Shown here: in pieces, positions 1-64,000 of the stretch | How positions within the stretch are numbered: position 1 is the first letter of the stretch | How the letters are laid out: each line of letters begins with the position of its first letter | IMG/VR virus record: IMGVR_UViG_3300021376_000051 | Coordinates: 1 to 64,000 of that record | Length of the DNA stretch: 64,000 nucleotides | DNA from: a virus | Strand: one strand, 5' to 3' | The notes under the pieces: model-generated | The model's input: only the letters and a program-made list of their open reading frames with translations | Database searches by the model: none | Told to the model about the DNA's origin: nothing | Position numbers and translations under genes: made by a program

Positions 1-11
1 ATTATGGTAGG

Positions 12-35
12 AAAGGGGGGCATTGCTGCCCCCCC
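12..35 (-). terminator. Rho-independent terminator after the Api92-like gene
   Basis: On the minus strand an 8 bp GC-only stem (GGGGGGCA/TGCCCCCC) with a 4-base loop is followed by TTTCC. It lies 14 bases downstream of the stop of the gene ending at 49. The U tract is short, so termination may be partial. Confidence 0.65.
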
Positions 36-48
36 CTTGTGAATCAGA

Positions 49-567
49 TCAGACATCACTACCCATCCATCCCGCAAATCGCATACCAGGCTCCTTGTAA
101 AACCAATCAAAGTCCAACTTGTATTTACCGGTTAGAGTATAGTACAGTTCTTCTGGTGGACTCCAAGCGGTGTCAAATGAAACATAGATATCAGTATACT
201 CATCATCTAGTGTACACTTTAGAAATTCATCAGATGTACAAGACCAATTGACATCACTACCAACATCCCACTTGGTTCCCCAGTTATTGATGTTCCAATC
301 ATACCAATGTGCAGCACCATACTTTGACTTTAGATTCTTTACTTCTTGTTCAGTTAGAATCTTTGTTTTACCTTCTCCAAGCTTACGTTCATACTTTTCA
401 CCACCATCTACATAGTAATACTCAATATTCTTTAGCTCTTCAGGCATAGGCTTGAGCCGCTGAAAGCTAAACTGATGGCCATCAAAGTAGCCACAGTCAG
501 TGAGGAACCGCTTTAGTTCCTCTGTAGTTCCGCTAATAGTAATTTCGTTCGAGCACCAATTAGGCAT
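49..567 (-). CDS. Api92-like / DUF1281-type ferredoxin-fold protein
   Basis: A 172-residue protein of unknown biochemical role. It opens with MPNWCSNEITISG, the signature start of the Api92/YubB-type (DUF1281) proteins found on phages and plasmids, and ends with a tryptophan-rich region (FDTAWSPP, FDWFYKEPG, FAGWMGSD) also typical of that family. The frame is open 32 codons further upstream, but that stretch would translate the terminator and tRNA-Ile. The ATG at 567 has AAAGGAAC upstream, so I take it as the start. It is the last gene before the terminator at 12-35 and is transcribed after the tRNA. Family assignment comes from recognised motifs; function is unknown. Confidence 0.8.
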   Translation of the reverse strand: MPNWCSNEITISGTTEELKRFLTDCGYFDGHQFSFQRLKPMPEELKNIEYYYVDGGEKYERKLGEGKTKILTEQEVKNLKSKYGAAHWYDWNINNWGTKWDVGSDVNWSCTSDEFLKCTLDDEYTDIYVSFDTAWSPPEELYYTLTGKYKLDFDWFYKEPGMRFAGWMGSDV

Positions 568-586
568 AATAAAGTTCCTTTTGAGA

Positions 587-616
587 TAAAAACAGGCCAA
601 GTCAACACTTGGCCTA
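587..616 (-). terminator. Rho-independent terminator directly after tRNA-Ile
   Basis: On the minus strand a perfect 9 bp stem AGGCCAAGT/ACTTGGCCT with a 4-base loop runs into GTTTTTATC. It starts about 2 bases after the tRNA discriminator base, so it would both end the upstream transcript and define the tRNA 3' trailer. The same tail (TTTTTATCC or TTTTATCC) follows the stems at 10304-10342 and 11752-11794. Confidence 0.85.
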
Positions 617-617
617 A

Positions 618-691
618 TAGAAGGGGCGGGAGTTGCACCCACATATTCACGCTTATAAGGCATGCGCTCTAACTATTTCAGCCACCCTTCT
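618..691 (-). tRNA. tRNA-Ile (anticodon UAU)
   Basis: On the minus strand a full cloverleaf can be folded. The acceptor AGAAGGG pairs with CCCTTCT over 7 bp, followed by discriminator A. The D arm is GCT/AGC, the anticodon stem CATGC/GCGTG carries the 7-base loop CTTATAA, and the T stem GTGGG/CCCGC has loop TGCAACT. Loop positions 34-36 read TAT, so it would decode AUA isoleucine codons. No CCA is encoded. A small hairpin (695-714) lies just upstream and a strong terminator just downstream. The D stem is only 3 bp, so a tRNA finder should confirm the score. Confidence 0.85.
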
Positions 692-716
692 ATGGTAGGA
701 GATTGCTCTCCTACGG

Positions 717-968
717 TTAACGCTTGCGCTTATTCTTTAGTCTATAAAGCTCAACACGAGCATCATCAATCAAACGAGTATGATTATCAATGCTTTGATC
801 CAACTCAAATTGCTTGGCAAACACAGTATCAAAGTCATGATTTGACATATCTCTATCCATTTGTAGTTCTTTGTTAATCTGTTGGATACGCTTGGTAACC
901 TGGTACAGATAAACAGTAGTACAAACAGCAAATAAAAATAGAATAATAAAACAAACTTCAGTAATCAT
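717..968 (-). CDS. Small single-pass membrane protein with coiled coil
   Basis: An 83-residue protein. Residues 4-22 (EVCFIILFLFAVCTTVYLY) form one hydrophobic membrane segment at the N-terminus. The rest is charged and heptad-like (KRIQQINKELQ, DARVELYRLKNKRKR), suggesting a coiled coil ending in a basic tail. AAGGAGAAAAT precedes the ATG. It lies between a deaminase-like gene and the tRNA. I do not recognise a family. N-terminal anchor plus coiled coil would suit an inner-membrane accessory or spanin-like protein, but the sequence does not show a function. Confidence 0.75.
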   Translation of the reverse strand: MITEVCFIILFLFAVCTTVYLYQVTKRIQQINKELQMDRDMSNHDFDTVFAKQFELDQSIDNHTRLIDDARVELYRLKNKRKR

Positions 969-982
969 ATTTTCTCCTTGGC

Positions 983-1354
983 CTAATAATCCAACTGAAC
1001 TAGTCCGTTGGGGATTGAATAATAGATCTCATCGAATGTGTTAATACACCAGGGCAAACACTTGGCACATGGTTTGGATAGCTTCATATCTCCCTTTGGA
1101 CCAAACCTGAAATTAATCAACACAAGATCTGATCGTTGATTCTTAGGAACTTTTAAGAGCGCATCGAGTTCACTGTGGAGTTCACAGTTCCTATAGCCAT
1201 ACTTCATGGCAAGAGGATGGGTCTTTCTCTTGTTAGTTCCAATACCAACGATACGATTATCAGCAACCACAATTGATACATGGTTGTAGTTTCTTAGTTG
1301 ACTTGAGTTCTGGTATTCTTCGTAAGCGATATCACGATACTTTGCGATGTCCAT
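983..1354 (-). CDS. CMP/dCMP-deaminase-like zinc protein
   Basis: A 123-residue protein with the zinc-site pattern of the cytidine deaminase superfamily: an H-x-E motif (LHSELDAL, around residue 60) and P-C-x2-C (KPCAKC, around residue 95). The H and two C residues would bind zinc and the E would act in proton transfer. The first half also has the expected strand (VSIVVADNRIVGIGTN). It could deaminate dCMP towards dUMP for the ThyX encoded at 6195-6899, but the substrate cannot be read from sequence; nucleic-acid deamination is possible. It overlaps the end of the RusA gene by 23 bases, indicating translational coupling. Confidence 0.75.
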   Translation of the reverse strand: MDIAKYRDIAYEEYQNSSQLRNYNHVSIVVADNRIVGIGTNKRKTHPLAMKYGYRNCELHSELDALLKVPKNQRSDLVLINFRFGPKGDMKLSKPCAKCLPWCINTFDEIYYSIPNGLVQLDY

Positions 1355-1733
1355 CTTTGATAGTTTCTACGGCTACAGTAAAGTAACCTTCTGTATCTTT
1401 GGGTGCCCATTCTTTTGAAATGAACAAAGCCCAGATTTGAGAATCATCTTCCCACAACTTCCCGTTCAATGAATCTAAAATAGCTTTGGAGTAGTTGTCT
1501 ACATCAGCCCTTGGATATTCTAGTTTCGTTGTCTTAGGTCTTGTAATATAGCATCTAATATCTACAGCTAACTTACCGCTCAGTGGAGTAAAGTTCCGGC
1601 CTAGGACTTGGTTTATAACCTGAGCCGCTAAATGCCGGAACTTCTTATAAGGCCCTGTAAAATACGCGCCAAACTTGCCAACTCTAGGTCGGCTGGCAGC
1701 TACTGGGTTTACAGGAAACTTATACTCCATCAT
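1332..1733 (-). CDS. rusA: RusA-type Holliday junction resolvase
   Basis: A 133-residue protein matching RusA endodeoxyribonucleases, which cut four-way DNA junctions as dimers. The family's metal-binding core is clear: PRADVDNYSKAILDSLNG, then LWEDDSQI, giving the D-x-D-N and D-D acidic residues. The length fits the family (about 120-140). T7 itself uses an unrelated gp3 endonuclease, so this is a functional replacement, likely resolving branched replication intermediates before packaging. AAGGATTAACTC precedes the double ATG. The gene sits between the SSB-like and deaminase-like genes in one tight cluster. Confidence 0.9.
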   Translation of the reverse strand: MMEYKFPVNPVAASRPRVGKFGAYFTGPYKKFRHLAAQVINQVLGRNFTPLSGKLAVDIRCYITRPKTTKLEYPRADVDNYSKAILDSLNGKLWEDDSQIWALFISKEWAPKDTEGYFTVAVETIKDGHRKVS

Positions 1734-1743
1734 GAGTTAATCC

Positions 1744-2220
1744 TTAGAACGGAATGTCACTGGATACTTCTTCCTTTACCGCAGTAAATTCTGAAGAACC
1801 AGAGACATAGTTACGTTCAATTAGCTGGATTGATTCCATGTAGAATGAAACAGAATTGTCACGGGCAATCAGAGCAGGGGTTACCTTGACTCGGACTACA
1901 TCTGTACCAAACGGAATCATTTCTGATGGCTTGTTGTCAGGGCCAACGCATGGGAAAGTCTTGATACCTTCTTTGGCCTTGAGTACGTTCTTGAACTTGA
2001 TGGTCTTAACACCTTCGGCATCCTTGAGGCCGTTGATCTTCTTACCACCTAGCTCCTTGACAGATGCTTGAAGTTGCTTCTGCAACTCAGGAGTTAGCTC
2101 CACAGTTACGGAATGGTTTGGGTTTCCGAACTTATCATCTGGTGTCATTAGGTGTGACCACTTGACGGTCACATGCCCAGTGACAAAGGGCTTAGCATAC
2201 TTATTCTTGGCTGTTGCCAT
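1744..2220 (-). CDS. Single-stranded DNA-binding protein (gp2.5-like)
   Basis: A 158-residue protein that probably coats single-stranded DNA during replication and recombination. Its position beside RusA in the replication cluster fits T7 gp2.5. The N-terminal and central parts look like a beta-rich OB-fold (FVTGHVTVKWSHLMTPDD, VVRVKVTPALIARDNSVSFY). The last residues, SSDIPF, copy the DIPF tip of cellular SSBs, which recruits replication partners. T7 gp2.5 instead ends with a longer acidic tail and aromatic residue. AAGGAG lies 8-9 bases before the ATG. Family placement is by pattern and context, not by alignment. Confidence 0.75.
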   Translation of the reverse strand: MATAKNKYAKPFVTGHVTVKWSHLMTPDDKFGNPNHSVTVELTPELQKQLQASVKELGGKKINGLKDAEGVKTIKFKNVLKAKEGIKTFPCVGPDNKPSEMIPFGTDVVRVKVTPALIARDNSVSFYMESIQLIERNYVSGSSEFTAVKEEVSSDIPF

Positions 2221-2389
2221 TTGTGTTTTCTCCTTCAGTCTTGGGAGTAATGTTGTTGATGTTGGTGCGTAGATTAAACATGATGTTATCTAGCTGACGG
2301 TAAACCTCAGATAGATAAGCAACTACAGCACCAGCAGGAATAGCTACAGTTGGTTCTTCCTGCTTGATTTCTTCTGTTACTTCGTTCAT
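2201..2389 (-). CDS. Small hypothetical protein
   Basis: A 62-residue acidic protein starting MNEVTEEIKQEEP. The frame is open 16 codons further up, but the ATG at 2389 sits 8 bases after GGAG and shares a base with the stop of the phosphoesterase gene (TAATG), which is the usual coupling here. Its 3' end overlaps the SSB-like start by 20 bases. The middle (AIPAGAVVAYLSEVYRQLDNIMFNLR, residues about 15-40) is probably one helix. No family recognised. Confidence 0.6.
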   Translation of the reverse strand: MNEVTEEIKQEEPTVAIPAGAVVAYLSEVYRQLDNIMFNLRTNINNITPKTEGENTNGNSQE

Positions 2390-3042
2390 TAGCATATCTC
2401 CAAATATGGTTGATTGCCATCTATTACAATACCACAACTGACGATGGCTTTCTTCAGATGTGATTTAGAATACTGGAATACAGGATTTGATTGATCAATT
2501 CCCGCGCCAACATTCATACCAAAATACATGGTATTAGGGCCTTTAATCCAGTTTATACTGGCAATGCTGTGGTGGTGGCCGCAGACTACAGACTGTAGCC
2601 TAGCTTTAGCAGCATTGAATGATGGATACATTCCGCCCCATCCATCACCATGTGTATACAGTACACCGTCTACGTCTGTTTCCATAACCCAGTTCCACTT
2701 GGGTGTGTTATAGATATCAGAGAAAGACTTGAGGTACATACTAGGTATGCCATGCTTGTTTGACTTACGATGAACTCTTGCATCGTGATTACCAATACAA
2801 ACAGTAGCATTTGGGAATGCTTTGTACCACCAGTACACTTCCCTTAGTGCATCCTTGTACTCTTCAAGAGGACCCGGTAAATCCGGGTTCTTGTCATGCA
2901 TTGAGATTGCTTCATGATCGATTATATCTCCAATGAATACAGTGTTATTAGTCTTATACTTTTTCTGCATTGCTTTGCAGAATTCAAGATAATTAGGATG
3001 CACTGCTGGGCAGTGTAAGTCACCGATTACTAGTGTTCGCAT
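2389..3042 (-). CDS. Calcineurin-like metallophosphoesterase
   Basis: A 217-residue protein carrying the complete two-metal phosphoesterase motif series: GDLH near the N-terminus, GDIID, GNHD and GHHH, plus a further H in YTHGDGWG. Family members hydrolyse phosphomonoesters or phosphodiesters with Mn or Fe. In phages the substrate is usually unknown (protein phosphates, cyclic nucleotides or nucleic-acid ends are candidates). I place the start at the ATG at 3042, 8 bases after AAGGAG, rather than the TTG two codons earlier. It is translationally coupled to the small gene downstream. Confidence 0.85.
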   Translation of the reverse strand: MRTLVIGDLHCPAVHPNYLEFCKAMQKKYKTNNTVFIGDIIDHEAISMHDKNPDLPGPLEEYKDALREVYWWYKAFPNATVCIGNHDARVHRKSNKHGIPSMYLKSFSDIYNTPKWNWVMETDVDGVLYTHGDGWGGMYPSFNAAKARLQSVVCGHHHSIASINWIKGPNTMYFGMNVGAGIDQSNPVFQYSKSHLKKAIVSCGIVIDGNQPYLEIC

Positions 3043-3253
3043 TTCCAAATCTCCTTTTAGCGTCTTCCTTCCATTGAACTGCTAGAGGAGGAAGAGGCTC
3101 GCCCCCATCTTCTTGGGGAATAGGAGCATATACATCAATCTCTCCTCTGCGGTGCATTTCTTGCCACTTATTCAGTGTAATGCTTCCTCTGTCTCGCAGC
3201 TCGACGGGCTTGTTCGCGACGCTTCTTTTCTTGTTTGGCTTTGTATTTGTCAT
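3020..3253 (-). CDS. Small charged hypothetical protein (start uncertain)
   Basis: A 77-residue frame, basic in its first half and acidic/proline-rich in its second (IPQEDGGEPLPPLAVQW). No ribosome site is obvious before the ATG at 3253. An internal ATG at 3157 (MHRRGEID) would give a 45-residue product that no longer overlaps the alternative small gene at 3168-3302. The C-terminal half looks the more protein-like. It overlaps the phosphoesterase start by 23 bases, in keeping with the compact operon. Confidence 0.45.
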   Translation of the reverse strand: MTNTKPNKKRSVANKPVELRDRGSITLNKWQEMHRRGEIDVYAPIPQEDGGEPLPPLAVQWKEDAKRRFGNANTSNR

Positions 3254-3302
3254 AATTAAAGTCTTTAGTATCTTTACGTCTTATGTTCTTCTGTTCTGCC
3301 AT
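3168..3302 (-). CDS. Small basic helical protein (alternative frame)
   Basis: A 44-residue frame starting MAEQKNIRRKDTKDFNY and continuing through a strongly basic, helix-prone stretch (KQEKKRREQARRAARQRK). It overlaps the stop of the preceding gene and is in a different frame from the 3020-3253 protein, over which it lies for 86 bases. Amino-acid composition favours this frame in that overlap, but the ribosome site is weak. It may bind nucleic acid by charge alone; no family is recognised. Confidence 0.4.
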   Translation of the reverse strand: MAEQKNIRRKDTKDFNYDKYKAKQEKKRREQARRAARQRKHYTE

Positions 3303-3606
3303 CTTTCAAATCCGTAATCTCAACGATCATTCTCTTTGGGATTTTATTTACCTGAGCTGTTTCATCAGGACCAATAGTATTTGTTACTGCAAAATGATCT
3401 TCATCTTCATGTAATACAAAACCAACAGTAACCATGATTGGTAGTGGAGACTTGCTAAATGATTGAGCCTTGCTCTTATCTAGCCACTCCTCACCACCTA
3501 TAGTTACAGCATCAATCCAGAAGATCATAACCAAATCTGGACTTTCTTGTGGATAAATTACATTCTTAGGCAAAGAAGTATTCAGATCCGAGTACTTCTG
3601 AAACAT
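3274..3606 (-). CDS. Conserved small phage protein downstream of RNAP
   Basis: A protein of about 110 residues in a frame overlapping the 3' end of the RNA polymerase gene. The core PDLVMIFWIDAV, PIMVTVGFVLHEDEDHF and IPKRMIVEITDL matches a layout I associate with small uncharacterised podovirus proteins. The start is unclear. The frame is open up to 3684 using a TTG, an ATG lies at 3606, and another at 3528 without a good ribosome site. The overlap with RNAP is therefore between 0 and 119 bases. Function unknown. Confidence 0.55.
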   Translation of the reverse strand: MFQKYSDLNTSLPKNVIYPQESPDLVMIFWIDAVTIGGEEWLDKSKAQSFSKSPLPIMVTVGFVLHEDEDHFAVTNTIGPDETAQVNKIPKRMIVEITDLKDGRTEEHKT

Positions 3607-6001
3607 CAAATTCTGCGTCTGGTTTTGGGCAGTCTGGAAGGAAGATTTGGTATCTTTCTTCTGTTTCTTTCTTGAGTTTTTCAAGTTGATTCTCCTTATG
3701 AATCTTTACAAACTCTTCTCTTAGAATCTTATGCATTACATCAATGTCTGTAGCATGTGTTCCATATGAATCATGGATCATAGAAAATGTATTAATACCT
3801 ACATTCATCATCCTACTGATAGACATAAACATATGTGCTGCATCTATCGCATGGATAAAGTTTGGAGAAACAGCGAGATACTGTGCTTTACCGTCGAGAT
3901 CTTCCGTAACAGTTGAGAATACCAACTGCTGCCTGTTAAATAGTTCGGCATAAGAAACTCTTTCTAGTACTTCGTTGTATACATGGTGTACTTCAAACCC
4001 ACTAGGAGTTGTCCATACCAATGGTTTGTTCATTCCATCTAGAACTTCAGCGACTGAACGCAACCATTCTTTACCCTTGTTTGGTGATTCCATAGTTTCA
4101 CCTAGACCAGCTTGGATAGCGCGGCTAAGTTCTACTACAGCACCTCCTCTGGATTCTTTTGGAACCCAATCCACATGACCTTCTTGCTTTACATATTTCT
4201 GCATTCCATAGAATGTAAGACCATATGCATCGCACATTGTAGGTCGTTTTGTTACAGCCCGTGGTAGTTTATTATTCCAGTTTAAAAGGAATACTTGATA
4301 CCAATTATTTTCAGGATGCTCTAGCATATACTGAGTACTAGAGTCTGCAACATACTGGTATAGATCTTCTGGTTTTTCACTGGGCAAGAGATTTGTAAGC
4401 TTTGCTAGCTTCTTGTTTCTCATAATAGCTGACCAATGTTGACCACCATTATTAGCACCATCCATTTGAATAGGAAGCTGAGTCATGCCATCCTTCCGGG
4501 CAATTTCAAAGATTGCTGCAAGGCGTTGGAATGACTTGTTCTTTTTCTTTAGTGGATCAATCCATTCTTTATTTGAGTATGGATCTTCTGCAATACGCAG
4601 TAGCATATCAATGTTTTCGTCTACCCACTTAACCCTATCTTCAAATGGCTTTTTGTCTTGGTCAAATAGATTTGCTAGGTGAACCTTAAGCCAGAACAAA
4701 CCACGTTCAGTTTGTTTCTTTGGCATTGCAAACTGTACAAGACCACGATCAAAATCTACTCCTTGTGGAGATAGTAACTCACACACAGAGTATGCACGAC
4801 CCCTGAAGTCCAGGGTATATGGCATATAGAAGAAGTCCCAGTCTAGCATTTTCTTTGCTAGCTGTAGCCGTACAATCATTCGACTGCGGGCTTGTTCTTC
4901 TTTGTACCATTCTCCCCAAGCTTCATTGGATTCTTGCATCCATTTGGCTTGCTCTTCTTTTGCACCATCTGTAGGATATGGCCTAGTAAAAGCATAATCC
5001 TTGAATGTAAATGCTGGTAGATTTGCAAGCTTATGATCGTTTTCAAACATAGTCTTCATAACAGAATAGACTTGTTTGTTTACTGACCATTCAGTTTCAC
5101 TAAGGGCATTAAGCCCACGGAGAACAAGTTCACTTGGTTTTGAGTCCCAATCCTTGGGATCTGCACCTACTGGATGATATCTTTTAATCATCTTCTTCCG
5201 AACCCAAGGTGACAAGAAGCCACCATCTTCTTCGGTAGTGTGCTTTACAGGAGGACAGATCATTGGTCTGTAAACTAGGCAGGCAGTCTCAAGCATTTCG
5301 TGACGCTTGCTTAGTTCTTTTAGAATCCAAGGGGCAAAACAAACCAACAATGATTTCTTGTTCTTACCATTCCAGTGTACCCGTGAGACAAGGATATCAC
5401 TAGAAAGTGCAATGCGAAGCATGTTATGACCAAAGTCTTCCTTCTCTTTTGAGTTTAACTTAGGAAGCTTACCAACTTTAGTTGTAAATGCCTTGCACCG
5501 CTTTACAGTCCAGTTTTTAATAAACTTAGACTGCCTACGCCAATCTTCTGAGAACTTCTTTTTTGCTTGTTGATAAGCAATAATTGAAATAACATCATCA
5601 GAGATTAACTTTGATACTTGTTGGGCAACCGGAGCATTGCTTGGAATACCCATAGTATCGTCAAAGTTTTGAATTGTATTCCTGGTTAGGAATAAACGCA
5701 TAACATTTCTGATTGTAATGTCTGCCATCTTAGCAGCACCAACACATAGAAGAGGTGCTAGCCAATCAGGCGACTTACGGTTATTACAACATTCATCAAT
5801 CCACTTCTGATAATAAGGAGTAAGATGTATGACTGCACTTTCAAGCAGAAGTTGCTCAGGCTTTCCTTCATCAACCGCACGATTGTACTCCTTCCAGTAT
5901 TTTTCAATACCATTATCTAGTAGATCTTCTTCAAATAGCTTTTGATTTATAAGTCTATTGTCTCTTTGTTCTTTAGATAGTTGTAACCAAGCTGTGCTCA
6001 C
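3566..6001 (-). CDS. T7-type single-subunit DNA-directed RNA polymerase
   Basis: An 811-residue phage RNA polymerase that would transcribe middle and late genes from phage promoters. Its landmarks are in T7 order: TxxGR-type LDFRGRAYS (about residue 400), motif A MDGANNGGQHWSA (about 515), motif B TKRPTMCDAYG (about 590), the PNFIHAIDAAHM helix, and motif C MIHDSYGTH (about 742). The C-terminus ends YFFA, like the T7 FAFA foot. T7 RNAP is 883 residues, so this is slightly short, mainly N-terminal. The start is GTG at 6001, which overlaps the preceding stop (GTGA) with AAGGAG 10 bases upstream. It stands at the border between early and replication genes as in T7. Confidence 0.97.
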   Translation of the reverse strand: MSTAWLQLSKEQRDNRLINQKLFEEDLLDNGIEKYWKEYNRAVDEGKPEQLLLESAVIHLTPYYQKWIDECCNNRKSPDWLAPLLCVGAAKMADITIRNVMRLFLTRNTIQNFDDTMGIPSNAPVAQQVSKLISDDVISIIAYQQAKKKFSEDWRRQSKFIKNWTVKRCKAFTTKVGKLPKLNSKEKEDFGHNMLRIALSSDILVSRVHWNGKNKKSLLVCFAPWILKELSKRHEMLETACLVYRPMICPPVKHTTEEDGGFLSPWVRKKMIKRYHPVGADPKDWDSKPSELVLRGLNALSETEWSVNKQVYSVMKTMFENDHKLANLPAFTFKDYAFTRPYPTDGAKEEQAKWMQESNEAWGEWYKEEQARSRMIVRLQLAKKMLDWDFFYMPYTLDFRGRAYSVCELLSPQGVDFDRGLVQFAMPKKQTERGLFWLKVHLANLFDQDKKPFEDRVKWVDENIDMLLRIAEDPYSNKEWIDPLKKKNKSFQRLAAIFEIARKDGMTQLPIQMDGANNGGQHWSAIMRNKKLAKLTNLLPSEKPEDLYQYVADSSTQYMLEHPENNWYQVFLLNWNNKLPRAVTKRPTMCDAYGLTFYGMQKYVKQEGHVDWVPKESRGGAVVELSRAIQAGLGETMESPNKGKEWLRSVAEVLDGMNKPLVWTTPSGFEVHHVYNEVLERVSYAELFNRQQLVFSTVTEDLDGKAQYLAVSPNFIHAIDAAHMFMSISRMMNVGINTFSMIHDSYGTHATDIDVMHKILREEFVKIHKENQLEKLKKETEERYQIFLPDCPKPDAEFDVSEVLGSEYFFA

Positions 6002-6162
6002 TCTTCATTATCTCCTTCTTCTGTTGCATGGTGTTCCCATTCAGTATCGTAAAGATCTCTTTCACAATGACCACAAATTTGACCCGCATAGTATGGCGCA
6101 CCATCTACATATCCACACATTGGGCAATCCATTCTTGGATTATTATCTTTATCAATATGCAT
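5998..6162 (-). CDS. Small zinc-ribbon protein
   Basis: A 54-residue acidic protein with two cysteine pairs, CPMCG (residue about 14) and CGHC (residue about 31), spaced like a zinc ribbon or knuckle. AAGGAAATAAACTCA precedes the ATG at 6162, and the TGA stop overlaps the GTG start of the RNA polymerase by four bases, so the two are coupled. A small zinc protein here could modulate a polymerase or a host factor, but that is inference. Confidence 0.75.
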   Translation of the reverse strand: MHIDKDNNPRMDCPMCGYVDGAPYYAGQICGHCERDLYDTEWEHHATEEGDNEE

Positions 6163-6194
6163 TGAGTTTATTTCCTTAGCTATATACTAGGTTA

Positions 6195-6899
6195 TCAAGC
6201 CGTATCAACAATTGAATTGCCCCACACTAGGTGCTTCCAAGATACACTCATGCTATCTGGAATTAGATCATACATAGCTTGTGCATATTCTTGGATTTCC
6301 TTTTGTGCATGAGGATCAGTACGCTGTAGGTAAAACCTTGCACAACTAGATAGATTACCAGTCCAGTACCACTCGGTGTAAACACCCTGAGGTAGCACAA
6401 ACCGTGCCTGCTCTGGACAAATACCAGCCTTAATTAAATAATTGTATGCAGCAAGTGCATGTTCACAGGCAAGGTTGTAAACCTCATGTGCATTGTTAGA
6501 TGTGTAATTATTAAGTTGAGCACCACTACCCTGCTTGACAGATCCTTCAGGTTTGGAACGCCACATAGGTTGCATAATTTCAGGCTCAGTTGATACATAT
6601 CTACGGCTTATTTCATTCTCAACAAAGCCAACTTTGTGCTTGAAGAACTGAGTACGAATTGGCATAGGTGCCTTGATGTGCCAAGTCAAACTAGTATGAG
6701 CAAATGGAGTCCAGTGCTTGTGCTCTGCAAGATACTTAATTAGTTTCTTATCTTGTGCACTAAGCTTACCATCTACTAGTTGAGAACGCTTGCCAAAGGA
6801 TACACGGGCAGCATTAACAACAGATAGATCTGAACCCATGTAATCTACTAGTGTAATAAACCCACCGTTACCAACCCTAGTTGTTTTGTTTAATTCCAT
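6195..6899 (-). CDS. thyX: Flavin-dependent thymidylate synthase ThyX
   Basis: A 234-residue enzyme converting dUMP to dTMP with FAD, NADPH and methylene-tetrahydrofolate. The signature region reads FFKHKVGFVENEISRRY, the phage-type variant of the RHR-x7-S motif with lysine for arginine; NEISRRY is intact. HWTPFAHTSLTWHIKAPMP is the usual dUMP/FAD strand, and QARFVLPQG with WKHLVWGN near the C-terminus also fit. I choose the ATG at 6899 because the 19 codons upstream lack family similarity and overlap the preceding frame. It works with the class II RNR and deaminase to supply dNTPs. Confidence 0.93.
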   Translation of the reverse strand: MELNKTTRVGNGGFITLVDYMGSDLSVVNAARVSFGKRSQLVDGKLSAQDKKLIKYLAEHKHWTPFAHTSLTWHIKAPMPIRTQFFKHKVGFVENEISRRYVSTEPEIMQPMWRSKPEGSVKQGSGAQLNNYTSNNAHEVYNLACEHALAAYNYLIKAGICPEQARFVLPQGVYTEWYWTGNLSSCARFYLQRTDPHAQKEIQEYAQAMYDLIPDSMSVSWKHLVWGNSIVDTA

Positions 6900-7426
6900 G
6901 TTGTTTAATAGTATTGTAAAATCTTTCAGGTGTTCCACAGAATACAGGTAAATCATTGAATAGATAGTTTAGTATTCTACTAGAATTATATACACAATCA
7001 TTTTTATGTGGTAGATAAAACAAAGTAAACATACCAGAAAGATAACGCATTGCATGATCTTTCTTTGACATATACTTTAATGTTTTTATAAAACCAATAA
7101 GATCTTCCATTTGTTTGTTGGATGTACCAACATACAGTATATTACTAAGTGAATCTAATCTATTATCTGCTTTAGCTGATATAGCTCTTGGATAATTGTA
7201 TTGATCACTGAAGTGAAGTACTGTATTCTCTATCTGAACTGAGCAATGATTGTCCCCGTAAATGCTGGATGCAATCTTGCAGTGTAGTCTGGAGTCCACT
7301 ACATTGTATGTTCTTAGGTAAACTTCCAAGAGGAATAGCCTTTCTTACTTCTTCATATGGTAAAATCGGACTACCGTCCTCTGAGTAATTGATCCTACGA
7401 ATAGTTATGTCTAGTACAGATATCAT
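6877..7426 (-). pseudogene. Hypothetical gene split by an apparent frameshift
   Basis: Two overlapping frames appear to be one protein. The 5' frame starts at an ATG at 7426 (MISVLDITIRRINYSEDG) and is open to 7205. The 3' frame is open from about 7341 to 6877, has only a TTG start (7329) and carries most of the conserved-looking sequence (RYLSGMFTLFYLPHKNDC, RILNYLFNDLPVFCGTPE). Joining them near 7330-7340 gives a smooth protein of about 180 residues. No slippery heptamer is evident, so this may be a sequencing error, a real disruption, or two small genes. It starts right at the U tract of the terminator 7426-7461. Function unknown. Confidence 0.5.
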
Positions 7427-7461
7427 AAAAAAGGGCCACACAGGTTTCCCCGTGTGGCCCC
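7426..7461 (-). terminator. Strong rho-independent terminator after the DUF932 gene
   Basis: On the minus strand GGGCCACACGGG-GAAA-CCTGTGTGGCCC forms a 12 bp stem (one G-U pair) with a GAAA tetraloop, followed by TTTTTT. It starts 23 bases downstream of the DUF932 stop and separates it from the ThyX/RNAP group. Confidence 0.92.
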
Positions 7462-7482
7462 TAAGGTTAATCAGCCAGATAA

Positions 7483-8415
7483 TCAAGCATGCTGTAGTGC
7501 GTATTCCATTACGCGGATCTTTGCCTTAGCACGATCCCCGAACAGAATATCATCGAACTTGTTATCAGTCTTGTTGTTGCCACGATAAATCTGGTCGTGA
7601 TCCAACCAGTTAGTCACAGCATTTGCCGCAGTCCAGAGGTTTGCTCCGGTGGTACGGCTTTCTGAATCAAAGGTATTAGACCACTTGATCATGGTGCTAA
7701 CAGCCTTTGAGTTGTCATCAGCTTGGTCAGCGTTGACTGGGTTTTCATGGATGCTACCGAACTGACTCATGTAAACATTAGTCCAGAAGGTTTGAACAAA
7801 GTCAGTAGTGACTTCCCGTTGTGCCATAAGGTTAGCTTGCTTAGCAAACTGCTCAGTACGAACACGGAAGAATTCAATACCATCAATCAGCGAGTCAATA
7901 CGAGCCTGGATATTTCCAGTGTGCTTGATGGTTACTGACATCTTGCTGCTACGCAGCGCAGCATTAAGAGTGTTCTCACAGATGACACGCACGGTGGTAG
8001 GCAGAACATTTAGGGTATGCTTGCCGTTGTGAGCATTGGTAAGCAGAGTGTAAGGACGAACTTCATCGTCGCGGTTACCAACATTGAAGCTGTCGCCACG
8101 CATGAGGAACCAAATACGCTCACCCTGGTAGAGATTACCTACGGTTTCAACGCGAACATTCTTACCATTAATAGCCTCTGCCATAGCAGCGACTTCAGAG
8201 TTCTGAATAACTCGGTACCCAGAACCAACAATACCAAGCACACGACCAGTATCCTGGCGCACGTTGGCATAGTACTGTCCATCAGCCTTGATCTTAGCTT
8301 CATGCTGATAAAGCACAGGCTGAGTAGTAACAGTCCAATCAAGGTTAGCATGAGCAATGGCCTCGGTCATGCTCATACCATCTACATTACGACCGGCAGT
8401 TGTAAAGATTGACAA
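7483..8415 (-). CDS. DUF932 phage/plasmid-like protein
   Basis: A 310-residue protein of the DUF932 family, common on phages and plasmids and without an agreed function. Recognisable parts are the N-terminal MSMTEAIAHANLDWTV, GRVLGIVGSGYRVIQN, YLLTNAHNGKHTL-like TLLTNAHNG and RVICENTLNAAL blocks. I take the TTG at 8415 as start: AAGGAATAAGA lies just before it and the sequence (M)SIFTTAGRNVDGMS begins as in homologues, whereas further upstream the frame overlaps another small gene. It is followed by a strong terminator, so it closes an early-type transcript. Confidence 0.85.
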   Translation of the reverse strand: MSIFTTAGRNVDGMSMTEAIAHANLDWTVTTQPVLYQHEAKIKADGQYYANVRQDTGRVLGIVGSGYRVIQNSEVAAMAEAINGKNVRVETVGNLYQGERIWFLMRGDSFNVGNRDDEVRPYTLLTNAHNGKHTLNVLPTTVRVICENTLNAALRSSKMSVTIKHTGNIQARIDSLIDGIEFFRVRTEQFAKQANLMAQREVTTDFVQTFWTNVYMSQFGSIHENPVNADQADDNSKAVSTMIKWSNTFDSESRTTGANLWTAANAVTNWLDHDQIYRGNNKTDNKFDDILFGDRAKAKIRVMEYALQHA

Positions 8416-8530
8416 TCTTATTCCTTTCAATAAATGTTGCGAGTGGGACCCACTCGCTTGAGGTGTCCAAGACCCACCCATCAAAGGTGTAGTCTAAGAT
8501 AATTCCAGCATCAAGAAGCTTGCTTACCAT
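8387..8530 (-). CDS. Tiny hypothetical protein
   Basis: A 47-residue frame (MVSKLLDAGIILDYTFDGWV) lying between the acidic protein ending at 8511 and the DUF932 start. It overlaps both by about 20-30 bases. The composition looks natural (a helix, then WVLDTSSEWVPLATFIER), but the ribosome site is weak. A hairpin (GCGAGTGGG/CACTCGC) lies within its 3' part. Confidence 0.4.
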   Translation of the reverse strand: MVSKLLDAGIILDYTFDGWVLDTSSEWVPLATFIERNKIVNLYNCRS

Positions 8531-8669
8531 TGATTCCGAAGAGGTACTCAGACCACTTGATGTTTGGGTCTGACTCAACTTCGTTTGGTTCGTCATATTC
8601 ATAGTAAAACTCTTCAGTCGGATCCGGCTCTGCGAACGATGGGCGATCTTTGATTTCACTCTGGGTCAT
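8511..8669 (-). CDS. Small acidic hypothetical protein
   Basis: A 52-residue very acidic protein (PDPTEEFYYEYDEPNEVESD) starting at the ATG at 8669, 14 bases inside the upstream gene. Acidic early phage proteins of this kind often mimic DNA or bind host proteins, but no family is recognised and this is only a suggestion. Confidence 0.55.
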   Translation of the reverse strand: MTQSEIKDRPSFAEPDPTEEFYYEYDEPNEVESDPNIKWSEYLFGINGKQAS

Positions 8670-8946
8670 TGTAATAAGGATCAGGAAGCATATCAAGTTT
8701 ATAAACGTAGTTGATAAACTCCTTAAGCTTATTCAATTGATCTTGAGTAAGAACTAGGATTGGCCTATTTTCCATAAAGACAGGACCGAAAGCAATGTAA
8801 ACATTGCGTGGCGAGTAACTGATTTTATCAGTACTAGCTTCCTTTGAAAAGCCAAAGGTGACCTGATTAGTTTCTTCAAGACCCCTAATAATTAGGTGTG
8901 CTGAGTTAGTTGTACTAAACTTGTATTGCTTGTCGTTATTAAACAT
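8656..8946 (-). CDS. Hypothetical early-region protein
   Basis: A 96-residue protein starting MFNNDKQYKFSTTNS. It seems to be mainly beta in the first two thirds (HLIIRGLEETNQVTFGFS, NVYIAFGPVFMENRPILVL), then one helix (QDQLNKLKEFINYVYKL). The ATG at 8946 overlaps the upstream gene by 8 bases. It belongs to the run of small early-type genes between the DUF932 gene and 10214. No family recognised. Confidence 0.65.
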   Translation of the reverse strand: MFNNDKQYKFSTTNSAHLIIRGLEETNQVTFGFSKEASTDKISYSPRNVYIAFGPVFMENRPILVLTQDQLNKLKEFINYVYKLDMLPDPYYNDPE

Positions 8947-9328
8947 TTGATTCTTCTTCAAACTGACCAAACGAAACATACTCTTGCATGTCGGGACCAC
9001 CCCAACATTCTGGAATCTCTTCAGAGATTACCTCGTTAAGTCTCTCTGCCATTTCTGAATCAGAAAGACCCTTGTAATCAATAATTCGTACACCAATTTC
9101 TACAAGACCATCAACCCAGTCGCGCCAGTTGGTTTCAGAAACGGTGGTAAGACCGAAACCAACTTCGGCCAGCATCTTAGCATTAGTAGTAAGCTTACCG
9201 TTTTGATCAAGCCAGACGCTTGTTTCAATAAACTTGTCCTTGTTGTCACCGATAAGGTGATTGATCTTGTCCAAGCGGTTCTGCCGCTTACGCTCAACCA
9301 GTTCTTTGTTAACCATTGTAGTTTGCAT
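8939..9328 (-). CDS. Hypothetical early-region protein
   Basis: A 129-residue protein, N-terminally basic (VNKELVERKRQNRLDKINHL) and C-terminally acidic (SEEIPECWGGPD, GQFEEESNV). Two ATGs, at 9328 and 9316, both have weak purine-rich sites; the second gives 125 residues. It overlaps its neighbours at both ends, consistent with one polycistronic early message. No family recognised. Confidence 0.65.
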   Translation of the reverse strand: MQTTMVNKELVERKRQNRLDKINHLIGDNKDKFIETSVWLDQNGKLTTNAKMLAEVGFGLTTVSETNWRDWVDGLVEIGVRIIDYKGLSDSEMAERLNEVISEEIPECWGGPDMQEYVSFGQFEEESNV

Positions 9329-9455
9329 CCACTTCCATAATCTCTTCTGAGATCTTTTCTAGTTGTTCATAAATGTGGGTCATGTCACCCACGGTTTCAT
9401 TACGCTTTTCAATGAGGATCATAAGATGATTAAATGTTTTGAAAATCTTTTCCAT
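9309..9455 (-). CDS. Tiny coiled-coil protein
   Basis: A 48-residue frame: MEKIFKTFNHLMILIEKRNE followed by an acidic coiled-coil-like half (IYEQLEKISEEIMEVD). It starts 2 bases after the stop of the upstream gene, with GGTGG nearby, and ends 7-20 bases inside the next gene, filling an otherwise empty gap exactly. Confidence 0.6.
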   Translation of the reverse strand: MEKIFKTFNHLMILIEKRNETVGDMTHIYEQLEKISEEIMEVDANYNG

Positions 9456-9457
9456 AG

Positions 9458-9841
9458 TTACCACCATCCAAGTATTACACCGTTGTTATTAGCAACGGCA
9501 TTGAACCAATCAGCAAGCATTTCTGCTTCGCTGAGATCTACACCATAGATAGATTCAGTTACCTCAAAGGCAAGGTGATCTGGGTTTTGCTTTATAAAAT
9601 GGTCAACAAACTTAGTAAGCTTATCAGCCATCTTCTTAACAACTTCTTCAGGGATAACAGAAGCATACAGGGTTTGCCCTGTAACGTACTCCACATAGTC
9701 ATTGTAGACTTTGCCCCTGAATGAGTTATTATTCATTGAGCAAATCCCAGAACACAACTTGTTGTTCTGAAATAGGCTGTTATCCATGACGGTGAATCCA
9801 CCGTCTGAATCTCTTGTACATGCAAAGTTATCAAGTCCCAT
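9458..9841 (-). CDS. Conserved hypothetical protein (MGLDNFA type)
   Basis: A 127-residue protein beginning MGLDNFACTRDSDGGF, a start seen in many uncharacterised phage proteins. It has four cysteines, a central segment with YVEYVTGQTLYASVIP and an acidic helix near the C-terminus. GAGGAATATTTCA precedes the ATG at 9841, which lies inside the end of the previous gene. Function unknown. Confidence 0.7.
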   Translation of the reverse strand: MGLDNFACTRDSDGGFTVMDNSLFQNNKLCSGICSMNNNSFRGKVYNDYVEYVTGQTLYASVIPEEVVKKMADKLTKFVDHFIKQNPDHLAFEVTESIYGVDLSEAEMLADWFNAVANNNGVILGWW

Positions 9842-10214
9842 TGAAATATTCCTCACATTTGTTCTTAAAGAATTCTTCGTTGGATGAGAACAACATATGA
9901 TATTCATTTCGGAAGCATTCCTTAGACTTCCATTCCTGGGTCTTTAGTTCAATCCTAAAGCCTTCCTCGAATGGTCCCCAGATACTTGGGTCATTTTTGT
10001 TGTATTCTTCTTCTTCATAGGATTGAAAGGCATCACAGAAAGCACAGCTTCCAAAGTGATACCAAACAATCCCAAACAAACCTTCAGAATTCTTCACAAG
10101 GTACATGGATGTACCTGAGAAGTCTCCTTCATGTTCAACCAAAACAACAGTGCAATTAACTTCCTTGCACATTCCATCAATCACTTGATATACACTTTTG
10201 TATTTAGTAGCCAT
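9831..10214 (-). CDS. Hypothetical cysteine-containing protein
   Basis: A 127-residue protein with a mixed N-terminal half (TVVLVEHEGDFSGTSMYLV) and a CAFCDAF cysteine pair near residue 59, then an aromatic, acidic C-terminal half. AAGGATTAT precedes the ATG. It is the first gene after a terminator (10304-10342) and a promoter-like element (10245-10271), so it probably opens the early message running to 7483. Family unknown. Confidence 0.7.
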   Translation of the reverse strand: MATKYKSVYQVIDGMCKEVNCTVVLVEHEGDFSGTSMYLVKNSEGLFGIVWYHFGSCAFCDAFQSYEEEEYNKNDPSIWGPFEEGFRIELKTQEWKSKECFRNEYHMLFSSNEEFFKNKCEEYFNGT

Positions 10215-10244
10215 ATAATCCTTAGGTTTACCTAGGTATTTATT

Positions 10245-10271
10245 ATTACTATAGTATTAATATTACCTAGG
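10245..10271 (-). promoter_or_regulatory. Candidate phage promoter element
   Basis: On the minus strand CCTAGGTAATATTAATAC runs into TATAGTAA, about 30 bases upstream of the gene at 10214. The ACTATAGT core resembles the initiation end of T7-type promoters. A related copy, CCTAGATAATATTTACAATAG, lies at 10601-10622. The element is also the arm of a palindrome (CCTAGGTA/TACCTAGG), so a structural role is possible. Confidence 0.4.
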
Positions 10272-10303
10272 TTTGAAGCCCTAGCTATATGCTAGGATAT
10301 TGG

Positions 10304-10342
10304 GATAAAAACAGGTTGCAAGGATTATTAGTCCTTGCAACC
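10304..10342 (-). terminator. Rho-independent terminator
   Basis: On the minus strand GGTTGCAAGGA pairs with TCCTTGCAACC over 11 bp, followed by TGTTTTTATCC. It begins 5 bases after the stop of the 81-residue gene. A second small hairpin (CCTAGC/GCTAGG) follows at 10278-10294. Confidence 0.92.
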
Positions 10343-10347
10343 CTAGG

Positions 10348-10593
10348 TTAGAATGGTAGACTGGTTGCCAAAGGCTCAGGAGCCGGCGGCGGTTCGGACT
10401 TTGGCGAGGGTCGGCTAAGCTTACCCTTGAAGGCAGGAGCCTTCGGGTGAGCAGCCCCCGAGTTATCCCACATACTGATGGGATACTTAACGCCATTGAT
10501 CGTAACATAACCATTGAGTGCAGGGCTAGCCGGGTTTTCCGAATTAACCTTCCACACATCTATCCGAATATTAGGTGCGTTTGTTTCTTGCAT
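10348..10593 (-). CDS. Small hypothetical protein, proline-rich C-terminus
   Basis: An 81-residue protein. The first 50 residues look folded (IRIDVWKVN, LNGYVTINGVKYPISMWDNS). The rest is a basic, proline-rich tail (PKSEPPPAPEP). The nucleotide sequence of the tail is noticeably GC-rich. No Shine-Dalgarno is visible before the ATG, and a promoter-like element (10601-10622) ends only 8 bases upstream, so the message may have a very short leader. A strong terminator follows, making it a one-gene unit. No family recognised. Confidence 0.7.
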   Translation of the reverse strand: MQETNAPNIRIDVWKVNSENPASPALNGYVTINGVKYPISMWDNSGAAHPKAPAFKGKLSRPSPKSEPPPAPEPLATSLPF

Positions 10594-10600
10594 TTGTAAA

Positions 10601-10622
10601 ACTATTGTAAATATTATCTAGG
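10601..10622 (-). promoter_or_regulatory. Second copy of the candidate promoter element
   Basis: The minus strand reads CCTAGATAATATTTACAATAG here, matching the element at 10245-10271 except for a one-base gap and a few substitutions. It lies immediately before the 81-residue gene. Confidence 0.35.
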
Positions 10623-10680
10623 ACGTTTCCTAGGATTGATAAACCTAGACAAATTATCAACCCCGATACAAGGTAAAACA

Positions 10681-10749
10681 TTATTCCTCTGATTCGTAGG
10701 AAGACATTAGATCTTCCCATTCAGCTACTAGCTTCCAGTCTTCTTCCAT
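10681..10749 (-). CDS. Possible 22-residue acidic peptide
   Basis: GGGAG stands a few bases before an ATG at 10749, which opens MEEDWKLVAEWEDLMSSY and stops after 22 codons. This is the only plausible translated stretch between 10594 and 11812. It follows a series of three hairpins (10815-10895) that could form its leader. It is too short to judge by composition. Confidence 0.3.
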   Translation of the reverse strand: MEEDWKLVAEWEDLMSSYESEE

Positions 10750-10898
10750 GAAACTCCCTGGTTAGGATTACGTTAACTTCTTAAAAGACATTCCACACAT
10801 CTCTGCGAAGAATGCCATATTGAGGATTCCTAGTTCGACCTCAATCTTTATCAGGGGATGCCTGATAACTTTTGGCTAACTAATATGCCAAGGCTAAG

Positions 10899-10933
10899 GA
10901 AAAGACAACCTAAGGGTTAGCCTAGGTTGTCCC
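10899..10933 (-). terminator. Terminator-like hairpin at the 3' end of the structured RNA
   Basis: On the minus strand GACAACCTA pairs with TAGGTTGTC and is followed by TTTTCC. It closes the dense structured stretch that begins just below 11750. It is weaker than the other terminators here. Confidence 0.55.
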
Positions 10934-11745
10934 ATGTAGGTCTTTACATTATCTCTTACCAGAGTAGATATAGACCTTAGACTATCTACTCTTGGTTATC
11001 CAATAACCGATGAAACGGTACATATTAGGGGTGTTTCATGTCCCTAACTGACTTCCGGCTTGAATTGAGTCCCCCATGTAGATCCGTCAACCTACACGGG
11101 ACGCACTATGCTTATGCTTCTATTTAACCTCGCATAGTCGAGGTATCCCTAATGCCGTGTTACCACCCTAGGATAAACGGGTGACACTTGCCTGCCTAAA
11201 GGCCGGTATAATAACCACAATGGTAGGCTTACCCATTGCTACACCCTTGCGGGGCGTTTATTACCTAGGTTTGCGGCCTAGGTAATATCCTATTAGGTTC
11301 TTCCCGTTGCAACGGTTCACCTCCTTAAGTTTGAAAGATATCCCACAGGTTTCCCCGTGGGATACCAGCTAGACTTGTTTCTAGCACGGGTGGAATGTAC
11401 CACCTATTTGGCGTGGCCTGGCAGGATTCCAGCGGGTACCTGCATCATCCGATTTACGTGACCTAGCTTGGCCCTACGGGTCCTTTGATCAGATCGGTGC
11501 TTTGAATCGTTAAGCTACAGGCCACAAGTGGGGATTTTAACCGTGTTTTAAGCCACAGTCAACCACTAGTTTGTTGTCCACAATTTATTAATCCCCTATG
11601 GACGTTTGCTTGGGATACCCTAGTTGGCTTAATCCAACTACCCGGGCAGGGTTGGCACCTAGAATGCCATTAGAAGCCACGGAACTGGTGACCCCTACCA
11701 TGTGGGGGTTGAGACAGTGCATGACCTCTAATGGAAGCCTAGGGG
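10899..11745 (-). ncRNA. Candidate large structured non-coding RNA (about 850 nt)
   Basis: No credible reading frame covers this stretch, but the minus strand folds almost continuously. Clear stems (both arms within the range given) are 11667-11734 (CCATTAGA/TCTAATGG long-range, with inner hairpins), 11621-11640, 11389-11404, 11368-11385, 11339-11364 (11 bp with a GAAA tetraloop on the minus strand only), 11259-11287 (11 bp), 11218-11238, 11127-11144, an H-type pseudoknot at 11010-11047, and 10959-10995 (12 bp). It is bounded by terminators at 11752-11794 and 10899-10933. The GNRA loop orientation and its neighbours favour the minus strand. Size, ornateness and phage location recall GOLLD or ROOL RNAs, but I cannot match it to either. 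A pseudo-tRNA-like fold lies at 11415-11523. Confidence 0.7.
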
Positions 11746-11751
11746 CTTGGG

Positions 11752-11794
11752 ATAAAAGCAGGGGCACCCAAGCAAGATTGCCTGGATGCCCCTG
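11752..11794 (-). terminator. Rho-independent terminator after the island's last gene
   Basis: On the minus strand CAGGGGCATCC pairs with GGGTGCCCCTG (one G-U pair), followed by CTTTTATCC. It starts 19 bases after the stop of the 67-residue gene and directly precedes the structured RNA. Confidence 0.88.
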
Positions 11795-11812
11795 TTTCGT
11801 CTGTTTCCAGCA

Positions 11813-12016
11813 TTAAAGCTGGGTTTCAATCAGTCCACGGGCTTCAGCCTCGGCCAAGATCCCCTGAATCTTCGATTCGGAGGTGACCTTACCGCGCTGG
11901 ACCTGGATGACCAGATTCAGCAGCTCCTTGTCGCCCAGCCGGGTGTAATCCACGGTGAGCTGCGGACGGGGGAGGGCCACAAGGGCCTTCGACGTAAAGG
12001 TGATGTTGATGGGCAT
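11813..12016 (-). CDS. Small hypothetical protein of the GC-rich island
   Basis: A 67-residue protein: a beta-like N-terminus (MPINITFTSKALVALPRPQ) and a helical C-terminal half (DKELLNLVIQVQRGK, IQGILAEAEARGL). I use the ATG at 12016 because AAAGGATTGGTG stands just before it; the frame is open to 12073 but without a site. It is the last gene of the GC-rich island and is followed by a terminator. No family recognised. Confidence 0.6.
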   Translation of the reverse strand: MPINITFTSKALVALPRPQLTVDYTRLGDKELLNLVIQVQRGKVTSESKIQGILAEAEARGLIETQL

Positions 12017-12277
12017 CACCAATCCTTTCTGGGAACCACTGATGATAGTGAACATTCCCTTTGGGTCCAACATCAGCAGCCACTCGCGCGAGTGATCTTA
12101 CTGATGTAAAATCGCAAGAGTGGCGCGGAGCGAAGCGGAGTCGCCACAACGGGAGGGCAACCAAAGGCAAGCCCTGCGCTGAACGGAGCGTGTGGCTCCG
12201 TGAAGTCCGCTCTAGGGGCACTTATCCCTAGGGGATAATATTATTAGTTAATTGAACCTATGAGTCAGGTTATTGGC
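12017..12277 (-). other. Intergenic leader in the GC-rich island
   Basis: This 261-base gap between the compact RNA polymerase and the 67-residue gene holds no convincing gene. Visible structure on the minus strand includes an AT-rich patch (CTAATAATATTATCC, about 12227-12241) that could be a promoter, CCCCTAGGG-type inverted repeats just downstream of it, a GGAGC/GCTCC hairpin and the palindrome CACTCGCGCGAGTG near 12090. The role is unknown. Confidence 0.4.
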
Positions 12278-14167
12278 TTAGCCCATGAAGTTGCGGGAAG
12301 CCGTGAAACGATGCTCGTTGATGGGCTTCCATCCCTCCTTCCAGATCTTGTGGTTGAGGTGGACCTGGTACTGAGCCAGGTTGTTTGCAAGGCGGGGTTC
12401 GGTCATGTACATCTTCTTGTACAGAACCTTCCACGCCATCTTGACGAAGCGCACACCCGCACAGCAAGTGCCGTGCGAGTCATGGATGGGCGAGTAGGGC
12501 AACCCCTTGATTGCCATGAGCCGAGCGATGCCCGACACATGGGCAGCATCTTCCGAATGGATCACCAACGGCGGGGCTGCCGATGCCTGCTTGATCAACT
12601 TACGCTTCATCAGCGTAACCTTGATCTTGCGGTCCCCAACCGTGAACTCCACACGGTTAGGCTTCTCGTCCTTGTCCCAGTCATGCTGGAACACGAACGA
12701 CTTGGCCCCGTCATGGTGATGCCAAGTGAAGATCTGTCCTTTATCGTGTGCCTTGCTGTAGGCATCACGGACAAGGCGGATGAACTCCCGAAGCTTCGGG
12801 AACATCCGCAACAAGGACTCATGGTACGCCTTGGAAACTTCCAAGGCATCGTCCCATGCGGTATCCAGACGATCCACCCAAACATCAACCCAGTCTGGGT
12901 TGAATGCCTCTGGGTCCTTGGTCAACAATGCCTTGGCCTTCTTCGGGCAATAGTTATTGCCCTCTGAGATGCGGTCCCAGTCATCCCCGTCCTTGAGGAT
13001 GAGGCCCTTGGCCAAGCCGCCCGGTCCTGCGCCATAACCAAGGCGCATGACAAAGTACTTGGCCTCTTCAGGGTGGAAGAACTCCAACAAGGTTCCGCCA
13101 TAGCCAGCCTGTGCTGACTTGGCAACCTCCTTGTACAATGACTTCTTCCTCTTGGTGCCACCAAGGTTGGTGTACCAAGCGAGAGTTGAGTCACCGCACA
13201 ACCCGGCAATCCTCTGGTATCCGTCTGAAGTACAGTCCTGCTGGAAGATGTAAGAGGTTGCCCCCGTGTCTTCCAGCTCGGCCATTGCCACGGCCAACTC
13301 AAACCGGGAAATGATTTTGGTTACCTTGCAGCCGAACCAGTCGGCTGCACTCTTGAGATGGGCAATAGCCCCATCTCGCGGGTGGAAAGGCTGTTCCTGG
13401 GTAGGAACAAACCCTTCCTTCTCTGCCTCCGCATGGGTCATCGCCATGCGGACGCGGAAGATCAGTTCACGGTAGTTACGGGGAGTAACCCCATCCTCCT
13501 TGGCAACCGCCCAGCAAGCTGCCAAGTTTGCCGCCTTGTCTTTACCAAGGCTGTAAGCCTTGGCGTAGCCCATCAGGCTACGGACGAGCACACCGCCCAT
13601 GTGGGCAAGCGTGTCGGGGAAGTAGAACCTCCTCCGCTTGAAGCAGTAGAACCTAAACACATCGGTTCCCTGCTTTTCGGCCTGTGCCACGGCCTTGAGA
13701 GCCGTGGCAAACTTGAGGCCCCCGCCCTCGGCACCGGGCATCTTCTGCCCAATGCTGTACAGGCGAGAGCTACCGAACGCCTTCAGGAATCGGAGAGCTT
13801 CCGGCCTGAAGGCGTACTGAACTCCCTGAAGGAAGTTCAGGGTGTCCGCATCTGCTGCGGACAACCCGGGCATCTCCTCCCAAACAGGAGGTTCAGCCCG
13901 GACAAGGAGCGCAGTCTTGGGCACAACCCAGATGCGCTCCGACCGATGGCCGTCATCCGTGATCACTTGCTCACGGCTGATGGCGTACTCAGGCCGCAGC
14001 AGCAGCTGCTCCACGGCCTTCTTGGCGGCAGCACCCAGCTCTGCCTCGTCGCCAAGGAACGTGCATGCGTCCTTGGCGACGGCCCAGCACCGCTGGATGG
14101 TGAGCGGGTATGTTACCCGCTGAACCAGCGCGCTGAGCATTGCACTGACAATCTTCTTATTGGTCAT
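12278..14167 (-). CDS. Compact divergent single-subunit RNA polymerase
   Basis: A 629-residue protein of the T7-like RNA polymerase superfamily, much shorter than T7 RNAP (883) and very different from the 811-residue enzyme at 3566-6001. The active-site set is present: motif A QQDCTSDGYQRIAG (D near residue 310), motif B KYFVMRLGYGAG (K near 374, Y eight residues on, as K631/Y639 in T7), the VIHSEDAAHVSGIA helix and motif C SPIHDSHGT (near 563), with about 65 residues after it as in T7. The TxxGR position is altered to FKRRRFY. About 230 residues are missing before motif A, where T7 keeps promoter-recognition domains. The coding sequence is near 60% GC. The start ATG follows GAGGTAACC and a duplicated structured leader. 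It may be an early, second or accessory polymerase. Confidence 0.88.
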   Translation of the reverse strand: MTNKKIVSAMLSALVQRVTYPLTIQRCWAVAKDACTFLGDEAELGAAAKKAVEQLLLRPEYAISREQVITDDGHRSERIWVVPKTALLVRAEPPVWEEMPGLSAADADTLNFLQGVQYAFRPEALRFLKAFGSSRLYSIGQKMPGAEGGGLKFATALKAVAQAEKQGTDVFRFYCFKRRRFYFPDTLAHMGGVLVRSLMGYAKAYSLGKDKAANLAACWAVAKEDGVTPRNYRELIFRVRMAMTHAEAEKEGFVPTQEQPFHPRDGAIAHLKSAADWFGCKVTKIISRFELAVAMAELEDTGATSYIFQQDCTSDGYQRIAGLCGDSTLAWYTNLGGTKRKKSLYKEVAKSAQAGYGGTLLEFFHPEEAKYFVMRLGYGAGPGGLAKGLILKDGDDWDRISEGNNYCPKKAKALLTKDPEAFNPDWVDVWVDRLDTAWDDALEVSKAYHESLLRMFPKLREFIRLVRDAYSKAHDKGQIFTWHHHDGAKSFVFQHDWDKDEKPNRVEFTVGDRKIKVTLMKRKLIKQASAAPPLVIHSEDAAHVSGIARLMAIKGLPYSPIHDSHGTCCAGVRFVKMAWKVLYKKMYMTEPRLANNLAQYQVHLNHKIWKEGWKPINEHRFTASRNFMG

Positions 14168-14189
14168 GGTTACCTCTAAGAAAACTTGT

Positions 14190-14271
14190 GGTCATTTAAA
14201 CTGTTGACCACTTGCAGTTACCCCAAAGGGGAAGCCCAAGGTAAGACACTTAAGCCTTACCTTGGGGTAGT
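14190..14271 (-). repeat. Duplicated three-hairpin leader, copy 1 (before the compact RNAP)
   Basis: Its 37-base core (14235-14271) is identical to 14693-14729, and the rest of the 80 bases is similar. On the minus strand it folds into CCCAAGGTAAG/CTTACCTTGGG (11 bp), CCCC/GGGG and GTGGTC/GACCAC hairpins, ending about 20 bases before the RNAP ATG. It could be an RNase III processing site, a promoter region or a regulatory leader. Confidence 0.8.
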
Positions 14272-14292
14272 CATCGAACGCAGGAGATCAGG

Positions 14293-14622
14293 TTATCGAA
14301 CGCATGAAATCAGGCGGTCGATATTAAATGACCGCTTCTGTGGAGGCTTTGCCTGTGTGATTTCAATCCCGATCACGCACTTCCCAACCACTTCGATGAC
14401 AACAAACTCGTCAAACCTCCGAAGTGAACCGTCGATCTTCATGAATCGGACTAAGTACAGCCGGTCACCAGGTTGAAAGTTGTGCCCGATGAACCAAGGC
14501 GTTGGGTTACGATTGTATCCCGCTGCCTCCTTCTCCTCGTCCGAGGTTGTGAGGAGGATGGCAATAACGCCACCCAGGATGAGGAGGACAGCCGCAAAGC
14601 AGATGTAGAACAAGATTTCCAT
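14293..14622 (-). CDS. Single-pass membrane protein of the GC-rich island
   Basis: A 109-residue protein. Residues 2-23 (EILFYICFAAVLLILGGVIA) form a membrane segment at the N-terminus. A soluble domain follows, starting near HNFQPGDRLYLVRFMKID and FVVIEVVGKCVIGIEI, that looks like a small beta barrel. The frame extends 7 codons upstream from a TTG; the ATG at 14622 puts the hydrophobic helix at the start. It lies between the two copies of the duplicated leader. No family recognised. Confidence 0.65.
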   Translation of the reverse strand: MEILFYICFAAVLLILGGVIAILLTTSDEEKEAAGYNRNPTPWFIGHNFQPGDRLYLVRFMKIDGSLRRFDEFVVIEVVGKCVIGIEITQAKPPQKRSFNIDRLISCVR

Positions 14623-14649
14623 CTGAGTCTCGCTTTCAATCAAGGCTAG

Positions 14650-14729
14650 GCCATTTGAACTGTGGCCCTTACAGTTACCCTAAACAGGGAATCCCAAGGT
14701 AAGACACTTAAGCCTTACCTTGGGGTAGT
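14650..14729 (-). repeat. Duplicated three-hairpin leader, copy 2 (before the membrane protein)
   Basis: Same layout as 14190-14271. Differences between the copies preserve pairing: the third stem is GGCC/GGCC here against GGTC/GACC there, and the middle stem is CCCT/AGGG against CCCC/GGGG. Compensatory changes like these suggest the RNA fold is selected. Confidence 0.8.
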
Positions 14730-14743
14730 ACTGCGACTATCTA

Positions 14744-15217
14744 TCAACCACCAAACGAAGAATGCTTGTGCTGAGCCGAAACAACCTTTTGATGTGGAAT
14801 CACCATATAAGGTGCTTCCACAAAACCATAAAACTTGTTAACCCACGGCGCGGGAATGCTCATCTTGTCCCATGTAACATAGGCAAAGTACCAATCCCGC
14901 ATGACCCATGTGGATGTAACCACATCCAACAGAGTAACCGCCTCCCCGTTGAACTCGACATAATCCAAGTATGGACCTTCGTCCCACACCCACCCCTTGA
15001 TGTAGGTGTTATCTCCGCGAACGATCCGGTGAAGGAGTGAACGAACACTCCAACATCGTCGAACAAGGCGCACCCAGCGAACCCGCTGGTTGCGTTCGCG
15101 GCAGTGCTGCGTTTCTGACGAAACAATGGAGAGAATCAAACGAACCCACAGCTGAATGGTAACAAAGAAGTGCTTCACGATCAAACTCGCTTTCTGGTAC
15201 AAATGTACCAAATTCAA
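14744..15217 (-). CDS. Hypothetical protein of the GC-rich island (start uncertain)
   Basis: A frame of up to 157 residues. The C-terminal two thirds are convincing (NTYIKGWVWDEGPYLDYVEF, TWVMRDWYFAYVTWDKMSIP): aromatic, probably beta-rich. The N-terminus has a hydrophobic stretch (VTIQLWVRLILSIVSS) and then many arginines, perhaps a membrane anchor. There is no ATG start: the first candidate is TTG at 15217 and a GTG lies at 15178. It is the first gene of the island after the giant virion gene. No family recognised. Confidence 0.5.
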   Translation of the reverse strand: MNLVHLYQKASLIVKHFFVTIQLWVRLILSIVSSETQHCRERNQRVRWVRLVRRCWSVRSLLHRIVRGDNTYIKGWVWDEGPYLDYVEFNGEAVTLLDVVTSTWVMRDWYFAYVTWDKMSIPAPWVNKFYGFVEAPYMVIPHQKVVSAQHKHSSFGG

Positions 15218-15301
15218 GCCAAAAACCCAGGGCTACGGGGGAAAATTACCAACGATGATAATCTATCCACCCCGACGAATTTTTTTGACCCCTAAGTCGA
15301 T

Positions 15302-18300
15302 TTACAGTAAAGCTTCTGGTGCCTGTATTGGCTGGTTAGCCTTTTGTAAATCTACGGATGTGGAAGTTTGTTGTGGTTGTGGTTGCTGTGGTTGTGGCTG
15401 TGGCAACTGTGGTTGCTGTGGTTGTGGCAATTGTGGTTGCTTAGGTTGTGGCAATTGTGGTTGCTGTAGTCTTTCCGAACTACGCTTCAAGTATTCTTCT
15501 AGATGTCTTTTTGGGATATTGTTATATTGTGTTTCTTTTTGCAATACTGTTGGATACTCTGGGAACATTTCTCTAATTAGTGCATTTGTTGTATCTTCTA
15601 CTGGTGTAGACATAGAATCTATAATTGCTGATATGTCTCCCTTGGCTCCTCTATACGAGCCTCCTGAGGTTGGCGAGCTAGTTCCCCATGCTTGTGCTAC
15701 GGCTACTCTAATTGGTAGTGAGTAACCGTTGGCAATTAGCCAAGGCCCCAATGCTTTATAAGCAGCCCAGGTTTTGGCATCCCAAGTTTCTTGTGGTGAT
15801 GCAAATGCTTCAACCATTTTGTATATATCTCTAAATTGTTGCATTAATCCAGCTTCAGCAACAGAGCTAAGCATACCACCCTGTGATCTACCAGTTGCTG
15901 CTGCTAAACTAGCATTAGCAATTAACCCTAGTATGTTATTACTAAATGCTGGATTACGCATGATGTATCTACCAATTTCGCTGATATTATCTTTTCTATT
16001 AAGTTTTTCTAGAATATCTTCATAACTTAATGTGCCTCTAGCTAAAGCAAGGACAAGATTATAAGTAAAGTCTAGTAAACTTGAAGTTGCAAGCATCATA
16101 CCCATTTTTGGAAAACTAGCTGTACTACCCCTTCTAATTATTTGCTGAGCAACAAACAAAGAAGTATATGATTTATAGAATGTTAGCAGATCGGTAGCTA
16201 GGTTATCACTTCGTGGGGCATCTAGTGCTTTACGGACAACCATACCTCTTGTTGTGTTAAATTCTTGGAATTTAGCCATAGCTGTTTTAGCTAGACTTAG
16301 TTCAGCTAGTAATTCATTCCTAGTTAAGAATGGTCTTGGTACTGGTCCGGTTGATCTTGGTGAGGTTGAGTCTTTTAGTTCTAGTTCGACATCCATCATA
16401 TCTTGGAATAGAATAACACCTCTAAATGTATTCTTTTCTGTTCTAATATATCGCAATGCCTCTAGTCTCTTGCCCTCTAGTAAACCAGATTGAATTATAT
16501 ATACAGCAACTTCTTGGTCAATGAAACCTAACTTGTTTTGCCGTAGTAATTCCTTAATTTGGCCAACTGTGGTTGGTTTAATTGCAGCAGCCCTATAGGC
16601 ATCTCGGAATCTATTGAGATGTCCCATTCTTTCTAGTTTAACTATTAATCTATTACCAGCAGCATCCATAGCAACTCTTACAGATTTCATTGCACTGGAG
16701 TTGGAGCGGGATCTATTTAGTTTCCATCTATCCCAGAATCCTAATTTTTCAATTAGATCTGAAGATGGATCCATAGATAAGAGATTGCTTGGTAACATTG
16801 GTGAAGTAGTTTCTTCAACAAATGATAAAGTATTTTGAGCAAGTCTTCTAATCTTTCTTTGTCTGATTGGGAAGAATTGTCTTTTTGTTCTTCCACTTGC
16901 GTCTGTTACTTTTCCTGGGAAACCAGAAGTATCTACTATAGCATTTGCCGCATTAACTATACCATCTTCTACCATATCTCTTAGGAATCTAAAGGAAGAT
17001 ATAACACCAACAAACGGGTTGCTTTCTTGGAACATTTGCGACATTGTACTCATTACACCCTCTACCATATAAGTAGCTGTGTTGATATTCATACCGAATC
17101 GCATCAATACTAATGTTTTAGCTCGGTTGTTCCAATCTGCTAGGCTTTGGCCCATGTCTGTGGTATCTCGTACTAGATTACCCTTTGTTTCTAGTAGCGC
17201 AAGTCTAAGTCTATTGATACCTTGACGCATTAAAGCGTTGTTATCAATCTTTAGGTTTCTTTCTCCACGTTGATCAAATAGGGTAATGTTTCTGCTATTG
17301 GAATTAACTGTTTGATCATTCTCAGCTTCAAACATATCTAAGATCTGAGATATATTGAAGTATGCATTTGGAATACCTGATAGCTGCTGAACCATTTTAC
17401 GTTCAATAGCATCATATGCAATCTTACCAGTACCCTTAGCCAATGTTGATAGATTTGTTTCAAACAACTTAAGCATGTTTGGGTTAGTTGATAAGAATAC
17501 ATCTCTGCTGGTTAGGAATACAGAATCCTGTTTAAATAGCGCAGAAGACTTTGTAACTCTATTTAGAAACTCAATGGTTAGTACATCAGATGGACCCAAG
17601 ATACCAGTCATTTCTCCAGTTAAACCATGTGGCATGTTTCTATCAGAAATACTAAAGTGTTTTCTTACGTCATCTCTTTGGAACTTAGTATTCCATCTTT
17701 CGGCTGTTTTTTCATCTGTAGGAATTAAGAATGCTTTCTTAAAAGCTAGTACAACCATATCCATATTTTGGGTTGTCATCCCACCAAATGTTTTTTCTAA
17801 AGTAACATCACCATCTCTAGTTTGCCATAGTATTTTATGAATTATTTCCTGCACATCTTTATGGATTCTAACTAAAGATTGTGTAGAAGCATAATCGGCT
17901 ACTGTTGTAATACCTGTTCTACCGATTGATTTTTTTGCAGCTGTTCTTACAGCCCAATTTATAATTGCTTCTCTACCACCATTAGCAATAGTATCCTTAC
18001 CGGAAATAATATCAGCCACAACCTTGCTTAAAGATGCTTCATCTGCTACTAGCATTTCTTCTGGATTTAGTGGAATTATTCCAGAAGTATATCCTAGTAA
18101 TGGAGAGAATGTTGCATACTTTCCATTAGCATCTAACATTGCTATATTCTTACTAACTAGTTCCTTTTTAATTATATCAAACGCATCTCTAGCTAGGTTA
18201 CGATCCTGTAATAATGAAGTATCTCTTAGTCTAACTGGGAACACATCATTTTTACTGGTTTTTTCTAGCATGCCTACTTGGGTTTGTAGCTCTACGGTTT

Positions 18301-21300
18301 TATCTGTTAATAGTCTAAAAGCACCAGTAAGACTTTCAACATGCTTCTGTTCTTTTACTCCGGTTAGGATTGGTCTAATACCTAATAAATTCCTTACTAC
18401 ATCCTGAATAATAGCGTGTTGCATATTAAGGTTATTGGGATATTCTGAACTTAGGTCTGCCGACTTAATCATTACATTATAAACATAAGGATCAATCAGT
18501 AGTTTATCGTTTTGAATACCACTAACATCAGACTGTAAAGAACCTTTTGTTGTTACAGAAGCCTGGTCAATTAGTTCTGTTAGAATAGCTAATGGTGCAA
18601 ATGGGCTATTATAGGTTAATGAAGTTGCATTCATAAACCCTTGTAATAGGTTGTTTTGCAGTATGGTTGAGATCATTAACTCGGAACCAACAAAGGGTAT
18701 ACTTCTAATAATACCAGCAGCTGTTCCTTCATCTGCTCTTTCTCCTCGTCTATCAATACCACGTTGAATAAGTCCAACTAAGAATGCTCTTCTAAATCCA
18801 TTATCAAGAAGATCTCGTTCTGTTAGTCTTGAACCCTTTGTTGTTGAGAAATCATCTAAATCAGCTAAAGTTCTTGCAACAAACCCAACACTAATATTCA
18901 TAAATGTATTAATGTCTTTTTCTCTAATCTTTTGTTTAAGATCATTTATCTTTGAGTCTATAGCTGCAAGTGTTGCCATATTTGGAATTGGCTTGCTACT
19001 TTCTATCTTATAGTTTTGTTCTTCTACTCTTAGCTCTGAAATCAAGATATTAAGATCAGCCATTTCTGTTGGTGTTAATTGTCTATTGTTTTCCGTAGCA
19101 ACGACACGTTTAAATGCATTGAGTTGAGCATCAGGATTTCCAACATCAGCTCTAGTAGACATCCCTGTTCCAATAACAGCCATTACAACATCTTCAGCTT
19201 CTTTCATAAAGCTAGAGTATTCTGGGTTATCATTTAGTTTATTAAATGTAATAAGGACTCGTTGAGCCATTTTCTTAATAGCATAGAAAGCATTTTCCCA
19301 AAGTCTATAAGCCCTACCAACTGGTGCATACTTGTCTCTTAGTTTTGTAATAGCTTCCTTCGATCCTAGTACATTTCTTAGTAAGAAGAATGCACCCATA
19401 TGGGCAAAGAACTCATCAGTATTGCTAAGTGCATACTCTACTTCTTGTTCTAAGTTTTCGTATGGTTTGCCATTATTCATGGCTAATAGCATTTCTCTAA
19501 TTACTGGTTTTGATCTTGTTGTATCAAATAGTCCAGTAACTTTACGCCACTCGGGTGAGTTTGTTTTTACATACTTTAGTCTAGCAATGTGAACTAATTC
19601 TTCTGCAAATCTAAATAGGATTTCATTTTCTGCTGTAACCTTCATTGCTGTTATGTTTTGACCTATTACATATCTACCATTTCTCTTAGCAGCAAACATA
19701 ATACCGTCTTTACCTTCTCCAGCAAATGATTCTATTGTTAGTTCTTCTACAATATCTGGGTTATGCTTTGCCAGGTTACCAATAAGCATAAGCTTCATAT
19801 CCCGTGCTCTTGCTGATATTACACCACCAGAAACAAGACCATCAAGATAGTTTACAAACTTTTCTGCTGATTCTCGGTGTGCTGGGTTGCTAAATGACAT
19901 TATAAAGTCATCTGGATCAGTATATACAGCCGGAGAAGATGCATCAGAGTAGATCTCGTCAGCAATTTCTGGTTCTAGTTGTGGTCTGGTAAAGTCTTCA
20001 ACAGCCGCTCTGATATTAGACACAACTGCTGGTGTTAGTTCTTTACCGCTTGCTGTGGCCATAGCTCTAACAAACACAGCATCGCTTGTTAGGTTTCTTG
20101 GTTCAGCAACAACTCGTTCCATTGCTGCTCTAGTTACATAGTATTCTTTTGCATTATCATGTGGTTCGTTATCCATGACGTACATTAATGCAGATACAAC
20201 ATCATCAATTTGTTGCTTTTGGCTGGTCTTTAAACCTTCTGCATTAAAGTATCTATATACAGATCGCTCTGCTGCATCGTTTCCTGCTACTTTATACATC
20301 ATAGCAGCAATCTTAATTAAAGCATTTGGAGACTTTACAGACTTTGGTAACTGTGTTTTGTTGTTATTTGCCCATACAATAAAATCACCTATTTGAGATG
20401 CTTTATCTTCAAATCCAAGTTGTTGAGCTTTTACAAGAACTTCAGTTAATACAGTTAAGAATGGAGCATCTGCAACAGAGATGTTAATCTTTTGCTGTTT
20501 AACTGTTTTAAAGGCTCTACCCGCTACTATAGTTGTATCACTATTTGGTATTGTTATTGTAATTGTAGCTGGATTATCTCCAGAAGACCGCAAGTAATAC
20601 CCCAAATCAAGAACATCTTTGGACTTTCCATCAATGTTTACCCTTCTGTAATCTTTAAGCATAGCTGGTTTTACAGTACCTGGGTCTGTTTCATACAAGA
20701 ATGCAATACTTTCAGATAATTCATCTTCCATATCACGCATTCTTTCAAACATTTGGGCTTCTTTTTCTTGAATTACTGAGTCAATCTCAGTTTTAAACCC
20801 ATAGATTTCTTTGTTTGTTTGAATAGCAAGTTCAATTTCTGAGAATAACTTATAGTTTTCTAGGTTGTTTAGCATCTGAATCAAACCCTGTGGGGTATTA
20901 AGCCATAGTGTTGATGGGTTATCAACCTGTGATGTTATCTGGGCATACGGATCTGTTGGACCCTGTACGGTAAGCTTTTCTAGTTGCTCGTCTTCTCTAA
21001 ATACTTTATTGTTTTTATCTCTTAGTGTTACTCTATTTTCTGAGTTGACAGCAAAGTAGAAATTCTTTAGCAATTCTTCTGCAATACTTTGCTTTTCAAG
21101 TAATGTAGCATTCCAGATTTTCTTATATAAAGCCGAGTCTGTTCTTGGATCAAGACTTTCAAGAATAACAAACCCGTTAGAATCATATTTTACATTTGGA
21201 TCTGTTTCATATGGCGTTCCGACAATCATCTTAGTTGCTACTTGCTTAGCAGTTTCGGATGCACCTATTACTTGGTATAGTTGCATTACTTCTCTACCAA

Positions 21301-24300
21301 AGGCAACTACAGGAATCTGGGTTGTAGATGGGATTCCGGCTCTACCCTGTCTTCCACGGACAATTACTCCAGGATCTAGGGTAATTCCAAACTCCATGCT
21401 CATTAATCTTTCGATCTTACCCCTAGTACCTAGATATGTTAGTACTTGTAACCAACCAGGTTCTTCACCGAATGTTGCTTTGATATCGTTAATGGTGTCT
21501 AAACTTAGTGTTCTTTCCTCTAATGTTGCCATTAGATCGAGTGGAGAGAATCGCTTTAATCCACTAAGAGTAGCAGAGCTAATTCCAGCTGTTCTTAAGA
21601 ACCCATCAATATATCTAATTCTAGCTTCTCTAACTAGTTCGTCTTTTTCTAGAACTTCATCAATTGATGTTTTAGACTGAGATGCCTTTTGTAGTGTGTC
21701 AATAGCTGGGTTTAGTGCTTTATTTCTTAGTTGCATAACTGCAAAGATTCTACCCCAATCCTTTGCTTCTAATGACTCATCTAAACCATGTAACTTAGCA
21801 AATTCTGTTAAGACATTCTGTAGTCTAATAGCATTTTGCTCTACTCTTTCTTTTTGGCCAAGAGCAATAGCTCCAATTACATCATCAGAACTTTGTGGAA
21901 TCATTGGCATATTTTGAGGTTCATAAGGTGACTTATATCCTCTCAATGACTCTGGAACAAATCCGTTTGGATTAGAACTTAAGGCACCCTCAACCTCTGC
22001 TAGTTGTTGCAAAGCTTGGTTTTGTTTAATTCTGGCTGCGTGTTGTGCTGCTGCTAGTGCATAAATACCACGTTGTGTAAAGTCAATATCTGCATATGCT
22101 GGTCTTAAAGCACCGTATCCATCGACAGTAGGATCTAGAATAATCTCTTCTCTGCTACTTACTGCATCAGAAGCAAGAGTTCTAAATCTAAGTCTAGCAT
22201 ATGCTGTTCCTGCTGCTTTTTTATTTCTATCATTTCTTTCTTTCGCGGTTATTTCAATTCCACCAACAGTATACTTACGAATCTTTGGTGCTTTTTCAAG
22301 GTACTTTGATACTTCTGCTGCTTCTATTTCTTTTGCGGATCTTGCTTGTAGATCTAAGAAATACTTTGTTCTATTTTCATTTATTTCTGGTTTATATCCA
22401 GTAACAATAGTTGGTCTATAGAACTTGGCTAGGTTTAATAGTATTTGTCTAGCAAAGATCTGTTCAAAGTCTGCTCTTGCTGCTTGTTTTTCTTCAATCT
22501 TCCACATACCATAAGGATTGTAATCTCCACCTGGCTCCATAACCCTTGGTTGGGCATACTTTGAGCTTTCTGGACCAAGGCCATACCAACTAACCATGTG
22601 GTTTCTACCGCTTGCGGTTTCTACTCCATATCTAAAGTACACTTCTCTATTCAAGTATCTAGTATAGTCTTCTTTATCAATGTGTACACCCATTACAAAT
22701 CTATGAATGTCTGCTACATCTTCATCTAATACAAATGGAGTAGTAGCTCGTCTATTTAAAGCATAAATCATTAGATGATTTTGTGCTGCTTCTTCGCCGC
22801 CAGCAAGTGCTACATTCATTTCATAGATAAACGTGGCATATTCTTCTGGACTCATGCTATCAACTGCTTTGCCTTCCCAAATAGCAGCAGCTTTATCAAG
22901 TCTTGCTTTCCACTTTGTTAGCAATTCTGACTCAATTTCTTGTTCAATTTCTTCAAGTTTTCTATTACTTGGATTTACAATTCCACGAACTCTTGCTACA
23001 GACTTAGCCGTTTCTTTTGCAGAAACAGAAATAAACTCTTGCATACTACCCAATCGTTCCATTCTTGATCGCGCTTCACCAAGAGCTTTGGAGCCATTCA
23101 AAGTACTGCTATAGGTGCTTGAGTTTAGTCTTTGTGCGTTGCTTAGTAATATATTTCGTAAGTCTTGGATATTTTCTCTACTAAACCCAATAACTTCATC
23201 AATTAATCTAGAACTTCCAATTAACTGCGATCTTACAGACATACGAGCTAGGAATTCAATTTCATCTTCAGTTAGGTCAAGATTTGTTTCTTTTACCTTT
23301 GTCTGTAAACCCTGTAGAATACCGGGATAGCCTGCTTGATAGAATGCCGGTGTTACAGCACCCTTTAGGAATTCTTTTAGTTGCGCTCTATTCTTTTCAT
23401 CGCTTGGATCGCCCATCTTAGCTCTTAATGCTTTAGCTAACTCAGCATCCGCTGGTGTAATATTAAATTTAGATGGATTAGTAGCCATCTCATTTAGCAT
23501 ATTTGTACCAAAGTATGGGCTATTTTTATCACTGGTTCCAAGTAAGATGTCTATAAACATAAATCTTGGGTCACCTAAATCTTTACCAGCAACAACAACC
23601 TTTTTACCAGCAAATGTAGCTGGAGCACCTGTTTCATCTGTTGCTTTTAGAACCTGTAACAGATCATCCATAACTTTAAAATTGCCGTCATTAAAGGCAA
23701 TCAACATTGCTAGGATGTTATGCTTACCGTTATACTTGTAGTCTGATTTATTTGATGTATTCCAGGCAGCATCCCCATTGGTTCTAAGGATTTCCATACC
23801 ACGATCAAGTACATTTTCAAGCTCCTTAACACCATCTGGTGTCATTAAGCCATAACTAATCATATGTGCTAACTGGTCTACAGCACCACCCATAAGTGCA
23901 GCAGCGGTTGGTCCACCAGCACTTATAAAGTCTTGCATATAAAATACTGGTTGGGTATCTTTAAAGAATCTTGGTGGAGCTTTCATTCCCATGTAAGTAC
24001 AGTCATGGTTAAATGACATAAGTAATCTGGGAATCTCATATAAATGTTCTTCTACTAGCAACCTTCTTTCTGCTAGGTTTGGAATAGCAGCAAATGGACT
24101 ACGAACAGTAACATCAGGACTTATGTCTAGAACCTGTTGTCTAGCAAAGAAACTAATTGGATCTCCTGGTTTTTGAGTTAGTGGAGTCTCTAGCCAAGAG
24201 TATACTGAACTTAGGACAGCAGGATCACTAAGGTCCATATCAAGAATAGCATTTACTCTTTGCTGGAGTCTCCATCCCTCATAGGCTAACTCTTCATTAT

Positions 24301-27300
24301 CAAGAGAGTGTGGCTGTGCCATGTTGACTTTATCTTTACTTGGCATACCAAATATCTTTCTTCTACCCTTGCCACCCCTAGCTAGTAGTGTTCTGTCATC
24401 CATTTGCATAACAGACTCAACTTCATTTCCGCGCTGTAGCAGTACGTCTGTTACTGAAATGTCTGGTTTTTGATCCATCATTACTTGTGCAAAAGCAATA
24501 CCAACCTCGTCTGCTGGCTTCCAGTCTAAAGACCCATTACCAAAGTCTTGTAATGCACTTAGACCTGGGACAAATGGTTTAAAGTAATCAAGAATTACTC
24601 TTTCCCAGTATTGAGACTCTGATTCTGTTTCTTTTCTTGGCTCTGCTTTAACTCTATCAAGCATTGCTTTATTAAATCTATTCTTAACTTCTGACTTAGA
24701 AATAAACTTAATAAATGAATCAAGTACAGCGTTTTCATATCTTTCTGCACTTCTAACAGAGTTGCTGAACAGGCCATCTTGTTTAAACTTTCCGACCGGC
24801 ATAGAGCCATCTAGATTGTCATTTATACTAACAACAGCTTCATTTCTATCGTTAATGTTGTAATTTAGTGATAAAACAAATCCATACTTGGTAAATAACT
24901 CATCTAGTAGTGGGTTTATTGCTCTTTGGTTTTCTAAGGCAATGCGTCTAAGAGATCTATCAAAGTTTGTTTCTTCTGCGGCTCTTCCCTCAAGACCATT
25001 AATAACCGCATTAATCTTAGCTTCGTTAGTTGTTGGATCACCCATTAAACTTTTGAGATACCAGTTAATTAGTATATCATAAACAGCATTAGCATCATAA
25101 CCATAAGAACTTACCATATAGGTTTGTTCTACAATATCAGTTACTTTTGGTGTTATTTTAGTTATATCGCTTAGTGTATCAAGTGGAATTAACCCAGTAA
25201 ACTCAATGCTGTTATTTAGCAGTAAATTACTCTTTGGTGGGGTAATTGAAATTGTAGTTACTTCATCTGAGTCAGAACCCTGTAGTGCTAGACTGCTTAT
25301 ACCAGGATCAGACATATGTAAGAATAAAGCTAGTGTTGTTTCTGTATCGTTTTCTGCATAAGCATCAAACTCAAAGAAGTCTCCAGTTTCTTGTCCTCTT
25401 CTCCAAAGTTCTGTAATACCGCCTTCACCAAGTTTGATTTCTTCACCCGTTACAAGATTAACAGGATAGCCTGTAGTAAATTGAATCCTTGGTTTACCTG
25501 TTGTTGGGTCTGGGTAACTAAGTACTGGTGTTCTTGTTGGTAGATTATTTTTTGCAAGTTCTTTAAGTTTTTTACCCTTAACTCTAGACTTTTCAAACAT
25601 ATTAATGCCTGGAGCTTGGCTTGTAATATTAGCAAGCAAGTCAAAGCTTCTTAAAGATACTCTAGCAAGTAAATCTGAGTCACTAGTAAAGAATCGTAGT
25701 TGTGGTAAATCAAAGCCATTACCGTTGTGTGTAATTAGCTTATATCCCATATTCTGTAGTTCTTCGATTCTCTTTAATACGCTAGTAACTTGATCATTAG
25801 TTAGTACTTGTCTTTCTTTTGCTTCTGTTGTTTTAACATCTACAAGATCAGTGCCATTATTTACTAAGACTTCATTTGATCTAGTAAGTGCAGCTGGGTT
25901 AGATGAATCATATGTAGCAATCTGAATGCTATAGATACCATCTACTTTTCTATCCGGGTCATTAACATCACCAAAGGTTTCAATATCAATTGTAATTAAC
26001 TTTGAGTTATCTTTATCAAACCCATCTGCAAAGTCTGGCATTGTTTCAGGATCGCCACCATGAAGCTTTATTAAATTCCTAGACATACTTAATTTATCAT
26101 CAATACCAACTTGAGATATTACTCTTCTTTGCATTGTTTTTAAGTATGCTTTTTGAAATGCTTCTGGATGGATATCCATAAGACGGTCACCTAAAACCTG
26201 TCTCAATAGCTTTTCATTTATTGTTCCGTTAAAGTACTTAAAGCCGAATACACTTCGGAGTCTTCTAACCGATCCCTCAATGACTCTAGCAGCCTCTCTG
26301 TGAGACTTTACTCGGTTCTTTGCGGGAATAGTACCTCTATTATTATCTGGGTGTACAGCAACCTGGTCGGCTGTTAAAGACGGGGCAAATGTTGGATCGA
26401 TTGCTTCTGGACTAGAAGCATCAACTACTCCACGGCCTACAGCAAATGACTTTAGGGTATTTAACGCTTCTTCTGTTAGTAAGGCTGGGTCTTCTGTAAA
26501 GAATGATCCATCATAACTAGATAGTAACTGGTTTCTCCAGATTTGACTTGCTTCTTTAACTTCTGCTTCATTCATTGGAGACAAGTCTTCAGTTTTACCG
26601 TCTTCTAGTTTTTCTCTCTTACCAATTACGGTTTTAACCGCAAACTCACCAAACATTTCTTCAACCTGAGAAACAACAACAGCTCCGCTTCTTTCTATTT
26701 CATTATTTAGATAAGACAATCTAAGATTCATACCCTCAGTAGCAATTGTCATTAACTTTCTTTGGTTAATAATCATTTGCTGGGATGTCATAGATACATC
26801 TCTAACATCCCTAACTAAAGATGTTAACCCAAGTTCCATCATTCTAGCTTGAACTTTATTAAGTTCTTTTTCAAGGTTAAATTTAAACTTGGTTAGGCTT
26901 TCTGCTCTCTTGGTCATATCAATACCAGTAATATCTTTTAGACTGGCAATTGATAAACTGGTTAATGCTTTTTTAAGTTCGCTGTTTAGTTTTCCGAGTT
27001 GTTTTACAGCTTCTTTTCTATCCTTCTTTGCTTTATCTTTTTCATCCTTAAAGGACTTTTTCTTTGCTTTGTCTTTAGTTAAGATAATCTTAGATTCTAG
27101 TGCAGCAATCTTACCTTCTAACAATCTGATATCTAATTCTTTTGCTTTTATTTCTTGTTGCTTTGCTTCAACCTTAGAATCTGCATCTATTACTGTAGAT
27201 GTTTTACCAGACTCTTCAATTAGTTGTGCAATGTAAATAAAGTTTTCAAGGATAAATTCCTTTTCTAGTAAACCTTGACTTTGGTTTAAAAGGCTTTCTA

Positions 27301-27820
27301 CGTTTTCTTCTCTTTTCTTTAAACGCTCTTCTTCAATGATTATTTTTTCTTGTAGATCAGCAACTATATCTTCGTCACCAGCTGCTTCGTGAACCTTAAC
27401 AAGTTTTTCTAAATATTCAATATGGTTTCTTCGGTTTATAGCAGCCGTAGCAAAACTCTTTTCGCCATCTAACTCAACACCACGTTTCTTAAGTAGATCA
27501 AAAAACTTAATTGCTTTTTCGTCACCTAAAGCATTTCTAATTACTCTACCAATACTACCCTTTACATTATCAGATGTCAAGAAAGCTTCATCGATAATGT
27601 CTGTTAGCTCGTAGAATATTGTTACTAACTCTTTCTTTTCGTCTTCTGTTAGTGGATTCTTATCTACTTTTGTTAGGAACCCCAGTTTATCTAGTGTTTC
27701 AGAATCTGATTTAATTGTTGCTTCTGTCTTAACAAACTCCATTGCCTTGGATACGGACATACCTTTGGCTATAAGCTCTATCAACTTTCTCTGTAAACTG
27801 GGTAAATCGCAAAGTGGCAT
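15302..27820 (-). CDS. Giant 4172-residue virion/ejection protein with exonuclease domain
   Basis: The last gene of the structural module, where T7 encodes ejection proteins. The N-terminal 600 residues are helical with coiled coils (KQQEIKAKELDIRLLEGKIA). Residues about 608-830 form a DEDDy 3'-5' exonuclease-like domain: LITIDIETFGD, LITHNGNGFDLPQL and YAENDTETTLAL. Further on, an xxGR (GKGRRKIFG, about 1150), D-x3-A-G (MQDFISAGG, about 1297) and K-x7-Y (LKGAVTPAFYQAGY, about 1485) are arranged as in single-subunit RNA polymerases, so a vRNAP-like region is possible but unproven. The C-terminal half is mostly helical and unassigned. The end is a repetitive Gln/Pro tail (QPQLPQPQQ, about 4110-4155). 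AAAGGATTATTTA precedes the ATG. No transglycosylase motif was found. Confidence 0.9.
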   Translation of the reverse strand: MPLCDLPSLQRKLIELIAKGMSVSKAMEFVKTEATIKSDSETLDKLGFLTKVDKNPLTEDEKKELVTIFYELTDIIDEAFLTSDNVKGSIGRVIRNALGDEKAIKFFDLLKKRGVELDGEKSFATAAINRRNHIEYLEKLVKVHEAAGDEDIVADLQEKIIIEEERLKKREENVESLLNQSQGLLEKEFILENFIYIAQLIEESGKTSTVIDADSKVEAKQQEIKAKELDIRLLEGKIAALESKIILTKDKAKKKSFKDEKDKAKKDRKEAVKQLGKLNSELKKALTSLSIASLKDITGIDMTKRAESLTKFKFNLEKELNKVQARMMELGLTSLVRDVRDVSMTSQQMIINQRKLMTIATEGMNLRLSYLNNEIERSGAVVVSQVEEMFGEFAVKTVIGKREKLEDGKTEDLSPMNEAEVKEASQIWRNQLLSSYDGSFFTEDPALLTEEALNTLKSFAVGRGVVDASSPEAIDPTFAPSLTADQVAVHPDNNRGTIPAKNRVKSHREAARVIEGSVRRLRSVFGFKYFNGTINEKLLRQVLGDRLMDIHPEAFQKAYLKTMQRRVISQVGIDDKLSMSRNLIKLHGGDPETMPDFADGFDKDNSKLITIDIETFGDVNDPDRKVDGIYSIQIATYDSSNPAALTRSNEVLVNNGTDLVDVKTTEAKERQVLTNDQVTSVLKRIEELQNMGYKLITHNGNGFDLPQLRFFTSDSDLLARVSLRSFDLLANITSQAPGINMFEKSRVKGKKLKELAKNNLPTRTPVLSYPDPTTGKPRIQFTTGYPVNLVTGEEIKLGEGGITELWRRGQETGDFFEFDAYAENDTETTLALFLHMSDPGISSLALQGSDSDEVTTISITPPKSNLLLNNSIEFTGLIPLDTLSDITKITPKVTDIVEQTYMVSSYGYDANAVYDILINWYLKSLMGDPTTNEAKINAVINGLEGRAAEETNFDRSLRRIALENQRAINPLLDELFTKYGFVLSLNYNINDRNEAVVSINDNLDGSMPVGKFKQDGLFSNSVRSAERYENAVLDSFIKFISKSEVKNRFNKAMLDRVKAEPRKETESESQYWERVILDYFKPFVPGLSALQDFGNGSLDWKPADEVGIAFAQVMMDQKPDISVTDVLLQRGNEVESVMQMDDRTLLARGGKGRRKIFGMPSKDKVNMAQPHSLDNEELAYEGWRLQQRVNAILDMDLSDPAVLSSVYSWLETPLTQKPGDPISFFARQQVLDISPDVTVRSPFAAIPNLAERRLLVEEHLYEIPRLLMSFNHDCTYMGMKAPPRFFKDTQPVFYMQDFISAGGPTAAALMGGAVDQLAHMISYGLMTPDGVKELENVLDRGMEILRTNGDAAWNTSNKSDYKYNGKHNILAMLIAFNDGNFKVMDDLLQVLKATDETGAPATFAGKKVVVAGKDLGDPRFMFIDILLGTSDKNSPYFGTNMLNEMATNPSKFNITPADAELAKALRAKMGDPSDEKNRAQLKEFLKGAVTPAFYQAGYPGILQGLQTKVKETNLDLTEDEIEFLARMSVRSQLIGSSRLIDEVIGFSRENIQDLRNILLSNAQRLNSSTYSSTLNGSKALGEARSRMERLGSMQEFISVSAKETAKSVARVRGIVNPSNRKLEEIEQEIESELLTKWKARLDKAAAIWEGKAVDSMSPEEYATFIYEMNVALAGGEEAAQNHLMIYALNRRATTPFVLDEDVADIHRFVMGVHIDKEDYTRYLNREVYFRYGVETASGRNHMVSWYGLGPESSKYAQPRVMEPGGDYNPYGMWKIEEKQAARADFEQIFARQILLNLAKFYRPTIVTGYKPEINENRTKYFLDLQARSAKEIEAAEVSKYLEKAPKIRKYTVGGIEITAKERNDRNKKAAGTAYARLRFRTLASDAVSSREEIILDPTVDGYGALRPAYADIDFTQRGIYALAAAQHAARIKQNQALQQLAEVEGALSSNPNGFVPESLRGYKSPYEPQNMPMIPQSSDDVIGAIALGQKERVEQNAIRLQNVLTEFAKLHGLDESLEAKDWGRIFAVMQLRNKALNPAIDTLQKASQSKTSIDEVLEKDELVREARIRYIDGFLRTAGISSATLSGLKRFSPLDLMATLEERTLSLDTINDIKATFGEEPGWLQVLTYLGTRGKIERLMSMEFGITLDPGVIVRGRQGRAGIPSTTQIPVVAFGREVMQLYQVIGASETAKQVATKMIVGTPYETDPNVKYDSNGFVILESLDPRTDSALYKKIWNATLLEKQSIAEELLKNFYFAVNSENRVTLRDKNNKVFREDEQLEKLTVQGPTDPYAQITSQVDNPSTLWLNTPQGLIQMLNNLENYKLFSEIELAIQTNKEIYGFKTEIDSVIQEKEAQMFERMRDMEDELSESIAFLYETDPGTVKPAMLKDYRRVNIDGKSKDVLDLGYYLRSSGDNPATITITIPNSDTTIVAGRAFKTVKQQKINISVADAPFLTVLTEVLVKAQQLGFEDKASQIGDFIVWANNNKTQLPKSVKSPNALIKIAAMMYKVAGNDAAERSVYRYFNAEGLKTSQKQQIDDVVSALMYVMDNEPHDNAKEYYVTRAAMERVVAEPRNLTSDAVFVRAMATASGKELTPAVVSNIRAAVEDFTRPQLEPEIADEIYSDASSPAVYTDPDDFIMSFSNPAHRESAEKFVNYLDGLVSGGVISARARDMKLMLIGNLAKHNPDIVEELTIESFAGEGKDGIMFAAKRNGRYVIGQNITAMKVTAENEILFRFAEELVHIARLKYVKTNSPEWRKVTGLFDTTRSKPVIREMLLAMNNGKPYENLEQEVEYALSNTDEFFAHMGAFFLLRNVLGSKEAITKLRDKYAPVGRAYRLWENAFYAIKKMAQRVLITFNKLNDNPEYSSFMKEAEDVVMAVIGTGMSTRADVGNPDAQLNAFKRVVATENNRQLTPTEMADLNILISELRVEEQNYKIESSKPIPNMATLAAIDSKINDLKQKIREKDINTFMNISVGFVARTLADLDDFSTTKGSRLTERDLLDNGFRRAFLVGLIQRGIDRRGERADEGTAAGIIRSIPFVGSELMISTILQNNLLQGFMNATSLTYNSPFAPLAILTELIDQASVTTKGSLQSDVSGIQNDKLLIDPYVYNVMIKSADLSSEYPNNLNMQHAIIQDVVRNLLGIRPILTGVKEQKHVESLTGAFRLLTDKTVELQTQVGMLEKTSKNDVFPVRLRDTSLLQDRNLARDAFDIIKKELVSKNIAMLDANGKYATFSPLLGYTSGIIPLNPEEMLVADEASLSKVVADIISGKDTIANGGREAIINWAVRTAAKKSIGRTGITTVADYASTQSLVRIHKDVQEIIHKILWQTRDGDVTLEKTFGGMTTQNMDMVVLAFKKAFLIPTDEKTAERWNTKFQRDDVRKHFSISDRNMPHGLTGEMTGILGPSDVLTIEFLNRVTKSSALFKQDSVFLTSRDVFLSTNPNMLKLFETNLSTLAKGTGKIAYDAIERKMVQQLSGIPNAYFNISQILDMFEAENDQTVNSNSRNITLFDQRGERNLKIDNNALMRQGINRLRLALLETKGNLVRDTTDMGQSLADWNNRAKTLVLMRFGMNINTATYMVEGVMSTMSQMFQESNPFVGVISSFRFLRDMVEDGIVNAANAIVDTSGFPGKVTDASGRTKRQFFPIRQRKIRRLAQNTLSFVEETTSPMLPSNLLSMDPSSDLIEKLGFWDRWKLNRSRSNSSAMKSVRVAMDAAGNRLIVKLERMGHLNRFRDAYRAAAIKPTTVGQIKELLRQNKLGFIDQEVAVYIIQSGLLEGKRLEALRYIRTEKNTFRGVILFQDMMDVELELKDSTSPRSTGPVPRPFLTRNELLAELSLAKTAMAKFQEFNTTRGMVVRKALDAPRSDNLATDLLTFYKSYTSLFVAQQIIRRGSTASFPKMGMMLATSSLLDFTYNLVLALARGTLSYEDILEKLNRKDNISEIGRYIMRNPAFSNNILGLIANASLAAATGRSQGGMLSSVAEAGLMQQFRDIYKMVEAFASPQETWDAKTWAAYKALGPWLIANGYSLPIRVAVAQAWGTSSPTSGGSYRGAKGDISAIIDSMSTPVEDTTNALIREMFPEYPTVLQKETQYNNIPKRHLEEYLKRSSERLQQPQLPQPKQPQLPQPQQPQLPQPQPQQPQPQQTSTSVDLQKANQPIQAPEALL

Positions 27821-27835
27821 TAAATAATCCTTTCG

Positions 27836-30800
27836 TTAGCATGGTTTTGTTAATGAGTTTAACAATTCTTTTTTGTCGTTTATATCATCTATATCTTCAA
27901 TAAGTGATAAGACATAGGTTAAGCTTAGGTTATTAGCTTCTAATAGTTGTTTAAATCTACCTACCTCATCCTTAGTATAACCTAAGTTCTCAAGTTCAGC
28001 AGCGGCTGCTGCATCTTCTTTGCTATATACTTGGCTTTCGGTTACTGGATCTGGGGATGTAATTGGAGTAGATGGAGTAGTAACAACTGGTTCTGCGGGA
28101 GCCGTAGAGGCTATTACAGGCGTTACAGTCGGCTCTGCTGCTGGCGGTGGGGTAACTACTTCGGGAACCGCAGGAGCGACTGTAGGAGCTGGGGTAACTG
28201 CTTCAGGAGCCGCAGGAGCAACTGTAGGAGCTGGAGTAACTGCTTCAGTAGTGGTAGGAGCAACTGTGAGTGTTGGGGTAGCCGGTTGGCCTACAGTTGG
28301 TGCTAAACTCATGTCTATAAACCTTTGCTGAGCTTGTTCTAGCTCTTCTTTTCCTGTTTGTAGACCTCTTGCAGATTCTTCAGCCATCGTTTGTGCATTA
28401 GCCGCCATTCTATCTAAGTCTTGTCTACGTCTTTCAGCAATCCTAGCTTGTCTGGCTTCTTCTCTTTTTCTAGCTGGTGCATCTAAGATATCTTGTAACT
28501 GCATAAAGAAGTTACCAAATCTGGAAGATAAACGTGCATTTGATGTTTCAATAGAATCCTGTGTATCCTGATTAAGAACTGTTTCTATTCCTTCTTTTAC
28601 AAATGTTTGTTCAAGTAAAGAAGTTATTAGCTTCATTCGTTTATCTGTATTACCAGAAATAGAATCAACAATCTTTTTATCGTTTTCGTCAGTAGAATTT
28701 AGGAAATCACTGAGGGCTTTGTTTAAATCTGATTCGGCTTGAGCTAAATCTGCGGCTTTACCAGATTGCTGTGCATCTTTTAGTTTTTTAGCTAGTTCAC
28801 TATTTACTTTTAGGATATGTTCTTTTATTGCTTTATTAGTTGATTCTCTTGCCATTATGGTTAAAGCGTTTGTTCTAGTATCTGCGCGCATACCAGCACC
28901 AACCAGGGTTAATAAAGCAATGGCACCATCCTCAGTAAACTTAACGCCATTACCAGTATCTTTACTTACAATACCGGCTTCCATTAAATCTTTTAATGAA
29001 GTTGGATCTGCATTATAGTTTGTTTGTAATCCTTCAGCAACCTTACTAACCAAAACACCAGCTTCCATAAGGTTTCCAGTTGATATAGCACCTTCTGTAC
29101 TTCGTAGTTGTCCAGCAATTTGAGAAAGAACTGGTATAGCTGTTTCAGCTCTACTTAGTCTACCTTCGCTTACTGAACCAAGGGTGTCTTCTAAAACAAT
29201 CCCACGAACAACCTGTTCTAGTCTAATTTGTTGTTGAATTGGACTTAGGTTTTCATATCTTCCATTTAGTGTATCCATGTAGAGACTTAGTTCTTGCATT
29301 CTGCTTTTGCTAAGATTGAATATACTAGCAACACGGTTGACAACGCCTTTACTTACGGCTCTACCAGAAAGGTGTACTGGAATAGATGCGCCACCAATTA
29401 TACCACCAAGCACTGGTTCCATTAACGCACCCTCAACAGAAGAGTGGTATAACTGTTCCCAGTCAAAGCTTTCTCTTAAGCCAAGTGCTATTTCGTAGTT
29501 TTGATTAACAATGTCAGTAAATCCTTCTTCTAAAAAACCTTCAGCACTTTGAGATAGAGTCCATATACCCCCGCGTGCTGGTAATCTTGTATACCACTTC
29601 ATGTTTTGTATATAGTTAGAAGCACTAGGTAATTTACTTAGTGTTTTTTCTAGTAGGGTTGTTGGAATATTGGCTGGTAACCACCGCACAACATTACTAG
29701 TTGCCCTATTTACTTCAGATGCAACTCTAGTACTACCACCAATGGCTGTTCTTAATGCTGCTGTTCTTGTTGATCCTGTTGCTGCTGTTCTAGCAGAAGC
29801 CATAGCAGTAGCACGCAAACCACCAGCTACTAGTAAATTAGTACCACCAGAAGCTACTGTGATCCCTAGTTGTCCAACAAAGTCTCCAGAAACTAATGTA
29901 CTCTGAAGCATATCAGAACCTTTATAAAACTTATCCCACCACCAACCGTCTGTTTTTTCTATAGTAGAAAGGGATCTAGCAATTGAGTTATTAATAAATA
30001 CTCTATTTACATAACCACGGAACTCACCAGCAGTTTGCATTGATCTTAGAGTATTTGGATCTGCACCAGCTTTTACCATTTCTACATACAACTCTGGATC
30101 TCTTTCTATAATTAAATCAACTAAAAGATTAGCATTAATTTTAGGAGATAATTCTCTAGCTACTTCATCTGGATTTGTTGTAGTACCGCTGATTGTACTA
30201 AATAAAAAATCAACGATTGGGACATTATTCGGATCGACAAAACCAAGAACTGATGGATCAGCTGCTCCATAGTCTCCTGCTCTTTCATATCTAGTCCAGT
30301 TATTATTAGCATCTAAGTTATAGTTATAAAAAGACTCTTCAAATTCATTTCTTCTAAGATATGTTTCTAATCCAAGTTTAGTAACTGTAGCAAGAATAGG
30401 CATTGCATCTTTTGCTAATACTGGATTACCATTTTCATAGCCTATAATTGAGTTTGGTCCTACGGGTTCATCTGGATCATTACCAACTAAAGAAGAACCA
30501 AGACTACCAAAGGTAACTGGATTACCTGATCTATCAACATAGAAAACATCACCTTGCTCATTTGTTTTTGCGTTCCATCCTGGTATTTGTTCTACTTTAG
30601 GTTTCCATGCTGGACTTGTCTCAAATAATGAAGTTGAGTTGTATAGTCTATTAGATGATGCTATAACACCTTGGTTTGATGTAAGAAGCTCTAATCTACT
30701 ACCAGCATAAGAGCCAGCCGCAGAACTTTCATAAAATCCCATAGTGCCTAATCTAAAATTACCGGATTTATCCATTGATAGGATACCAACATCTCCAAAA

Positions 30801-31252
30801 TCTTTCTGAGCTTGTTCTTCAATGTCAGATCTTCCACCAAATTTTCTTAAAAACCTTTGAAAAAAGGGTAATTTTTCTTCATCTGTTTTTGGTGCAATGG
30901 ATGTTCTTATTGTGAATGATTCTGATGGTGGTGCAAAACTAGTTGCAAGTGCAGCTTCCCTCATTATTGCTAGATTAGTAAAAAACTCTGGTGGTAGTTG
31001 TTTTTCTTTTTTTTCTGCAAATGGACTAGATGATAGAGGAATTGGAGTATCAATAATACTTAAGCCACCAACTCTAAGTTGACTAACCATATTTCTATAG
31101 TATGGCTCAATCTCTGATTGAGTTGCCGTATCAATAGCAAATACTTTTGCTAAATTTAGTATTCTTTCTTTTTCAACTTCACTTAGTTCTCTTGGTTGAA
31201 ATGGTTGTATTGGGTTTTGTTCTCGAAATCGTCCAACACTATATTGATCCAT
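27836..31252 (-). CDS. Large internal virion protein (1138 residues)
   Basis: Presumed ejection protein between the 1326- and 4172-residue proteins. Most of it is helical, with alanine- and glycine-rich amphipathic stretches around 480-700 (VASGGTNLLVAGGLRATAMA, MEPVLGGIIGGASIPVHL) that could insert in membranes. A coiled coil follows (ARKREEARQARIAERRRQ), then a tandem Ala/Pro/Thr/Val linker (APTVAPAAPEAVTPAP repeats, about 1020-1080) and a short C-terminal helical domain. Its ATG overlaps the preceding stop region. No enzymatic motif is visible; a gp15/gp16-like structural role is inferred from position and size. Confidence 0.8.
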   Translation of the reverse strand: MDQYSVGRFREQNPIQPFQPRELSEVEKERILNLAKVFAIDTATQSEIEPYYRNMVSQLRVGGLSIIDTPIPLSSSPFAEKKEKQLPPEFFTNLAIMREAALATSFAPPSESFTIRTSIAPKTDEEKLPFFQRFLRKFGGRSDIEEQAQKDFGDVGILSMDKSGNFRLGTMGFYESSAAGSYAGSRLELLTSNQGVIASSNRLYNSTSLFETSPAWKPKVEQIPGWNAKTNEQGDVFYVDRSGNPVTFGSLGSSLVGNDPDEPVGPNSIIGYENGNPVLAKDAMPILATVTKLGLETYLRRNEFEESFYNYNLDANNNWTRYERAGDYGAADPSVLGFVDPNNVPIVDFLFSTISGTTTNPDEVARELSPKINANLLVDLIIERDPELYVEMVKAGADPNTLRSMQTAGEFRGYVNRVFINNSIARSLSTIEKTDGWWWDKFYKGSDMLQSTLVSGDFVGQLGITVASGGTNLLVAGGLRATAMASARTAATGSTRTAALRTAIGGSTRVASEVNRATSNVVRWLPANIPTTLLEKTLSKLPSASNYIQNMKWYTRLPARGGIWTLSQSAEGFLEEGFTDIVNQNYEIALGLRESFDWEQLYHSSVEGALMEPVLGGIIGGASIPVHLSGRAVSKGVVNRVASIFNLSKSRMQELSLYMDTLNGRYENLSPIQQQIRLEQVVRGIVLEDTLGSVSEGRLSRAETAIPVLSQIAGQLRSTEGAISTGNLMEAGVLVSKVAEGLQTNYNADPTSLKDLMEAGIVSKDTGNGVKFTEDGAIALLTLVGAGMRADTRTNALTIMARESTNKAIKEHILKVNSELAKKLKDAQQSGKAADLAQAESDLNKALSDFLNSTDENDKKIVDSISGNTDKRMKLITSLLEQTFVKEGIETVLNQDTQDSIETSNARLSSRFGNFFMQLQDILDAPARKREEARQARIAERRRQDLDRMAANAQTMAEESARGLQTGKEELEQAQQRFIDMSLAPTVGQPATPTLTVAPTTTEAVTPAPTVAPAAPEAVTPAPTVAPAVPEVVTPPPAAEPTVTPVIASTAPAEPVVTTPSTPITSPDPVTESQVYSKEDAAAAAELENLGYTKDEVGRFKQLLEANNLSLTYVLSLIEDIDDINDKKELLNSLTKPC

Positions 31253-34200
31253 TATCTAACTCCTTGAACAGAAAACATTTTCTTACCGAGCTGTAAATCC
31301 CTTATTATCTTAAATGTTCTAGTAAATCTAACATTTCTGGATATTTCATTATTGGCTGGTGCATTAGTATCTACATTTGGGAATGCTCCAGGTATCCCAT
31401 ACGGAACAAGATTATTACCGCGTTTAATTAGTAGTACTGGTTTTTTTGTATCAAATGCTACATCAAACTTAACTTTATTTTGTGATCCAGCACCGATGTT
31501 AGCATCTTTTAGTATTTTTAAAAGCTCTACACCCTGGCCCGTAGATAAAAGATGCTCAAGTACCGAAGTTGAATCAAGTCTTAAGTTAGGATTTGTAGTT
31601 AGGTTTAGTCCAAACATATCTGAAACATACTTTATATTACTTTCGGTAGCGGGTAAGGACATTAAACCAACAATTACCTGATCTGTTGGATCTAATCCTA
31701 CTTCTATACCCCTGCGTTCACTGGGGTCTTTATCTACAATTTCTCTTAGTAATTCTGCATCTGCTTCAATCACATCAGCTATATCTGGTCTATCAACTGG
31801 TGAGTCTGTGCCTATCCAACTATCAAATTTATCTTCTAACTCATCAAAGTTTGGTATTTGTGCGCCACCAGACATTGCTTCTACAGCTTTTTGACGCATT
31901 GTTTCTGGTTGTAATTCACTAGGTAATCTAGGAATATTTGGTAATCTTGTCTGGTAGCTTATTTGAGTATTTGATCCTGGATTTCCAGTAATAAAACTAG
32001 AACTAACCCTACCATTAGTAAATGTAAATGTAGGTGAAAACTTTGGAATACTAGCTCCAGATACCTCGCTATATTTAATACCAGATCTAAATAACTCTTT
32101 AACACCACTAAATCTCTCTTCTGGTGTACCTATTAATTCCGCTCTGTCCATTACTCCATTTAATATTATAGGAAGTTTCATTAAAGATTTAACAGTTTCT
32201 GGATTTCCCTTTAATGCTTCATTAAAATAATACTGTAGTTTTTGGTCTGGCGTTAGTTTGTTCCAAGGTAATAGAGTTTCTGTTGATACCATTCTAGTCC
32301 CACCACCCACACTTTTTTCTTGTGTACTTGATACAGTAGTAACAACTGTTTTATTTTCTGTATCACCGGGTAATGGAATTCCATTTGGTAATAGTGGTTC
32401 TAATAAACCATGTATTTGCTCTAAAGATGATTGAGCAACTACTTTTGGTGAACCAACAATAGAAGCAGCCGGAACTCCAATTTCCTTTGCCATTGCAATC
32501 GTTACATATGTTCCAAATTCTTCATCAGAGCCGAGTGGACTTGTGTTACCAGCTTGTAGTGCTCTTGTATATGTATTAACTCTTTCTCCAGCAGTAGTTC
32601 CCACTGAATATCTAACATCTACTGAGCCAGATCCAGTAACAGCAGCTAAAGATACGTCAAGAGCTGTAGCATATATTGTACTATACTTACTAATATTAGC
32701 AGTTGGTGGTATTTCTTGTGATGCCACAAATTCCATAAAGTTTTGCATTACTGGTTGATCATTAAACACACCAATAGTTTGTTTTGAGTTTTTAAAACCT
32801 CTAGTCATTTCTAGCACGGCAAAGAAATTACTTGGCGTTAGATCATCAATACTCTCAGCCGATAAAGCTTCTAATCTTCTTTTGTAATCAGCTAAATATT
32901 CATTTCTACCAGCATAACCTAAATCACTTGCGATTATTTCTGCTTGTATTCTAAGTTTTAAACCTATTCTTCTACCATCCGGGGTAATAATTCCTGCATT
33001 ATCTACCCAGTTTGTTTGGTCGATTAAAGCAGCATCAACTGGTTCTAGTGGATCAAAGTACTTTAATTCGTCTTTTGATTTTCCATAAAGTGTTTTATAA
33101 GCATCATCAACTTTAGTTAAAACTTGATTAGCCTCAATTAACCTTATTTGTTCTGTTGTTGCTCTACCCGAACTTAATGCACTGTACGCATCTATTTCTT
33201 CGGTTGAAAGTAATCTCTTACTTTGAGCTGTAAGCAGTAATGCTTGTTCAGTTGCTAATTCAAATGAAGTTTCAAATCTAGTAGCAACGTCATATATTAT
33301 ACCGGCTTCTCTTCTTGCTTCTGGTGTGGCAAATGGATCATTAAACACATCTAAAGCTTTTTGAACTATACTTGGATCTTTAATTATTGCTTGTTTTGCT
33401 GCTGTTTCACCTGGTATATTTACACCAAGTTTTGATGATCCTGTTCCAGTAGCTCCCCTAGAAGATCTAATACCAGATTCAGATAAGGTTTTAACAAAAT
33501 CATCCTGTATTTTTATTAGATTTTCTGGAGTAAGTCCTACGCTATCTAATAGTTTTTTATCCTCGGGGCTTAGATTTCTAATAATATCAGCTGGCATTTC
33601 TGTTCTAAGTGCTACAAATCCATCTTTATCTTTTGTAACAAATAACTGCTCTACTGTTGAGATTGGTAATCCAGTCTGTAAACTAAACTGTGATACAAAT
33701 TTTGAAGTTGTATCTTCAAGACTTGGTGGTTGATTACCCATAGCAGTATTGATTTGAATGCTTCTTCTAATAGACTCAGATACTCTAGTTGATGCATCCA
33801 TTACAGCAGAAGAAATACTTTGACCTTCTTTTGTTGTTCTAACAAAATTAATTACATCAGCTGTTTTTAATTTCTTTAAAGATCCTTTTAGGGGTAATGA
33901 CCTAAAACCATTATTTAGTCCTCCTTCAAGTATTCGTATTTGTTCTTCTATTGGTAGTTGACTTAATTTACCTGTTTCTAAATCATTTAGTATATCAGTA
34001 GCATTCCTAGTCTTAAAAACCTTATCTAGTTCTTCTTCAAGTATTCGTATTTTTTCTGCTGGTGGTAGTTGACTAAAGTTTAAGTCACCATTTAATCTAC
34101 CGGTTTCTAAACCATATAGTATATCAGTAGCATACTTAGTAATTGTATTTAGCTGTTGTGTTTCGTTTTGATCAGCTAATACTTGTTTTAATGAGGTTGT

Positions 34201-35232
34201 TGTAGACTCTAGATTTTCTGGTGTTGGGTTGGCTCTAAAATTTAAAGATGCTATATCATAAGCAGAAGATGCTCTTCTTAATCTATCTTCTGTTTTCATT
34301 CTTCTAGAAAGATCCCAAATATCCTTTGCAGAGGCATCTCTAATACCCGTGGACTTTACAATAAAATCACCTTGAGCTTTTTCATCTTCAATTTTAAGAC
34401 CAATAAAGGTTAGGTCTTTACCCCATTTTTTGTCAAATGCTTCTTTAAACTCAGCAAAACTTTTAGCACCAGTAGCCATGTTTAATGTTTCAGCATAAAT
34501 AGGGTCTGTTTCTTTTAGATTATCTGCCCCAATCTCTCCATCAACAAGTGCTTTTTGTTTATCTGGTGTTAGGGTATAATCAGCAGCCTGACTTATCACA
34601 GCTTGATTTAAAGCTCTCTGGGATTCCATTTCAACAAAGGTTGCTTGAGCTTGTGTAAAGATACCCTCAACCCAAGGAACTCCGGCCAGTGCTGGATTTT
34701 CTTTGATAAACTCATCCATAGCTTCCTGGATAAGTTGTGGACCCATGATATCACTATACTTATCACTTTTGCTCATTACCCACTTATTAAAACTATTTTG
34801 AGCTACTTCATTTGAGAAATCCGCACCCCAAGATTTTACTACTCTTCTTGTAAACTGCGATTTCCACTCGTTGCCTGAGAATGGTGTTTCTGTTTTATTT
34901 AGGATCTTATTAAACTCAGAGATTTTTTCATCTGGTGACAAGGTATCATTAGCATCAATCTCTTCCCACTGGGATTCAACTTTTGAAATTGTTCGTCTAT
35001 CTAGGGTTTGAGCAATGCTTGAGAAGTTATTTAAACCTTGCTGAACACCACCAGCAATCTCAGCTAGTGCCATATATTGTAGTTCTTCATTACCCCTACC
35101 AACATAAGTTGGAGCCTTAGCAACGTCTGTCTGTCCACCATAAAACTCAGCACTTGTAAATTCTACTGGATTAGCAGAAACAGATGTTGGAGCTACTTGA
35201 TCAATTCTTAATAGATTTCGTATATCTGCCAT
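31252..35232 (-). CDS. Large internal virion protein, gp15-like (1326 residues)
   Basis: Follows the gp14-like gene exactly as gp15 follows gp14 in T7, but is nearly twice as long (T7 gp15 is 747). The sequence is helix-rich and polar with many Glu/Lys/Asn heptads, as expected for an internal core/ejection-tunnel subunit. It includes an imperfect internal duplication around residues 400-450 (DILYGLETGRLNGDL and DILNDLETGKLSQLP, each followed by RILEEEL or RILEGGL). It begins MADIRNLLRIDQVAPTS after AAGGAGAATTAAAA. No catalytic motif seen. It would be ejected with DNA to help span the periplasm. Confidence 0.82.
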   Translation of the reverse strand: MADIRNLLRIDQVAPTSVSANPVEFTSAEFYGGQTDVAKAPTYVGRGNEELQYMALAEIAGGVQQGLNNFSSIAQTLDRRTISKVESQWEEIDANDTLSPDEKISEFNKILNKTETPFSGNEWKSQFTRRVVKSWGADFSNEVAQNSFNKWVMSKSDKYSDIMGPQLIQEAMDEFIKENPALAGVPWVEGIFTQAQATFVEMESQRALNQAVISQAADYTLTPDKQKALVDGEIGADNLKETDPIYAETLNMATGAKSFAEFKEAFDKKWGKDLTFIGLKIEDEKAQGDFIVKSTGIRDASAKDIWDLSRRMKTEDRLRRASSAYDIASLNFRANPTPENLESTTTSLKQVLADQNETQQLNTITKYATDILYGLETGRLNGDLNFSQLPPAEKIRILEEELDKVFKTRNATDILNDLETGKLSQLPIEEQIRILEGGLNNGFRSLPLKGSLKKLKTADVINFVRTTKEGQSISSAVMDASTRVSESIRRSIQINTAMGNQPPSLEDTTSKFVSQFSLQTGLPISTVEQLFVTKDKDGFVALRTEMPADIIRNLSPEDKKLLDSVGLTPENLIKIQDDFVKTLSESGIRSSRGATGTGSSKLGVNIPGETAAKQAIIKDPSIVQKALDVFNDPFATPEARREAGIIYDVATRFETSFELATEQALLLTAQSKRLLSTEEIDAYSALSSGRATTEQIRLIEANQVLTKVDDAYKTLYGKSKDELKYFDPLEPVDAALIDQTNWVDNAGIITPDGRRIGLKLRIQAEIIASDLGYAGRNEYLADYKRRLEALSAESIDDLTPSNFFAVLEMTRGFKNSKQTIGVFNDQPVMQNFMEFVASQEIPPTANISKYSTIYATALDVSLAAVTGSGSVDVRYSVGTTAGERVNTYTRALQAGNTSPLGSDEEFGTYVTIAMAKEIGVPAASIVGSPKVVAQSSLEQIHGLLEPLLPNGIPLPGDTENKTVVTTVSSTQEKSVGGGTRMVSTETLLPWNKLTPDQKLQYYFNEALKGNPETVKSLMKLPIILNGVMDRAELIGTPEERFSGVKELFRSGIKYSEVSGASIPKFSPTFTFTNGRVSSSFITGNPGSNTQISYQTRLPNIPRLPSELQPETMRQKAVEAMSGGAQIPNFDELEDKFDSWIGTDSPVDRPDIADVIEADAELLREIVDKDPSERRGIEVGLDPTDQVIVGLMSLPATESNIKYVSDMFGLNLTTNPNLRLDSTSVLEHLLSTGQGVELLKILKDANIGAGSQNKVKFDVAFDTKKPVLLIKRGNNLVPYGIPGAFPNVDTNAPANNEISRNVRFTRTFKIIRDLQLGKKMFSVQGVR

Positions 35233-35250
35233 TTTTAATTCTCCTTAAAA

Positions 35251-35901
35251 TTAACCAAAAGCTCCACCAATTGCTGCGCCACCAATACCACCCGCAATTT
35301 GAGCAGCACCAGCAATATAACCAGCTGTTGCATAAGCTGATGAGTTTTCATATATTGGACGTTCTCCAGCAATTCTTAAATTCGGTAAGAAAATGTTTTC
35401 TGTTCGTTGAGACATAGTAGATCTAAATTCTCTATCAAGATTTTGTAGTTCTGTTAGGTAGTTTTTCTTTAGCTGGGTTGCATTATTAATTACATCAATA
35501 TTTTGTGCCAAAGATAAAGCCGCATATAAACCACTGTTTGCAGAAATGCCTTTATTTGTTACTGCATTTAGCAAAGAAGCACCGGCTTGTGTAGCCTGTC
35601 TTGATAACTGTGTGTTTTGGAATGTGTTTATTTCTGCTGCGTTTTGGCCTTTTTCTGTTCTTGTTCTATATGCAGAAGAAGATATAGCCATATTTCTTTT
35701 TGTTTGTTGCGTAAAGTTATATGCTGACATAAACTGTTCTCTAGCATTAAAATTTGCAACTTCTCTTAAGTTTTGCAACCATTGTTGATATGCTGCTTGA
35801 TTTCTTTGTTCTGAAGCTGCTTGATTTGCTCTTCCTTGAGCCATTGTACTTATACCACCCGCGATAGCAGTACCAATTAGTGCACCAGCTATAATAGCCA
35901 T
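35251..35901 (-). CDS. Internal virion protein, gp14-like
   Basis: A 216-residue protein with a glycine/alanine-rich hydrophobic N-terminus (IIAGALIGTAIAGGISTMA), a long helical, Gln/Asn-rich middle (RANQAASEQRNQAAYQQWLQ) and a hydrophobic C-terminus (AGYIAGAAQIAGGIGGAAIG). This matches the design of T7 gp14 (196 residues), the ejection protein that reaches the outer membrane. It starts the three-gene ejection module and shares the base junction with the sulfotransferase-like gene. Assignment rests on pattern and position. Confidence 0.82.
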   Translation of the reverse strand: MAIIAGALIGTAIAGGISTMAQGRANQAASEQRNQAAYQQWLQNLREVANFNAREQFMSAYNFTQQTKRNMAISSSAYRTRTEKGQNAAEINTFQNTQLSRQATQAGASLLNAVTNKGISANSGLYAALSLAQNIDVINNATQLKKNYLTELQNLDREFRSTMSQRTENIFLPNLRIAGERPIYENSSAYATAGYIAGAAQIAGGIGGAAIGGAFG

Positions 35902-36398
35902 TACAGACCTCTTTCTAAATAGTTTAGAATTTCTTTAGTTCTATTAGTTAAATCTTCAGTATATACATGTAACACAGAGTTAAATTTATATTTATTAAGT
36001 GCTTCTAAATGATTGTTATAAATAGTTTCTACAGATAAATCCGAAAATAAACTACCAACTTTTGTTTTAATTTCATCCTTCCACACTTTATACATACTGT
36101 TTAACTGCGCTTGTTTATCTTTTCTTTCAATTATTACGGCAGCACCAATACTATTTGGATCTAGTAGTTTAAGACCTTGGGACCACATCTTTATAATGTA
36201 TCCATCAAGTGCATTGGTTGCGGCTAGTTGTGGTATTATATAGGGATCTAATTCCCAGTATCCACTTGGATTATGTTTTTTTATTGTAAGACCCTTTAAA
36301 TGTTTTTTACCCATAATAGGTAATCCAGCTTTACGGGCTTCATTCATTATGTACGAAGTACCAACCCTGGGTCCTACCCCAGTTACAATAGATATCAT
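35901..36398 (-). CDS. Sulfotransferase-fold P-loop protein
   Basis: A 165-residue protein opening with a modified P-loop strand-loop-helix (ISIVTGVGPRVGTSYIMNEA) like the PAPS-binding start of phage sulfotransferase-family proteins. The expected downstream elements are ELDPYII, AAVIIERKDKQAQLNSMY (second strand with R) and a C-terminal helix pair. It is shorter than full sulfotransferases. Between the terminase and ejection genes it might modify a virion component or host glycan, but activity is unproven. The start ATG at 36398 overlaps the terminase end by 4 bases. Confidence 0.65.
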   Translation of the reverse strand: MISIVTGVGPRVGTSYIMNEARKAGLPIMGKKHLKGLTIKKHNPSGYWELDPYIIPQLAATNALDGYIIKMWSQGLKLLDPNSIGAAVIIERKDKQAQLNSMYKVWKDEIKTKVGSLFSDLSVETIYNNHLEALNKYKFNSVLHVYTEDLTNRTKEILNYLERGL

Positions 36399-38056
36399 CT
36401 CCAACCCCATTGATTTTTCTTAGGTGGTTTATGATTAGTTGATATTAGTTTTAAAGCACCGCTGCTTGGAATATAATCACCAGCCCTAAAGTTTTCAGCC
36501 CAGTTTTTTACTCGCTTTTCCCAAGCTTTCTTCTGATTATCTTCTGAAGCCTTAGAAACATCTAACTTCATATGTTCTTTATAGTATTCTACAGCTGATG
36601 CCAATACGTCAATCCTATCGTCATGCTTTAGTGCCCCACGTCCACGATGGATTCTAGTCAACTGAACTTGGTTTTCTTGGTCTTTAATTACCTTACGATC
36701 AATAACCAATCTATGCATAGCCATAACAGGCTCTAGAGTTTCTATAATACGGATTTCTTTTTGTCCTTTTACCTTGTATTCTTCTACACCTACCCTGCCG
36801 CATTCATTCATTAGAAATGGTACTAATACTTTGGTAAACAAACCATCACCAAAGTTAGACTCCGTTCTAACTAGTTTTATTTCATATTCATTGACAAGTT
36901 TAGCAATTTTACCTAGGGTAATGTCATCATATCCGCCATCAATACCCATTAGTTCATGTACAAAGATCATTCCATTTAGTACAGAAACAACGGCAACCCC
37001 GGTTTGGTCTGTTCCTCTACCCGATGGGTCAATACAAAGATGTGTATGTTGATATGGCATAAAGTTATCAGACATGTGCATTGGTTCTGGAATTATGTCT
37101 CCAGTTATACCAAACATTGGCATACCTGATAATGCATTTTGACCCTGCCAAACTATTAGATCTGGAGCTACTGTAGGATTAATATCCATAACAATAAGAT
37201 CCCGTAACTTTAGTGGGTATCTATCGGCATCGGCTAAAGAGGTTATAAGACGATATTGTAGAGCATACGCGCTAGGCCCCATTTTAGCCTGTCTGGCGGC
37301 TAGCTCTACTCGGTCGAACCGTTCGGGCTGGGTTGCATCCCCTGGCTCTATATCAAGCTCTAGGACCCAAGGAGCCACGTCCTCAGTCTCATGGGGAGTT
37401 AGAGCATTAGGCATTTCAGCCGGATACTTAATCATAGGATATGATACTTTAAGGACATTATAAATAGAGTCCTGATAATGGGGTGTACCTAGGAATATAA
37501 CTCTAGACGGTTTGTTCCTAATAGACTCAAGTTCATTGAGTTTCTTAAGTAAGTTTTCCTTACCTATTGGTGTTTCATTCTTACCAGCAATCTCAATGTC
37601 ATCTAGGATAATACGATCTGCGTGAAGACCAGTAATTTGCCCAGTAATACCACGGGCTGCACAACTTAGATCCTGTGTAAACTTAGTCCTAACAGATATG
37701 TTAAAACCAAGTGCGTTATCCTTATCTGCTTCACCTGGAATAAGGTGTTGGCAGTATGGAACAACAGATAAAATCTTTCTAGCTTGGGAAACAAAGTCAA
37801 TAGCTTTTCCCTGAGTATTAGACAATACAAGAAAGGTACAGTTAGGATTTCTTAACCACTCCCAACTTGCCATACAAGCTGTAATGGTTGATTTACCAGT
37901 ACCGCGTCCTGCGGCTATAATTTGATCTTCTGGACCCTCCTGGATTTGTCTAGCTAGTTCATATTGGATTCGGGTAGGTTCCCCAAGGCCGAGATGCTTA
38001 AAACAAAAGTAAAGGTGGTTTCTAAAATCATCTACAACTTCTTGGGGAACCCGCAT
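36395..38056 (-). CDS. terL: Terminase large subunit (gp19-like)
   Basis: A 553-residue DNA-packaging motor. The ATPase half has Walker A AAGRGTGKSTIT (about residue 50) and Walker B RIILDDIE (about 148). The nuclease half has the RNase H-like acidic site LCIDPSGRGTDQTGVAVV (about 325) and the late acidic motif HDDRIDVLASAVEYY (about 488). The length fits T7 gp19 (586). It would drive DNA into proheads through the portal at 54752-56356 and cut concatemers. It starts 12 bases after the small subunit gene. Confidence 0.95.
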   Translation of the reverse strand: MRVPQEVVDDFRNHLYFCFKHLGLGEPTRIQYELARQIQEGPEDQIIAAGRGTGKSTITACMASWEWLRNPNCTFLVLSNTQGKAIDFVSQARKILSVVPYCQHLIPGEADKDNALGFNISVRTKFTQDLSCAARGITGQITGLHADRIILDDIEIAGKNETPIGKENLLKKLNELESIRNKPSRVIFLGTPHYQDSIYNVLKVSYPMIKYPAEMPNALTPHETEDVAPWVLELDIEPGDATQPERFDRVELAARQAKMGPSAYALQYRLITSLADADRYPLKLRDLIVMDINPTVAPDLIVWQGQNALSGMPMFGITGDIIPEPMHMSDNFMPYQHTHLCIDPSGRGTDQTGVAVVSVLNGMIFVHELMGIDGGYDDITLGKIAKLVNEYEIKLVRTESNFGDGLFTKVLVPFLMNECGRVGVEEYKVKGQKEIRIIETLEPVMAMHRLVIDRKVIKDQENQVQLTRIHRGRGALKHDDRIDVLASAVEYYKEHMKLDVSKASEDNQKKAWEKRVKNWAENFRAGDYIPSSGALKLISTNHKPPKKNQWGWR

Positions 38057-38068
38057 CCGAATCTCCTA

Positions 38069-38290
38069 TTAATAAGTGGCCTGTTTCATCTTGAATGGAG
38101 CAGCATTTTTCATGGCTTGCTCAACAGCTTCAATAGACTCACTTGGAATCTTGTTAACCTGGTCCTTGTGGTCACTAAGGATACCACGGACTACAGTGTA
38201 AAAACCAGGAGTACACTTAGCTTCATCACCAAAGTCGGCAATAAGACGAGCAATCAATAACTCCTGTAACTTATTTAAATGCTCCTTCAT
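38069..38290 (-). CDS. terS: Terminase small subunit (gp18-like)
   Basis: A 73-residue helical protein (LNKLQELLIARLIADFGDEA, then IPSESIEAVEQAMKN) immediately upstream of terL. Size and position match the T7 gp18 group, which recognises concatemers for packaging. There are no catalytic motifs, as expected. It starts 2 bases after the small membrane gene. Confidence 0.8.
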   Translation of the reverse strand: MKEHLNKLQELLIARLIADFGDEAKCTPGFYTVVRGILSDHKDQVNKIPSESIEAVEQAMKNAAPFKMKQATY

Positions 38291-38291
38291 A

Positions 38292-38393
38292 TCACTTCTT
38301 GCCTAGCTTAGTGATTGGGAAGACATGACCAGCAACATAACCAACTACAAATAACATACCAGCAAACCAAAGACTGCCTAAAAATGATTCCAT
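38292..38393 (-). CDS. 33-residue membrane peptide
   Basis: MESFLGSLWFAGMLFVVGYV continues hydrophobic for a few residues and ends in a basic tail (TKLGKK): one transmembrane helix. AAGGAGAATTAAT precedes the ATG at 38393. It lies between a lipoprotein-like gene and terS, the place where T7 keeps its holin (gp17.5), so a small holin is a reasonable guess. Confidence 0.7.
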   Translation of the reverse strand: MESFLGSLWFAGMLFVVGYVAGHVFPITKLGKK

Positions 38394-38394
38394 A

Positions 38395-38940
38395 TTAATT
38401 CTCCTTTTTACTTAACTTACTGTAAGCCGCATCAAAAGCGGGGTCTGATGCCCGTAATGCAGCAACCATTTCCCGGGGGGTAACTGGATCAGACTCGTCT
38501 AGCGTTTTCTTAGCTAACTCAGCCTGCTCTAGTTTAGCCTTAGGAATAAATAAACCTAAAGAATAGAATATACCCTTAAGTAATGTACCTAGTCCGGTAT
38601 ACCAAAGTATAAAGCAAATAGCAATTATACTAAGAGTAATCATTATATAAGATAATAAACTAGCCCACCAAGGAACCTTGTCTTCTACTTTGGTTAACGC
38701 AACCAATGTAGACTTAGTTAGATTAACTATAGTATCTTGTTCTTTCGTTCCAGCAGATGCTTCTGCTTGGATCGACGCAACATCTATAACCTCGGTTTTT
38801 GTGGCTTCATCAATTCTAATAAACCTTTCCTTAGAAGATTGAGCCAAAGTAGATACTTGATTAGCATCTTTTGCGATTTGTGCTGTTGGTGATTTACAAC
38901 CAACTAGAACTAAACATAGTAGTAATATATACTTATACAT
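38395..38940 (-). CDS. Lipoprotein-like membrane protein (lysis/spanin candidate)
   Basis: A 181-residue protein with a lipoprotein signal peptide: YILLLCLVLVGC, lipobox LVGC, Cys at 15. A helical, charged region follows (residues 20-85), then one or two membrane segments (SLLSYIMITLSIIAICFILW, about 93-115) and a charged C-terminal tail. Lipidation plus a second membrane segment is unusual for a simple outer-membrane spanin. It lies between a TM/coiled-coil protein and a TM peptide, so a lysis function is plausible but unproven. Confidence 0.7.
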   Translation of the reverse strand: MYKYILLLCLVLVGCKSPTAQIAKDANQVSTLAQSSKERFIRIDEATKTEVIDVASIQAEASAGTKEQDTIVNLTKSTLVALTKVEDKVPWWASLLSYIMITLSIIAICFILWYTGLGTLLKGIFYSLGLFIPKAKLEQAELAKKTLDESDPVTPREMVAALRASDPAFDAAYSKLSKKEN

Positions 38941-39206
38941 TACTTTCTTCTTTCTAGTTCAACAACTCTGGCTTTAAGATCGTCTAACATTGCTTTGTGT
39001 GTGGCATCATTAGATGATATTTGAATTTGTGCTTTAACCAAGTCTTGAACAATTGTTTTTAGTTCTGATAAGTCTTGATTTGTTTTATCTAGCATTTGGG
39101 ATCTTTTGCCAATATCAACAAAAAAAGCACCAACACCAATAGCTAAAACAACCAATTGGAACCATTGAACTAATATAGCGGATGTTTCTTTTTCTTTTGG
39201 TGGCAT
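38940..39206 (-). CDS. TM/coiled-coil protein (inner spanin-like candidate)
   Basis: An 88-residue protein with one membrane segment (ILVQWFQLVVLAIGVGAFFV, residues about 11-30), then a long heptad-rich tail (LDKTNQDLSELKTIVQDLVK, LDDLKARVVELERRK). This architecture resembles inner-membrane spanin subunits such as T7 gp18.5, though it is shorter. It starts 9 bases after the tail-fibre stop and ends at the start of the lipoprotein-like gene, so the pair could form a two-component spanin. Confidence 0.7.
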   Translation of the reverse strand: MPPKEKETSAILVQWFQLVVLAIGVGAFFVDIGKRSQMLDKTNQDLSELKTIVQDLVKAQIQISSNDATHKAMLDDLKARVVELERRK

Positions 39207-39215
39207 AAGATCTCC

Positions 39216-42200
39216 TTAAATTTCTGAAATTGTAGTTGTATTTAGACCTTGGTTAGCTGCTACTGTACCTTCAATTAAATCTAAAGTTGCATCAGTATTA
39301 AGAATACTAAGTCTAATCCATAAATCACTTGGAATACCAACATTTACAAACTTTACAGCGCATTCATTTCTACCTGAAATTGATACATTATTTGCTGAAG
39401 TCCAGGCATTATCTTTATTAGCTGGACTTGCTGCTTTATAGTTGTGCCTTGAAAATACAGTTTTAGTTGATATATTTCCAGTTGCTATTCTATTAGTCCA
39501 GTTATAAGCTGTATTAAAAGATCCATTATGATATCCTTGATATTGCGAGTTCCACTGTGCCGTATAGTCATCAAAGTTATACCAGTCTACTGCCGAGTTT
39601 AAACCTGCACCAGCATCAAACGATTCAATACCTGAAGTATAATAATCACTAGAAGCTGTCCCATAGTCTGTGTTGTAAACTTCTAGATCCCAGTTCCAGG
39701 GTCCATAATCTTTTTCAGTATCTACTGTTACACCATCTCTAATTCTAGCTTGAGATCCTAATGGTGTAAGCTTTCTAAAAATTCTACTGTAACCAATTGA
39801 TTTAACTCTTGGGACAATAATACCTATAGTAACAACCAATCTTGAATCTGAACCTATTTGTTCAATTGCTTCATTTTTTACATAAACTTTAATCTTAGAA
39901 TGATCAACTCTTGTTTTTAAATAGTTACTAGTAGCTGTTTTAATATTATTCCCAAAAACTTGATTCAATGAGGTTAATATAGTATTATCTGAAAATCTGC
40001 TATTAGATGCAAATCCATGCTCTAGTAAAATAGATGTTCTTAGTTTATTACTACTATCTCCAGCATTTCTAAATGTGTTAGTAAGGTTTTTCTTACAAAC
40101 TAATCTAAATACATACTCATCAACAGGATCTGGAACAAATCTGGATGCTTCTGAGAATAATTTATTTGCATCTATATTTAATAGATGTGTTCCAATTAAT
40201 CCATCTGGCCAACTAGAAGCAATACTTGCTACTCTTATATCGTTTGGTCTATAGTGCCAAGGCCACCAATCACCACCGTAAATGCCAACTGGAGATAAAG
40301 GATCTCCATTAGTTGAAATTGCCGATCCTAAGAGAGGATTACCAGCAGCATTGCTTATCCCAGATCTAACTATTGGTGGCGCATACTCTGGTTTTCCTAA
40401 ACTAAAAAATTTCATGGTATCGGTTACTTGTATAGTACCAACTTCTTGGGCCATCCAATCAATATCAGCTAATCCAAATACTTCTGGATTTATGCCACCC
40501 AGTAAGTAATACTGACTACTCCACTGGTAATTCCAAGCACTCCAAACACCATCTGCTTTAAATACAGTACCATCATTAAGTTCTGTTGTGGTGCTTTGGG
40601 CATATGTTAGTTGTGTTGGCTTTGACCAACCTTCCCACCTTAGTTCTTTTTTTAAAGTATTAAAGTTTTGTTCTACTTCAGCAAAGGCTTCTGTTCCAGC
40701 TACTGGTGTTGGTGTTCCTTGGCTTAAACCACGACCGTCAGCAGTTAATACTGGTTGAGTTCCACTAGCAGATAAAGCAAGTGCTTGTCTGTTGTAATAA
40801 ATGATTTGTTTTGGAATTTTCCACAACACAGCAGCTACCGTTTCGTTTCCCTCTAGTCTTTTAAAGTTAACATCAGTAAAGGAATTGTATTCAGCATTTA
40901 TAAAAGAAGATTTTCTTCTTCTTACAAATCTTTCCTTTATTATAGCATTATTATCAGCAGCTGTAGAAGGATGGGTATCTGTACTATATTCAAGATTAAA
41001 TAATGGAGTATCCCCAGATACGGCATTTGTTGTTCTATCATTCATAGAAGCAAAGGCAAAATCTCTTAAAGCCGCTAAATAAAAATCATGGTATTTTACA
41101 GTTACTAATGAATTTTTATCAATTGTATTTGGGTTGGTATTAACTCTAAGTTGTTGTGTTAAACCAGGTAAGGTAGATGTAGATACAAAACTACCACCTA
41201 TTATTACAGGAATGCTTGATAAATTAGAAGTAGCGCATTCAGGTACAGAAAGATAGAAATGTCTTACACCATAGCAACTAATTTTAGATTTAAGGGTTGT
41301 TGCAGCTCCAATTGTTGTTCTTGTAAAAAATGGTGAAGTTTGATATACGTTTCCACCAGATAAAATACCATGATACTTTAATAATGTACCAGCACCAACA
41401 TAATATCCATCAGCGGTGGTGCCACCAGTAGAAATAGCACTACCATATAATTCTAGTGGTTTATTCCAATACATAGATTGATAACCATCTAACATATTTC
41501 CAGTTGCTGAATCAAGAATATTTTGCCGGTCTTCGTTTAAATTCCATAAGAATTTTACTTTTACTGGATTTGCAATATTACTAGCTACGTTTTGGAACCT
41601 AGTTTCTATTGATGTTAGGTATTGTCTAAGATCTGTAATTACTGGATTATTTGTTTGAACAGCCGGAACACAAGACTGTATAATACTGTAAACAGTTGGT
41701 GGATCTGGTAAGACCCAGTTATTATTTGCATTTCTAAACTGATCTAGATTAGAGCCAACGTCTACAGCAACTCCACCATTTGTATAGGAAAGGTTTGTTG
41801 CTAGGTTTTGAAAGGCTCTACCTGGTGTAACAACTGGAGTACTAAACAAATTAAAAGAAGCTTGAGTATTTATCCACCTAGATGTTGTAGAATCATACTT
41901 AAGAATATCATTATTTTCTGGTGGGTTCTCTAATGTTACATCGGTTAAACTAGTTAAGTCTGTAGATACGCCATTACTGGCAACAAACTTAGTTCCATCC
42001 CAACTAAGGGTAGAGTTTGGATCAAGGTTTCCAAAATCAAATATTACAGGATTTGGGCCACCAATACTAACAAAATTAAACGAAGATGCTGTTACAAGTG
42101 TCCATTTTGCTGGATGGGTTGTTGGACTTTCTTCAGCTGTTGTTAGCTGTAGACATCGATAAACCGATCCGTTAAATGTAACTACAGAACCAATCTGATA

Positions 42201-42647
42201 AACAGACCCATTACTCCATGCAGGAATACTGTTTAAATCTGTAAATACATTATTATATGTAGATCCACTTAGTTCTTTTTCTTGCGTTAAAAAGAGTAAC
42301 TGATGGAATGCTGAGTTAAGTTCATTAGCCGATAGTTTTGCACCATCACTAAATACAGTAAGCATTCTTTGGTCATTAGTTATTCTTCTAATAACAACCT
42401 GACCAGATGGAGCGGAGTTAAATACAATATTAGTACCTTGGATTGTATATTCAGTATTCTCTACCCGTAGTGTTTCTACGCCGTTTACTGATGGTCTTGT
42501 GTATACATAAATCTGATTAGAAATAGGTATTTCACAAATGTAATATAAAGAATCGTATGAGAATGTAGTGCCACCAGCTGCATTAAAAACCGCTTCTACA
42601 TTGCTAGCTAAAATAGGTAGATTTGCTGAATAACTATAACAAGGCAT
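39216..42647 (-). CDS. Tail fibre protein, gp17-like N-terminus
   Basis: A 1143-residue host-receptor fibre. The N-terminal 130 residues match the T7 gp17 virion-attachment domain: VNGVETLRVENTEYTI, SGQVVIRRITNDQRML and LNSAFHQLLFLTQEKE are its usual blocks. A carbohydrate-binding-like WSNGSVYQIGSVVTFNGSVY segment follows near 145, then a long beta-rich region with many Asn/Thr/Ser and aromatic residues, probably the receptor-binding shaft and tip. T7 gp17 is 553 residues, so the distal part is about twice as long. Only the N-terminus is assigned by similarity. Confidence 0.88.
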   Translation of the reverse strand: MPCYSYSANLPILASNVEAVFNAAGGTTFSYDSLYYICEIPISNQIYVYTRPSVNGVETLRVENTEYTIQGTNIVFNSAPSGQVVIRRITNDQRMLTVFSDGAKLSANELNSAFHQLLFLTQEKELSGSTYNNVFTDLNSIPAWSNGSVYQIGSVVTFNGSVYRCLQLTTAEESPTTHPAKWTLVTASSFNFVSIGGPNPVIFDFGNLDPNSTLSWDGTKFVASNGVSTDLTSLTDVTLENPPENNDILKYDSTTSRWINTQASFNLFSTPVVTPGRAFQNLATNLSYTNGGVAVDVGSNLDQFRNANNNWVLPDPPTVYSIIQSCVPAVQTNNPVITDLRQYLTSIETRFQNVASNIANPVKVKFLWNLNEDRQNILDSATGNMLDGYQSMYWNKPLELYGSAISTGGTTADGYYVGAGTLLKYHGILSGGNVYQTSPFFTRTTIGAATTLKSKISCYGVRHFYLSVPECATSNLSSIPVIIGGSFVSTSTLPGLTQQLRVNTNPNTIDKNSLVTVKYHDFYLAALRDFAFASMNDRTTNAVSGDTPLFNLEYSTDTHPSTAADNNAIIKERFVRRRKSSFINAEYNSFTDVNFKRLEGNETVAAVLWKIPKQIIYYNRQALALSASGTQPVLTADGRGLSQGTPTPVAGTEAFAEVEQNFNTLKKELRWEGWSKPTQLTYAQSTTTELNDGTVFKADGVWSAWNYQWSSQYYLLGGINPEVFGLADIDWMAQEVGTIQVTDTMKFFSLGKPEYAPPIVRSGISNAAGNPLLGSAISTNGDPLSPVGIYGGDWWPWHYRPNDIRVASIASSWPDGLIGTHLLNIDANKLFSEASRFVPDPVDEYVFRLVCKKNLTNTFRNAGDSSNKLRTSILLEHGFASNSRFSDNTILTSLNQVFGNNIKTATSNYLKTRVDHSKIKVYVKNEAIEQIGSDSRLVVTIGIIVPRVKSIGYSRIFRKLTPLGSQARIRDGVTVDTEKDYGPWNWDLEVYNTDYGTASSDYYTSGIESFDAGAGLNSAVDWYNFDDYTAQWNSQYQGYHNGSFNTAYNWTNRIATGNISTKTVFSRHNYKAASPANKDNAWTSANNVSISGRNECAVKFVNVGIPSDLWIRLSILNTDATLDLIEGTVAANQGLNTTTISEI

Positions 42648-42659
42648 TGTAAATTCTCC

Positions 42660-45368
42660 TTATTCTATACTTGTATTTAACGATCTCCAGTTACCAATGA
42701 TGTCTATATTAGTAATGTTACAAGGAGTCGGATAGTCTGATTTAATGAATATTTTGCATGATTCTGAGTAAGATAAGATTTTAGCAAAGTGTTCACCTAC
42801 GGCATCAATCTTAATATTACCTTGAATTGATTGTAAACTGTTAATATCAAAGGGGTAGAATGAAACATTTGTTGATGGTCTACCACGTCTTTGAATTTCA
42901 ATATCGTAAACACCAGAATTAAGGTGTCTGGTTGTAATTCTCTTAAGGTTTAATACACCCTCTACAACCTGTCCTGAACCCTGGCCACCGCCACGGATTA
43001 CCTGTTGAGATAGTTCTATAGACATCTCATAAGATCTACCAACCCAAACAGAGTTAGCTGTAATATTACCAGAAACAGTAAGTTTGGTATATCCAGTAAC
43101 ATTATCAACAAAGGTATTTACGATATTTATATCTGTATAAGCGTCATTACCCCATGCCGAAGATTTTATAACCGAATCTATTCTTGGGTCATAAAATGGT
43201 AATGTAATTATTGTATTTGTACCATTAAATGTCATAAATGGTGTAGTTATAAGTGTTAACCAATCAATCATTGGTGTAGTAAATGGCACTGTTTCTAAGG
43301 ATGTAAAGTAAACTGTTAGTGCTTTATTTGTTGAATTAGAAGTAGCTGGTCTTTTTGATACAATATAAAAGTCTTTTTCGTAGGTTTTAAGTGCTACTAT
43401 GTCATCCTCTGGAGCTAGTATCCATCTATGAAAAGCATTTTGAGCAATCTGTTCGCCATTAGTTCTAAATACAAAGTTAAATAGTTGATTTCTATTATTA
43501 TCATCTACCATGTGAATACTATCTGTAGATGAGCTTGTAGTTAAAACTCTAATATTTTCTGGTAAATAATCTTTACAGTGCTGACTAACATCAATAGCTG
43601 TGGAGTATTCACTAGTAGCATTACCACTACCTAAATACATATACATTTTACTGGCATTAGCAAAGAATATATTGTTACCGAGTTTTTGTGGTTCTGTAAT
43701 TTTAGAGGTGCTATAGAAAGATGTAGGTCTAAACTCTACGTTAAACGGAGAAATACCTACATCAGCGGAACCCCCACGAACCTCAAACTGTAAAGACCCA
43801 GCAGTAGCTACAAACAATGTACTCTGGAATGGTACAATGTAAGTAAGTTTATTATAAACACCCACAGTAGCCTGAATATCAATAGGATCTGTTTCTGTTA
43901 CATTCTCAATATCGTTAATCCAGAAATCAAAATAATCATTTAGTCTACTAGAAAATATTGTATTTTCGGTAGCAATCCAAAGTCTACTTTTCCATAAAGT
44001 AATACTTTGAATTTTTTCTTTTCTAGTAAATGCTGTTGGTCCGGGATTACTAATATCTGTACCAGAAATTCGTGGCTGTACCGGCAATGGCCTTACTTTC
44101 CAATTACCACTACCAGTAACATCTTTATAGATTATAATTGGTAATCTTCTATGATCAAGCACCGAGTTTGGAGATTCTGATCTTACACGCTCATAGTATG
44201 GATTTCTTGAAAATCTAGTTGCTCTATAGTAACTAACTGGAAATGTACTATATGAGTTTCTTGTAAAAAATACCTTACCAAAACCAGGTATAGCACTGTC
44301 TCTAACCAGTGGTGTTAGTGGAGATGTCAGATAGTATTGGTCTGTATTAAAATCAATATTTGTTCCAGCAGTTCTTGGTATAATTCTTGGATTATCAATT
44401 AAATGGTATAATGTTCTTGTTGCTTTAAATCCACAAGTTGTATTTGTGTTAGTTTGTACATCGGTTACAGGATATTGTGGAACACCTTCAAAGTTTTCTT
44501 TGCTTTGTCCATCATCTACTTCAACACCATCAACAAGAGTAATATCAATATCATCTCTTACGTTTTTTATATATCCAGGATCTCCGATAATATCTTCTGT
44601 TGTTGGTATTGTTCCTGGTGGAAATGTAGATATCTTATAGTTAATTGTATCACCGGAATGTATAAATTGATTTGTTTCAAATGTACTAGCCCACCCTAAA
44701 GCAACATTTGAAGGATCTAATGCTGCATTGTCAGGTAAATAATCAATTTCAACTAACTTGTTCCATAAAATTATACCAACATCAAAATCTGTAGAACCAA
44801 AAGTATCTTTAATATTTGTTGCCGATACTGATCCTTTAACAGAACGAGCTATTCTATAATTAGAAGTACTATTTTTGTTACCATATGTCAAGTACTCAAA
44901 TATAGCTCTGTTAAATCCAGATGTATTACTTACTGTTGTACCTACAGATGAGTCAACGGTTTCTTTTACCCATTCAGTAGGTTCAATCCTATAAACAGTA
45001 ATAAAATTAGATAGGTTTATTTCTTCATTTGTATTTGGATTAACATAACTATTAGATGGTTCAAAGTCATATCCAGATCTGTTAATTATAATACAATAAC
45101 GATTAAATCCATCAATATCTAAGAAATGAAAATATAAATTATCAGCATTAAAGTTAAGGTTAAGGGGAGGATTTAGATTTGGGATATCTAAATATGCGCT
45201 CCCCCCACCCATATTAATACTACTTAGTGGTGGTCGTTTTTCGGCAGACCTCTCCAGCGTAACCAAGCAGTTGTCAATATTTTCTGCTTCGGTTGTCAAT
45301 CGTTTAGTAGGAGCCTGTCGCCCTACACCACCACTAAGGCTGTTAATTGGAAGTCTTATAAATGCCAT
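42660..45368 (-). CDS. Tail tubular protein B (gp12-like nozzle)
   Basis: A 902-residue protein forming the tail nozzle. Its start (LPINSLSGGVGRQAPTKRL, then ENIDNCLVTLERSAEKRPP) is the hallmark of T7 gp12-like proteins, which list a genome-ordered set of vertices and beta-propeller-like repeats. KIQSITLWKSRLWIATENTI and YKLTYIVPFQSTLFVAT-like NKLTYIVPFQSTLFVATAGS blocks also fit. T7 gp12 is 794 residues. It follows gp11-like without a gap. Confidence 0.93.
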   Translation of the reverse strand: MAFIRLPINSLSGGVGRQAPTKRLTTEAENIDNCLVTLERSAEKRPPLSSINMGGGSAYLDIPNLNPPLNLNFNADNLYFHFLDIDGFNRYCIIINRSGYDFEPSNSYVNPNTNEEINLSNFITVYRIEPTEWVKETVDSSVGTTVSNTSGFNRAIFEYLTYGNKNSTSNYRIARSVKGSVSATNIKDTFGSTDFDVGIILWNKLVEIDYLPDNAALDPSNVALGWASTFETNQFIHSGDTINYKISTFPPGTIPTTEDIIGDPGYIKNVRDDIDITLVDGVEVDDGQSKENFEGVPQYPVTDVQTNTNTTCGFKATRTLYHLIDNPRIIPRTAGTNIDFNTDQYYLTSPLTPLVRDSAIPGFGKVFFTRNSYSTFPVSYYRATRFSRNPYYERVRSESPNSVLDHRRLPIIIYKDVTGSGNWKVRPLPVQPRISGTDISNPGPTAFTRKEKIQSITLWKSRLWIATENTIFSSRLNDYFDFWINDIENVTETDPIDIQATVGVYNKLTYIVPFQSTLFVATAGSLQFEVRGGSADVGISPFNVEFRPTSFYSTSKITEPQKLGNNIFFANASKMYMYLGSGNATSEYSTAIDVSQHCKDYLPENIRVLTTSSSTDSIHMVDDNNRNQLFNFVFRTNGEQIAQNAFHRWILAPEDDIVALKTYEKDFYIVSKRPATSNSTNKALTVYFTSLETVPFTTPMIDWLTLITTPFMTFNGTNTIITLPFYDPRIDSVIKSSAWGNDAYTDINIVNTFVDNVTGYTKLTVSGNITANSVWVGRSYEMSIELSQQVIRGGGQGSGQVVEGVLNLKRITTRHLNSGVYDIEIQRRGRPSTNVSFYPFDINSLQSIQGNIKIDAVGEHFAKILSYSESCKIFIKSDYPTPCNITNIDIIGNWRSLNTSIE

Positions 45369-46030
45369 TAGAACCTCGTTCTTGTAAAGTATGGATCATT
45401 ACTTAGGATACCACGGCGATTAACTGCTGCTCTTGTACCGGGATCACCCAAGAATATAGATCTGTTCTTTTTAAATATATCAGATGCCCTGCCTCTAGAT
45501 ACAAAGACTTGTTCTTGCATAGCAAGCCTTTTATCTATATTAATATCACCTTGAGTAATCATTTGATACTCTCTAGCGGCAGTTTCCATAATTGCTCTTT
45601 GTAAGGGAGAATCAATATCATCCCAACCATATTTACTTTCGTCGTTACCTAGTAAAACAATAACTTCGACATCCAAAGACTGAGTAAAAACATCTGTTTG
45701 CTTGGTGATGTTGAATAGCCTAGCAGTAGGATTGGACTTTAATGTAGTCTGGATCACCTCCCCCGTCGTAGGATCGAACAGAGGCTCAACAACCTGGGCA
45801 TAACAAGCAAGAGATGGTAAGTTAATTTTACCATTAACGTCAGGAGCAATTGTCGTTACATATCTATTATTAGCTAACCCCCTTAATTGATAGGTTTTTA
45901 TGGTTTGCTTAAGAATAAACTCTGCAACACTTATATCAACCCCAGCTTCTGCACTAAGGTCATTAATAAGATGTTCACCTGAAACAAGCAACATGTGGTT
46001 CACAGCTTCGGTATAGCTATAGGAACCCAT
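45368..46030 (-). CDS. Tail tubular protein A (gp11-like gatekeeper)
   Basis: A 220-residue protein matching T7 gp11 (196), the adaptor ring between portal and nozzle. Characteristic pieces are EAVNHMLLVSGEHLINDL at the N-terminus and PLQRAIMETAAREYQMITQG in the C-terminal helix. Position between capsid and gp12-like genes agrees. Its start overlaps the preceding small gene by one base. Confidence 0.93.
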   Translation of the reverse strand: MGSYSYTEAVNHMLLVSGEHLINDLSAEAGVDISVAEFILKQTIKTYQLRGLANNRYVTTIAPDVNGKINLPSLACYAQVVEPLFDPTTGEVIQTTLKSNPTARLFNITKQTDVFTQSLDVEVIVLLGNDESKYGWDDIDSPLQRAIMETAAREYQMITQGDINIDKRLAMQEQVFVSRGRASDIFKKNRSIFLGDPGTRAAVNRRGILSNDPYFTRTRF

Positions 46031-46197
46031 TACTTAGCTCCCTTCTTTCCATAAGGAACAAGCCTGTTTAATGCTTCTTGGCGTTTCTGACAACCACAGC
46101 CTTCTGTTTGCTTAAAGCCAAGCTTCTTAGCAACATTAGCTACGGTATCACCAAGTCCACGGGACGATTGTTGTACTGGATTGTATGGTTTTAACAT
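46030..46197 (-). CDS. Small cysteine-containing protein between capsid and tail genes
   Basis: A 55-residue protein starting MLKPYNPVQQSSRGLGDTVA with a GCGCQKRQ motif near the C-terminus. The frame runs on upstream through the capsid terminator, so I choose the ATG at 46197, right after AGAAGGGAGGATTAT. The CGC motif recurs in the 22-residue protein at 52479-52547. Function unknown; probably virion-associated by position. Confidence 0.7.
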   Translation of the reverse strand: MLKPYNPVQQSSRGLGDTVANVAKKLGFKQTEGCGCQKRQEALNRLVPYGKKGAK

Positions 46198-46212
46198 ATA
46201 ATCCTCCCTTCT

Positions 46213-46250
46213 AAAAAAAATACCTAGGGGATCTTTCGACCCCCTAGGTA
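46213..46250 (-). terminator. Strong rho-independent terminator after the capsid gene
   Basis: On the minus strand TACCTAGGGG pairs with CCCCTAGGTA (10 bp) around a GTCGAAAGAT loop, followed by eight T. It stands 18 bases after the capsid stop, the same place as the main T7 late terminator after gene 10. Confidence 0.96.
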
Positions 46251-46267
46251 CTAATAATTTAAATGTA

Positions 46268-47590
46268 TCAGACTGTGTAGCTGCCCTGAATAGCACCGCA
46301 AAGCTCAGGACGGAGTACGCCAGCACCACCCATGATGCTAGCTACAGTGAAGAATGTACCTCTACGGACATCCTTAACTGTCTCAACCTTCATGCCCTGT
46401 AGTCTAAGTGAGCATACAGCACTGCGCTGCCAAATCAAAGCCTTAACTGGGGTAACAAAATCGCTGGTGTTAATTACACCGTTATTACCAACTACGGCAT
46501 CGTCATTACGAGTACCATCAAACCAGTTAAAGTTATACTTGGCATCACCAAGGTCACCAATAACACCAACATTGCCAGCATTAGCAAGTTTACCAACTGA
46601 GCTAAATGCTGTTCTAACGGTGTTTGCTTGACCCTGCTCAACCTTAGCGTGGTCAAGTTCACCAAGGTGGTTGCTCTTGATGATCTTAACACCCATGTAC
46701 TCTAGTGATTCGGTAATACCGAACATGCCATTGCTTAGGCCAGTACCTAAGCCGCCTGCTTCAGCAACGCCGCCGAAGAATGGACGACCAGCACCACCCT
46801 GTAGGCCTGTAGAATCACGGGCAATACCAAGAGCACGAATGTCATGGAAAGCCTGTGGAGTAACAGCGCAATAGACTTCACCCATAGTAGCGTCAATTTC
46901 AGCAAGACGTACCATGTACCGCTCTAGATACTCAAGAAGCTTTAGAGCAGCATCGGTACGCTCAGTAGCGCCTGCACCACGAAGACCGAGTACGTTAAAA
47001 GCTGCGTCTGGTGGAAGAACAGCAGCGGCACCACCAACATTCATACCAGCGTATGATGCTGTGAATGGAGCACGGGCGGCTGTAAATGCACCCTGAGCAA
47101 TCATGCAAGCGATCTGCTTATCACGGATGTAGCTAAGCTTTAGACCAGCCTGACGAGCAAGTTCTGATCTATAGTCCCACTGAGTAAGCATAAGATGAAT
47201 GTCATCAAGTTCAAAGAATGAAGCCATTGGTCTTTGATCAAGTGAGATATCAAACCAACCTGGGTTGTCAATATCCTTTGAACCAATAAGCTCTTCACCA
47301 GCATTCCATACACCGATGTGACCAACGGTGCCGGTAATTGGGAAACGCTTAGTAGTACCTGATTCAATGGTTTCGGTCATTACCATTGGTTCAAATACAT
47401 TGTATTGATCATAAGCATTTAGAACTTCACCACTCCAGATTGGTAACCAGTAATCTGGATTAGCAGAAACTGCTGGAGTACCGGAAGAAGTCGAAGCTGC
47501 AGTACCACCCTGTGGCCAATTGCCAACGTTTACACCTACTGGGAAAATGGGATTAGTATCACCATTATTAACAACTGAATAATCTGCCAT
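46268..47590 (-). CDS. Major capsid protein (gp10-like)
   Basis: A 440-residue capsid subunit of the T7-like HK97 fold. It sits between scaffold and terminator and has blocks typical of the family (WSGEVLNAYDQYNVFEPMV, SFFELDDIHLMLTQWDYRSE, GEVYCAVTPQAFHDIRALG). AAGGAGAAACAAAC gives a strong ribosome site, and the 122-base gap upstream is one of the few long gaps in the late region, consistent with its own promoter. Codons here are less AT-biased than in the fibre genes, as expected for high expression. Confidence 0.95.
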   Translation of the reverse strand: MADYSVVNNGDTNPIFPVGVNVGNWPQGGTAASTSSGTPAVSANPDYWLPIWSGEVLNAYDQYNVFEPMVMTETIESGTTKRFPITGTVGHIGVWNAGEELIGSKDIDNPGWFDISLDQRPMASFFELDDIHLMLTQWDYRSELARQAGLKLSYIRDKQIACMIAQGAFTAARAPFTASYAGMNVGGAAAVLPPDAAFNVLGLRGAGATERTDAALKLLEYLERYMVRLAEIDATMGEVYCAVTPQAFHDIRALGIARDSTGLQGGAGRPFFGGVAEAGGLGTGLSNGMFGITESLEYMGVKIIKSNHLGELDHAKVEQGQANTVRTAFSSVGKLANAGNVGVIGDLGDAKYNFNWFDGTRNDDAVVGNNGVINTSDFVTPVKALIWQRSAVCSLRLQGMKVETVKDVRRGTFFTVASIMGGAGVLRPELCGAIQGSYTV

Positions 47591-47670
47591 GTTTGTTTCT
47601 CCTTAAATTAGAAACTCTCTTTAATCTAAAATAATAACTTAGGAGAAACCATTAGTTGTTCCGTGTCTTT

Positions 47671-47698
47671 GTAAGAAAAACATATATAAATTTCTTAC
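47671..47698 (-). promoter_or_regulatory. Hairpin in the leader of the capsid gene
   Basis: The 122-base gap 47591-47712 contains an inverted repeat GTAAGAAA/TTTCTTAC with an AT-rich loop on the minus strand, directly after the scaffold stop. It may end or process the upstream message. No clear T7-type promoter consensus is visible in the rest of the gap. Confidence 0.45.
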
Positions 47699-47712
47699 AC
47701 GATTCTACGGAG

Positions 47713-48645
47713 TTAACGATTTCTGTAACCAAATCTACTGGTATTTACTAACATTTGTTCGACAGCTCTTCTAAAATTAGGATCTGTTCTATAGCGGGGG
47801 TCTGATAAAGCAGCCTTCTGTTCCGCCATGTTTTTAAATACCTGTACTTGTTGAGGAACCTGTGATTGATTCACTCTATTTTGCAAAGCCTGGGGTTCCT
47901 GAGCCTTTGGCTTTTGCTGTGGTTGATTAGATTCTACCCGAGCCTTAAGACCTAACAGCACATTCTTATATGCAGTTGTCTGTAATGCTCTATTAGTGGC
48001 ATCAATTTCTTCTTTAGTAAGATTCTCTTGTGCCCACTTAAACATTCGCTTGAGGTTATCACTCCCTCCGACAACCCCAGCCGCTTCGTCCCATGATTGC
48101 TTAGCTAAAGCTTTACGACCACGGATCATTTGCTCAATAATAACATCATCAGCCCCCATCTTATCCTTAATTTCCTTACGGGTAGCTGCACTTACGGAAC
48201 CACTTGAGTCAATTTCTTTGCCCCACTTGGTCCAATCTTCTGCACTAACCTTAGTATTATTAATGGTTGGAGCCTGAGATGGTGTATTGATTTTAAGATC
48301 TTCAGGAATACCAGATAAGTCTTCTGGTTTTTCTGGAGTAGTAGATTCAACCTGACGGGTTTCAACAAAGTTTGGATTTGTTACCCCGGCTTCGGCATAC
48401 TGCTTCTTCAGAGCAGCAACTTCCTGTCTGGCCTGAGTAAACCCTTTACGGGCTTCTACAAGACTGTTAAACCAAGCATCTGCATCCTTGAAGTTGGATG
48501 GAATCTTCTGACCCTGATCTTGAACATACTTGTTAAACATAGCACGTTCATGTGTAATAACAGGATCTTCTGATGGTGTTGGATCAACTATATTTGGCTG
48601 AGTCTCGACAGGTTGAGATTGTTCAGCATTTGTATTATCTATCAT
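47713..48645 (-). CDS. Capsid assembly scaffolding protein (gp9-like)
   Basis: A 310-residue acidic protein directly upstream of the capsid gene, as T7 gp9 (307). It has a disordered acidic N-terminus rich in Gln, Pro, Thr and Glu, a central helix-rich region (LVEARKGFTQARQEVAALKK) and a basic C-terminal end (AVEQMLVNTSRFGYRNR) of the kind that contacts coat protein. AAGGAGAGTTTTAA precedes the ATG. No direct motif exists for the family; assignment is by position, size and composition. Confidence 0.88.
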   Translation of the reverse strand: MIDNTNAEQSQPVETQPNIVDPTPSEDPVITHERAMFNKYVQDQGQKIPSNFKDADAWFNSLVEARKGFTQARQEVAALKKQYAEAGVTNPNFVETRQVESTTPEKPEDLSGIPEDLKINTPSQAPTINNTKVSAEDWTKWGKEIDSSGSVSAATRKEIKDKMGADDVIIEQMIRGRKALAKQSWDEAAGVVGGSDNLKRMFKWAQENLTKEEIDATNRALQTTAYKNVLLGLKARVESNQPQQKPKAQEPQALQNRVNQSQVPQQVQVFKNMAEQKAALSDPRYRTDPNFRRAVEQMLVNTSRFGYRNR

Positions 48646-48673
48646 TTAAAACTCTCCTTGCTAAGATTGTTGG

Positions 48674-48778
48674 TTATTTACGACCAGTCTTAGCTTTTTT
48701 GTTTAACTTGGGTTTATTAGTATCTGGCTTTGGGCCAGTCCGATTCTTAATATAATCTAAGTTAACCTTAGGCTTCAT
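48674..48778 (-). CDS. 34-residue basic peptide
   Basis: MKPKVNLDYIKNRTGPKPDT followed by a lysine-rich tail (KLNKKAKTGRK). Its ATG overlaps the TGA of the upstream gene (ATGA). Basic and probably unstructured, it might bind packaged DNA or an acidic scaffold; no family recognised. Confidence 0.6.
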   Translation of the reverse strand: MKPKVNLDYIKNRTGPKPDTNKPKLNKKAKTGRK

Positions 48779-49002
48779 CGCTTAAGGCCCTTAGTTTTTT
48801 GTTTTTTCTTTGAGGCCATTTCTTTGGCACCCTGTTCATTCATAGACATGCCACCCATCATACCAGCACCGGGCATTCTTTGGAAAGCTCCGGTTGATTC
48901 GGAAGCCATAGGTCCATCTAATAACATCGTACCATTACCAAGCATTCCTTCCATACCCATACCTTGTATTGGAGATTTCTTTTTATTTTGTTTACTTTTC
49001 AT
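48775..49002 (-). CDS. Small Met/Gly-rich protein
   Basis: A 75-residue protein with lysine-rich ends and a Met/Gly-rich middle (GMGMEGMLGNGTMLLDGP, GAGMMGGMSMNEQ). Low complexity and position before the scaffold gene suggest a virion or assembly accessory. AAGTAAACATG-like spacing gives only a modest ribosome site. No family recognised. Confidence 0.6.
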   Translation of the reverse strand: MKSKQNKKKSPIQGMGMEGMLGNGTMLLDGPMASESTGAFQRMPGAGMMGGMSMNEQGAKEMASKKKQKTKGLKR

Positions 49003-49008
49003 GTTTAC

Positions 49009-50388
49009 TCACTTTTTTAGTTTGCTAACTATTTTAACACCTGTGTTATGGTAATTTTTTTCAGTCTGGGTTAAAAATCCAGATCCATTTATATCACCAC
49101 CGTACTTATACGAAAGTACAGGAACAACGGTACCACCAGCAGAACCAATACTAAATATAAACGAACTACTTAATCCAGCTAAAAAAGTAGCATTTGGAAT
49201 CTCAGAAACATTAATTGTATTATCAAGTGGTGCTGCTTGTGATAGTTTAAGCAACCAAGCACTACCCTTAGAATAGTTATTATTTTTTGGTTTTATGGTT
49301 AAAGTACCACACTGATTTCCAGCAGTTCCTCCACCTGTTACTTCGTCAATAAGTGTAGTATTATTTGCTAAAGAAATCCAAGATGAGATTGTATTTGTAT
49401 TAGGTATATATCTACCAGTTGATGCTAAAACCTGTGCTCTATATAAATTAAGTGGAATATTAATTCTAAAGACATTTATACCATTAACTGATTGGTCTAA
49501 AAAACTAATAGATGCACCACTAGTTTCGGTAAAATCAGTTTCTGTATAGGGTTCAAAATAATCTTCATTAGTTGGTAGTTCTTGAGCCTCAGTTGTATTT
49601 TGAACACATATATAATATAATTCTAGATATTTTACTAATTCACCAACTATATATAAATTAGAACCAGACCAAGTACTAAGACCTGAAACAGGATAGCTTG
49701 CTGTGGTTTTTAAAATAAACTCCTGTGCTCCTGTATTAAAACCAGACCCAGTACCAGTAGCATTTGATATTGATATTTTTAACCCACTACCAGCTGGATT
49801 ACTTCCAAATGTAGAGCTTGAAAAGAATATACTATCGTCATCATATAATCTTTGTATTTCTATTTGGATTGTTCCAGCACCTGTTTTAGCTAACTTAGCT
49901 ATGTTATGTGGCCCCTCAACCGAAGTTACTGATATATTTGAAGAAGCTGGTAGAACATCTGGAGATACGGTTTCACCATAAGATGATATATATACAGTAT
50001 CAGTATCAAGTGGTAGTGCTCCAGATAAAGAGTCTGTATCCCAAATAAGTAAACATTTTGAAGAACTGTATACTCTATGAGAACCGCCGTCTTCTTGGTT
50101 AGGACTTAAAGCTACTTGTTCATTAACAACTTCATTAACAACTTCATTAACTTCAGTACTTGAAGTTGCAGCAGTAAAGGATAAAATACCTGGATTAAAT
50201 GGACTATCAAATATTTCTGCTGGAATTGTTACTAAATCAATAGGAGTATTTGAAAGTAAACCGGATAGTCTATTTTTATTTGTTGGAAGTCCGATAGACC
50301 CAGCTATAGAAAACGATTTATTGCCGCTTGGTGACATATAAGCCCCAAAAGCTAAAGCATATGCTTGTTGATAAGAAATACCTGGCAT
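49009..50388 (-). CDS. Beta-rich appendage/structural protein
   Basis: A 459-residue protein with a family-neutral start (MPGISYQQAYALAFGAYMSP) and beta-rich, Ser/Thr/Asn-rich body, as in tail or capsid appendages. It has a short tandem repeat VNEVVNEVVNEQV near 83 and a D-x-N-G-S-G segment (GGDINGSGFLTQTEK) near the C-terminus like a calcium loop. Its last residues (YHNTGVKIVSKLKK) match the end of the next upstream protein (FHRSGAKLIKKKLK), suggesting a common attachment tail. AGGTAATAATAAC precedes the ATG. Function unknown. Confidence 0.7.
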   Translation of the reverse strand: MPGISYQQAYALAFGAYMSPSGNKSFSIAGSIGLPTNKNRLSGLLSNTPIDLVTIPAEIFDSPFNPGILSFTAATSSTEVNEVVNEVVNEQVALSPNQEDGGSHRVYSSSKCLLIWDTDSLSGALPLDTDTVYISSYGETVSPDVLPASSNISVTSVEGPHNIAKLAKTGAGTIQIEIQRLYDDDSIFFSSSTFGSNPAGSGLKISISNATGTGSGFNTGAQEFILKTTASYPVSGLSTWSGSNLYIVGELVKYLELYYICVQNTTEAQELPTNEDYFEPYTETDFTETSGASISFLDQSVNGINVFRINIPLNLYRAQVLASTGRYIPNTNTISSWISLANNTTLIDEVTGGGTAGNQCGTLTIKPKNNNYSKGSAWLLKLSQAAPLDNTINVSEIPNATFLAGLSSSFIFSIGSAGGTVVPVLSYKYGGDINGSGFLTQTEKNYHNTGVKIVSKLKK

Positions 50389-50400
50389 GTTATTATTACC

Positions 50401-52419
50401 TCACTTTAGTTTCTTTTTGATAAGTTTAGCCCCGGATCTGTGGAATTCCATATCTACCGGAGTAAGGACATTGTTTTGTAATAGGCTTCCGCCGTTTTTA
50501 AATACCGATACATTAGTATTTGGATTTGATTCTAGTGCTATTACGTCACTAGATGTTGCTTTCCTAAAAACAATATAGGGAAGTTTTATATCTTTAGTAT
50601 CAGCTGGTGGTGGCAGTTGTGGCAAAGAATGAAGCTGATGTACACCATCTGGGTCATCTGTAAGTGGATTATAGCCCTTAAAATTAAACCTATAATTCAG
50701 ACCAGTTAATGTAATTTGATTAAAACTTTCAAAGGAAGTACCCCAGTTAAATATATTTTTAGTAGTAAATCTATCCTCTGGTTTAAATCTTTTAAAGGAT
50801 GGATCAGTTGTTTCTAGGTTTATTCCACTTCTTAATGAGAATATTTGTTCATTTGTAATAGGTGGCAAAGACTCATTAGGATCAGAAACATCGTACCAAT
50901 TAACCATAGTATCAACGATATCTGACTCATAAATATTTTTTTCAGGGTTTGCTGAAATAAAATCAGGATGCGTTATTTGCCAGCTTTTATCTTTAAGAAT
51001 AAACTCAATAACTTTTTTTTGGTTTTCCGTAAGAATACCTGGTGCTCCTGTACTACCAAAAACAGCATAAACATGTTGATCTATTGTTTGAGTAACTTCT
51101 GTTCCGTTTAGTCCAATAAAAGTAGCTGGTAAATTTAAAGTTCCGGCTGTGTTTAATTGATTAGAAACACCACCAGAGAACAATCCAGTTAGTGGTAGTA
51201 AAATTTCTGGGGTTATTGTGCCATTTCTATCAAAGCACCAAAATACTAATGATGAAGAATCGCCCTCTTGCATAGATGAATTTTCATCTGTATTGTTAAA
51301 CCATGCTGGTTTATTTATATAGTTAAACAAATCACCATAAAAGCTAGCTACGGAAAAGACTTCCTTTAGAATACCAAAATTGCTAGAGCTTAATCCTAAA
51401 TAACCCCTATGAAAAGAACTTTGAACTAACAAACATGCGGATGCTTTTAAATTCCTTGTTATAGAGTTGAAATTATGATAGTTAGCAGAAAGCTTTGTTG
51501 TCTTTTTAAATGGAACTTTTGGTTTAATTATATTTACTGGAGTTTTAATAGCTTGTATTGTAAGGTCTGAAAAGGATTGAAATACTTCAAGTGGTACATC
51601 TAATACATCTGTAATATCTAATCCAGGATTTTTTAAAGCAAACCAAAGTGGATAAAAACCAATGTCTAGTGCGCCATTTTTAAATGCTGAAGAATAAGGA
51701 TACAAACCATTAGGATTGCCGCCAACTTCTTGTGGTGTTCGTTTTGTTATTGTTTGTCTATTACCACTAGCATCAACAGTATAAGCTATATCATTTCGTA
51801 ATGGATAATGTCCATTAAGTATTATGTGTTGAGATGTTAACATGTGTGCTATTCTACAGGATTTACCATTCCATCCAGTATTGGGAGCATTATTTACTCT
51901 ACCACCAGTTACAATACCACTAAAGTGATATGTATTAAATGGGGTTCCTAGCATGAAAGATGTATTCTTACAAGCTGTAGCAGTTGGAATAGCAGTATTA
52001 AACACATCGTAATTAAATAGTTCGTGTCTTGCTGGATTATAGTTTTCTTCTATAATGCCACGACCTTGGACTGTATTATTTTGGTTATCAACATATGTAC
52101 TAAATGGACCAGATATTGTAGAAGAAACCAATCCAGTTATTGTTCTAAGCTCATATCCTTCTTGGATAATTAAGTTAGAAAAAACAATACCGTTTGTACC
52201 CCCGCCACAAACTTGCATAAAAATTGTACCAGCACTTGAGTTAGGTACTGGTATTATTTCATAAATTCTACTTGTTTGTGTAATCTGGCCGCTGTTTACT
52301 GGATTGAATACAGCAACAACATCACCAACAAAAAAAGATGTTATGTCGTCTACAGGTATTCCCCATATAGCTCCAGTAGATCCGCCGTTAATTCCTGTAA
52401 CTCTTCTACAATGATACAT
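50401..52419 (-). CDS. Large hypothetical structural protein
   Basis: A 672-residue protein between portal and scaffold genes. It is beta-rich with many aromatic and Asn/Gly residues; no enzymatic motif is visible. The final 14 residues, FHRSGAKLIKKKLK, resemble the C-terminus of the protein at 49009-50388. In both cases LT plus a short spacer comes before. It could be a capsid decoration or head fibre component. AAGGTAATTT precedes the ATG. Confidence 0.65.
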   Translation of the reverse strand: MYHCRRVTGINGGSTGAIWGIPVDDITSFFVGDVVAVFNPVNSGQITQTSRIYEIIPVPNSSAGTIFMQVCGGGTNGIVFSNLIIQEGYELRTITGLVSSTISGPFSTYVDNQNNTVQGRGIIEENYNPARHELFNYDVFNTAIPTATACKNTSFMLGTPFNTYHFSGIVTGGRVNNAPNTGWNGKSCRIAHMLTSQHIILNGHYPLRNDIAYTVDASGNRQTITKRTPQEVGGNPNGLYPYSSAFKNGALDIGFYPLWFALKNPGLDITDVLDVPLEVFQSFSDLTIQAIKTPVNIIKPKVPFKKTTKLSANYHNFNSITRNLKASACLLVQSSFHRGYLGLSSSNFGILKEVFSVASFYGDLFNYINKPAWFNNTDENSSMQEGDSSSLVFWCFDRNGTITPEILLPLTGLFSGGVSNQLNTAGTLNLPATFIGLNGTEVTQTIDQHVYAVFGSTGAPGILTENQKKVIEFILKDKSWQITHPDFISANPEKNIYESDIVDTMVNWYDVSDPNESLPPITNEQIFSLRSGINLETTDPSFKRFKPEDRFTTKNIFNWGTSFESFNQITLTGLNYRFNFKGYNPLTDDPDGVHQLHSLPQLPPPADTKDIKLPYIVFRKATSSDVIALESNPNTNVSVFKNGGSLLQNNVLTPVDMEFHRSGAKLIKKKLK

Positions 52420-52478
52420 AAATTACCTTGGGCTAAGTTTTAAAAAGGTAGCATGAGTCCACTCACCACTAACTGGTG

Positions 52479-52547
52479 TCATTTCTTACCCCCACAACCA
52501 CAAGACATCTTCTTTGTGGACTTTTTCTTTTTCATTTTCTTTGCCAT
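52479..52547 (-). CDS. 22-residue Lys/Cys peptide
   Basis: MAKKMKKKKSTKKMSCGCGG and KK, then stop. GGAAAGAAATA precedes the ATG at 52547, which shares a base with the stop of the next upstream gene. The CGCG motif echoes the GCGC of the 55-residue protein at 46030-46197. The tight packing suggests it is translated, but so short a frame is uncertain. Confidence 0.5.
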   Translation of the reverse strand: MAKKMKKKKSTKKMSCGCGGKK

Positions 52548-52783
52548 TATTTCTTTCCTTTCTTAGATTTCTCCCATCTAACTGGCTTAGAACTCTTCTT
52601 AGCCTTAACACCCTTGGCGGTGCATTGGGCTTTGGTTGGTCGGCAAGCGGGATAAGAGCCTCCTGAAGAGGCAGATTTGCGACCACATGGCCCACCAGTC
52701 TTACAGTTTACCCAGCCCTTACCATTGTTCCGCTTGAACCAACCATGTAATCCGTACTTCCTTTCCTGAGAAAAGTCAGCCAT
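52547..52783 (-). CDS. Cys-rich basic small protein (GWVxC..PCGR..CRPT type)
   Basis: A 78-residue basic protein with four cysteines in the pattern GKGWVNCKTGGPCGRKS, YPACRPTKAQC, ending in a lysine-rich tail. I associate this cysteine/arginine pattern with small proteins found in marine phages and large DNA viruses, but the function is not known. It sits in a row of four tiny basic genes behind the appendage gene. Confidence 0.75.
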   Translation of the reverse strand: MADFSQERKYGLHGWFKRNNGKGWVNCKTGGPCGRKSASSGGSYPACRPTKAQCTAKGVKAKKSSKPVRWEKSKKGKK

Positions 52784-52896
52784 TACTTGTAACCCTTCTT
52801 AGTCATCATCTTCTTCCCTGTCTTCTTAGCTGCTGCCTTAGCATCAGCCTTACCCTTAGCGGTATATGGGAAGGTCTTCTTACCTACCTTTGGCAT
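52783..52896 (-). CDS. 37-residue basic peptide (MPKVGKKTFPYT type)
   Basis: MPKVGKKTFPYTAKGKADAK and then lysine-rich helix (KAAAKKTGKKMMTKKGYK). GGGAGGAAAGTAAT precedes the ATG, which is coupled to the stop of the neighbour. Similar peptides occur beside structural genes of aquatic podoviruses, to my recollection. Strongly basic, so DNA or scaffold binding is likely. Confidence 0.7.
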   Translation of the reverse strand: MPKVGKKTFPYTAKGKADAKAAAKKTGKKMMTKKGYK

Positions 52897-52897
52897 A

Positions 52898-53038
52898 TTA
52901 CTTTCCTCCCTTCTTGGCCTTATTGCCCCAGTTTTTGGCACCTACCTTACGGCATTTGACCATTGCGCCTGAGGCATATGCGCTGTGTTTACCTTTATAC
53001 CTAGTCATTACTTTGTGATAACAGGCATCTTTTGGCAT
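52898..53038 (-). CDS. 46-residue basic protein (AYASGAMVKCRKVGAKNWG type)
   Basis: A basic protein whose core AYASGAMVKCRKVGAKNWGN I recognise as a widespread short domain in aquatic phages and some large DNA viruses. AAAGGTGATTATT precedes the ATG at 53038. It heads the row of tiny basic genes. Role unknown; virion-associated is a guess from context. Confidence 0.75.
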   Translation of the reverse strand: MPKDACYHKVMTRYKGKHSAYASGAMVKCRKVGAKNWGNKAKKGGK

Positions 53039-53083
53039 AATAATCACCTTTCTATGATTCTAACTGCTTGGTTATTTGAATTT

Positions 53084-54463
53084 TTAGCTCCAAGGACCAA
53101 TGGATAAAACACCATTAGTTCCTACTGGAGTAAATGTTATATAGGTTCCTATCTTTACTACATTAGTACCACCAGGATTTGCACTGAATGCAATCTTTGG
53201 TGTAATGGTTACTGAGTCTGCTGTTTTAATAATGCCAGTAATAAAGGCATTATAGCTGTTAGTTGAGAATGTAGCATTAGTTATATTGCCACCAAAAGTA
53301 GTATTATAAAAAGCAGAATCTTGAGTTCTTAATGCTGCACCGCCATTACTTGGTGTACCAATAGTAGCAAAGTGTATTGTTGGTGGATTGACTGTAACAC
53401 TTTCAATAAACCTTAATGCTAGGTGTCTTGCTGTAGTTGTACCCATAGTTAAATATAAATAACCCCTAATTTGGTATGTAGTATTGGCAGCAAGTGTTAT
53501 TGTATCTTGAGGTACATCAAATATATTTTGATTACCAGTGGCAGCTAAGATTGTTCTATCAGATGTTAGTATAGATGTTTGTTCACATGGTATAAGACCA
53601 CGGCCAGATGAGTTATTACCATAGATAATATTACCATCGTGCTCAATCACACCAGTCACTGAGGTATTTAATACGACTGATGATAGTGAAACCTTAGGAG
53701 TTTTAACTTCTGTGGCTGCCTCTATCTCACCAAATGTTTGTTTGGCTGTGAATGTTTGTGCTACTCCTAGTTTAACTGGAGTCACAGGAATCCAATTAGA
53801 GCCGTTCCAAGCAGGAACCTGATCTGTAGCCGCAGAGCTTTGTGTAAGGTCACTGAGGGGATGTGTATGGGCTGTGGGTGTTCTTGAATTAGTAAGCCTA
53901 GGATCATTACCCTCACAGATTGTATTGGCAGTTGACCCATATCTATCGCTAATTAACTCTGACCCTACTGATATATCCCAACCAGTATAAGTACCGGGTG
54001 TTCCATAGGATCTTGTAATACCAAATGTTAAATCACCTACAGTTGGATCATAGTCTTTAACTTGTGCATAAAAATACTCAGTAGGGGAGTGGTTAAATAC
54101 AAGAGTTTGGTTTACTCTATATGTATAATTTAATCCAACCCATACTGAGTTTGGTGTTATTGTTGTATCGATTACAAAGTCATTAGATGCAGCTTTAGTC
54201 TGATCTTTTTTAACTATTTCACTCTTTAGTGAATTAGGATAAGCTTCGTCTTTTTCACTGTTTAAGGCTGTTTGAACTTGATAAGTTAGCTGATCGGATG
54301 TGTCTATTCTTTGGTTTAAGTAGGATGTTGTGTTGTTAAGTTGTAGAGATAGCTGATTTAGCTGTGAGTTTATTAAGGTTGTGTTCTCAAGTAAGCTTGA
54401 TTGAACAGGAGCCAATAATAAACGCATTGCATTTAGTGTTTTTCTATCTCTATCTGCATTCAT
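53084..54463 (-). CDS. Fibre/collar-like protein with trimeric-type N-terminal helix
   Basis: A 459-residue protein. The N-terminal 80 residues form a helical coiled coil (LENTTLINSQLNQLSLQLNN). Then come a beta domain (TPNSVWVGLNYTYRVNQTLV), an AHTHPLSDLTQS fibre motif near 207, and a jelly-roll-like C-terminal domain from about 300 (TLAANTTYQIRGYLYLTMGT). This order of coiled coil, HTH-type fibre repeat and C-terminal beta domain is typical of trimeric phage fibres or head decoration fibres. The stop overlap with its upstream neighbour is 4 bases. Confidence 0.75.
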   Translation of the reverse strand: MNADRDRKTLNAMRLLLAPVQSSLLENTTLINSQLNQLSLQLNNTTSYLNQRIDTSDQLTYQVQTALNSEKDEAYPNSLKSEIVKKDQTKAASNDFVIDTTITPNSVWVGLNYTYRVNQTLVFNHSPTEYFYAQVKDYDPTVGDLTFGITRSYGTPGTYTGWDISVGSELISDRYGSTANTICEGNDPRLTNSRTPTAHTHPLSDLTQSSAATDQVPAWNGSNWIPVTPVKLGVAQTFTAKQTFGEIEAATEVKTPKVSLSSVVLNTSVTGVIEHDGNIIYGNNSSGRGLIPCEQTSILTSDRTILAATGNQNIFDVPQDTITLAANTTYQIRGYLYLTMGTTTARHLALRFIESVTVNPPTIHFATIGTPSNGGAALRTQDSAFYNTTFGGNITNATFSTNSYNAFITGIIKTADSVTITPKIAFSANPGGTNVVKIGTYITFTPVGTNGVLSIGPWS

Positions 54464-54759
54464 CCCTTACATTTCCTACCCTTTGGGCAGCTTTGCTTAG
54501 AGCCACCTGGGCCAGCCCATAGATTTTTGCAGGCCCAATATTTGGCTGTTAGCTTGTTGTTTGCTTGATTACAGTTATGTCTAGCCTTAAAGCTCTTTCT
54601 GGCTTCTGGAGAGTAGTTATGACCATACCCTTTGGCACCAAAGTGAATGATTTTTTCTTGACCATTGGCGCAAGCCTTGACCATTCTTTTCTTACCGGGT
54701 GAGGTAGATGGTCTTGGTTTATTACAGGGCATACTTGATTTGTTTGCTTTCTTAGCCAT
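54460..54759 (-). CDS. Small basic conserved protein (HNYSPEARKSFKARHNC type)
   Basis: A 99-residue basic protein with KIIHFGAKGYGHNYS, KSFKARHNC and KLTAKYWACKNLW blocks. I recognise this as a conserved short domain of aquatic phages and large viruses without known function. Six cysteines and two histidines could bind metal. It is coupled to the portal gene (8-base overlap), so it is probably made with the prohead proteins. Confidence 0.78.
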   Translation of the reverse strand: MAKKANKSSMPCNKPRPSTSPGKKRMVKACANGQEKIIHFGAKGYGHNYSPEARKSFKARHNCNQANNKLTAKYWACKNLWAGPGGSKQSCPKGRKCKG

Positions 54760-56356
54760 TCATACCTCCAAATAGTTTCATTGCTTGTTGTTGTACTTCT
54801 GGTGGAATGTTTGCACCACCAGTATTCTTTAGATCTTCTTGCATAGCAGAGCCAGCAGCATTTGCTGTTTGCTGAGCAACAATCTTTTGTAGTTCCATCT
54901 GCTGCTGCATCTGAGCTTGCTTGTTTTTTTCTTCTTGTATTTCTTCTTGTGATTTAACCCAGTTATCTGGATCAAACCCAAGTGAAGTAATAAGTGCTCT
55001 AGCAAAGGCATCCCACTTAAAGGATGACGCAGCTTGCTCAGGTAGGTTTCTTACCATTTCACCCATTTGGAGTAACTTGGTAATATCTGACTCTCTTGAC
55101 AATGATTGTAAACCAGTCAGGATTTCAATGTTAAGAATACCATTCTTCTCATCAAACTGGTCCTTGATTCTTTCATCTATTTCGTTGTTATCCAACATTA
55201 GATATACTGTTCTTCTAATAATAGGGATCATAAAGTCTCTAGCAATAGCAGAGAAAGTACCACCAAGGATATTCTCTAACTCATTACCGACAGCTCTAAT
55301 AGCGGTAGCTGTTACGCGATCACCTGTAGGCATTGCTGCTGTCTGTAGCAGGAAGCCCTGACCAACCTCTTTGCGCATTGTTTCTACTGCTGAAGCACTT
55401 ACCTGAAGTTGTGCATTCATAGTATCTGATGGTGAGATTGTAAATACTTCGTTCTTCTTTGCCGCTACCCATTGACCATTAACGGCCCCGGATAGGTCAT
55501 CAATTTCCGTTACACCGGCTGGGTCTACACCCATAAAAAAAGTAGAACCAGCAGCCATGCCTTGAATTAAGGCTCTGCTGTATGATTCCAAAGTCTTGAT
55601 ATCGGAGTAGATATCTTCTACATGGGATCTACCATAATCTTCACCAGCAATGGTAGCCCAACGTAGTATTACATACGGAAGAACATCATAGTAACCTACA
55701 TCTATAATCTCTTTTTCTAGTTCTTTTTCTACTTTCCAGCGACCAGTATCTTCTTCTTGGCAAACCCGGATATAAACTGTTTTATACCCGGATTGTTCTT
55801 CTTCACCAGAAATAAAATCATAATAGTTAGCTGGTTCTACATTGGATGGAGAAACGAATTCTAGGTAGATAAACTCTTTAATAGACCCATTTACATCCCT
55901 TCGGACTACAAACTGGTCAAGACGGACTACCCTAAATGAATAATCATTTTCCATCACAATAAGAACATCGCCAACAACTATGAGGTGTTGCATGGCTAAA
56001 TAGGAAACTTCTCTAAGGTTATTAGATATTAGTTTCTTATATACTTGGAAAGAAAGCTTATCTAGAAATTCTGCTACTTCTCTAGATGGTTCACGACCAT
56101 TCTTAAGACCAAATGAAAAGAATGGTGTATCGTTTAGTGGAATTAATACACTGAGAATCTTACTAGCAAGTGATGTTACACCTCTAGATTGAACAGAAGA
56201 GAATGTCTGAAGTAGGTTATCTTCTCCAGTCATTGACTCATATGGCAACAAAGTAGGAACAGTTATAGCAGAACATGCTCTTGCTTTGTTTAGTTTAGTA
56301 TCACGTTTGGCATTTAAAACTTGCCATCGTTCTTTGATTGTTTTCTCAGTATTCAT
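54752..56356 (-). CDS. Portal protein (gp8-like head-tail connector)
   Basis: A 534-residue portal matching T7 gp8 (536). Family landmarks include the N-terminal RWQVLNAKRDTKLNKARACS and NLLQTFSSVQSRGVTSLASK, the YGRSHVEDIYSDIKTLESYS clip/stem helices, and the RVTATAIRAVGNELENILGG helix. The C-terminus is Gln/Met rich (KQAQMQQQMELQKIVAQQ). It forms the dodecameric ring through which TerL pumps DNA. Confidence 0.96.
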   Translation of the reverse strand: MNTEKTIKERWQVLNAKRDTKLNKARACSAITVPTLLPYESMTGEDNLLQTFSSVQSRGVTSLASKILSVLIPLNDTPFFSFGLKNGREPSREVAEFLDKLSFQVYKKLISNNLREVSYLAMQHLIVVGDVLIVMENDYSFRVVRLDQFVVRRDVNGSIKEFIYLEFVSPSNVEPANYYDFISGEEEQSGYKTVYIRVCQEEDTGRWKVEKELEKEIIDVGYYDVLPYVILRWATIAGEDYGRSHVEDIYSDIKTLESYSRALIQGMAAGSTFFMGVDPAGVTEIDDLSGAVNGQWVAAKKNEVFTISPSDTMNAQLQVSASAVETMRKEVGQGFLLQTAAMPTGDRVTATAIRAVGNELENILGGTFSAIARDFMIPIIRRTVYLMLDNNEIDERIKDQFDEKNGILNIEILTGLQSLSRESDITKLLQMGEMVRNLPEQAASSFKWDAFARALITSLGFDPDNWVKSQEEIQEEKNKQAQMQQQMELQKIVAQQTANAAGSAMQEDLKNTGGANIPPEVQQQAMKLFGGMNG

Positions 56357-56365
56357 TTACTCTCC

Positions 56366-56737
56366 TCAGAGTGGTCTTATCTCTTGTTCGTATGCTGGTC
56401 TTTCAATAACCGGCATGTCTAGGTTTAAACCAGCTTCGCCTAGGGTTATCTCACCCTTATCAACCCTAGCTTGAGCGGTCTGCTCTAGGAAGGTTGCTGT
56501 TTCTCTACGACGTTCTTCAGCAATTACACCAGCTCTTCTGGCTGCTGCTTCCTGCTGTAGTCTTTCGTTTTCAATTCGCTCTAGTCGTGCGTTTTCACGC
56601 ATTCTAGCTTCTTGTTCTTTTTGTAGCTTAGCTTGCATTGCCATTTGCTCACGCATAAGGCTCATAGCATATGCATCTGGATCTGTGATTTGTCCACTTG
56701 GACCACGATTACCACCACCACCTCCACCAAAACTCAT
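56366..56737 (-). CDS. Coiled-coil protein upstream of the portal
   Basis: A 123-residue protein: Gly-rich start (MSFGGGGGGNRGPSG), then a long Gln/Glu/Arg helix (MAMQAKLQKEQEARMRENAR onward) to about residue 90. AAGGAGGTAACCT lies before the ATG. In T7 the corresponding slot holds gp7.3, a small head-tail/adsorption protein of different sequence; an analogous virion role is conceivable. Confidence 0.7.
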   Translation of the reverse strand: MSFGGGGGGNRGPSGQITDPDAYAMSLMREQMAMQAKLQKEQEARMRENARLERIENERLQQEAAARRAGVIAEERRRETATFLEQTAQARVDKGEITLGEAGLNLDMPVIERPAYEQEIRPL

Positions 56738-56759
56738 AGGTTACCTCCTTTCCTGAAGG

Positions 56760-57032
56760 TCAAACATTGCCCGTATTTTCTGAACTAGTTCTATCTGACC
56801 CGCTTTGAAGCCACGCTCGTAATCCTTTAGCTTTAGATCGTTTGGGTTCAGGGTTATTATTTTTTCCAGCTTCTCTATCAATTCTTTGCTTATTCTCAAG
56901 TTGTTCTCGTTCATTGTTTAATCTTGTTATTTCTTCTTTATAATCTCTAATAAGCTTTAAACATAGCTGAAGATCTGGATCCATTTGTGCATTATGTTTT
57001 AATCTTAATAGTAAATACTCAACTCTGTTCAT
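56760..57032 (-). CDS. Small coiled-coil hypothetical protein
   Basis: A 90-residue charged protein. Residues 25-60 are a clear coiled coil (LIRDYKEEITRLNNEREQLE), followed by a basic, Ser/Asn-rich tail. It overlaps its upstream neighbour by 14 bases and lies between RNR and the virion genes. No family recognised. Confidence 0.65.
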   Translation of the reverse strand: MNRVEYLLLRLKHNAQMDPDLQLCLKLIRDYKEEITRLNNEREQLENKQRIDREAGKNNNPEPKRSKAKGLRAWLQSGSDRTSSENTGNV

Positions 57033-57246
57033 TTTTAGATACCATAATATTTAGCATAAAGTTTTTTGTACCGGGATCTATTTTATTTTCAGTTAATGCC
57101 GTGTGGAAGTTACTTAAGAATATGTGTGCCATATTCATGTTGTGAAAGCCAACATCTAATTGAGAATCTTTTAGTTTAACGAGCTTAATTGCTTCGTTTA
57201 TAACAAGATCCAAATCATACTCACTTTCAACAAACATTGTAGACAT
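57019..57246 (-). CDS. Small hypothetical protein after RNR
   Basis: A 75-residue mainly helical protein (DLDLVINEAIKLVKLKDSQL, MAHIFLSNFHTALTENK). It follows the RNR stop by 10 bases with AAGGAGTATATT as ribosome site. No family recognised. Confidence 0.7.
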   Translation of the reverse strand: MSTMFVESEYDLDLVINEAIKLVKLKDSQLDVGFHNMNMAHIFLSNFHTALTENKIDPGTKNFMLNIMVSKNEQS

Positions 57247-57256
57247 AATATACTCC

Positions 57257-59173
57257 TTAAGTTATTTCACAGGCACCAGCAGAACAAGCTAGTTCGTGTG
57301 ATGCCTTGGTTGTATCTTCTTTTTCATATTCTGAAAGTAGATTCCAATTTACATGAGTAGGCATTAACGCCTCAAGTTTACCATACTCTTCTTCAGTAAT
57401 AGACTCAAAGGGTGCTTGCTGGTAGATGTGTTCTACAGTTGGTAGAAATGATACACCAGATACCATGTGCCAGTGTTGCCATAACCAACCACCTACATAT
57501 AGGAAGTCATTATCTGTATAGTTTACAGTAACGCTTGGCTTGTGATCGCAGTAGAATAGTTGATAAGCCAACCATAATTGTAGGTGACCTAGTGCATTAA
57601 TCTCATGTCGAGTAACACCAAAGTTTGCCTTAATTGGGAATGAGAATACTGTTGTATTTTCTGGCTTCATAACACAAGGCTCATGTGGAATACCAGCATT
57701 AGCCATAAACTTGGACATTGGTGAGTTCTTTTCCATTCTGATTCTACGGATATAGAACTTATCAAATCTTGGATGAAGACCGCTAGCTGAACCAGCAACA
57801 CAGGATGTTGTTCCCTCTGGCTTTACACAGGTAATTGACTTTGATGGATTAATACCAAGATATTCAGCAAACTGTTCATTTGTTTTGTGAGCAACAAACT
57901 TAAGTGCTTCAAGAATCTTTTGTAGTTCTTCAATACCATGACCACCATTTGTAAGGTTGTTATCAAAGATACCAGTCATAGATACACCAAGCAATCTTTC
58001 TTCTTCACAGTTTTCCTTGAAAGATGTTTGACCATTCTTTTCAAAGTAAGTAAAGTTAGTAAGAGCACTCTGGAGGGTACCTAGGATTGTAGCTAGTCTG
58101 ATCTTCTCAATTAGCTGTGGGCCTTGGTCTTGTGGTTTAACTACAATAGTACTTAGGTTGCAGAACTGATCTGGTCTGAGGATAATCTCACTACAGGGAT
58201 TAGTACCAAACTTGTAATTAGGATTTCTACCAGCCTTTTCTGCAATCTTTTGCATTACTTCTCTATTACAAATACCACGCTCACCTGACCGTGAATTGTA
58301 AAGAGAAGCCCATTCATTCATAAATGTACCGAGACTGGGCTTGCCATTAAATACAGCAGAGTTATTAGCTAATGATCTATGACCATTAGTTTCCCACCAG
58401 GGACCACTTTTGGCATGGGCCATATCGTAATCATTTAGATCTGATAGGCTGATCAGGGCTGAGCGTCTTACGCCACCACTGATAATGCTATCTGCAATCT
58501 GACATACAAGATCGTGAACTTCAATTGGCTTTAGTTTACGACCCTTGGCACCATAGAAGATGTTAGATGTAAACTTAATAAGACGTACAAATGGTTCTGG
58601 ACCACTGGCTCTCCCACCAAAAGTCTTAAGTCTTGTACCGGCTGCTCTTATTTTACTTACGTCAACTGTAAAATGCTTACCATTGAACAGTTCTATAATA
58701 AAACACTTATAGGCATTAGCCCAACCCTCTCTTGAGTCCTCGACTACAATAGAGTCTGATAACTTTGTAATTGTTTCTGGGATCTGGGGTAGGTTATTAA
58801 TCTCTTCAGACTCAACTGAAAAGCCAACTCCAGTGCCACAGGCTAGGGCGTACAGGATATTTGAGAATGATTCTACTGAATTAACAGCAACATAGCAGCA
58901 GTTATAGGCTGCAACATCATCCTTATCAAGAGCTGGGCCAGCCGTCATAAGAGCGCGCATAGAACCGAATATTTCACGATTCTTCATTGCTTCTCTGGCC
59001 TTATTAAACTCTTCATATTGCAGTTTAGGTAGCTTAGTGTTTAGATTTAGTCGGCTATCTAGGTAATTAAAGTATCTATCTACAGCCTCATCCCAGGTTT
59101 CTCTACGGTTTAGGTCATCTACCCAACGACAATACTTATCAATTGCTACTAATTCTTCAAAAATCTTACTCAT
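57257..59173 (-). CDS. Ribonucleotide reductase, monomeric class II (B12-dependent)
   Basis: A 638-residue enzyme reducing ribonucleotides to deoxyribonucleotides. It matches the monomeric adenosylcobalamin-dependent class (Lactobacillus leichmannii type): single gene, no nrdB partner, active-site GTNPCSEIILRP (about residue 322-333) with FCNLS just after, KPEGTTSCVAGSASGLHP and a C-terminal redox pair in ACSAGACEIT. Marine phages carry this class often. It is placed between the exonuclease and the portal cluster. Activity depends on cobalamin from the host or environment. Confidence 0.93.
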   Translation of the reverse strand: MSKIFEELVAIDKYCRWVDDLNRRETWDEAVDRYFNYLDSRLNLNTKLPKLQYEEFNKAREAMKNREIFGSMRALMTAGPALDKDDVAAYNCCYVAVNSVESFSNILYALACGTGVGFSVESEEINNLPQIPETITKLSDSIVVEDSREGWANAYKCFIIELFNGKHFTVDVSKIRAAGTRLKTFGGRASGPEPFVRLIKFTSNIFYGAKGRKLKPIEVHDLVCQIADSIISGGVRRSALISLSDLNDYDMAHAKSGPWWETNGHRSLANNSAVFNGKPSLGTFMNEWASLYNSRSGERGICNREVMQKIAEKAGRNPNYKFGTNPCSEIILRPDQFCNLSTIVVKPQDQGPQLIEKIRLATILGTLQSALTNFTYFEKNGQTSFKENCEEERLLGVSMTGIFDNNLTNGGHGIEELQKILEALKFVAHKTNEQFAEYLGINPSKSITCVKPEGTTSCVAGSASGLHPRFDKFYIRRIRMEKNSPMSKFMANAGIPHEPCVMKPENTTVFSFPIKANFGVTRHEINALGHLQLWLAYQLFYCDHKPSVTVNYTDNDFLYVGGWLWQHWHMVSGVSFLPTVEHIYQQAPFESITEEEYGKLEALMPTHVNWNLLSEYEKEDTTKASHELACSAGACEIT

Positions 59174-59174
59174 A

Positions 59175-59960
59175 TTACTCCTTGTTTAAATCCAAAATGT
59201 TTCTATCTCCAAGGTTATTTGGACACCAAAGGGTGATTTCCCTGGTTTCCTTGTTAAAATCACCATTTCTTAGGATTCTAACACACCTAGCCTGAGAAAG
59301 AGCAAAGTCACTAGGTGCCATATCAGGCACCTTACCCTCTGGTCTTTTTGCCCAGTCTTCTGTTAGGTACATATCCATGATAACCTTATCCCATTCTTCT
59401 CTGGGATACTTGTCCAAAATCTTATTAGCTTTTACAGCCCCAACCTTCCATAGACCCCAGATGTTATCTGTAGAATCTCCAGTTAGCCATTGCTGGTAAA
59501 AGTATCTATCTGCGGCATCTTGTTCAACACAAACAGGTTCTTCTTCCTTATCAGGATTCCAGTGCCAACCAGGAATCTGTCGTAGATCCTTGTCTACTGT
59601 TACCCCAATAGCTTGACCAGAAGAAACCAGCATACCAATCAAGTCATCTGCTTCTAGTCTATCTACACACCGTGATGTAATACCGGTATCATAAATACAC
59701 TCTAGAGCATAACTTATTGAGTCGGGTGCCTTAAAGTCATCTCTGTGTTCCTTGTAGGGCTTCCAGAAGACCCTACGGTAGTTCTTGTTTCTTGGGCATG
59801 ACATAGCAATATAAACTTTGTCCACACCCTTGGGAGTCCAATCGCTAATGTCTTTATTGATCCTTTCCGGCAGTGCATCAATACCTTCTTGGTCGGCCCA
59901 AAACGCCGCACGATAAGCGATAATATCTCCATCTAAAATAGCCTCTGTTGGTTTATTCAT
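59175..59960 (-). CDS. 5'-3' exonuclease (gp6 / FEN-like)
   Basis: A 261-residue nuclease of the 5'-nuclease (FEN/T5 D15/T7 gp6) superfamily, for removing RNA primers and degrading host DNA. Metal-binding acidic motifs are visible: ILDGDIIAYRAAF near the start, RLEADDLIGML near 110, VTVDKDLRQIPG near 130 and WLTGDSTDNIWGLWKVG near 160 (helix-two-turn-helix part). It overlaps the kinase gene by 8 bases and ends one base before the RNR. Confidence 0.9.
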   Translation of the reverse strand: MNKPTEAILDGDIIAYRAAFWADQEGIDALPERINKDISDWTPKGVDKVYIAMSCPRNKNYRRVFWKPYKEHRDDFKAPDSISYALECIYDTGITSRCVDRLEADDLIGMLVSSGQAIGVTVDKDLRQIPGWHWNPDKEEEPVCVEQDAADRYFYQQWLTGDSTDNIWGLWKVGAVKANKILDKYPREEWDKVIMDMYLTEDWAKRPEGKVPDMAPSDFALSQARCVRILRNGDFNKETREITLWCPNNLGDRNILDLNKE

Positions 59961-60606
59961 TTTCGTTTTCTTTTGTCCAAGGTAGTTCTTCGATTTCTAG
60001 TTTACCAGTATCAAGAATCTCATCAATAGCTTCGTTTATGTCTTCCTTTAGTTCCATAAGTGTTTCATTATTGACAATAATAAGGTCAAATAATTCTTCA
60101 TACTCACTGTTGGGAAGACCAAAACTATCTTCTACATCATTAGCTAGCTTTTCACTTTCGTGTTTACGCCACTCAGCGTTTTCTTCACTAAGTGTACGAC
60201 CACCAGAATCAATAAATATCTGTGTGGCTGCTAGTTCTCTGCCAAGTGCTATCTCATTCATGTACCTAACATCGTCTTGAATAATGACATATTCCCAGTA
60301 CTTTTTATTTTCGGACTTGTTATCTACTTCTTTAAGCATATACTCTTGAATGGTTTCAAAGGTTTTTTCAATCCAGTATTCTGGATTTTCTTTACGCTTT
60401 GAAGCACCAAGTTCTTGGCAAAACTTACGATACTCGTCTGGTTTTGTTTCCTTTGAGTATCCAAGATCTGCCGCTGCTTTCTTTAGTGAGTCAGCAAATG
60501 GTACAATAACTGGAATATAACCCCTATGGTAAGCTAAGGCTTCTATAATCTTAGCTACCGATGTCTTTCCAACCCGGCCCTTGCCGCTGATCTGAATAAT
60601 TCTCAT
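59953..60606 (-). CDS. Deoxynucleoside monophosphate kinase-like protein
   Basis: A 217-residue P-loop kinase. The ISGKGRVGKTSVAKIIEAL Walker A at the N-terminus, YVIIQDDVRYMNE Walker B/lid area around 110-120 and FIDSGGRTLSEE with an RxxxE lid resemble phage dNMP/adenylate kinase-like proteins such as T4 gp1. It would convert dNMPs to dNDPs. Substrate specificity is not readable. It overlaps the preceding small gene by 56 bases. Confidence 0.8.
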   Translation of the reverse strand: MRIIQISGKGRVGKTSVAKIIEALAYHRGYIPVIVPFADSLKKAAADLGYSKETKPDEYRKFCQELGASKRKENPEYWIEKTFETIQEYMLKEVDNKSENKKYWEYVIIQDDVRYMNEIALGRELAATQIFIDSGGRTLSEENAEWRKHESEKLANDVEDSFGLPNSEYEELFDLIIVNNETLMELKEDINEAIDEILDTGKLEIEELPWTKENENE

Positions 60607-60742
60607 TATGTATTTCCTTCCAGTTACGAATAATATAACCTAAACCAATATTACCTTTTTGGTAATCAATAACAATTGGATGTTCTGGGTTGCTAGCTAT
60701 AAACTCGTTTACTTGTCTCATAAAAGTAACAGAGTCATTCAT
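60551..60742 (-). CDS. Small hypothetical protein
   Basis: A 63-residue protein (MNDSVTFMRQVNEFIASNPE...) whose ATG overlaps the TGA of the HNH-like gene (ATGA), with AAAGAG upstream. Its last 56 bases overlap the kinase start. It looks natural in composition, with an Asn/Tyr/Trp-containing C-terminal half. No family recognised. Confidence 0.6.
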   Translation of the reverse strand: MNDSVTFMRQVNEFIASNPEHPIVIDYQKGNIGLGYIIRNWKEIHNENYSDQRQGPGWKDIGS

Positions 60743-60960
60743 CTCTTTGCTCTATTGTAAGACTTGGAAACAACTCTTAGATTCTTAGATGAGTTGTTTC
60801 TTGGGTTACCATCTCTATGATCAATGTCTTTACCATCACCCCTGCGAACAGTTCCCTTACGGAGTCCTGCTCGTCGTGCTTTATTTCGGTGTGCTCGGTC
60901 TTTCTTTGACTTAGTAGATGATTGAAATTTCTTGTACTCGTCTTTGTAATCTCTTGGCAT
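60739..60960 (-). CDS. HNH-like nuclease domain protein
   Basis: A 73-residue very basic protein with an HNH-like C-terminal half: KDIDHRDGNPRNNSSKNLRV and SYNRAKR supply the D-H, N-x-N-L and final N positions. The N-terminal arm is all Lys/Arg/Gln-rich. HNH proteins nick DNA with one metal ion; this is shorter than typical homing enzymes, so it may be a minimal or truncated form. It lies in the replication cluster between DNA polymerase and kinase. Confidence 0.65.
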   Translation of the reverse strand: MPRDYKDEYKKFQSSTKSKKDRAHRNKARRAGLRKGTVRRGDGKDIDHRDGNPRNNSSKNLRVVSKSYNRAKR

Positions 60961-60967
60961 TTTATTC

Positions 60968-61195
60968 CTATTCTAGAAACCAAACTTTACCTTGACTTTT
61001 GAGTAGTTCTGCTACTCGGAATCTAAGTACTTTGTTTTCTTCACTTAGTTTGTCGATTTCATTTTTAATAATAGTTGGGATTACAACATCCACAACACTC
61101 CATTGGTGCTTTACTAGACTTGAATGTAAAGTATTGTAAAGCTCTTGTTCATCAGCGTTATCAGAAACTTTAACCTCTAGATATACAGTTTTCAT
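60968..61195 (-). CDS. Small hypothetical protein after DNA polymerase
   Basis: A 75-residue protein with a beta-strand start (MKTVYLEVKVSD) and helical end (KNEIDKLSEENKVLRFRVAE), perhaps a coiled coil. The ATG coincides with the polymerase stop region (coupled). No family recognised. Confidence 0.65.
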   Translation of the reverse strand: MKTVYLEVKVSDNADEQELYNTLHSSLVKHQWSVVDVVIPTIIKNEIDKLSEENKVLRFRVAELLKSQGKVWFLE

Positions 61196-62916
61196 TAGTG
61201 TGTCTCCGACCAGTTGTTACCGATCTTGTATTCAGCTTCGATTAGACAATTACACTTCATTAGATCACCAGCAGTGGTTGCTGATTCACAGATTATATTA
61301 CCAATCTTGTGAGCATACTCTGGATCACACTCTAGCTGAAGCTCGTCATGGACTGAGGCTACCCAAGCAAACTTGGATGGTCCTACTTCTAGTTGCAATC
61401 TATGATTAGCAACACAAGCCCAAGCCTTGGCAATGTGAGCACCCGATGACTGGAGCAAGGTATTGAGAGCAGCATGTTCCTTACGAACAGGGATAGGTCG
61501 CCATCCAAATGGCTTGACAACACCATCACTGAGGGTAGAGAAACGACACTGATCAATAAGCTTCTTGAGTCCGGGAATGTTTGACAACAACTTATTCTTT
61601 ACTTGCTTTGCCTTGTAGGTAGAGCAACCAATAGTCTTGCCAAACTTCTCATCGCCACCACCATACAAGAAACAATAGATTGCAGTCTTGGCTGTGGATC
61701 TAGACTCTAGTTCCATAGCCTTTTGGTTGTGTGTATGGACATCACCTTCGCATACTTCCTTGGCATAGGTTCCCCCGTCGTATGGATGTAGGTAATGTGC
61801 CAGCATCCGTAGCTCAAGACCCTTGAGGTCAGAGCCTACCAGTACCCACCCATCCCGTGGCTTGAATAGAGCACGGGCACGGGGATCTGAGTGAACCTGT
61901 TGCATGTTAGGTTCCTTAGCAGACATTCTGCCAGTAACAGTACCCAGGATATTTACATAGCCGTGGATACGATTGTCTCGACTTGTCTTGGCTCGGCTAA
62001 CCCAATCAGATACTTGACCCATCAACTTGATAAGGTCGAAATACTTGCACAGAGTCTTTGCTTCTGGATATTCTAGTTGAGATAGAACATCATGGTCAAC
62101 CTTTGGGTTTCCCTTGTCTGTTTCTGGTGGTTCCCAACCATACTTTTCCTGTAGTCTTTCAGCAATTTGCTGACGAGAACCAGGATTAAACACCTCAATT
62201 TTATCCTTGAGTTGTTTACCAGTTTTCTCAGAGACTCGCTTGATAATCTTGTCCGGGAAGATGCGTCGCATTTCATCTTCAATCTGTGACTTTTCAATCA
62301 ACAGTTCCATCTCAAGATTCTCTGCCCTGTCTAGATCAAAACTAAAACCATTCTCTACCTGACCAGAGATCATGTCAGCAACAACATGCTCCATCTTGAT
62401 TGCTCTTGAGTATGTTTCCCAATACTTAGAGCTAGTCAAGTGGTTGTAAAGCTTAGCAGTTACAACAGAATCCTGCAAGCAATAGTCACCCATCTCCTTA
62501 GAGTATGCATCCCAACCACCTTGGTAGTCAGACTTACATTCCTTTAGGTATTCACCCCAGGATCTAAGTGAGTTACTTTGGTCAGCTGTTGGCGGTGTTT
62601 CTGGATACATCATTCTGGCTAGAATAAGAGTATCAATTACACCAGTAAATGGTTCCTTGTTTAGTGGACCATACAATCTTTCAATCAGTGGGATATCAAA
62701 CCCATAGATGTTATGACCAACAATTGTATCTGCTTGTCTTAGTAGTTCAATACCAACTTCAAGGTTGTCTTGTTCAAACAGGAATGAATCTCCTGATAGA
62801 ATATCAACAATAGATAAGCACCAGATCTTGCTGCCTTCCTTGATATAAGTCTTCTTTTTACCAGCAATTACTTCATTGAGTCCATCTGCTTCGATGTCAA
62901 ATGCTAATATTTTCAT
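61195..62916 (-). CDS. Family A DNA polymerase (T7 gp5-like)
   Basis: A 573-residue replicative polymerase. The N-terminal proofreading exonuclease has LAFDIEADGLNE (residue 4), VGHNIYGFDIPLIERL (about 70) and YCLQDSVVTAKL (about 150). The polymerase half has motif A VGSDLKGLELRMLAHYL (about 362), motif B STAKTAIYCFLYGGGDEKFG (about 408) and motif C VASVHDELQLECDP (about 523). It is shorter than T7 gp5 (704); the thioredoxin-binding-loop region appears compact, so its processivity partner may differ. It overlaps the primase-helicase by 20 bases. Confidence 0.96.
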   Translation of the reverse strand: MKILAFDIEADGLNEVIAGKKKTYIKEGSKIWCLSIVDILSGDSFLFEQDNLEVGIELLRQADTIVGHNIYGFDIPLIERLYGPLNKEPFTGVIDTLILARMMYPETPPTADQSNSLRSWGEYLKECKSDYQGGWDAYSKEMGDYCLQDSVVTAKLYNHLTSSKYWETYSRAIKMEHVVADMISGQVENGFSFDLDRAENLEMELLIEKSQIEDEMRRIFPDKIIKRVSEKTGKQLKDKIEVFNPGSRQQIAERLQEKYGWEPPETDKGNPKVDHDVLSQLEYPEAKTLCKYFDLIKLMGQVSDWVSRAKTSRDNRIHGYVNILGTVTGRMSAKEPNMQQVHSDPRARALFKPRDGWVLVGSDLKGLELRMLAHYLHPYDGGTYAKEVCEGDVHTHNQKAMELESRSTAKTAIYCFLYGGGDEKFGKTIGCSTYKAKQVKNKLLSNIPGLKKLIDQCRFSTLSDGVVKPFGWRPIPVRKEHAALNTLLQSSGAHIAKAWACVANHRLQLEVGPSKFAWVASVHDELQLECDPEYAHKIGNIICESATTAGDLMKCNCLIEAEYKIGNNWSETH

Positions 62917-64000
62917 GGCGATAAATTACTTCTCCTTCCGGTGTTACAACGAACGGTACATCCATAAGCTTGGCTGTTTGGTCGTTGTAATACAAAGCGG
63001 TAGAGATACCACGACGGCCACCCTTACGGTTCTTTAGTACACGAATGTTAGTTGTGTTAGAGATAAGAGGATCAGGATGCTGAGCATTACGCTCTAGTGC
63101 AAACACATTGTCAGAGATCTGTGCAAGAGAACCAGAGCCACGAAGGTCATTGAGATTGATACGATCACCCTCGTCTACATTTTTGTCTGTCTTCTTGATA
63201 TGAGCAATGACATGGATAGTAACACCAGTACGCTCAACCAGCTCTCGTAGCTTTTTCATTACTGAATCTAGAACAAGTCTTTCGTCGTTTCCGTAATCAG
63301 TCCCAGCAGATAGGAGCATATTGCCCAGAAGGGTAATATGATCAAGGATGATAATACGACAATCAAGACCAACAGCCATGTACTCAAGACGATTAATAAT
63401 GTTAGTAATATTAGAATTACCAATGTGGTCATAGAGATAAAGAGATTTCCCAGCGATCTCAGCCTTAGCGATTTTGTATTCTTCATCTGTTAGGTTGTCC
63501 TCTACCATATCAACGGTAGCTTTGTTGTTCTTCTTTCTTAGTTCATTAAGCTGACGCTGAGACATGATCTTGCGTACAGGCTTACCAATCTTAGATGAGA
63601 TTAGGTCATCTACAGTTTGCTCTGGAGATTCTTCAAGGAACACAGCACCAACATTTCTGTTGTGGTTTAGATGATCCATGATAAGCTCACGAATGATTGT
63701 TGACTTACCATGACCAGTTGCTGAGGTCCATAGGTTTAGTCTACCAGAGTCTTGACCAATCATAAATGTAGTTAGAGAATCCCAAGGATACTCGTAGACA
63801 TCATTGTTATGCTTGGTTGATTCAGATACTACCTGACTAACATGAAGGATTGAGTCTGGTGAATATGATTGTGCATTCCAGTATGCTTGTAGCAACTGAG
63901 CAGTCTCAGCATTAACCAGCATCTCATTTGGATCCTTGCGAGGCAGAGCCATGATCTTTACCTTGCCGGGTGGAAGAATCTCTGCAACCTCACGCGCAGC
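62897..64000 (-). CDS. Primase-helicase (gp4-like), 5' end outside the window
   Basis: The frame is open to the window edge (368 codons seen), so the gene is partial. The first visible residues, AAREVAEILPPGKVKIMALP then RKDPNEML, are the end of a TOPRIM primase domain as in T7 gp4 (KDANE). The helicase half follows: LWTSATGHGKSTIIREL (Walker A), AVFLEESPEQTVDDL, DCRIIILDHITLLG (Walker B), HVIAHIKKTDK and LNDLRGSGSLAQISDNVFAL. It would unwind DNA and prime lagging strands for the family A polymerase. The ATG at 63952 is internal and not the start. Confidence 0.95.
   Translation of the reverse strand, partial: AAREVAEILPPGKVKIMALPRKDPNEMLVNAETAQLLQAYWNAQSYSPDSILHVSQVVSESTKHNNDVYEYPWDSLTTFMIGQDSGRLNLWTSATGHGKSTIIRELIMDHLNHNRNVGAVFLEESPEQTVDDLISSKIGKPVRKIMSQRQLNELRKKNNKATVDMVEDNLTDEEYKIAKAEIAGKSLYLYDHIGNSNITNIINRLEYMAVGLDCRIIILDHITLLGNMLLSAGTDYGNDERLVLDSVMKKLRELVERTGVTIHVIAHIKKTDKNVDEGDRINLNDLRGSGSLAQISDNVFALERNAQHPDPLISNTTNIRVLKNRKGGRRGISTALYYNDQTAKLMDVPFVVTPEGEVIYRHENISI

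What the first reader, a model, noticed from the sequence alone, without database searches (positions are those of the whole stretch)
10899..11745. About 850 nt of continuous RNA-like structure with no coding capacity
The minus strand between two terminators folds into at least ten perfect or near-perfect hairpins, one long-range stem (11667-11674 with 11727-11734), an 11 bp stem with GAAA tetraloop and a pseudoknot. No frame is protein-like. In such a gene-dense phage, an unused 850 bases is unlikely unless the RNA itself is functional. Known phage-borne giants (GOLLD, ROOL) have this size and style; this could be one of them, a distant relative, or a new class.
Basis: partly seen in the sequence, partly recalled or inferred. 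Interest (0 to 1): 0.92.

Follow-up and report, generated by a model that had tools for sequence, protein, structure and literature searches.

The report
Ribozyme-released tandem-pseudoknot phage RNA
The stretch is not one giant RNA: its conserved core is a self-cutting pistol ribozyme followed by a small, knotted RNA of about 170 bases that is kept in shape (though not in sequence) across related uncultured phages and occurs in some unrelated ones, which suggests that the ribozyme cuts out a phage small RNA not described before.

Summary
In detail: minus strand 11745-10899 lies in the window's largest intergenic gap (1234 of 3738 intergenic nt), encodes nothing protein-like, and folds far better than shuffles (z -8.5). 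Folding energy alone is weak evidence, since the adjacent RNA-polymerase gene folds as well. Rfam finds a pistol ribozyme at 11143-11066 and no GOLLD, ROOL, OLE or HEARO. Relatives show that the 5' 500 nt is modular and replaceable. Conserved are the pistol and the ~165 nt after it: a hairpin whose loop pairs downstream inside an enclosing stem, a second loop pseudoknot, then a terminator hairpin. Across 15 distinct sequences 91% of pairs are kept and 34 of 50 pairs change on both sides (0 of 500 shuffles reach this). Every confident hit lies just 3' of a pistol, including in an unrelated phage group. Two sequence-unrelated groups show the same architecture with their own covariation. Best reading: the pistol cuts at G11071/A11070 and, with the terminator, frees a discrete ~170-nt phage small RNA. 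Structure and association are shown; cleavage, release and function are inferred. It is not a giant RNA of the GOLLD/ROOL type. No prior description was found in Rfam 15, 50,697 phage records or the papers held.

The parts
11066..11143 (-). Pistol self-cleaving ribozyme (RF02679); predicted cut between G11071 and A11070
   Evidence: 43.8 bits vs gathering 34.5. P1 and the pseudoknot are paired in 100% of 13 sequences and 7 of 11 pairs change on both sides. One copy per genome, same locus.
10899..11070 (-). Predicted mature small RNA (~170 nt): 5' end by pistol cleavage, 3' end by terminator hairpin (inferred)
   Evidence: Covariance-model hits R1 begin a few nt (about 5-11 in most) 3' of a pistol.
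10899..11060 (-). Conserved tandem-pseudoknot domain (model R1 match)
   Evidence: 130.5 bits, E 4e-28; 34 of 50 pairs with two-sided changes over 15 sequences.
11006..11059 (-). Closing stem P1 (11059-11056 with 11009-11006)
   Evidence: 100% paired, 3 of 4 pairs change on both sides.
11024..11048 (-). Hairpin P3 (11048-11042 with 11030-11024), loop ACAUGAAACAC
   Evidence: 5 of 7 pairs change on both sides.
11010..11039 (-). Pseudoknot PK-A: loop 11039-11033 with 11016-11010 (AUGAAAC/GUUUCAU)
   Evidence: Six invariant pairs plus a seventh seen as U-A, A-U and G-C.
10961..10992 (-). Hairpin B (10992-10983 with 10970-10961)
   Evidence: All 10 pairs of the aligned helix change on both sides.
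10938..10977 (-). Pseudoknot PK-B: hairpin-B loop 10977-10972 with 10943-10938 (AGGUCU/AGACCU)
   Evidence: One pair changes on both sides and three on one side; 86.7% of cells paired. Relatives have AACCC/GGGUU.
10900..10931 (-). Terminator-like hairpin (10931-10921 with 10914-10904) and UUUU, after the conserved UACAUGGG
   Evidence: 10 of 12 pairs change on both sides.
11336..11366 (-). Hairpin with GAAA loop followed by UCUUU, the boundary between modules
   Evidence: z -6.05 with its two neighbour hairpins; occurs twice in L003.
11144..11745 (-). Variable upstream noncoding modules, not part of the conserved RNA
   Evidence: Replaced or deleted in L003 and L004, nearly absent in L031.
11759..11794 (-). 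Intrinsic terminator of the upstream operon (second RNA polymerase and 86-aa ORF)
   Evidence: 16-bp stem with T-rich tail.

Best explanation
A phage small-RNA gene whose 5' end is made by a ribozyme. Transcription of the minus strand, from an unmapped promoter or by readthrough from the late genes, passes through variable upstream modules. The pistol ribozyme (11143-11066) folds and cuts at G11071/A11070, discarding whatever lies upstream. The 3' product folds into two successive pseudoknotted hairpins and ends at the terminator hairpin 10931-10900. The product would be a compact ~170-nt RNA with a 5'-OH end and both ends protected by structure. Because the architecture is kept while the sequence changes almost completely, it probably acts through shape (binding a protein, ribosome or polymerase, or self-assembly) rather than by antisense pairing. 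Shown: presence, covariation, strand, fixed order and synteny. Inferred: cleavage in this sequence, transcript ends, and role.
For: Pistol above the Rfam cut-off, once per genome and at this locus in relatives. Covariation of pistol P1 and pseudoknot. Covariation of the domain: 91.3% paired, 140 two-sided cells against 46.5 expected, 0 of 500 shuffles, slid structure at most 45% paired. All R1 hits with E<1e-4 whose 5' side is present lie just 3' of a pistol, including the unrelated group L158/L093/L179/L212/L219/L224/L227. Same architecture without sequence similarity in L018-L020 and L144/L151/L154/L192. Excess of this topology after phage pistols: 8 seen against 0.5 expected at score 44 or more, among 101 loci. 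Strand: z -8.5 against -2.8, and many G-U cells in the covariation table.
Against: No transcript data. Pistol P2 is short in this clade (about 2-3 pairs by hand) and the cleavage dinucleotide here is GA, where the consensus is GU; the family is said to tolerate such variation (PMC4604425). The U tract is short, so readthrough into early genes is possible. No promoter was identified; one sigma-70-like site (11562-11534) is kept in L003/L004, but such matches are not rare in this genome. Six of the seven PK-A pairs never vary.
Confidence: 0.68

Rival explanations
1. mRNA processing device: the pistol separates late readthrough transcripts from early mRNAs, and the pseudoknots form a protective 5' leader of the early operon rather than a free small RNA.
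For: The locus lies between the late-side RNA polymerase/ORF and the early-side genes. Many phage pistols lie directly 5' of an ORF. Hammerheads flanking phage genes were proposed to process long phage transcripts (PMC3088659).
Against: In all three architecture groups the domain ends in a covarying terminator-like hairpin before the next gene. Further hairpins follow before the first downstream ORF.
Confidence: 0.22
2. One giant ornate RNA (GOLLD/ROOL-like) of about 850 nt.
For: Length, phage setting, continuous low-energy fold.
Against: No Rfam match. The 5' ~500 nt is exchanged or absent in relatives, while the 3' 245 nt is kept.
Confidence: 0.03
3. Cis-regulatory attenuator or riboswitch: the pseudoknots are an aptamer that controls the terminator at 10931-10900 and hence early genes.
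For: Two pseudoknots directly upstream of a terminator hairpin resemble an aptamer plus expression platform (structure).
Against: The PK-B strand does not overlap the terminator stem and no conserved antiterminator was seen; an alternative pairing of the PK-B loop with the terminator arm in the window does not look kept in relatives (by eye). Loop and stem sequences vary freely, unlike a ligand pocket.
Confidence: 0.06
4. DNA-level element (replication origin, packaging or recombination site) whose inverted repeats only look like RNA structure.
For: Largest intergenic gap; module turnover between close relatives.
Against: Strand bias of folding, G-U pairs and pseudoknot covariation, and a ribozyme at fixed distance.
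Confidence: 0.01

Closest known systems
Pistol ribozyme (RF02679)
   Same: The 11143-11066 element matches the family with its P1, P3 and pseudoknot and the conserved linker.
   Different: Known examples are described as ribozymes near phage genes (PMC4604425); here it is coupled to a conserved downstream RNA in many phages.
HDV-like theta ribozymes next to phage tRNAs (PMC10879173)
   Same: A self-cleaving ribozyme in a phage genome proposed to make the end of a noncoding RNA.
   Different: Other ribozyme class; proposed to trim tRNA 3' trailers, not to make the 5' end of a new RNA.
Hammerhead ribozymes flanking phage genes (PMC3088659)
   Same: Phage self-cleavage proposed as a transcript-processing device.
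   Different: They flank variable protein genes; here the 3' neighbour is a structured RNA.
GOLLD and ROOL RNAs (PMC12286853)
   Same: Structured noncoding RNAs, some in phages.
   Different: Much larger, with their own conserved structure; no match here. Oligomerisation of this RNA is untested.
phi29 packaging RNA (from memory, not tested)
   Same: About 174 nt, shape conserved with divergent sequence, loop pairings.
   Different: Its loops pair between molecules; here the partners are adjacent strands in cis, and no packaging gene is nearby.

Membership tests
Pistol ribozyme RF02679 | Covariance-model score above the curated cut-off | tested here: met
   43.8 bits vs 34.5; relatives 38.9-65.2 bits.
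Pistol ribozyme RF02679 | P1 and loop pseudoknot conserved by covariation | tested here: met
   100% paired, 7 of 11 pairs with two-sided changes.
Pistol ribozyme RF02679 | P2 stem and GU cleavage junction | tested here: inconclusive
   P2 about 2-3 pairs by hand in this clade; junction GA in the window (alignment); PMC4604425 says the junction letters vary.
Pistol ribozyme RF02679 | Self-cleavage activity | not testable with these tools
   Needs an in-vitro cleavage assay.
GOLLD / ROOL / OLE / HEARO giant RNAs | Match to the family's covariance model | tested here: not met
   No match at the gathering cut-off or up to E=10.
GOLLD / ROOL / OLE / HEARO giant RNAs | Conserved structure over the whole length (>500 nt) | tested here: not met
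   Only ~245 nt conserved across the clade; the 5' part is variable.
GOLLD / ROOL / OLE / HEARO giant RNAs | Homo-oligomeric assembly | not testable with these tools
   Cis covariation cannot separate intra- from intermolecular pairing.
tRNA / tmRNA (tRNA-like module 11529-11404) | Detected cloverleaf or tmRNA | tested here: not met
   ARAGORN finds none at default score, with introns allowed and in tmRNA mode; fold z only -1.04.
New family: pistol-released tandem-pseudoknot RNA | Pistol, PK-A domain, hairpin with PK-B, terminator hairpin, in this order | tested here: met
   Three sequence groups with their own covariation.

The most novel reading that the evidence does not exclude
A previously undescribed class of phage small RNA, defined by architecture rather than sequence (two loop pseudoknots and a terminator), whose 5' end is made by a built-in pistol ribozyme. 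It works by shape, possibly by assembling into multimers through its loop pairings, and is spread horizontally among unrelated phages. This would give pistol ribozymes a defined biological job.
Probability: 0.5. Interest if true: 0.85.

Novelty: new variant of a known kind. Interest (0 to 1): 0.74.

Why it matters
Self-cleaving ribozymes are common in phages but their jobs are mostly unknown. A ribozyme that sits just 5' of an independently conserved RNA, at one fixed locus, turns that question into simple assays: does it cut, and is the 3' product a stable RNA in infection? The RNA is a candidate new family with strong covariation and no Rfam entry, and its near-total sequence drift under a fixed fold suggests a shape-based role.

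Tried and rejected
GOLLD/ROOL/OLE/HEARO/group I/II intron membership: no match at the gathering cut-off and no credible one up to E=10. Split tRNA-Ile reading of 11529-11404: looked good by eye, not supported by ARAGORN, by folding or by relatives (absent from L003/L004). Hammerheads of L024 as replacements for the pistol: rejected, they lie upstream of the second RNA polymerase gene, not at this locus. Weak R1 hits in L027 and L037 (19-20 bits): not claimed. Antiterminator pairing of the PK-B loop with the terminator arm: not claimed. Phage-polymerase promoter motif by repeat and k-mer search: none above the null. DNA similarity in cultured phages: none for the region; for the pistol and domain only short matches of up to about 45 nt to the pistol or to pieces. 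Topology excess in L115, L200, L134 and others: left as candidates; L148/L157 did not keep the L134 pairing.

Full report
Setting. The window is 64,000 of 65,204 bases of one IMG/VR virus record from an uncultured podovirus-like phage; its main T7-like RNA polymerase (3566-6001) is under 30% identical to the best matches among 50,697 phage records. On the minus strand the order is giant protein (15302-27820), small ORFs, a second divergent T7-like polymerase (12278-14167), an 86-aa ORF (11813-12073), terminator 11794-11759, the noncoding stretch, and then small early-side genes leading to DUF932, ThyX and the main polymerase. The stretch is part of the largest intergenic gap, 1234 of 3738 intergenic nt.

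Observation. The minus strand folds at -324.8 kcal/mol, z -8.5; the plus strand gives z -2.8. Windows of equal length elsewhere give about +1 to -6, but the polymerase-2 gene reaches -12, and in 150-nt windows that gene is more structured than the finding. The energy therefore does not by itself prove a functional RNA. The listed hairpins, the GAAA hairpin and the long-range stem exist.

Pistol. Rfam gives one significant match in the stretch, a pistol ribozyme at 11143-11066, 43.8 bits, and nothing else credible up to E=10. A protein search with the main polymerase brought 35 relatives. Pistol is at the same place in L003, L004, L006, L009, L010, L013, L018, L019, L020, L031, L037, G003 and G015, once per genome above the cut-off. 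P1 and the loop pseudoknot pair in every sequence, with 7 of 11 pairs changed on both sides. In window and L004 the first P1 pair is C-G where it is A-U in the other 11. P2 is short (about 2-3 pairs by hand) and the junction here is GA; both call for an activity test.

What is not conserved. Window, L003 and L004 agree in blocks separated by unrelated sequence: the 125-nt module 11529-11404 is replaced, a 40-nt block is deleted in L003, and L003 carries an extra unit bounded by a second copy of the GAAA hairpin. In L031 the pistol starts about 49 nt after the upstream ORF. The 5' half is thus a zone of module turnover, not part of a giant RNA.

What is conserved. Alignment of the 3' side in nine relatives shows a stem enclosing a hairpin whose UGAAAC loop pairs with GUUUCA downstream (PK-A), a second hairpin whose loop pairs downstream (PK-B), the invariant UACAUGGG, and a terminator-like hairpin. 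A covariance model R1 built from it and searched over about 1.2 Mb and 0.57 Mb of phage loci found the nine plus L106 and L240 of the same phage family, and L158, L093, L179, L212, L219, L224 and L227 (57-60 bits, E about 1e-11 to 1e-10) from another phage group, of which L158 shares one protein with the window and L219 none. All hits with E<1e-4 whose 5' side is present start just 3' of a pistol. On 15 distinct sequences 91.3% of cells pair, 34 of 50 pairs change on both sides, and 0 of 500 shuffles reach this; sliding the structure by one base drops pairing to 45% or less. The alignment was fitted to the model's structure, so the paired percentage leans towards it; the pseudoknot pairs were not in the model. 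The seventh PK-A pair is U-A, A-U or G-C by group; the other six never vary.

Same architecture, other sequence. L018/L019/L020 have a pistol but no full-length R1 match; by hand the same topology is present, 97.5% paired with 6 two-sided changes against 2.0 expected. L144/L151/L154/L192, whose main polymerase is only 45-49% identical where it is held, show it again, 97% paired with 5 against 1.3, including changes in both pseudoknots. These two structures were derived by eye from members of each alignment, so the cells-paired measure leans towards them; the two-sided changes are the independent part. An enumerator of stem + hairpin + loop pseudoknot over 101 non-redundant phage pistols found 8 loci at score 44 or more against 0.5 expected, and 11 against 2.95 at 40 or more. 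Not all phage pistols have such a domain: many lie just 5' of an ORF.

Mechanism. The most economical reading is end-making: the ribozyme cuts at G11071/A11070 (junction position from the Rfam alignment and PMC4604425), removing whatever variable sequence is upstream, and the terminator makes the 3' end, leaving a ~170-nt RNA capped by structure on both sides. Strand bias and many G-U cells, which would be A-C mismatches on the other strand, show that the minus-strand RNA is selected. Sequence drift under a fixed fold argues for a shape-based role. Cis covariation cannot tell intramolecular pairing from pairing between copies, so multimers stay possible. No promoter or transcript evidence is at hand.

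Novelty. No Rfam 15 family, no cultured phage and no paper in the held library describes it; the library lacks many subscription papers and preprints, so absence there is not proof. The parts (pistol ribozyme, small RNA, terminator) are known kinds; the combination and the RNA family appear new.

Noticed in passing
window 12278-14167 (-): A second, divergent T7-like RNA polymerase gene (629 aa; catalytic motifs look intact by eye), G+C 0.54-0.61 in a genome mostly below 0.43, whose coding strand folds with z down to -12. A divergent counterpart lies at the same place in relatives.
   Followed up: partly
L010 540-587, L018 911-958, L027 5289-5336 and others: A second conserved pseudoknot 3' of the domain: ACCGCAAGCAACCTAGCC(CA/TG/CG)TAGGCGGTATATAAATAG(TG/CA/CG)GGACA, with covarying loop pairing. 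No Rfam match in L010; also present in L025/L027, which lack a detected pistol. Not found in the window.
   Followed up: partly
window 11529-11404 (-): Cloverleaf-like arrangement resembling tRNA-Ile(GAU) with inserts in the anticodon and T loops; not detected by ARAGORN and absent from close relatives. Perhaps a decayed tRNA.
   Followed up: partly
L037 6480-6680; L191: 3' of the pistol, a T-arm-like element (GCAGGTTCGAATCCTGC) precedes a D-arm-like element (AGTGGTGTAATTGGCAGCAC), with GTATACTGT/ACAGTATAC complementary: looks like permuted tRNA halves; the acceptor pairing was not found.
   Followed up: partly
L024 2028-2093 and 2507-2575: Two type II hammerhead ribozymes flank a small ORF (2117-2503) upstream of the second RNA polymerase in a distant relative.
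   Followed up: no
window 14229-14271 and 14687-14729: A 43-nt terminator-like hairpin duplicated at 98% identity around a small ORF.
   Followed up: no
L038 2513-2770 and L005 183-500 (G003): Two diverged copies of the small early gene (window 10348-10593 homologue) in one genome, spanning the contig ends.
   Followed up: no
IMG/VR, loci L088-L206: At least 120 phage stretches carry a canonical pistol core, several with two or three copies directly 5' of ORFs (L140, L181): a second use of the ribozyme.
   Followed up: partly
window 10898-10749 (-): Further hairpins, including GGCATTC/GAATGTC followed by TTTT at about 10818-10785, between the domain and the first ORF: possibly another small RNA unit.
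   Followed up: no
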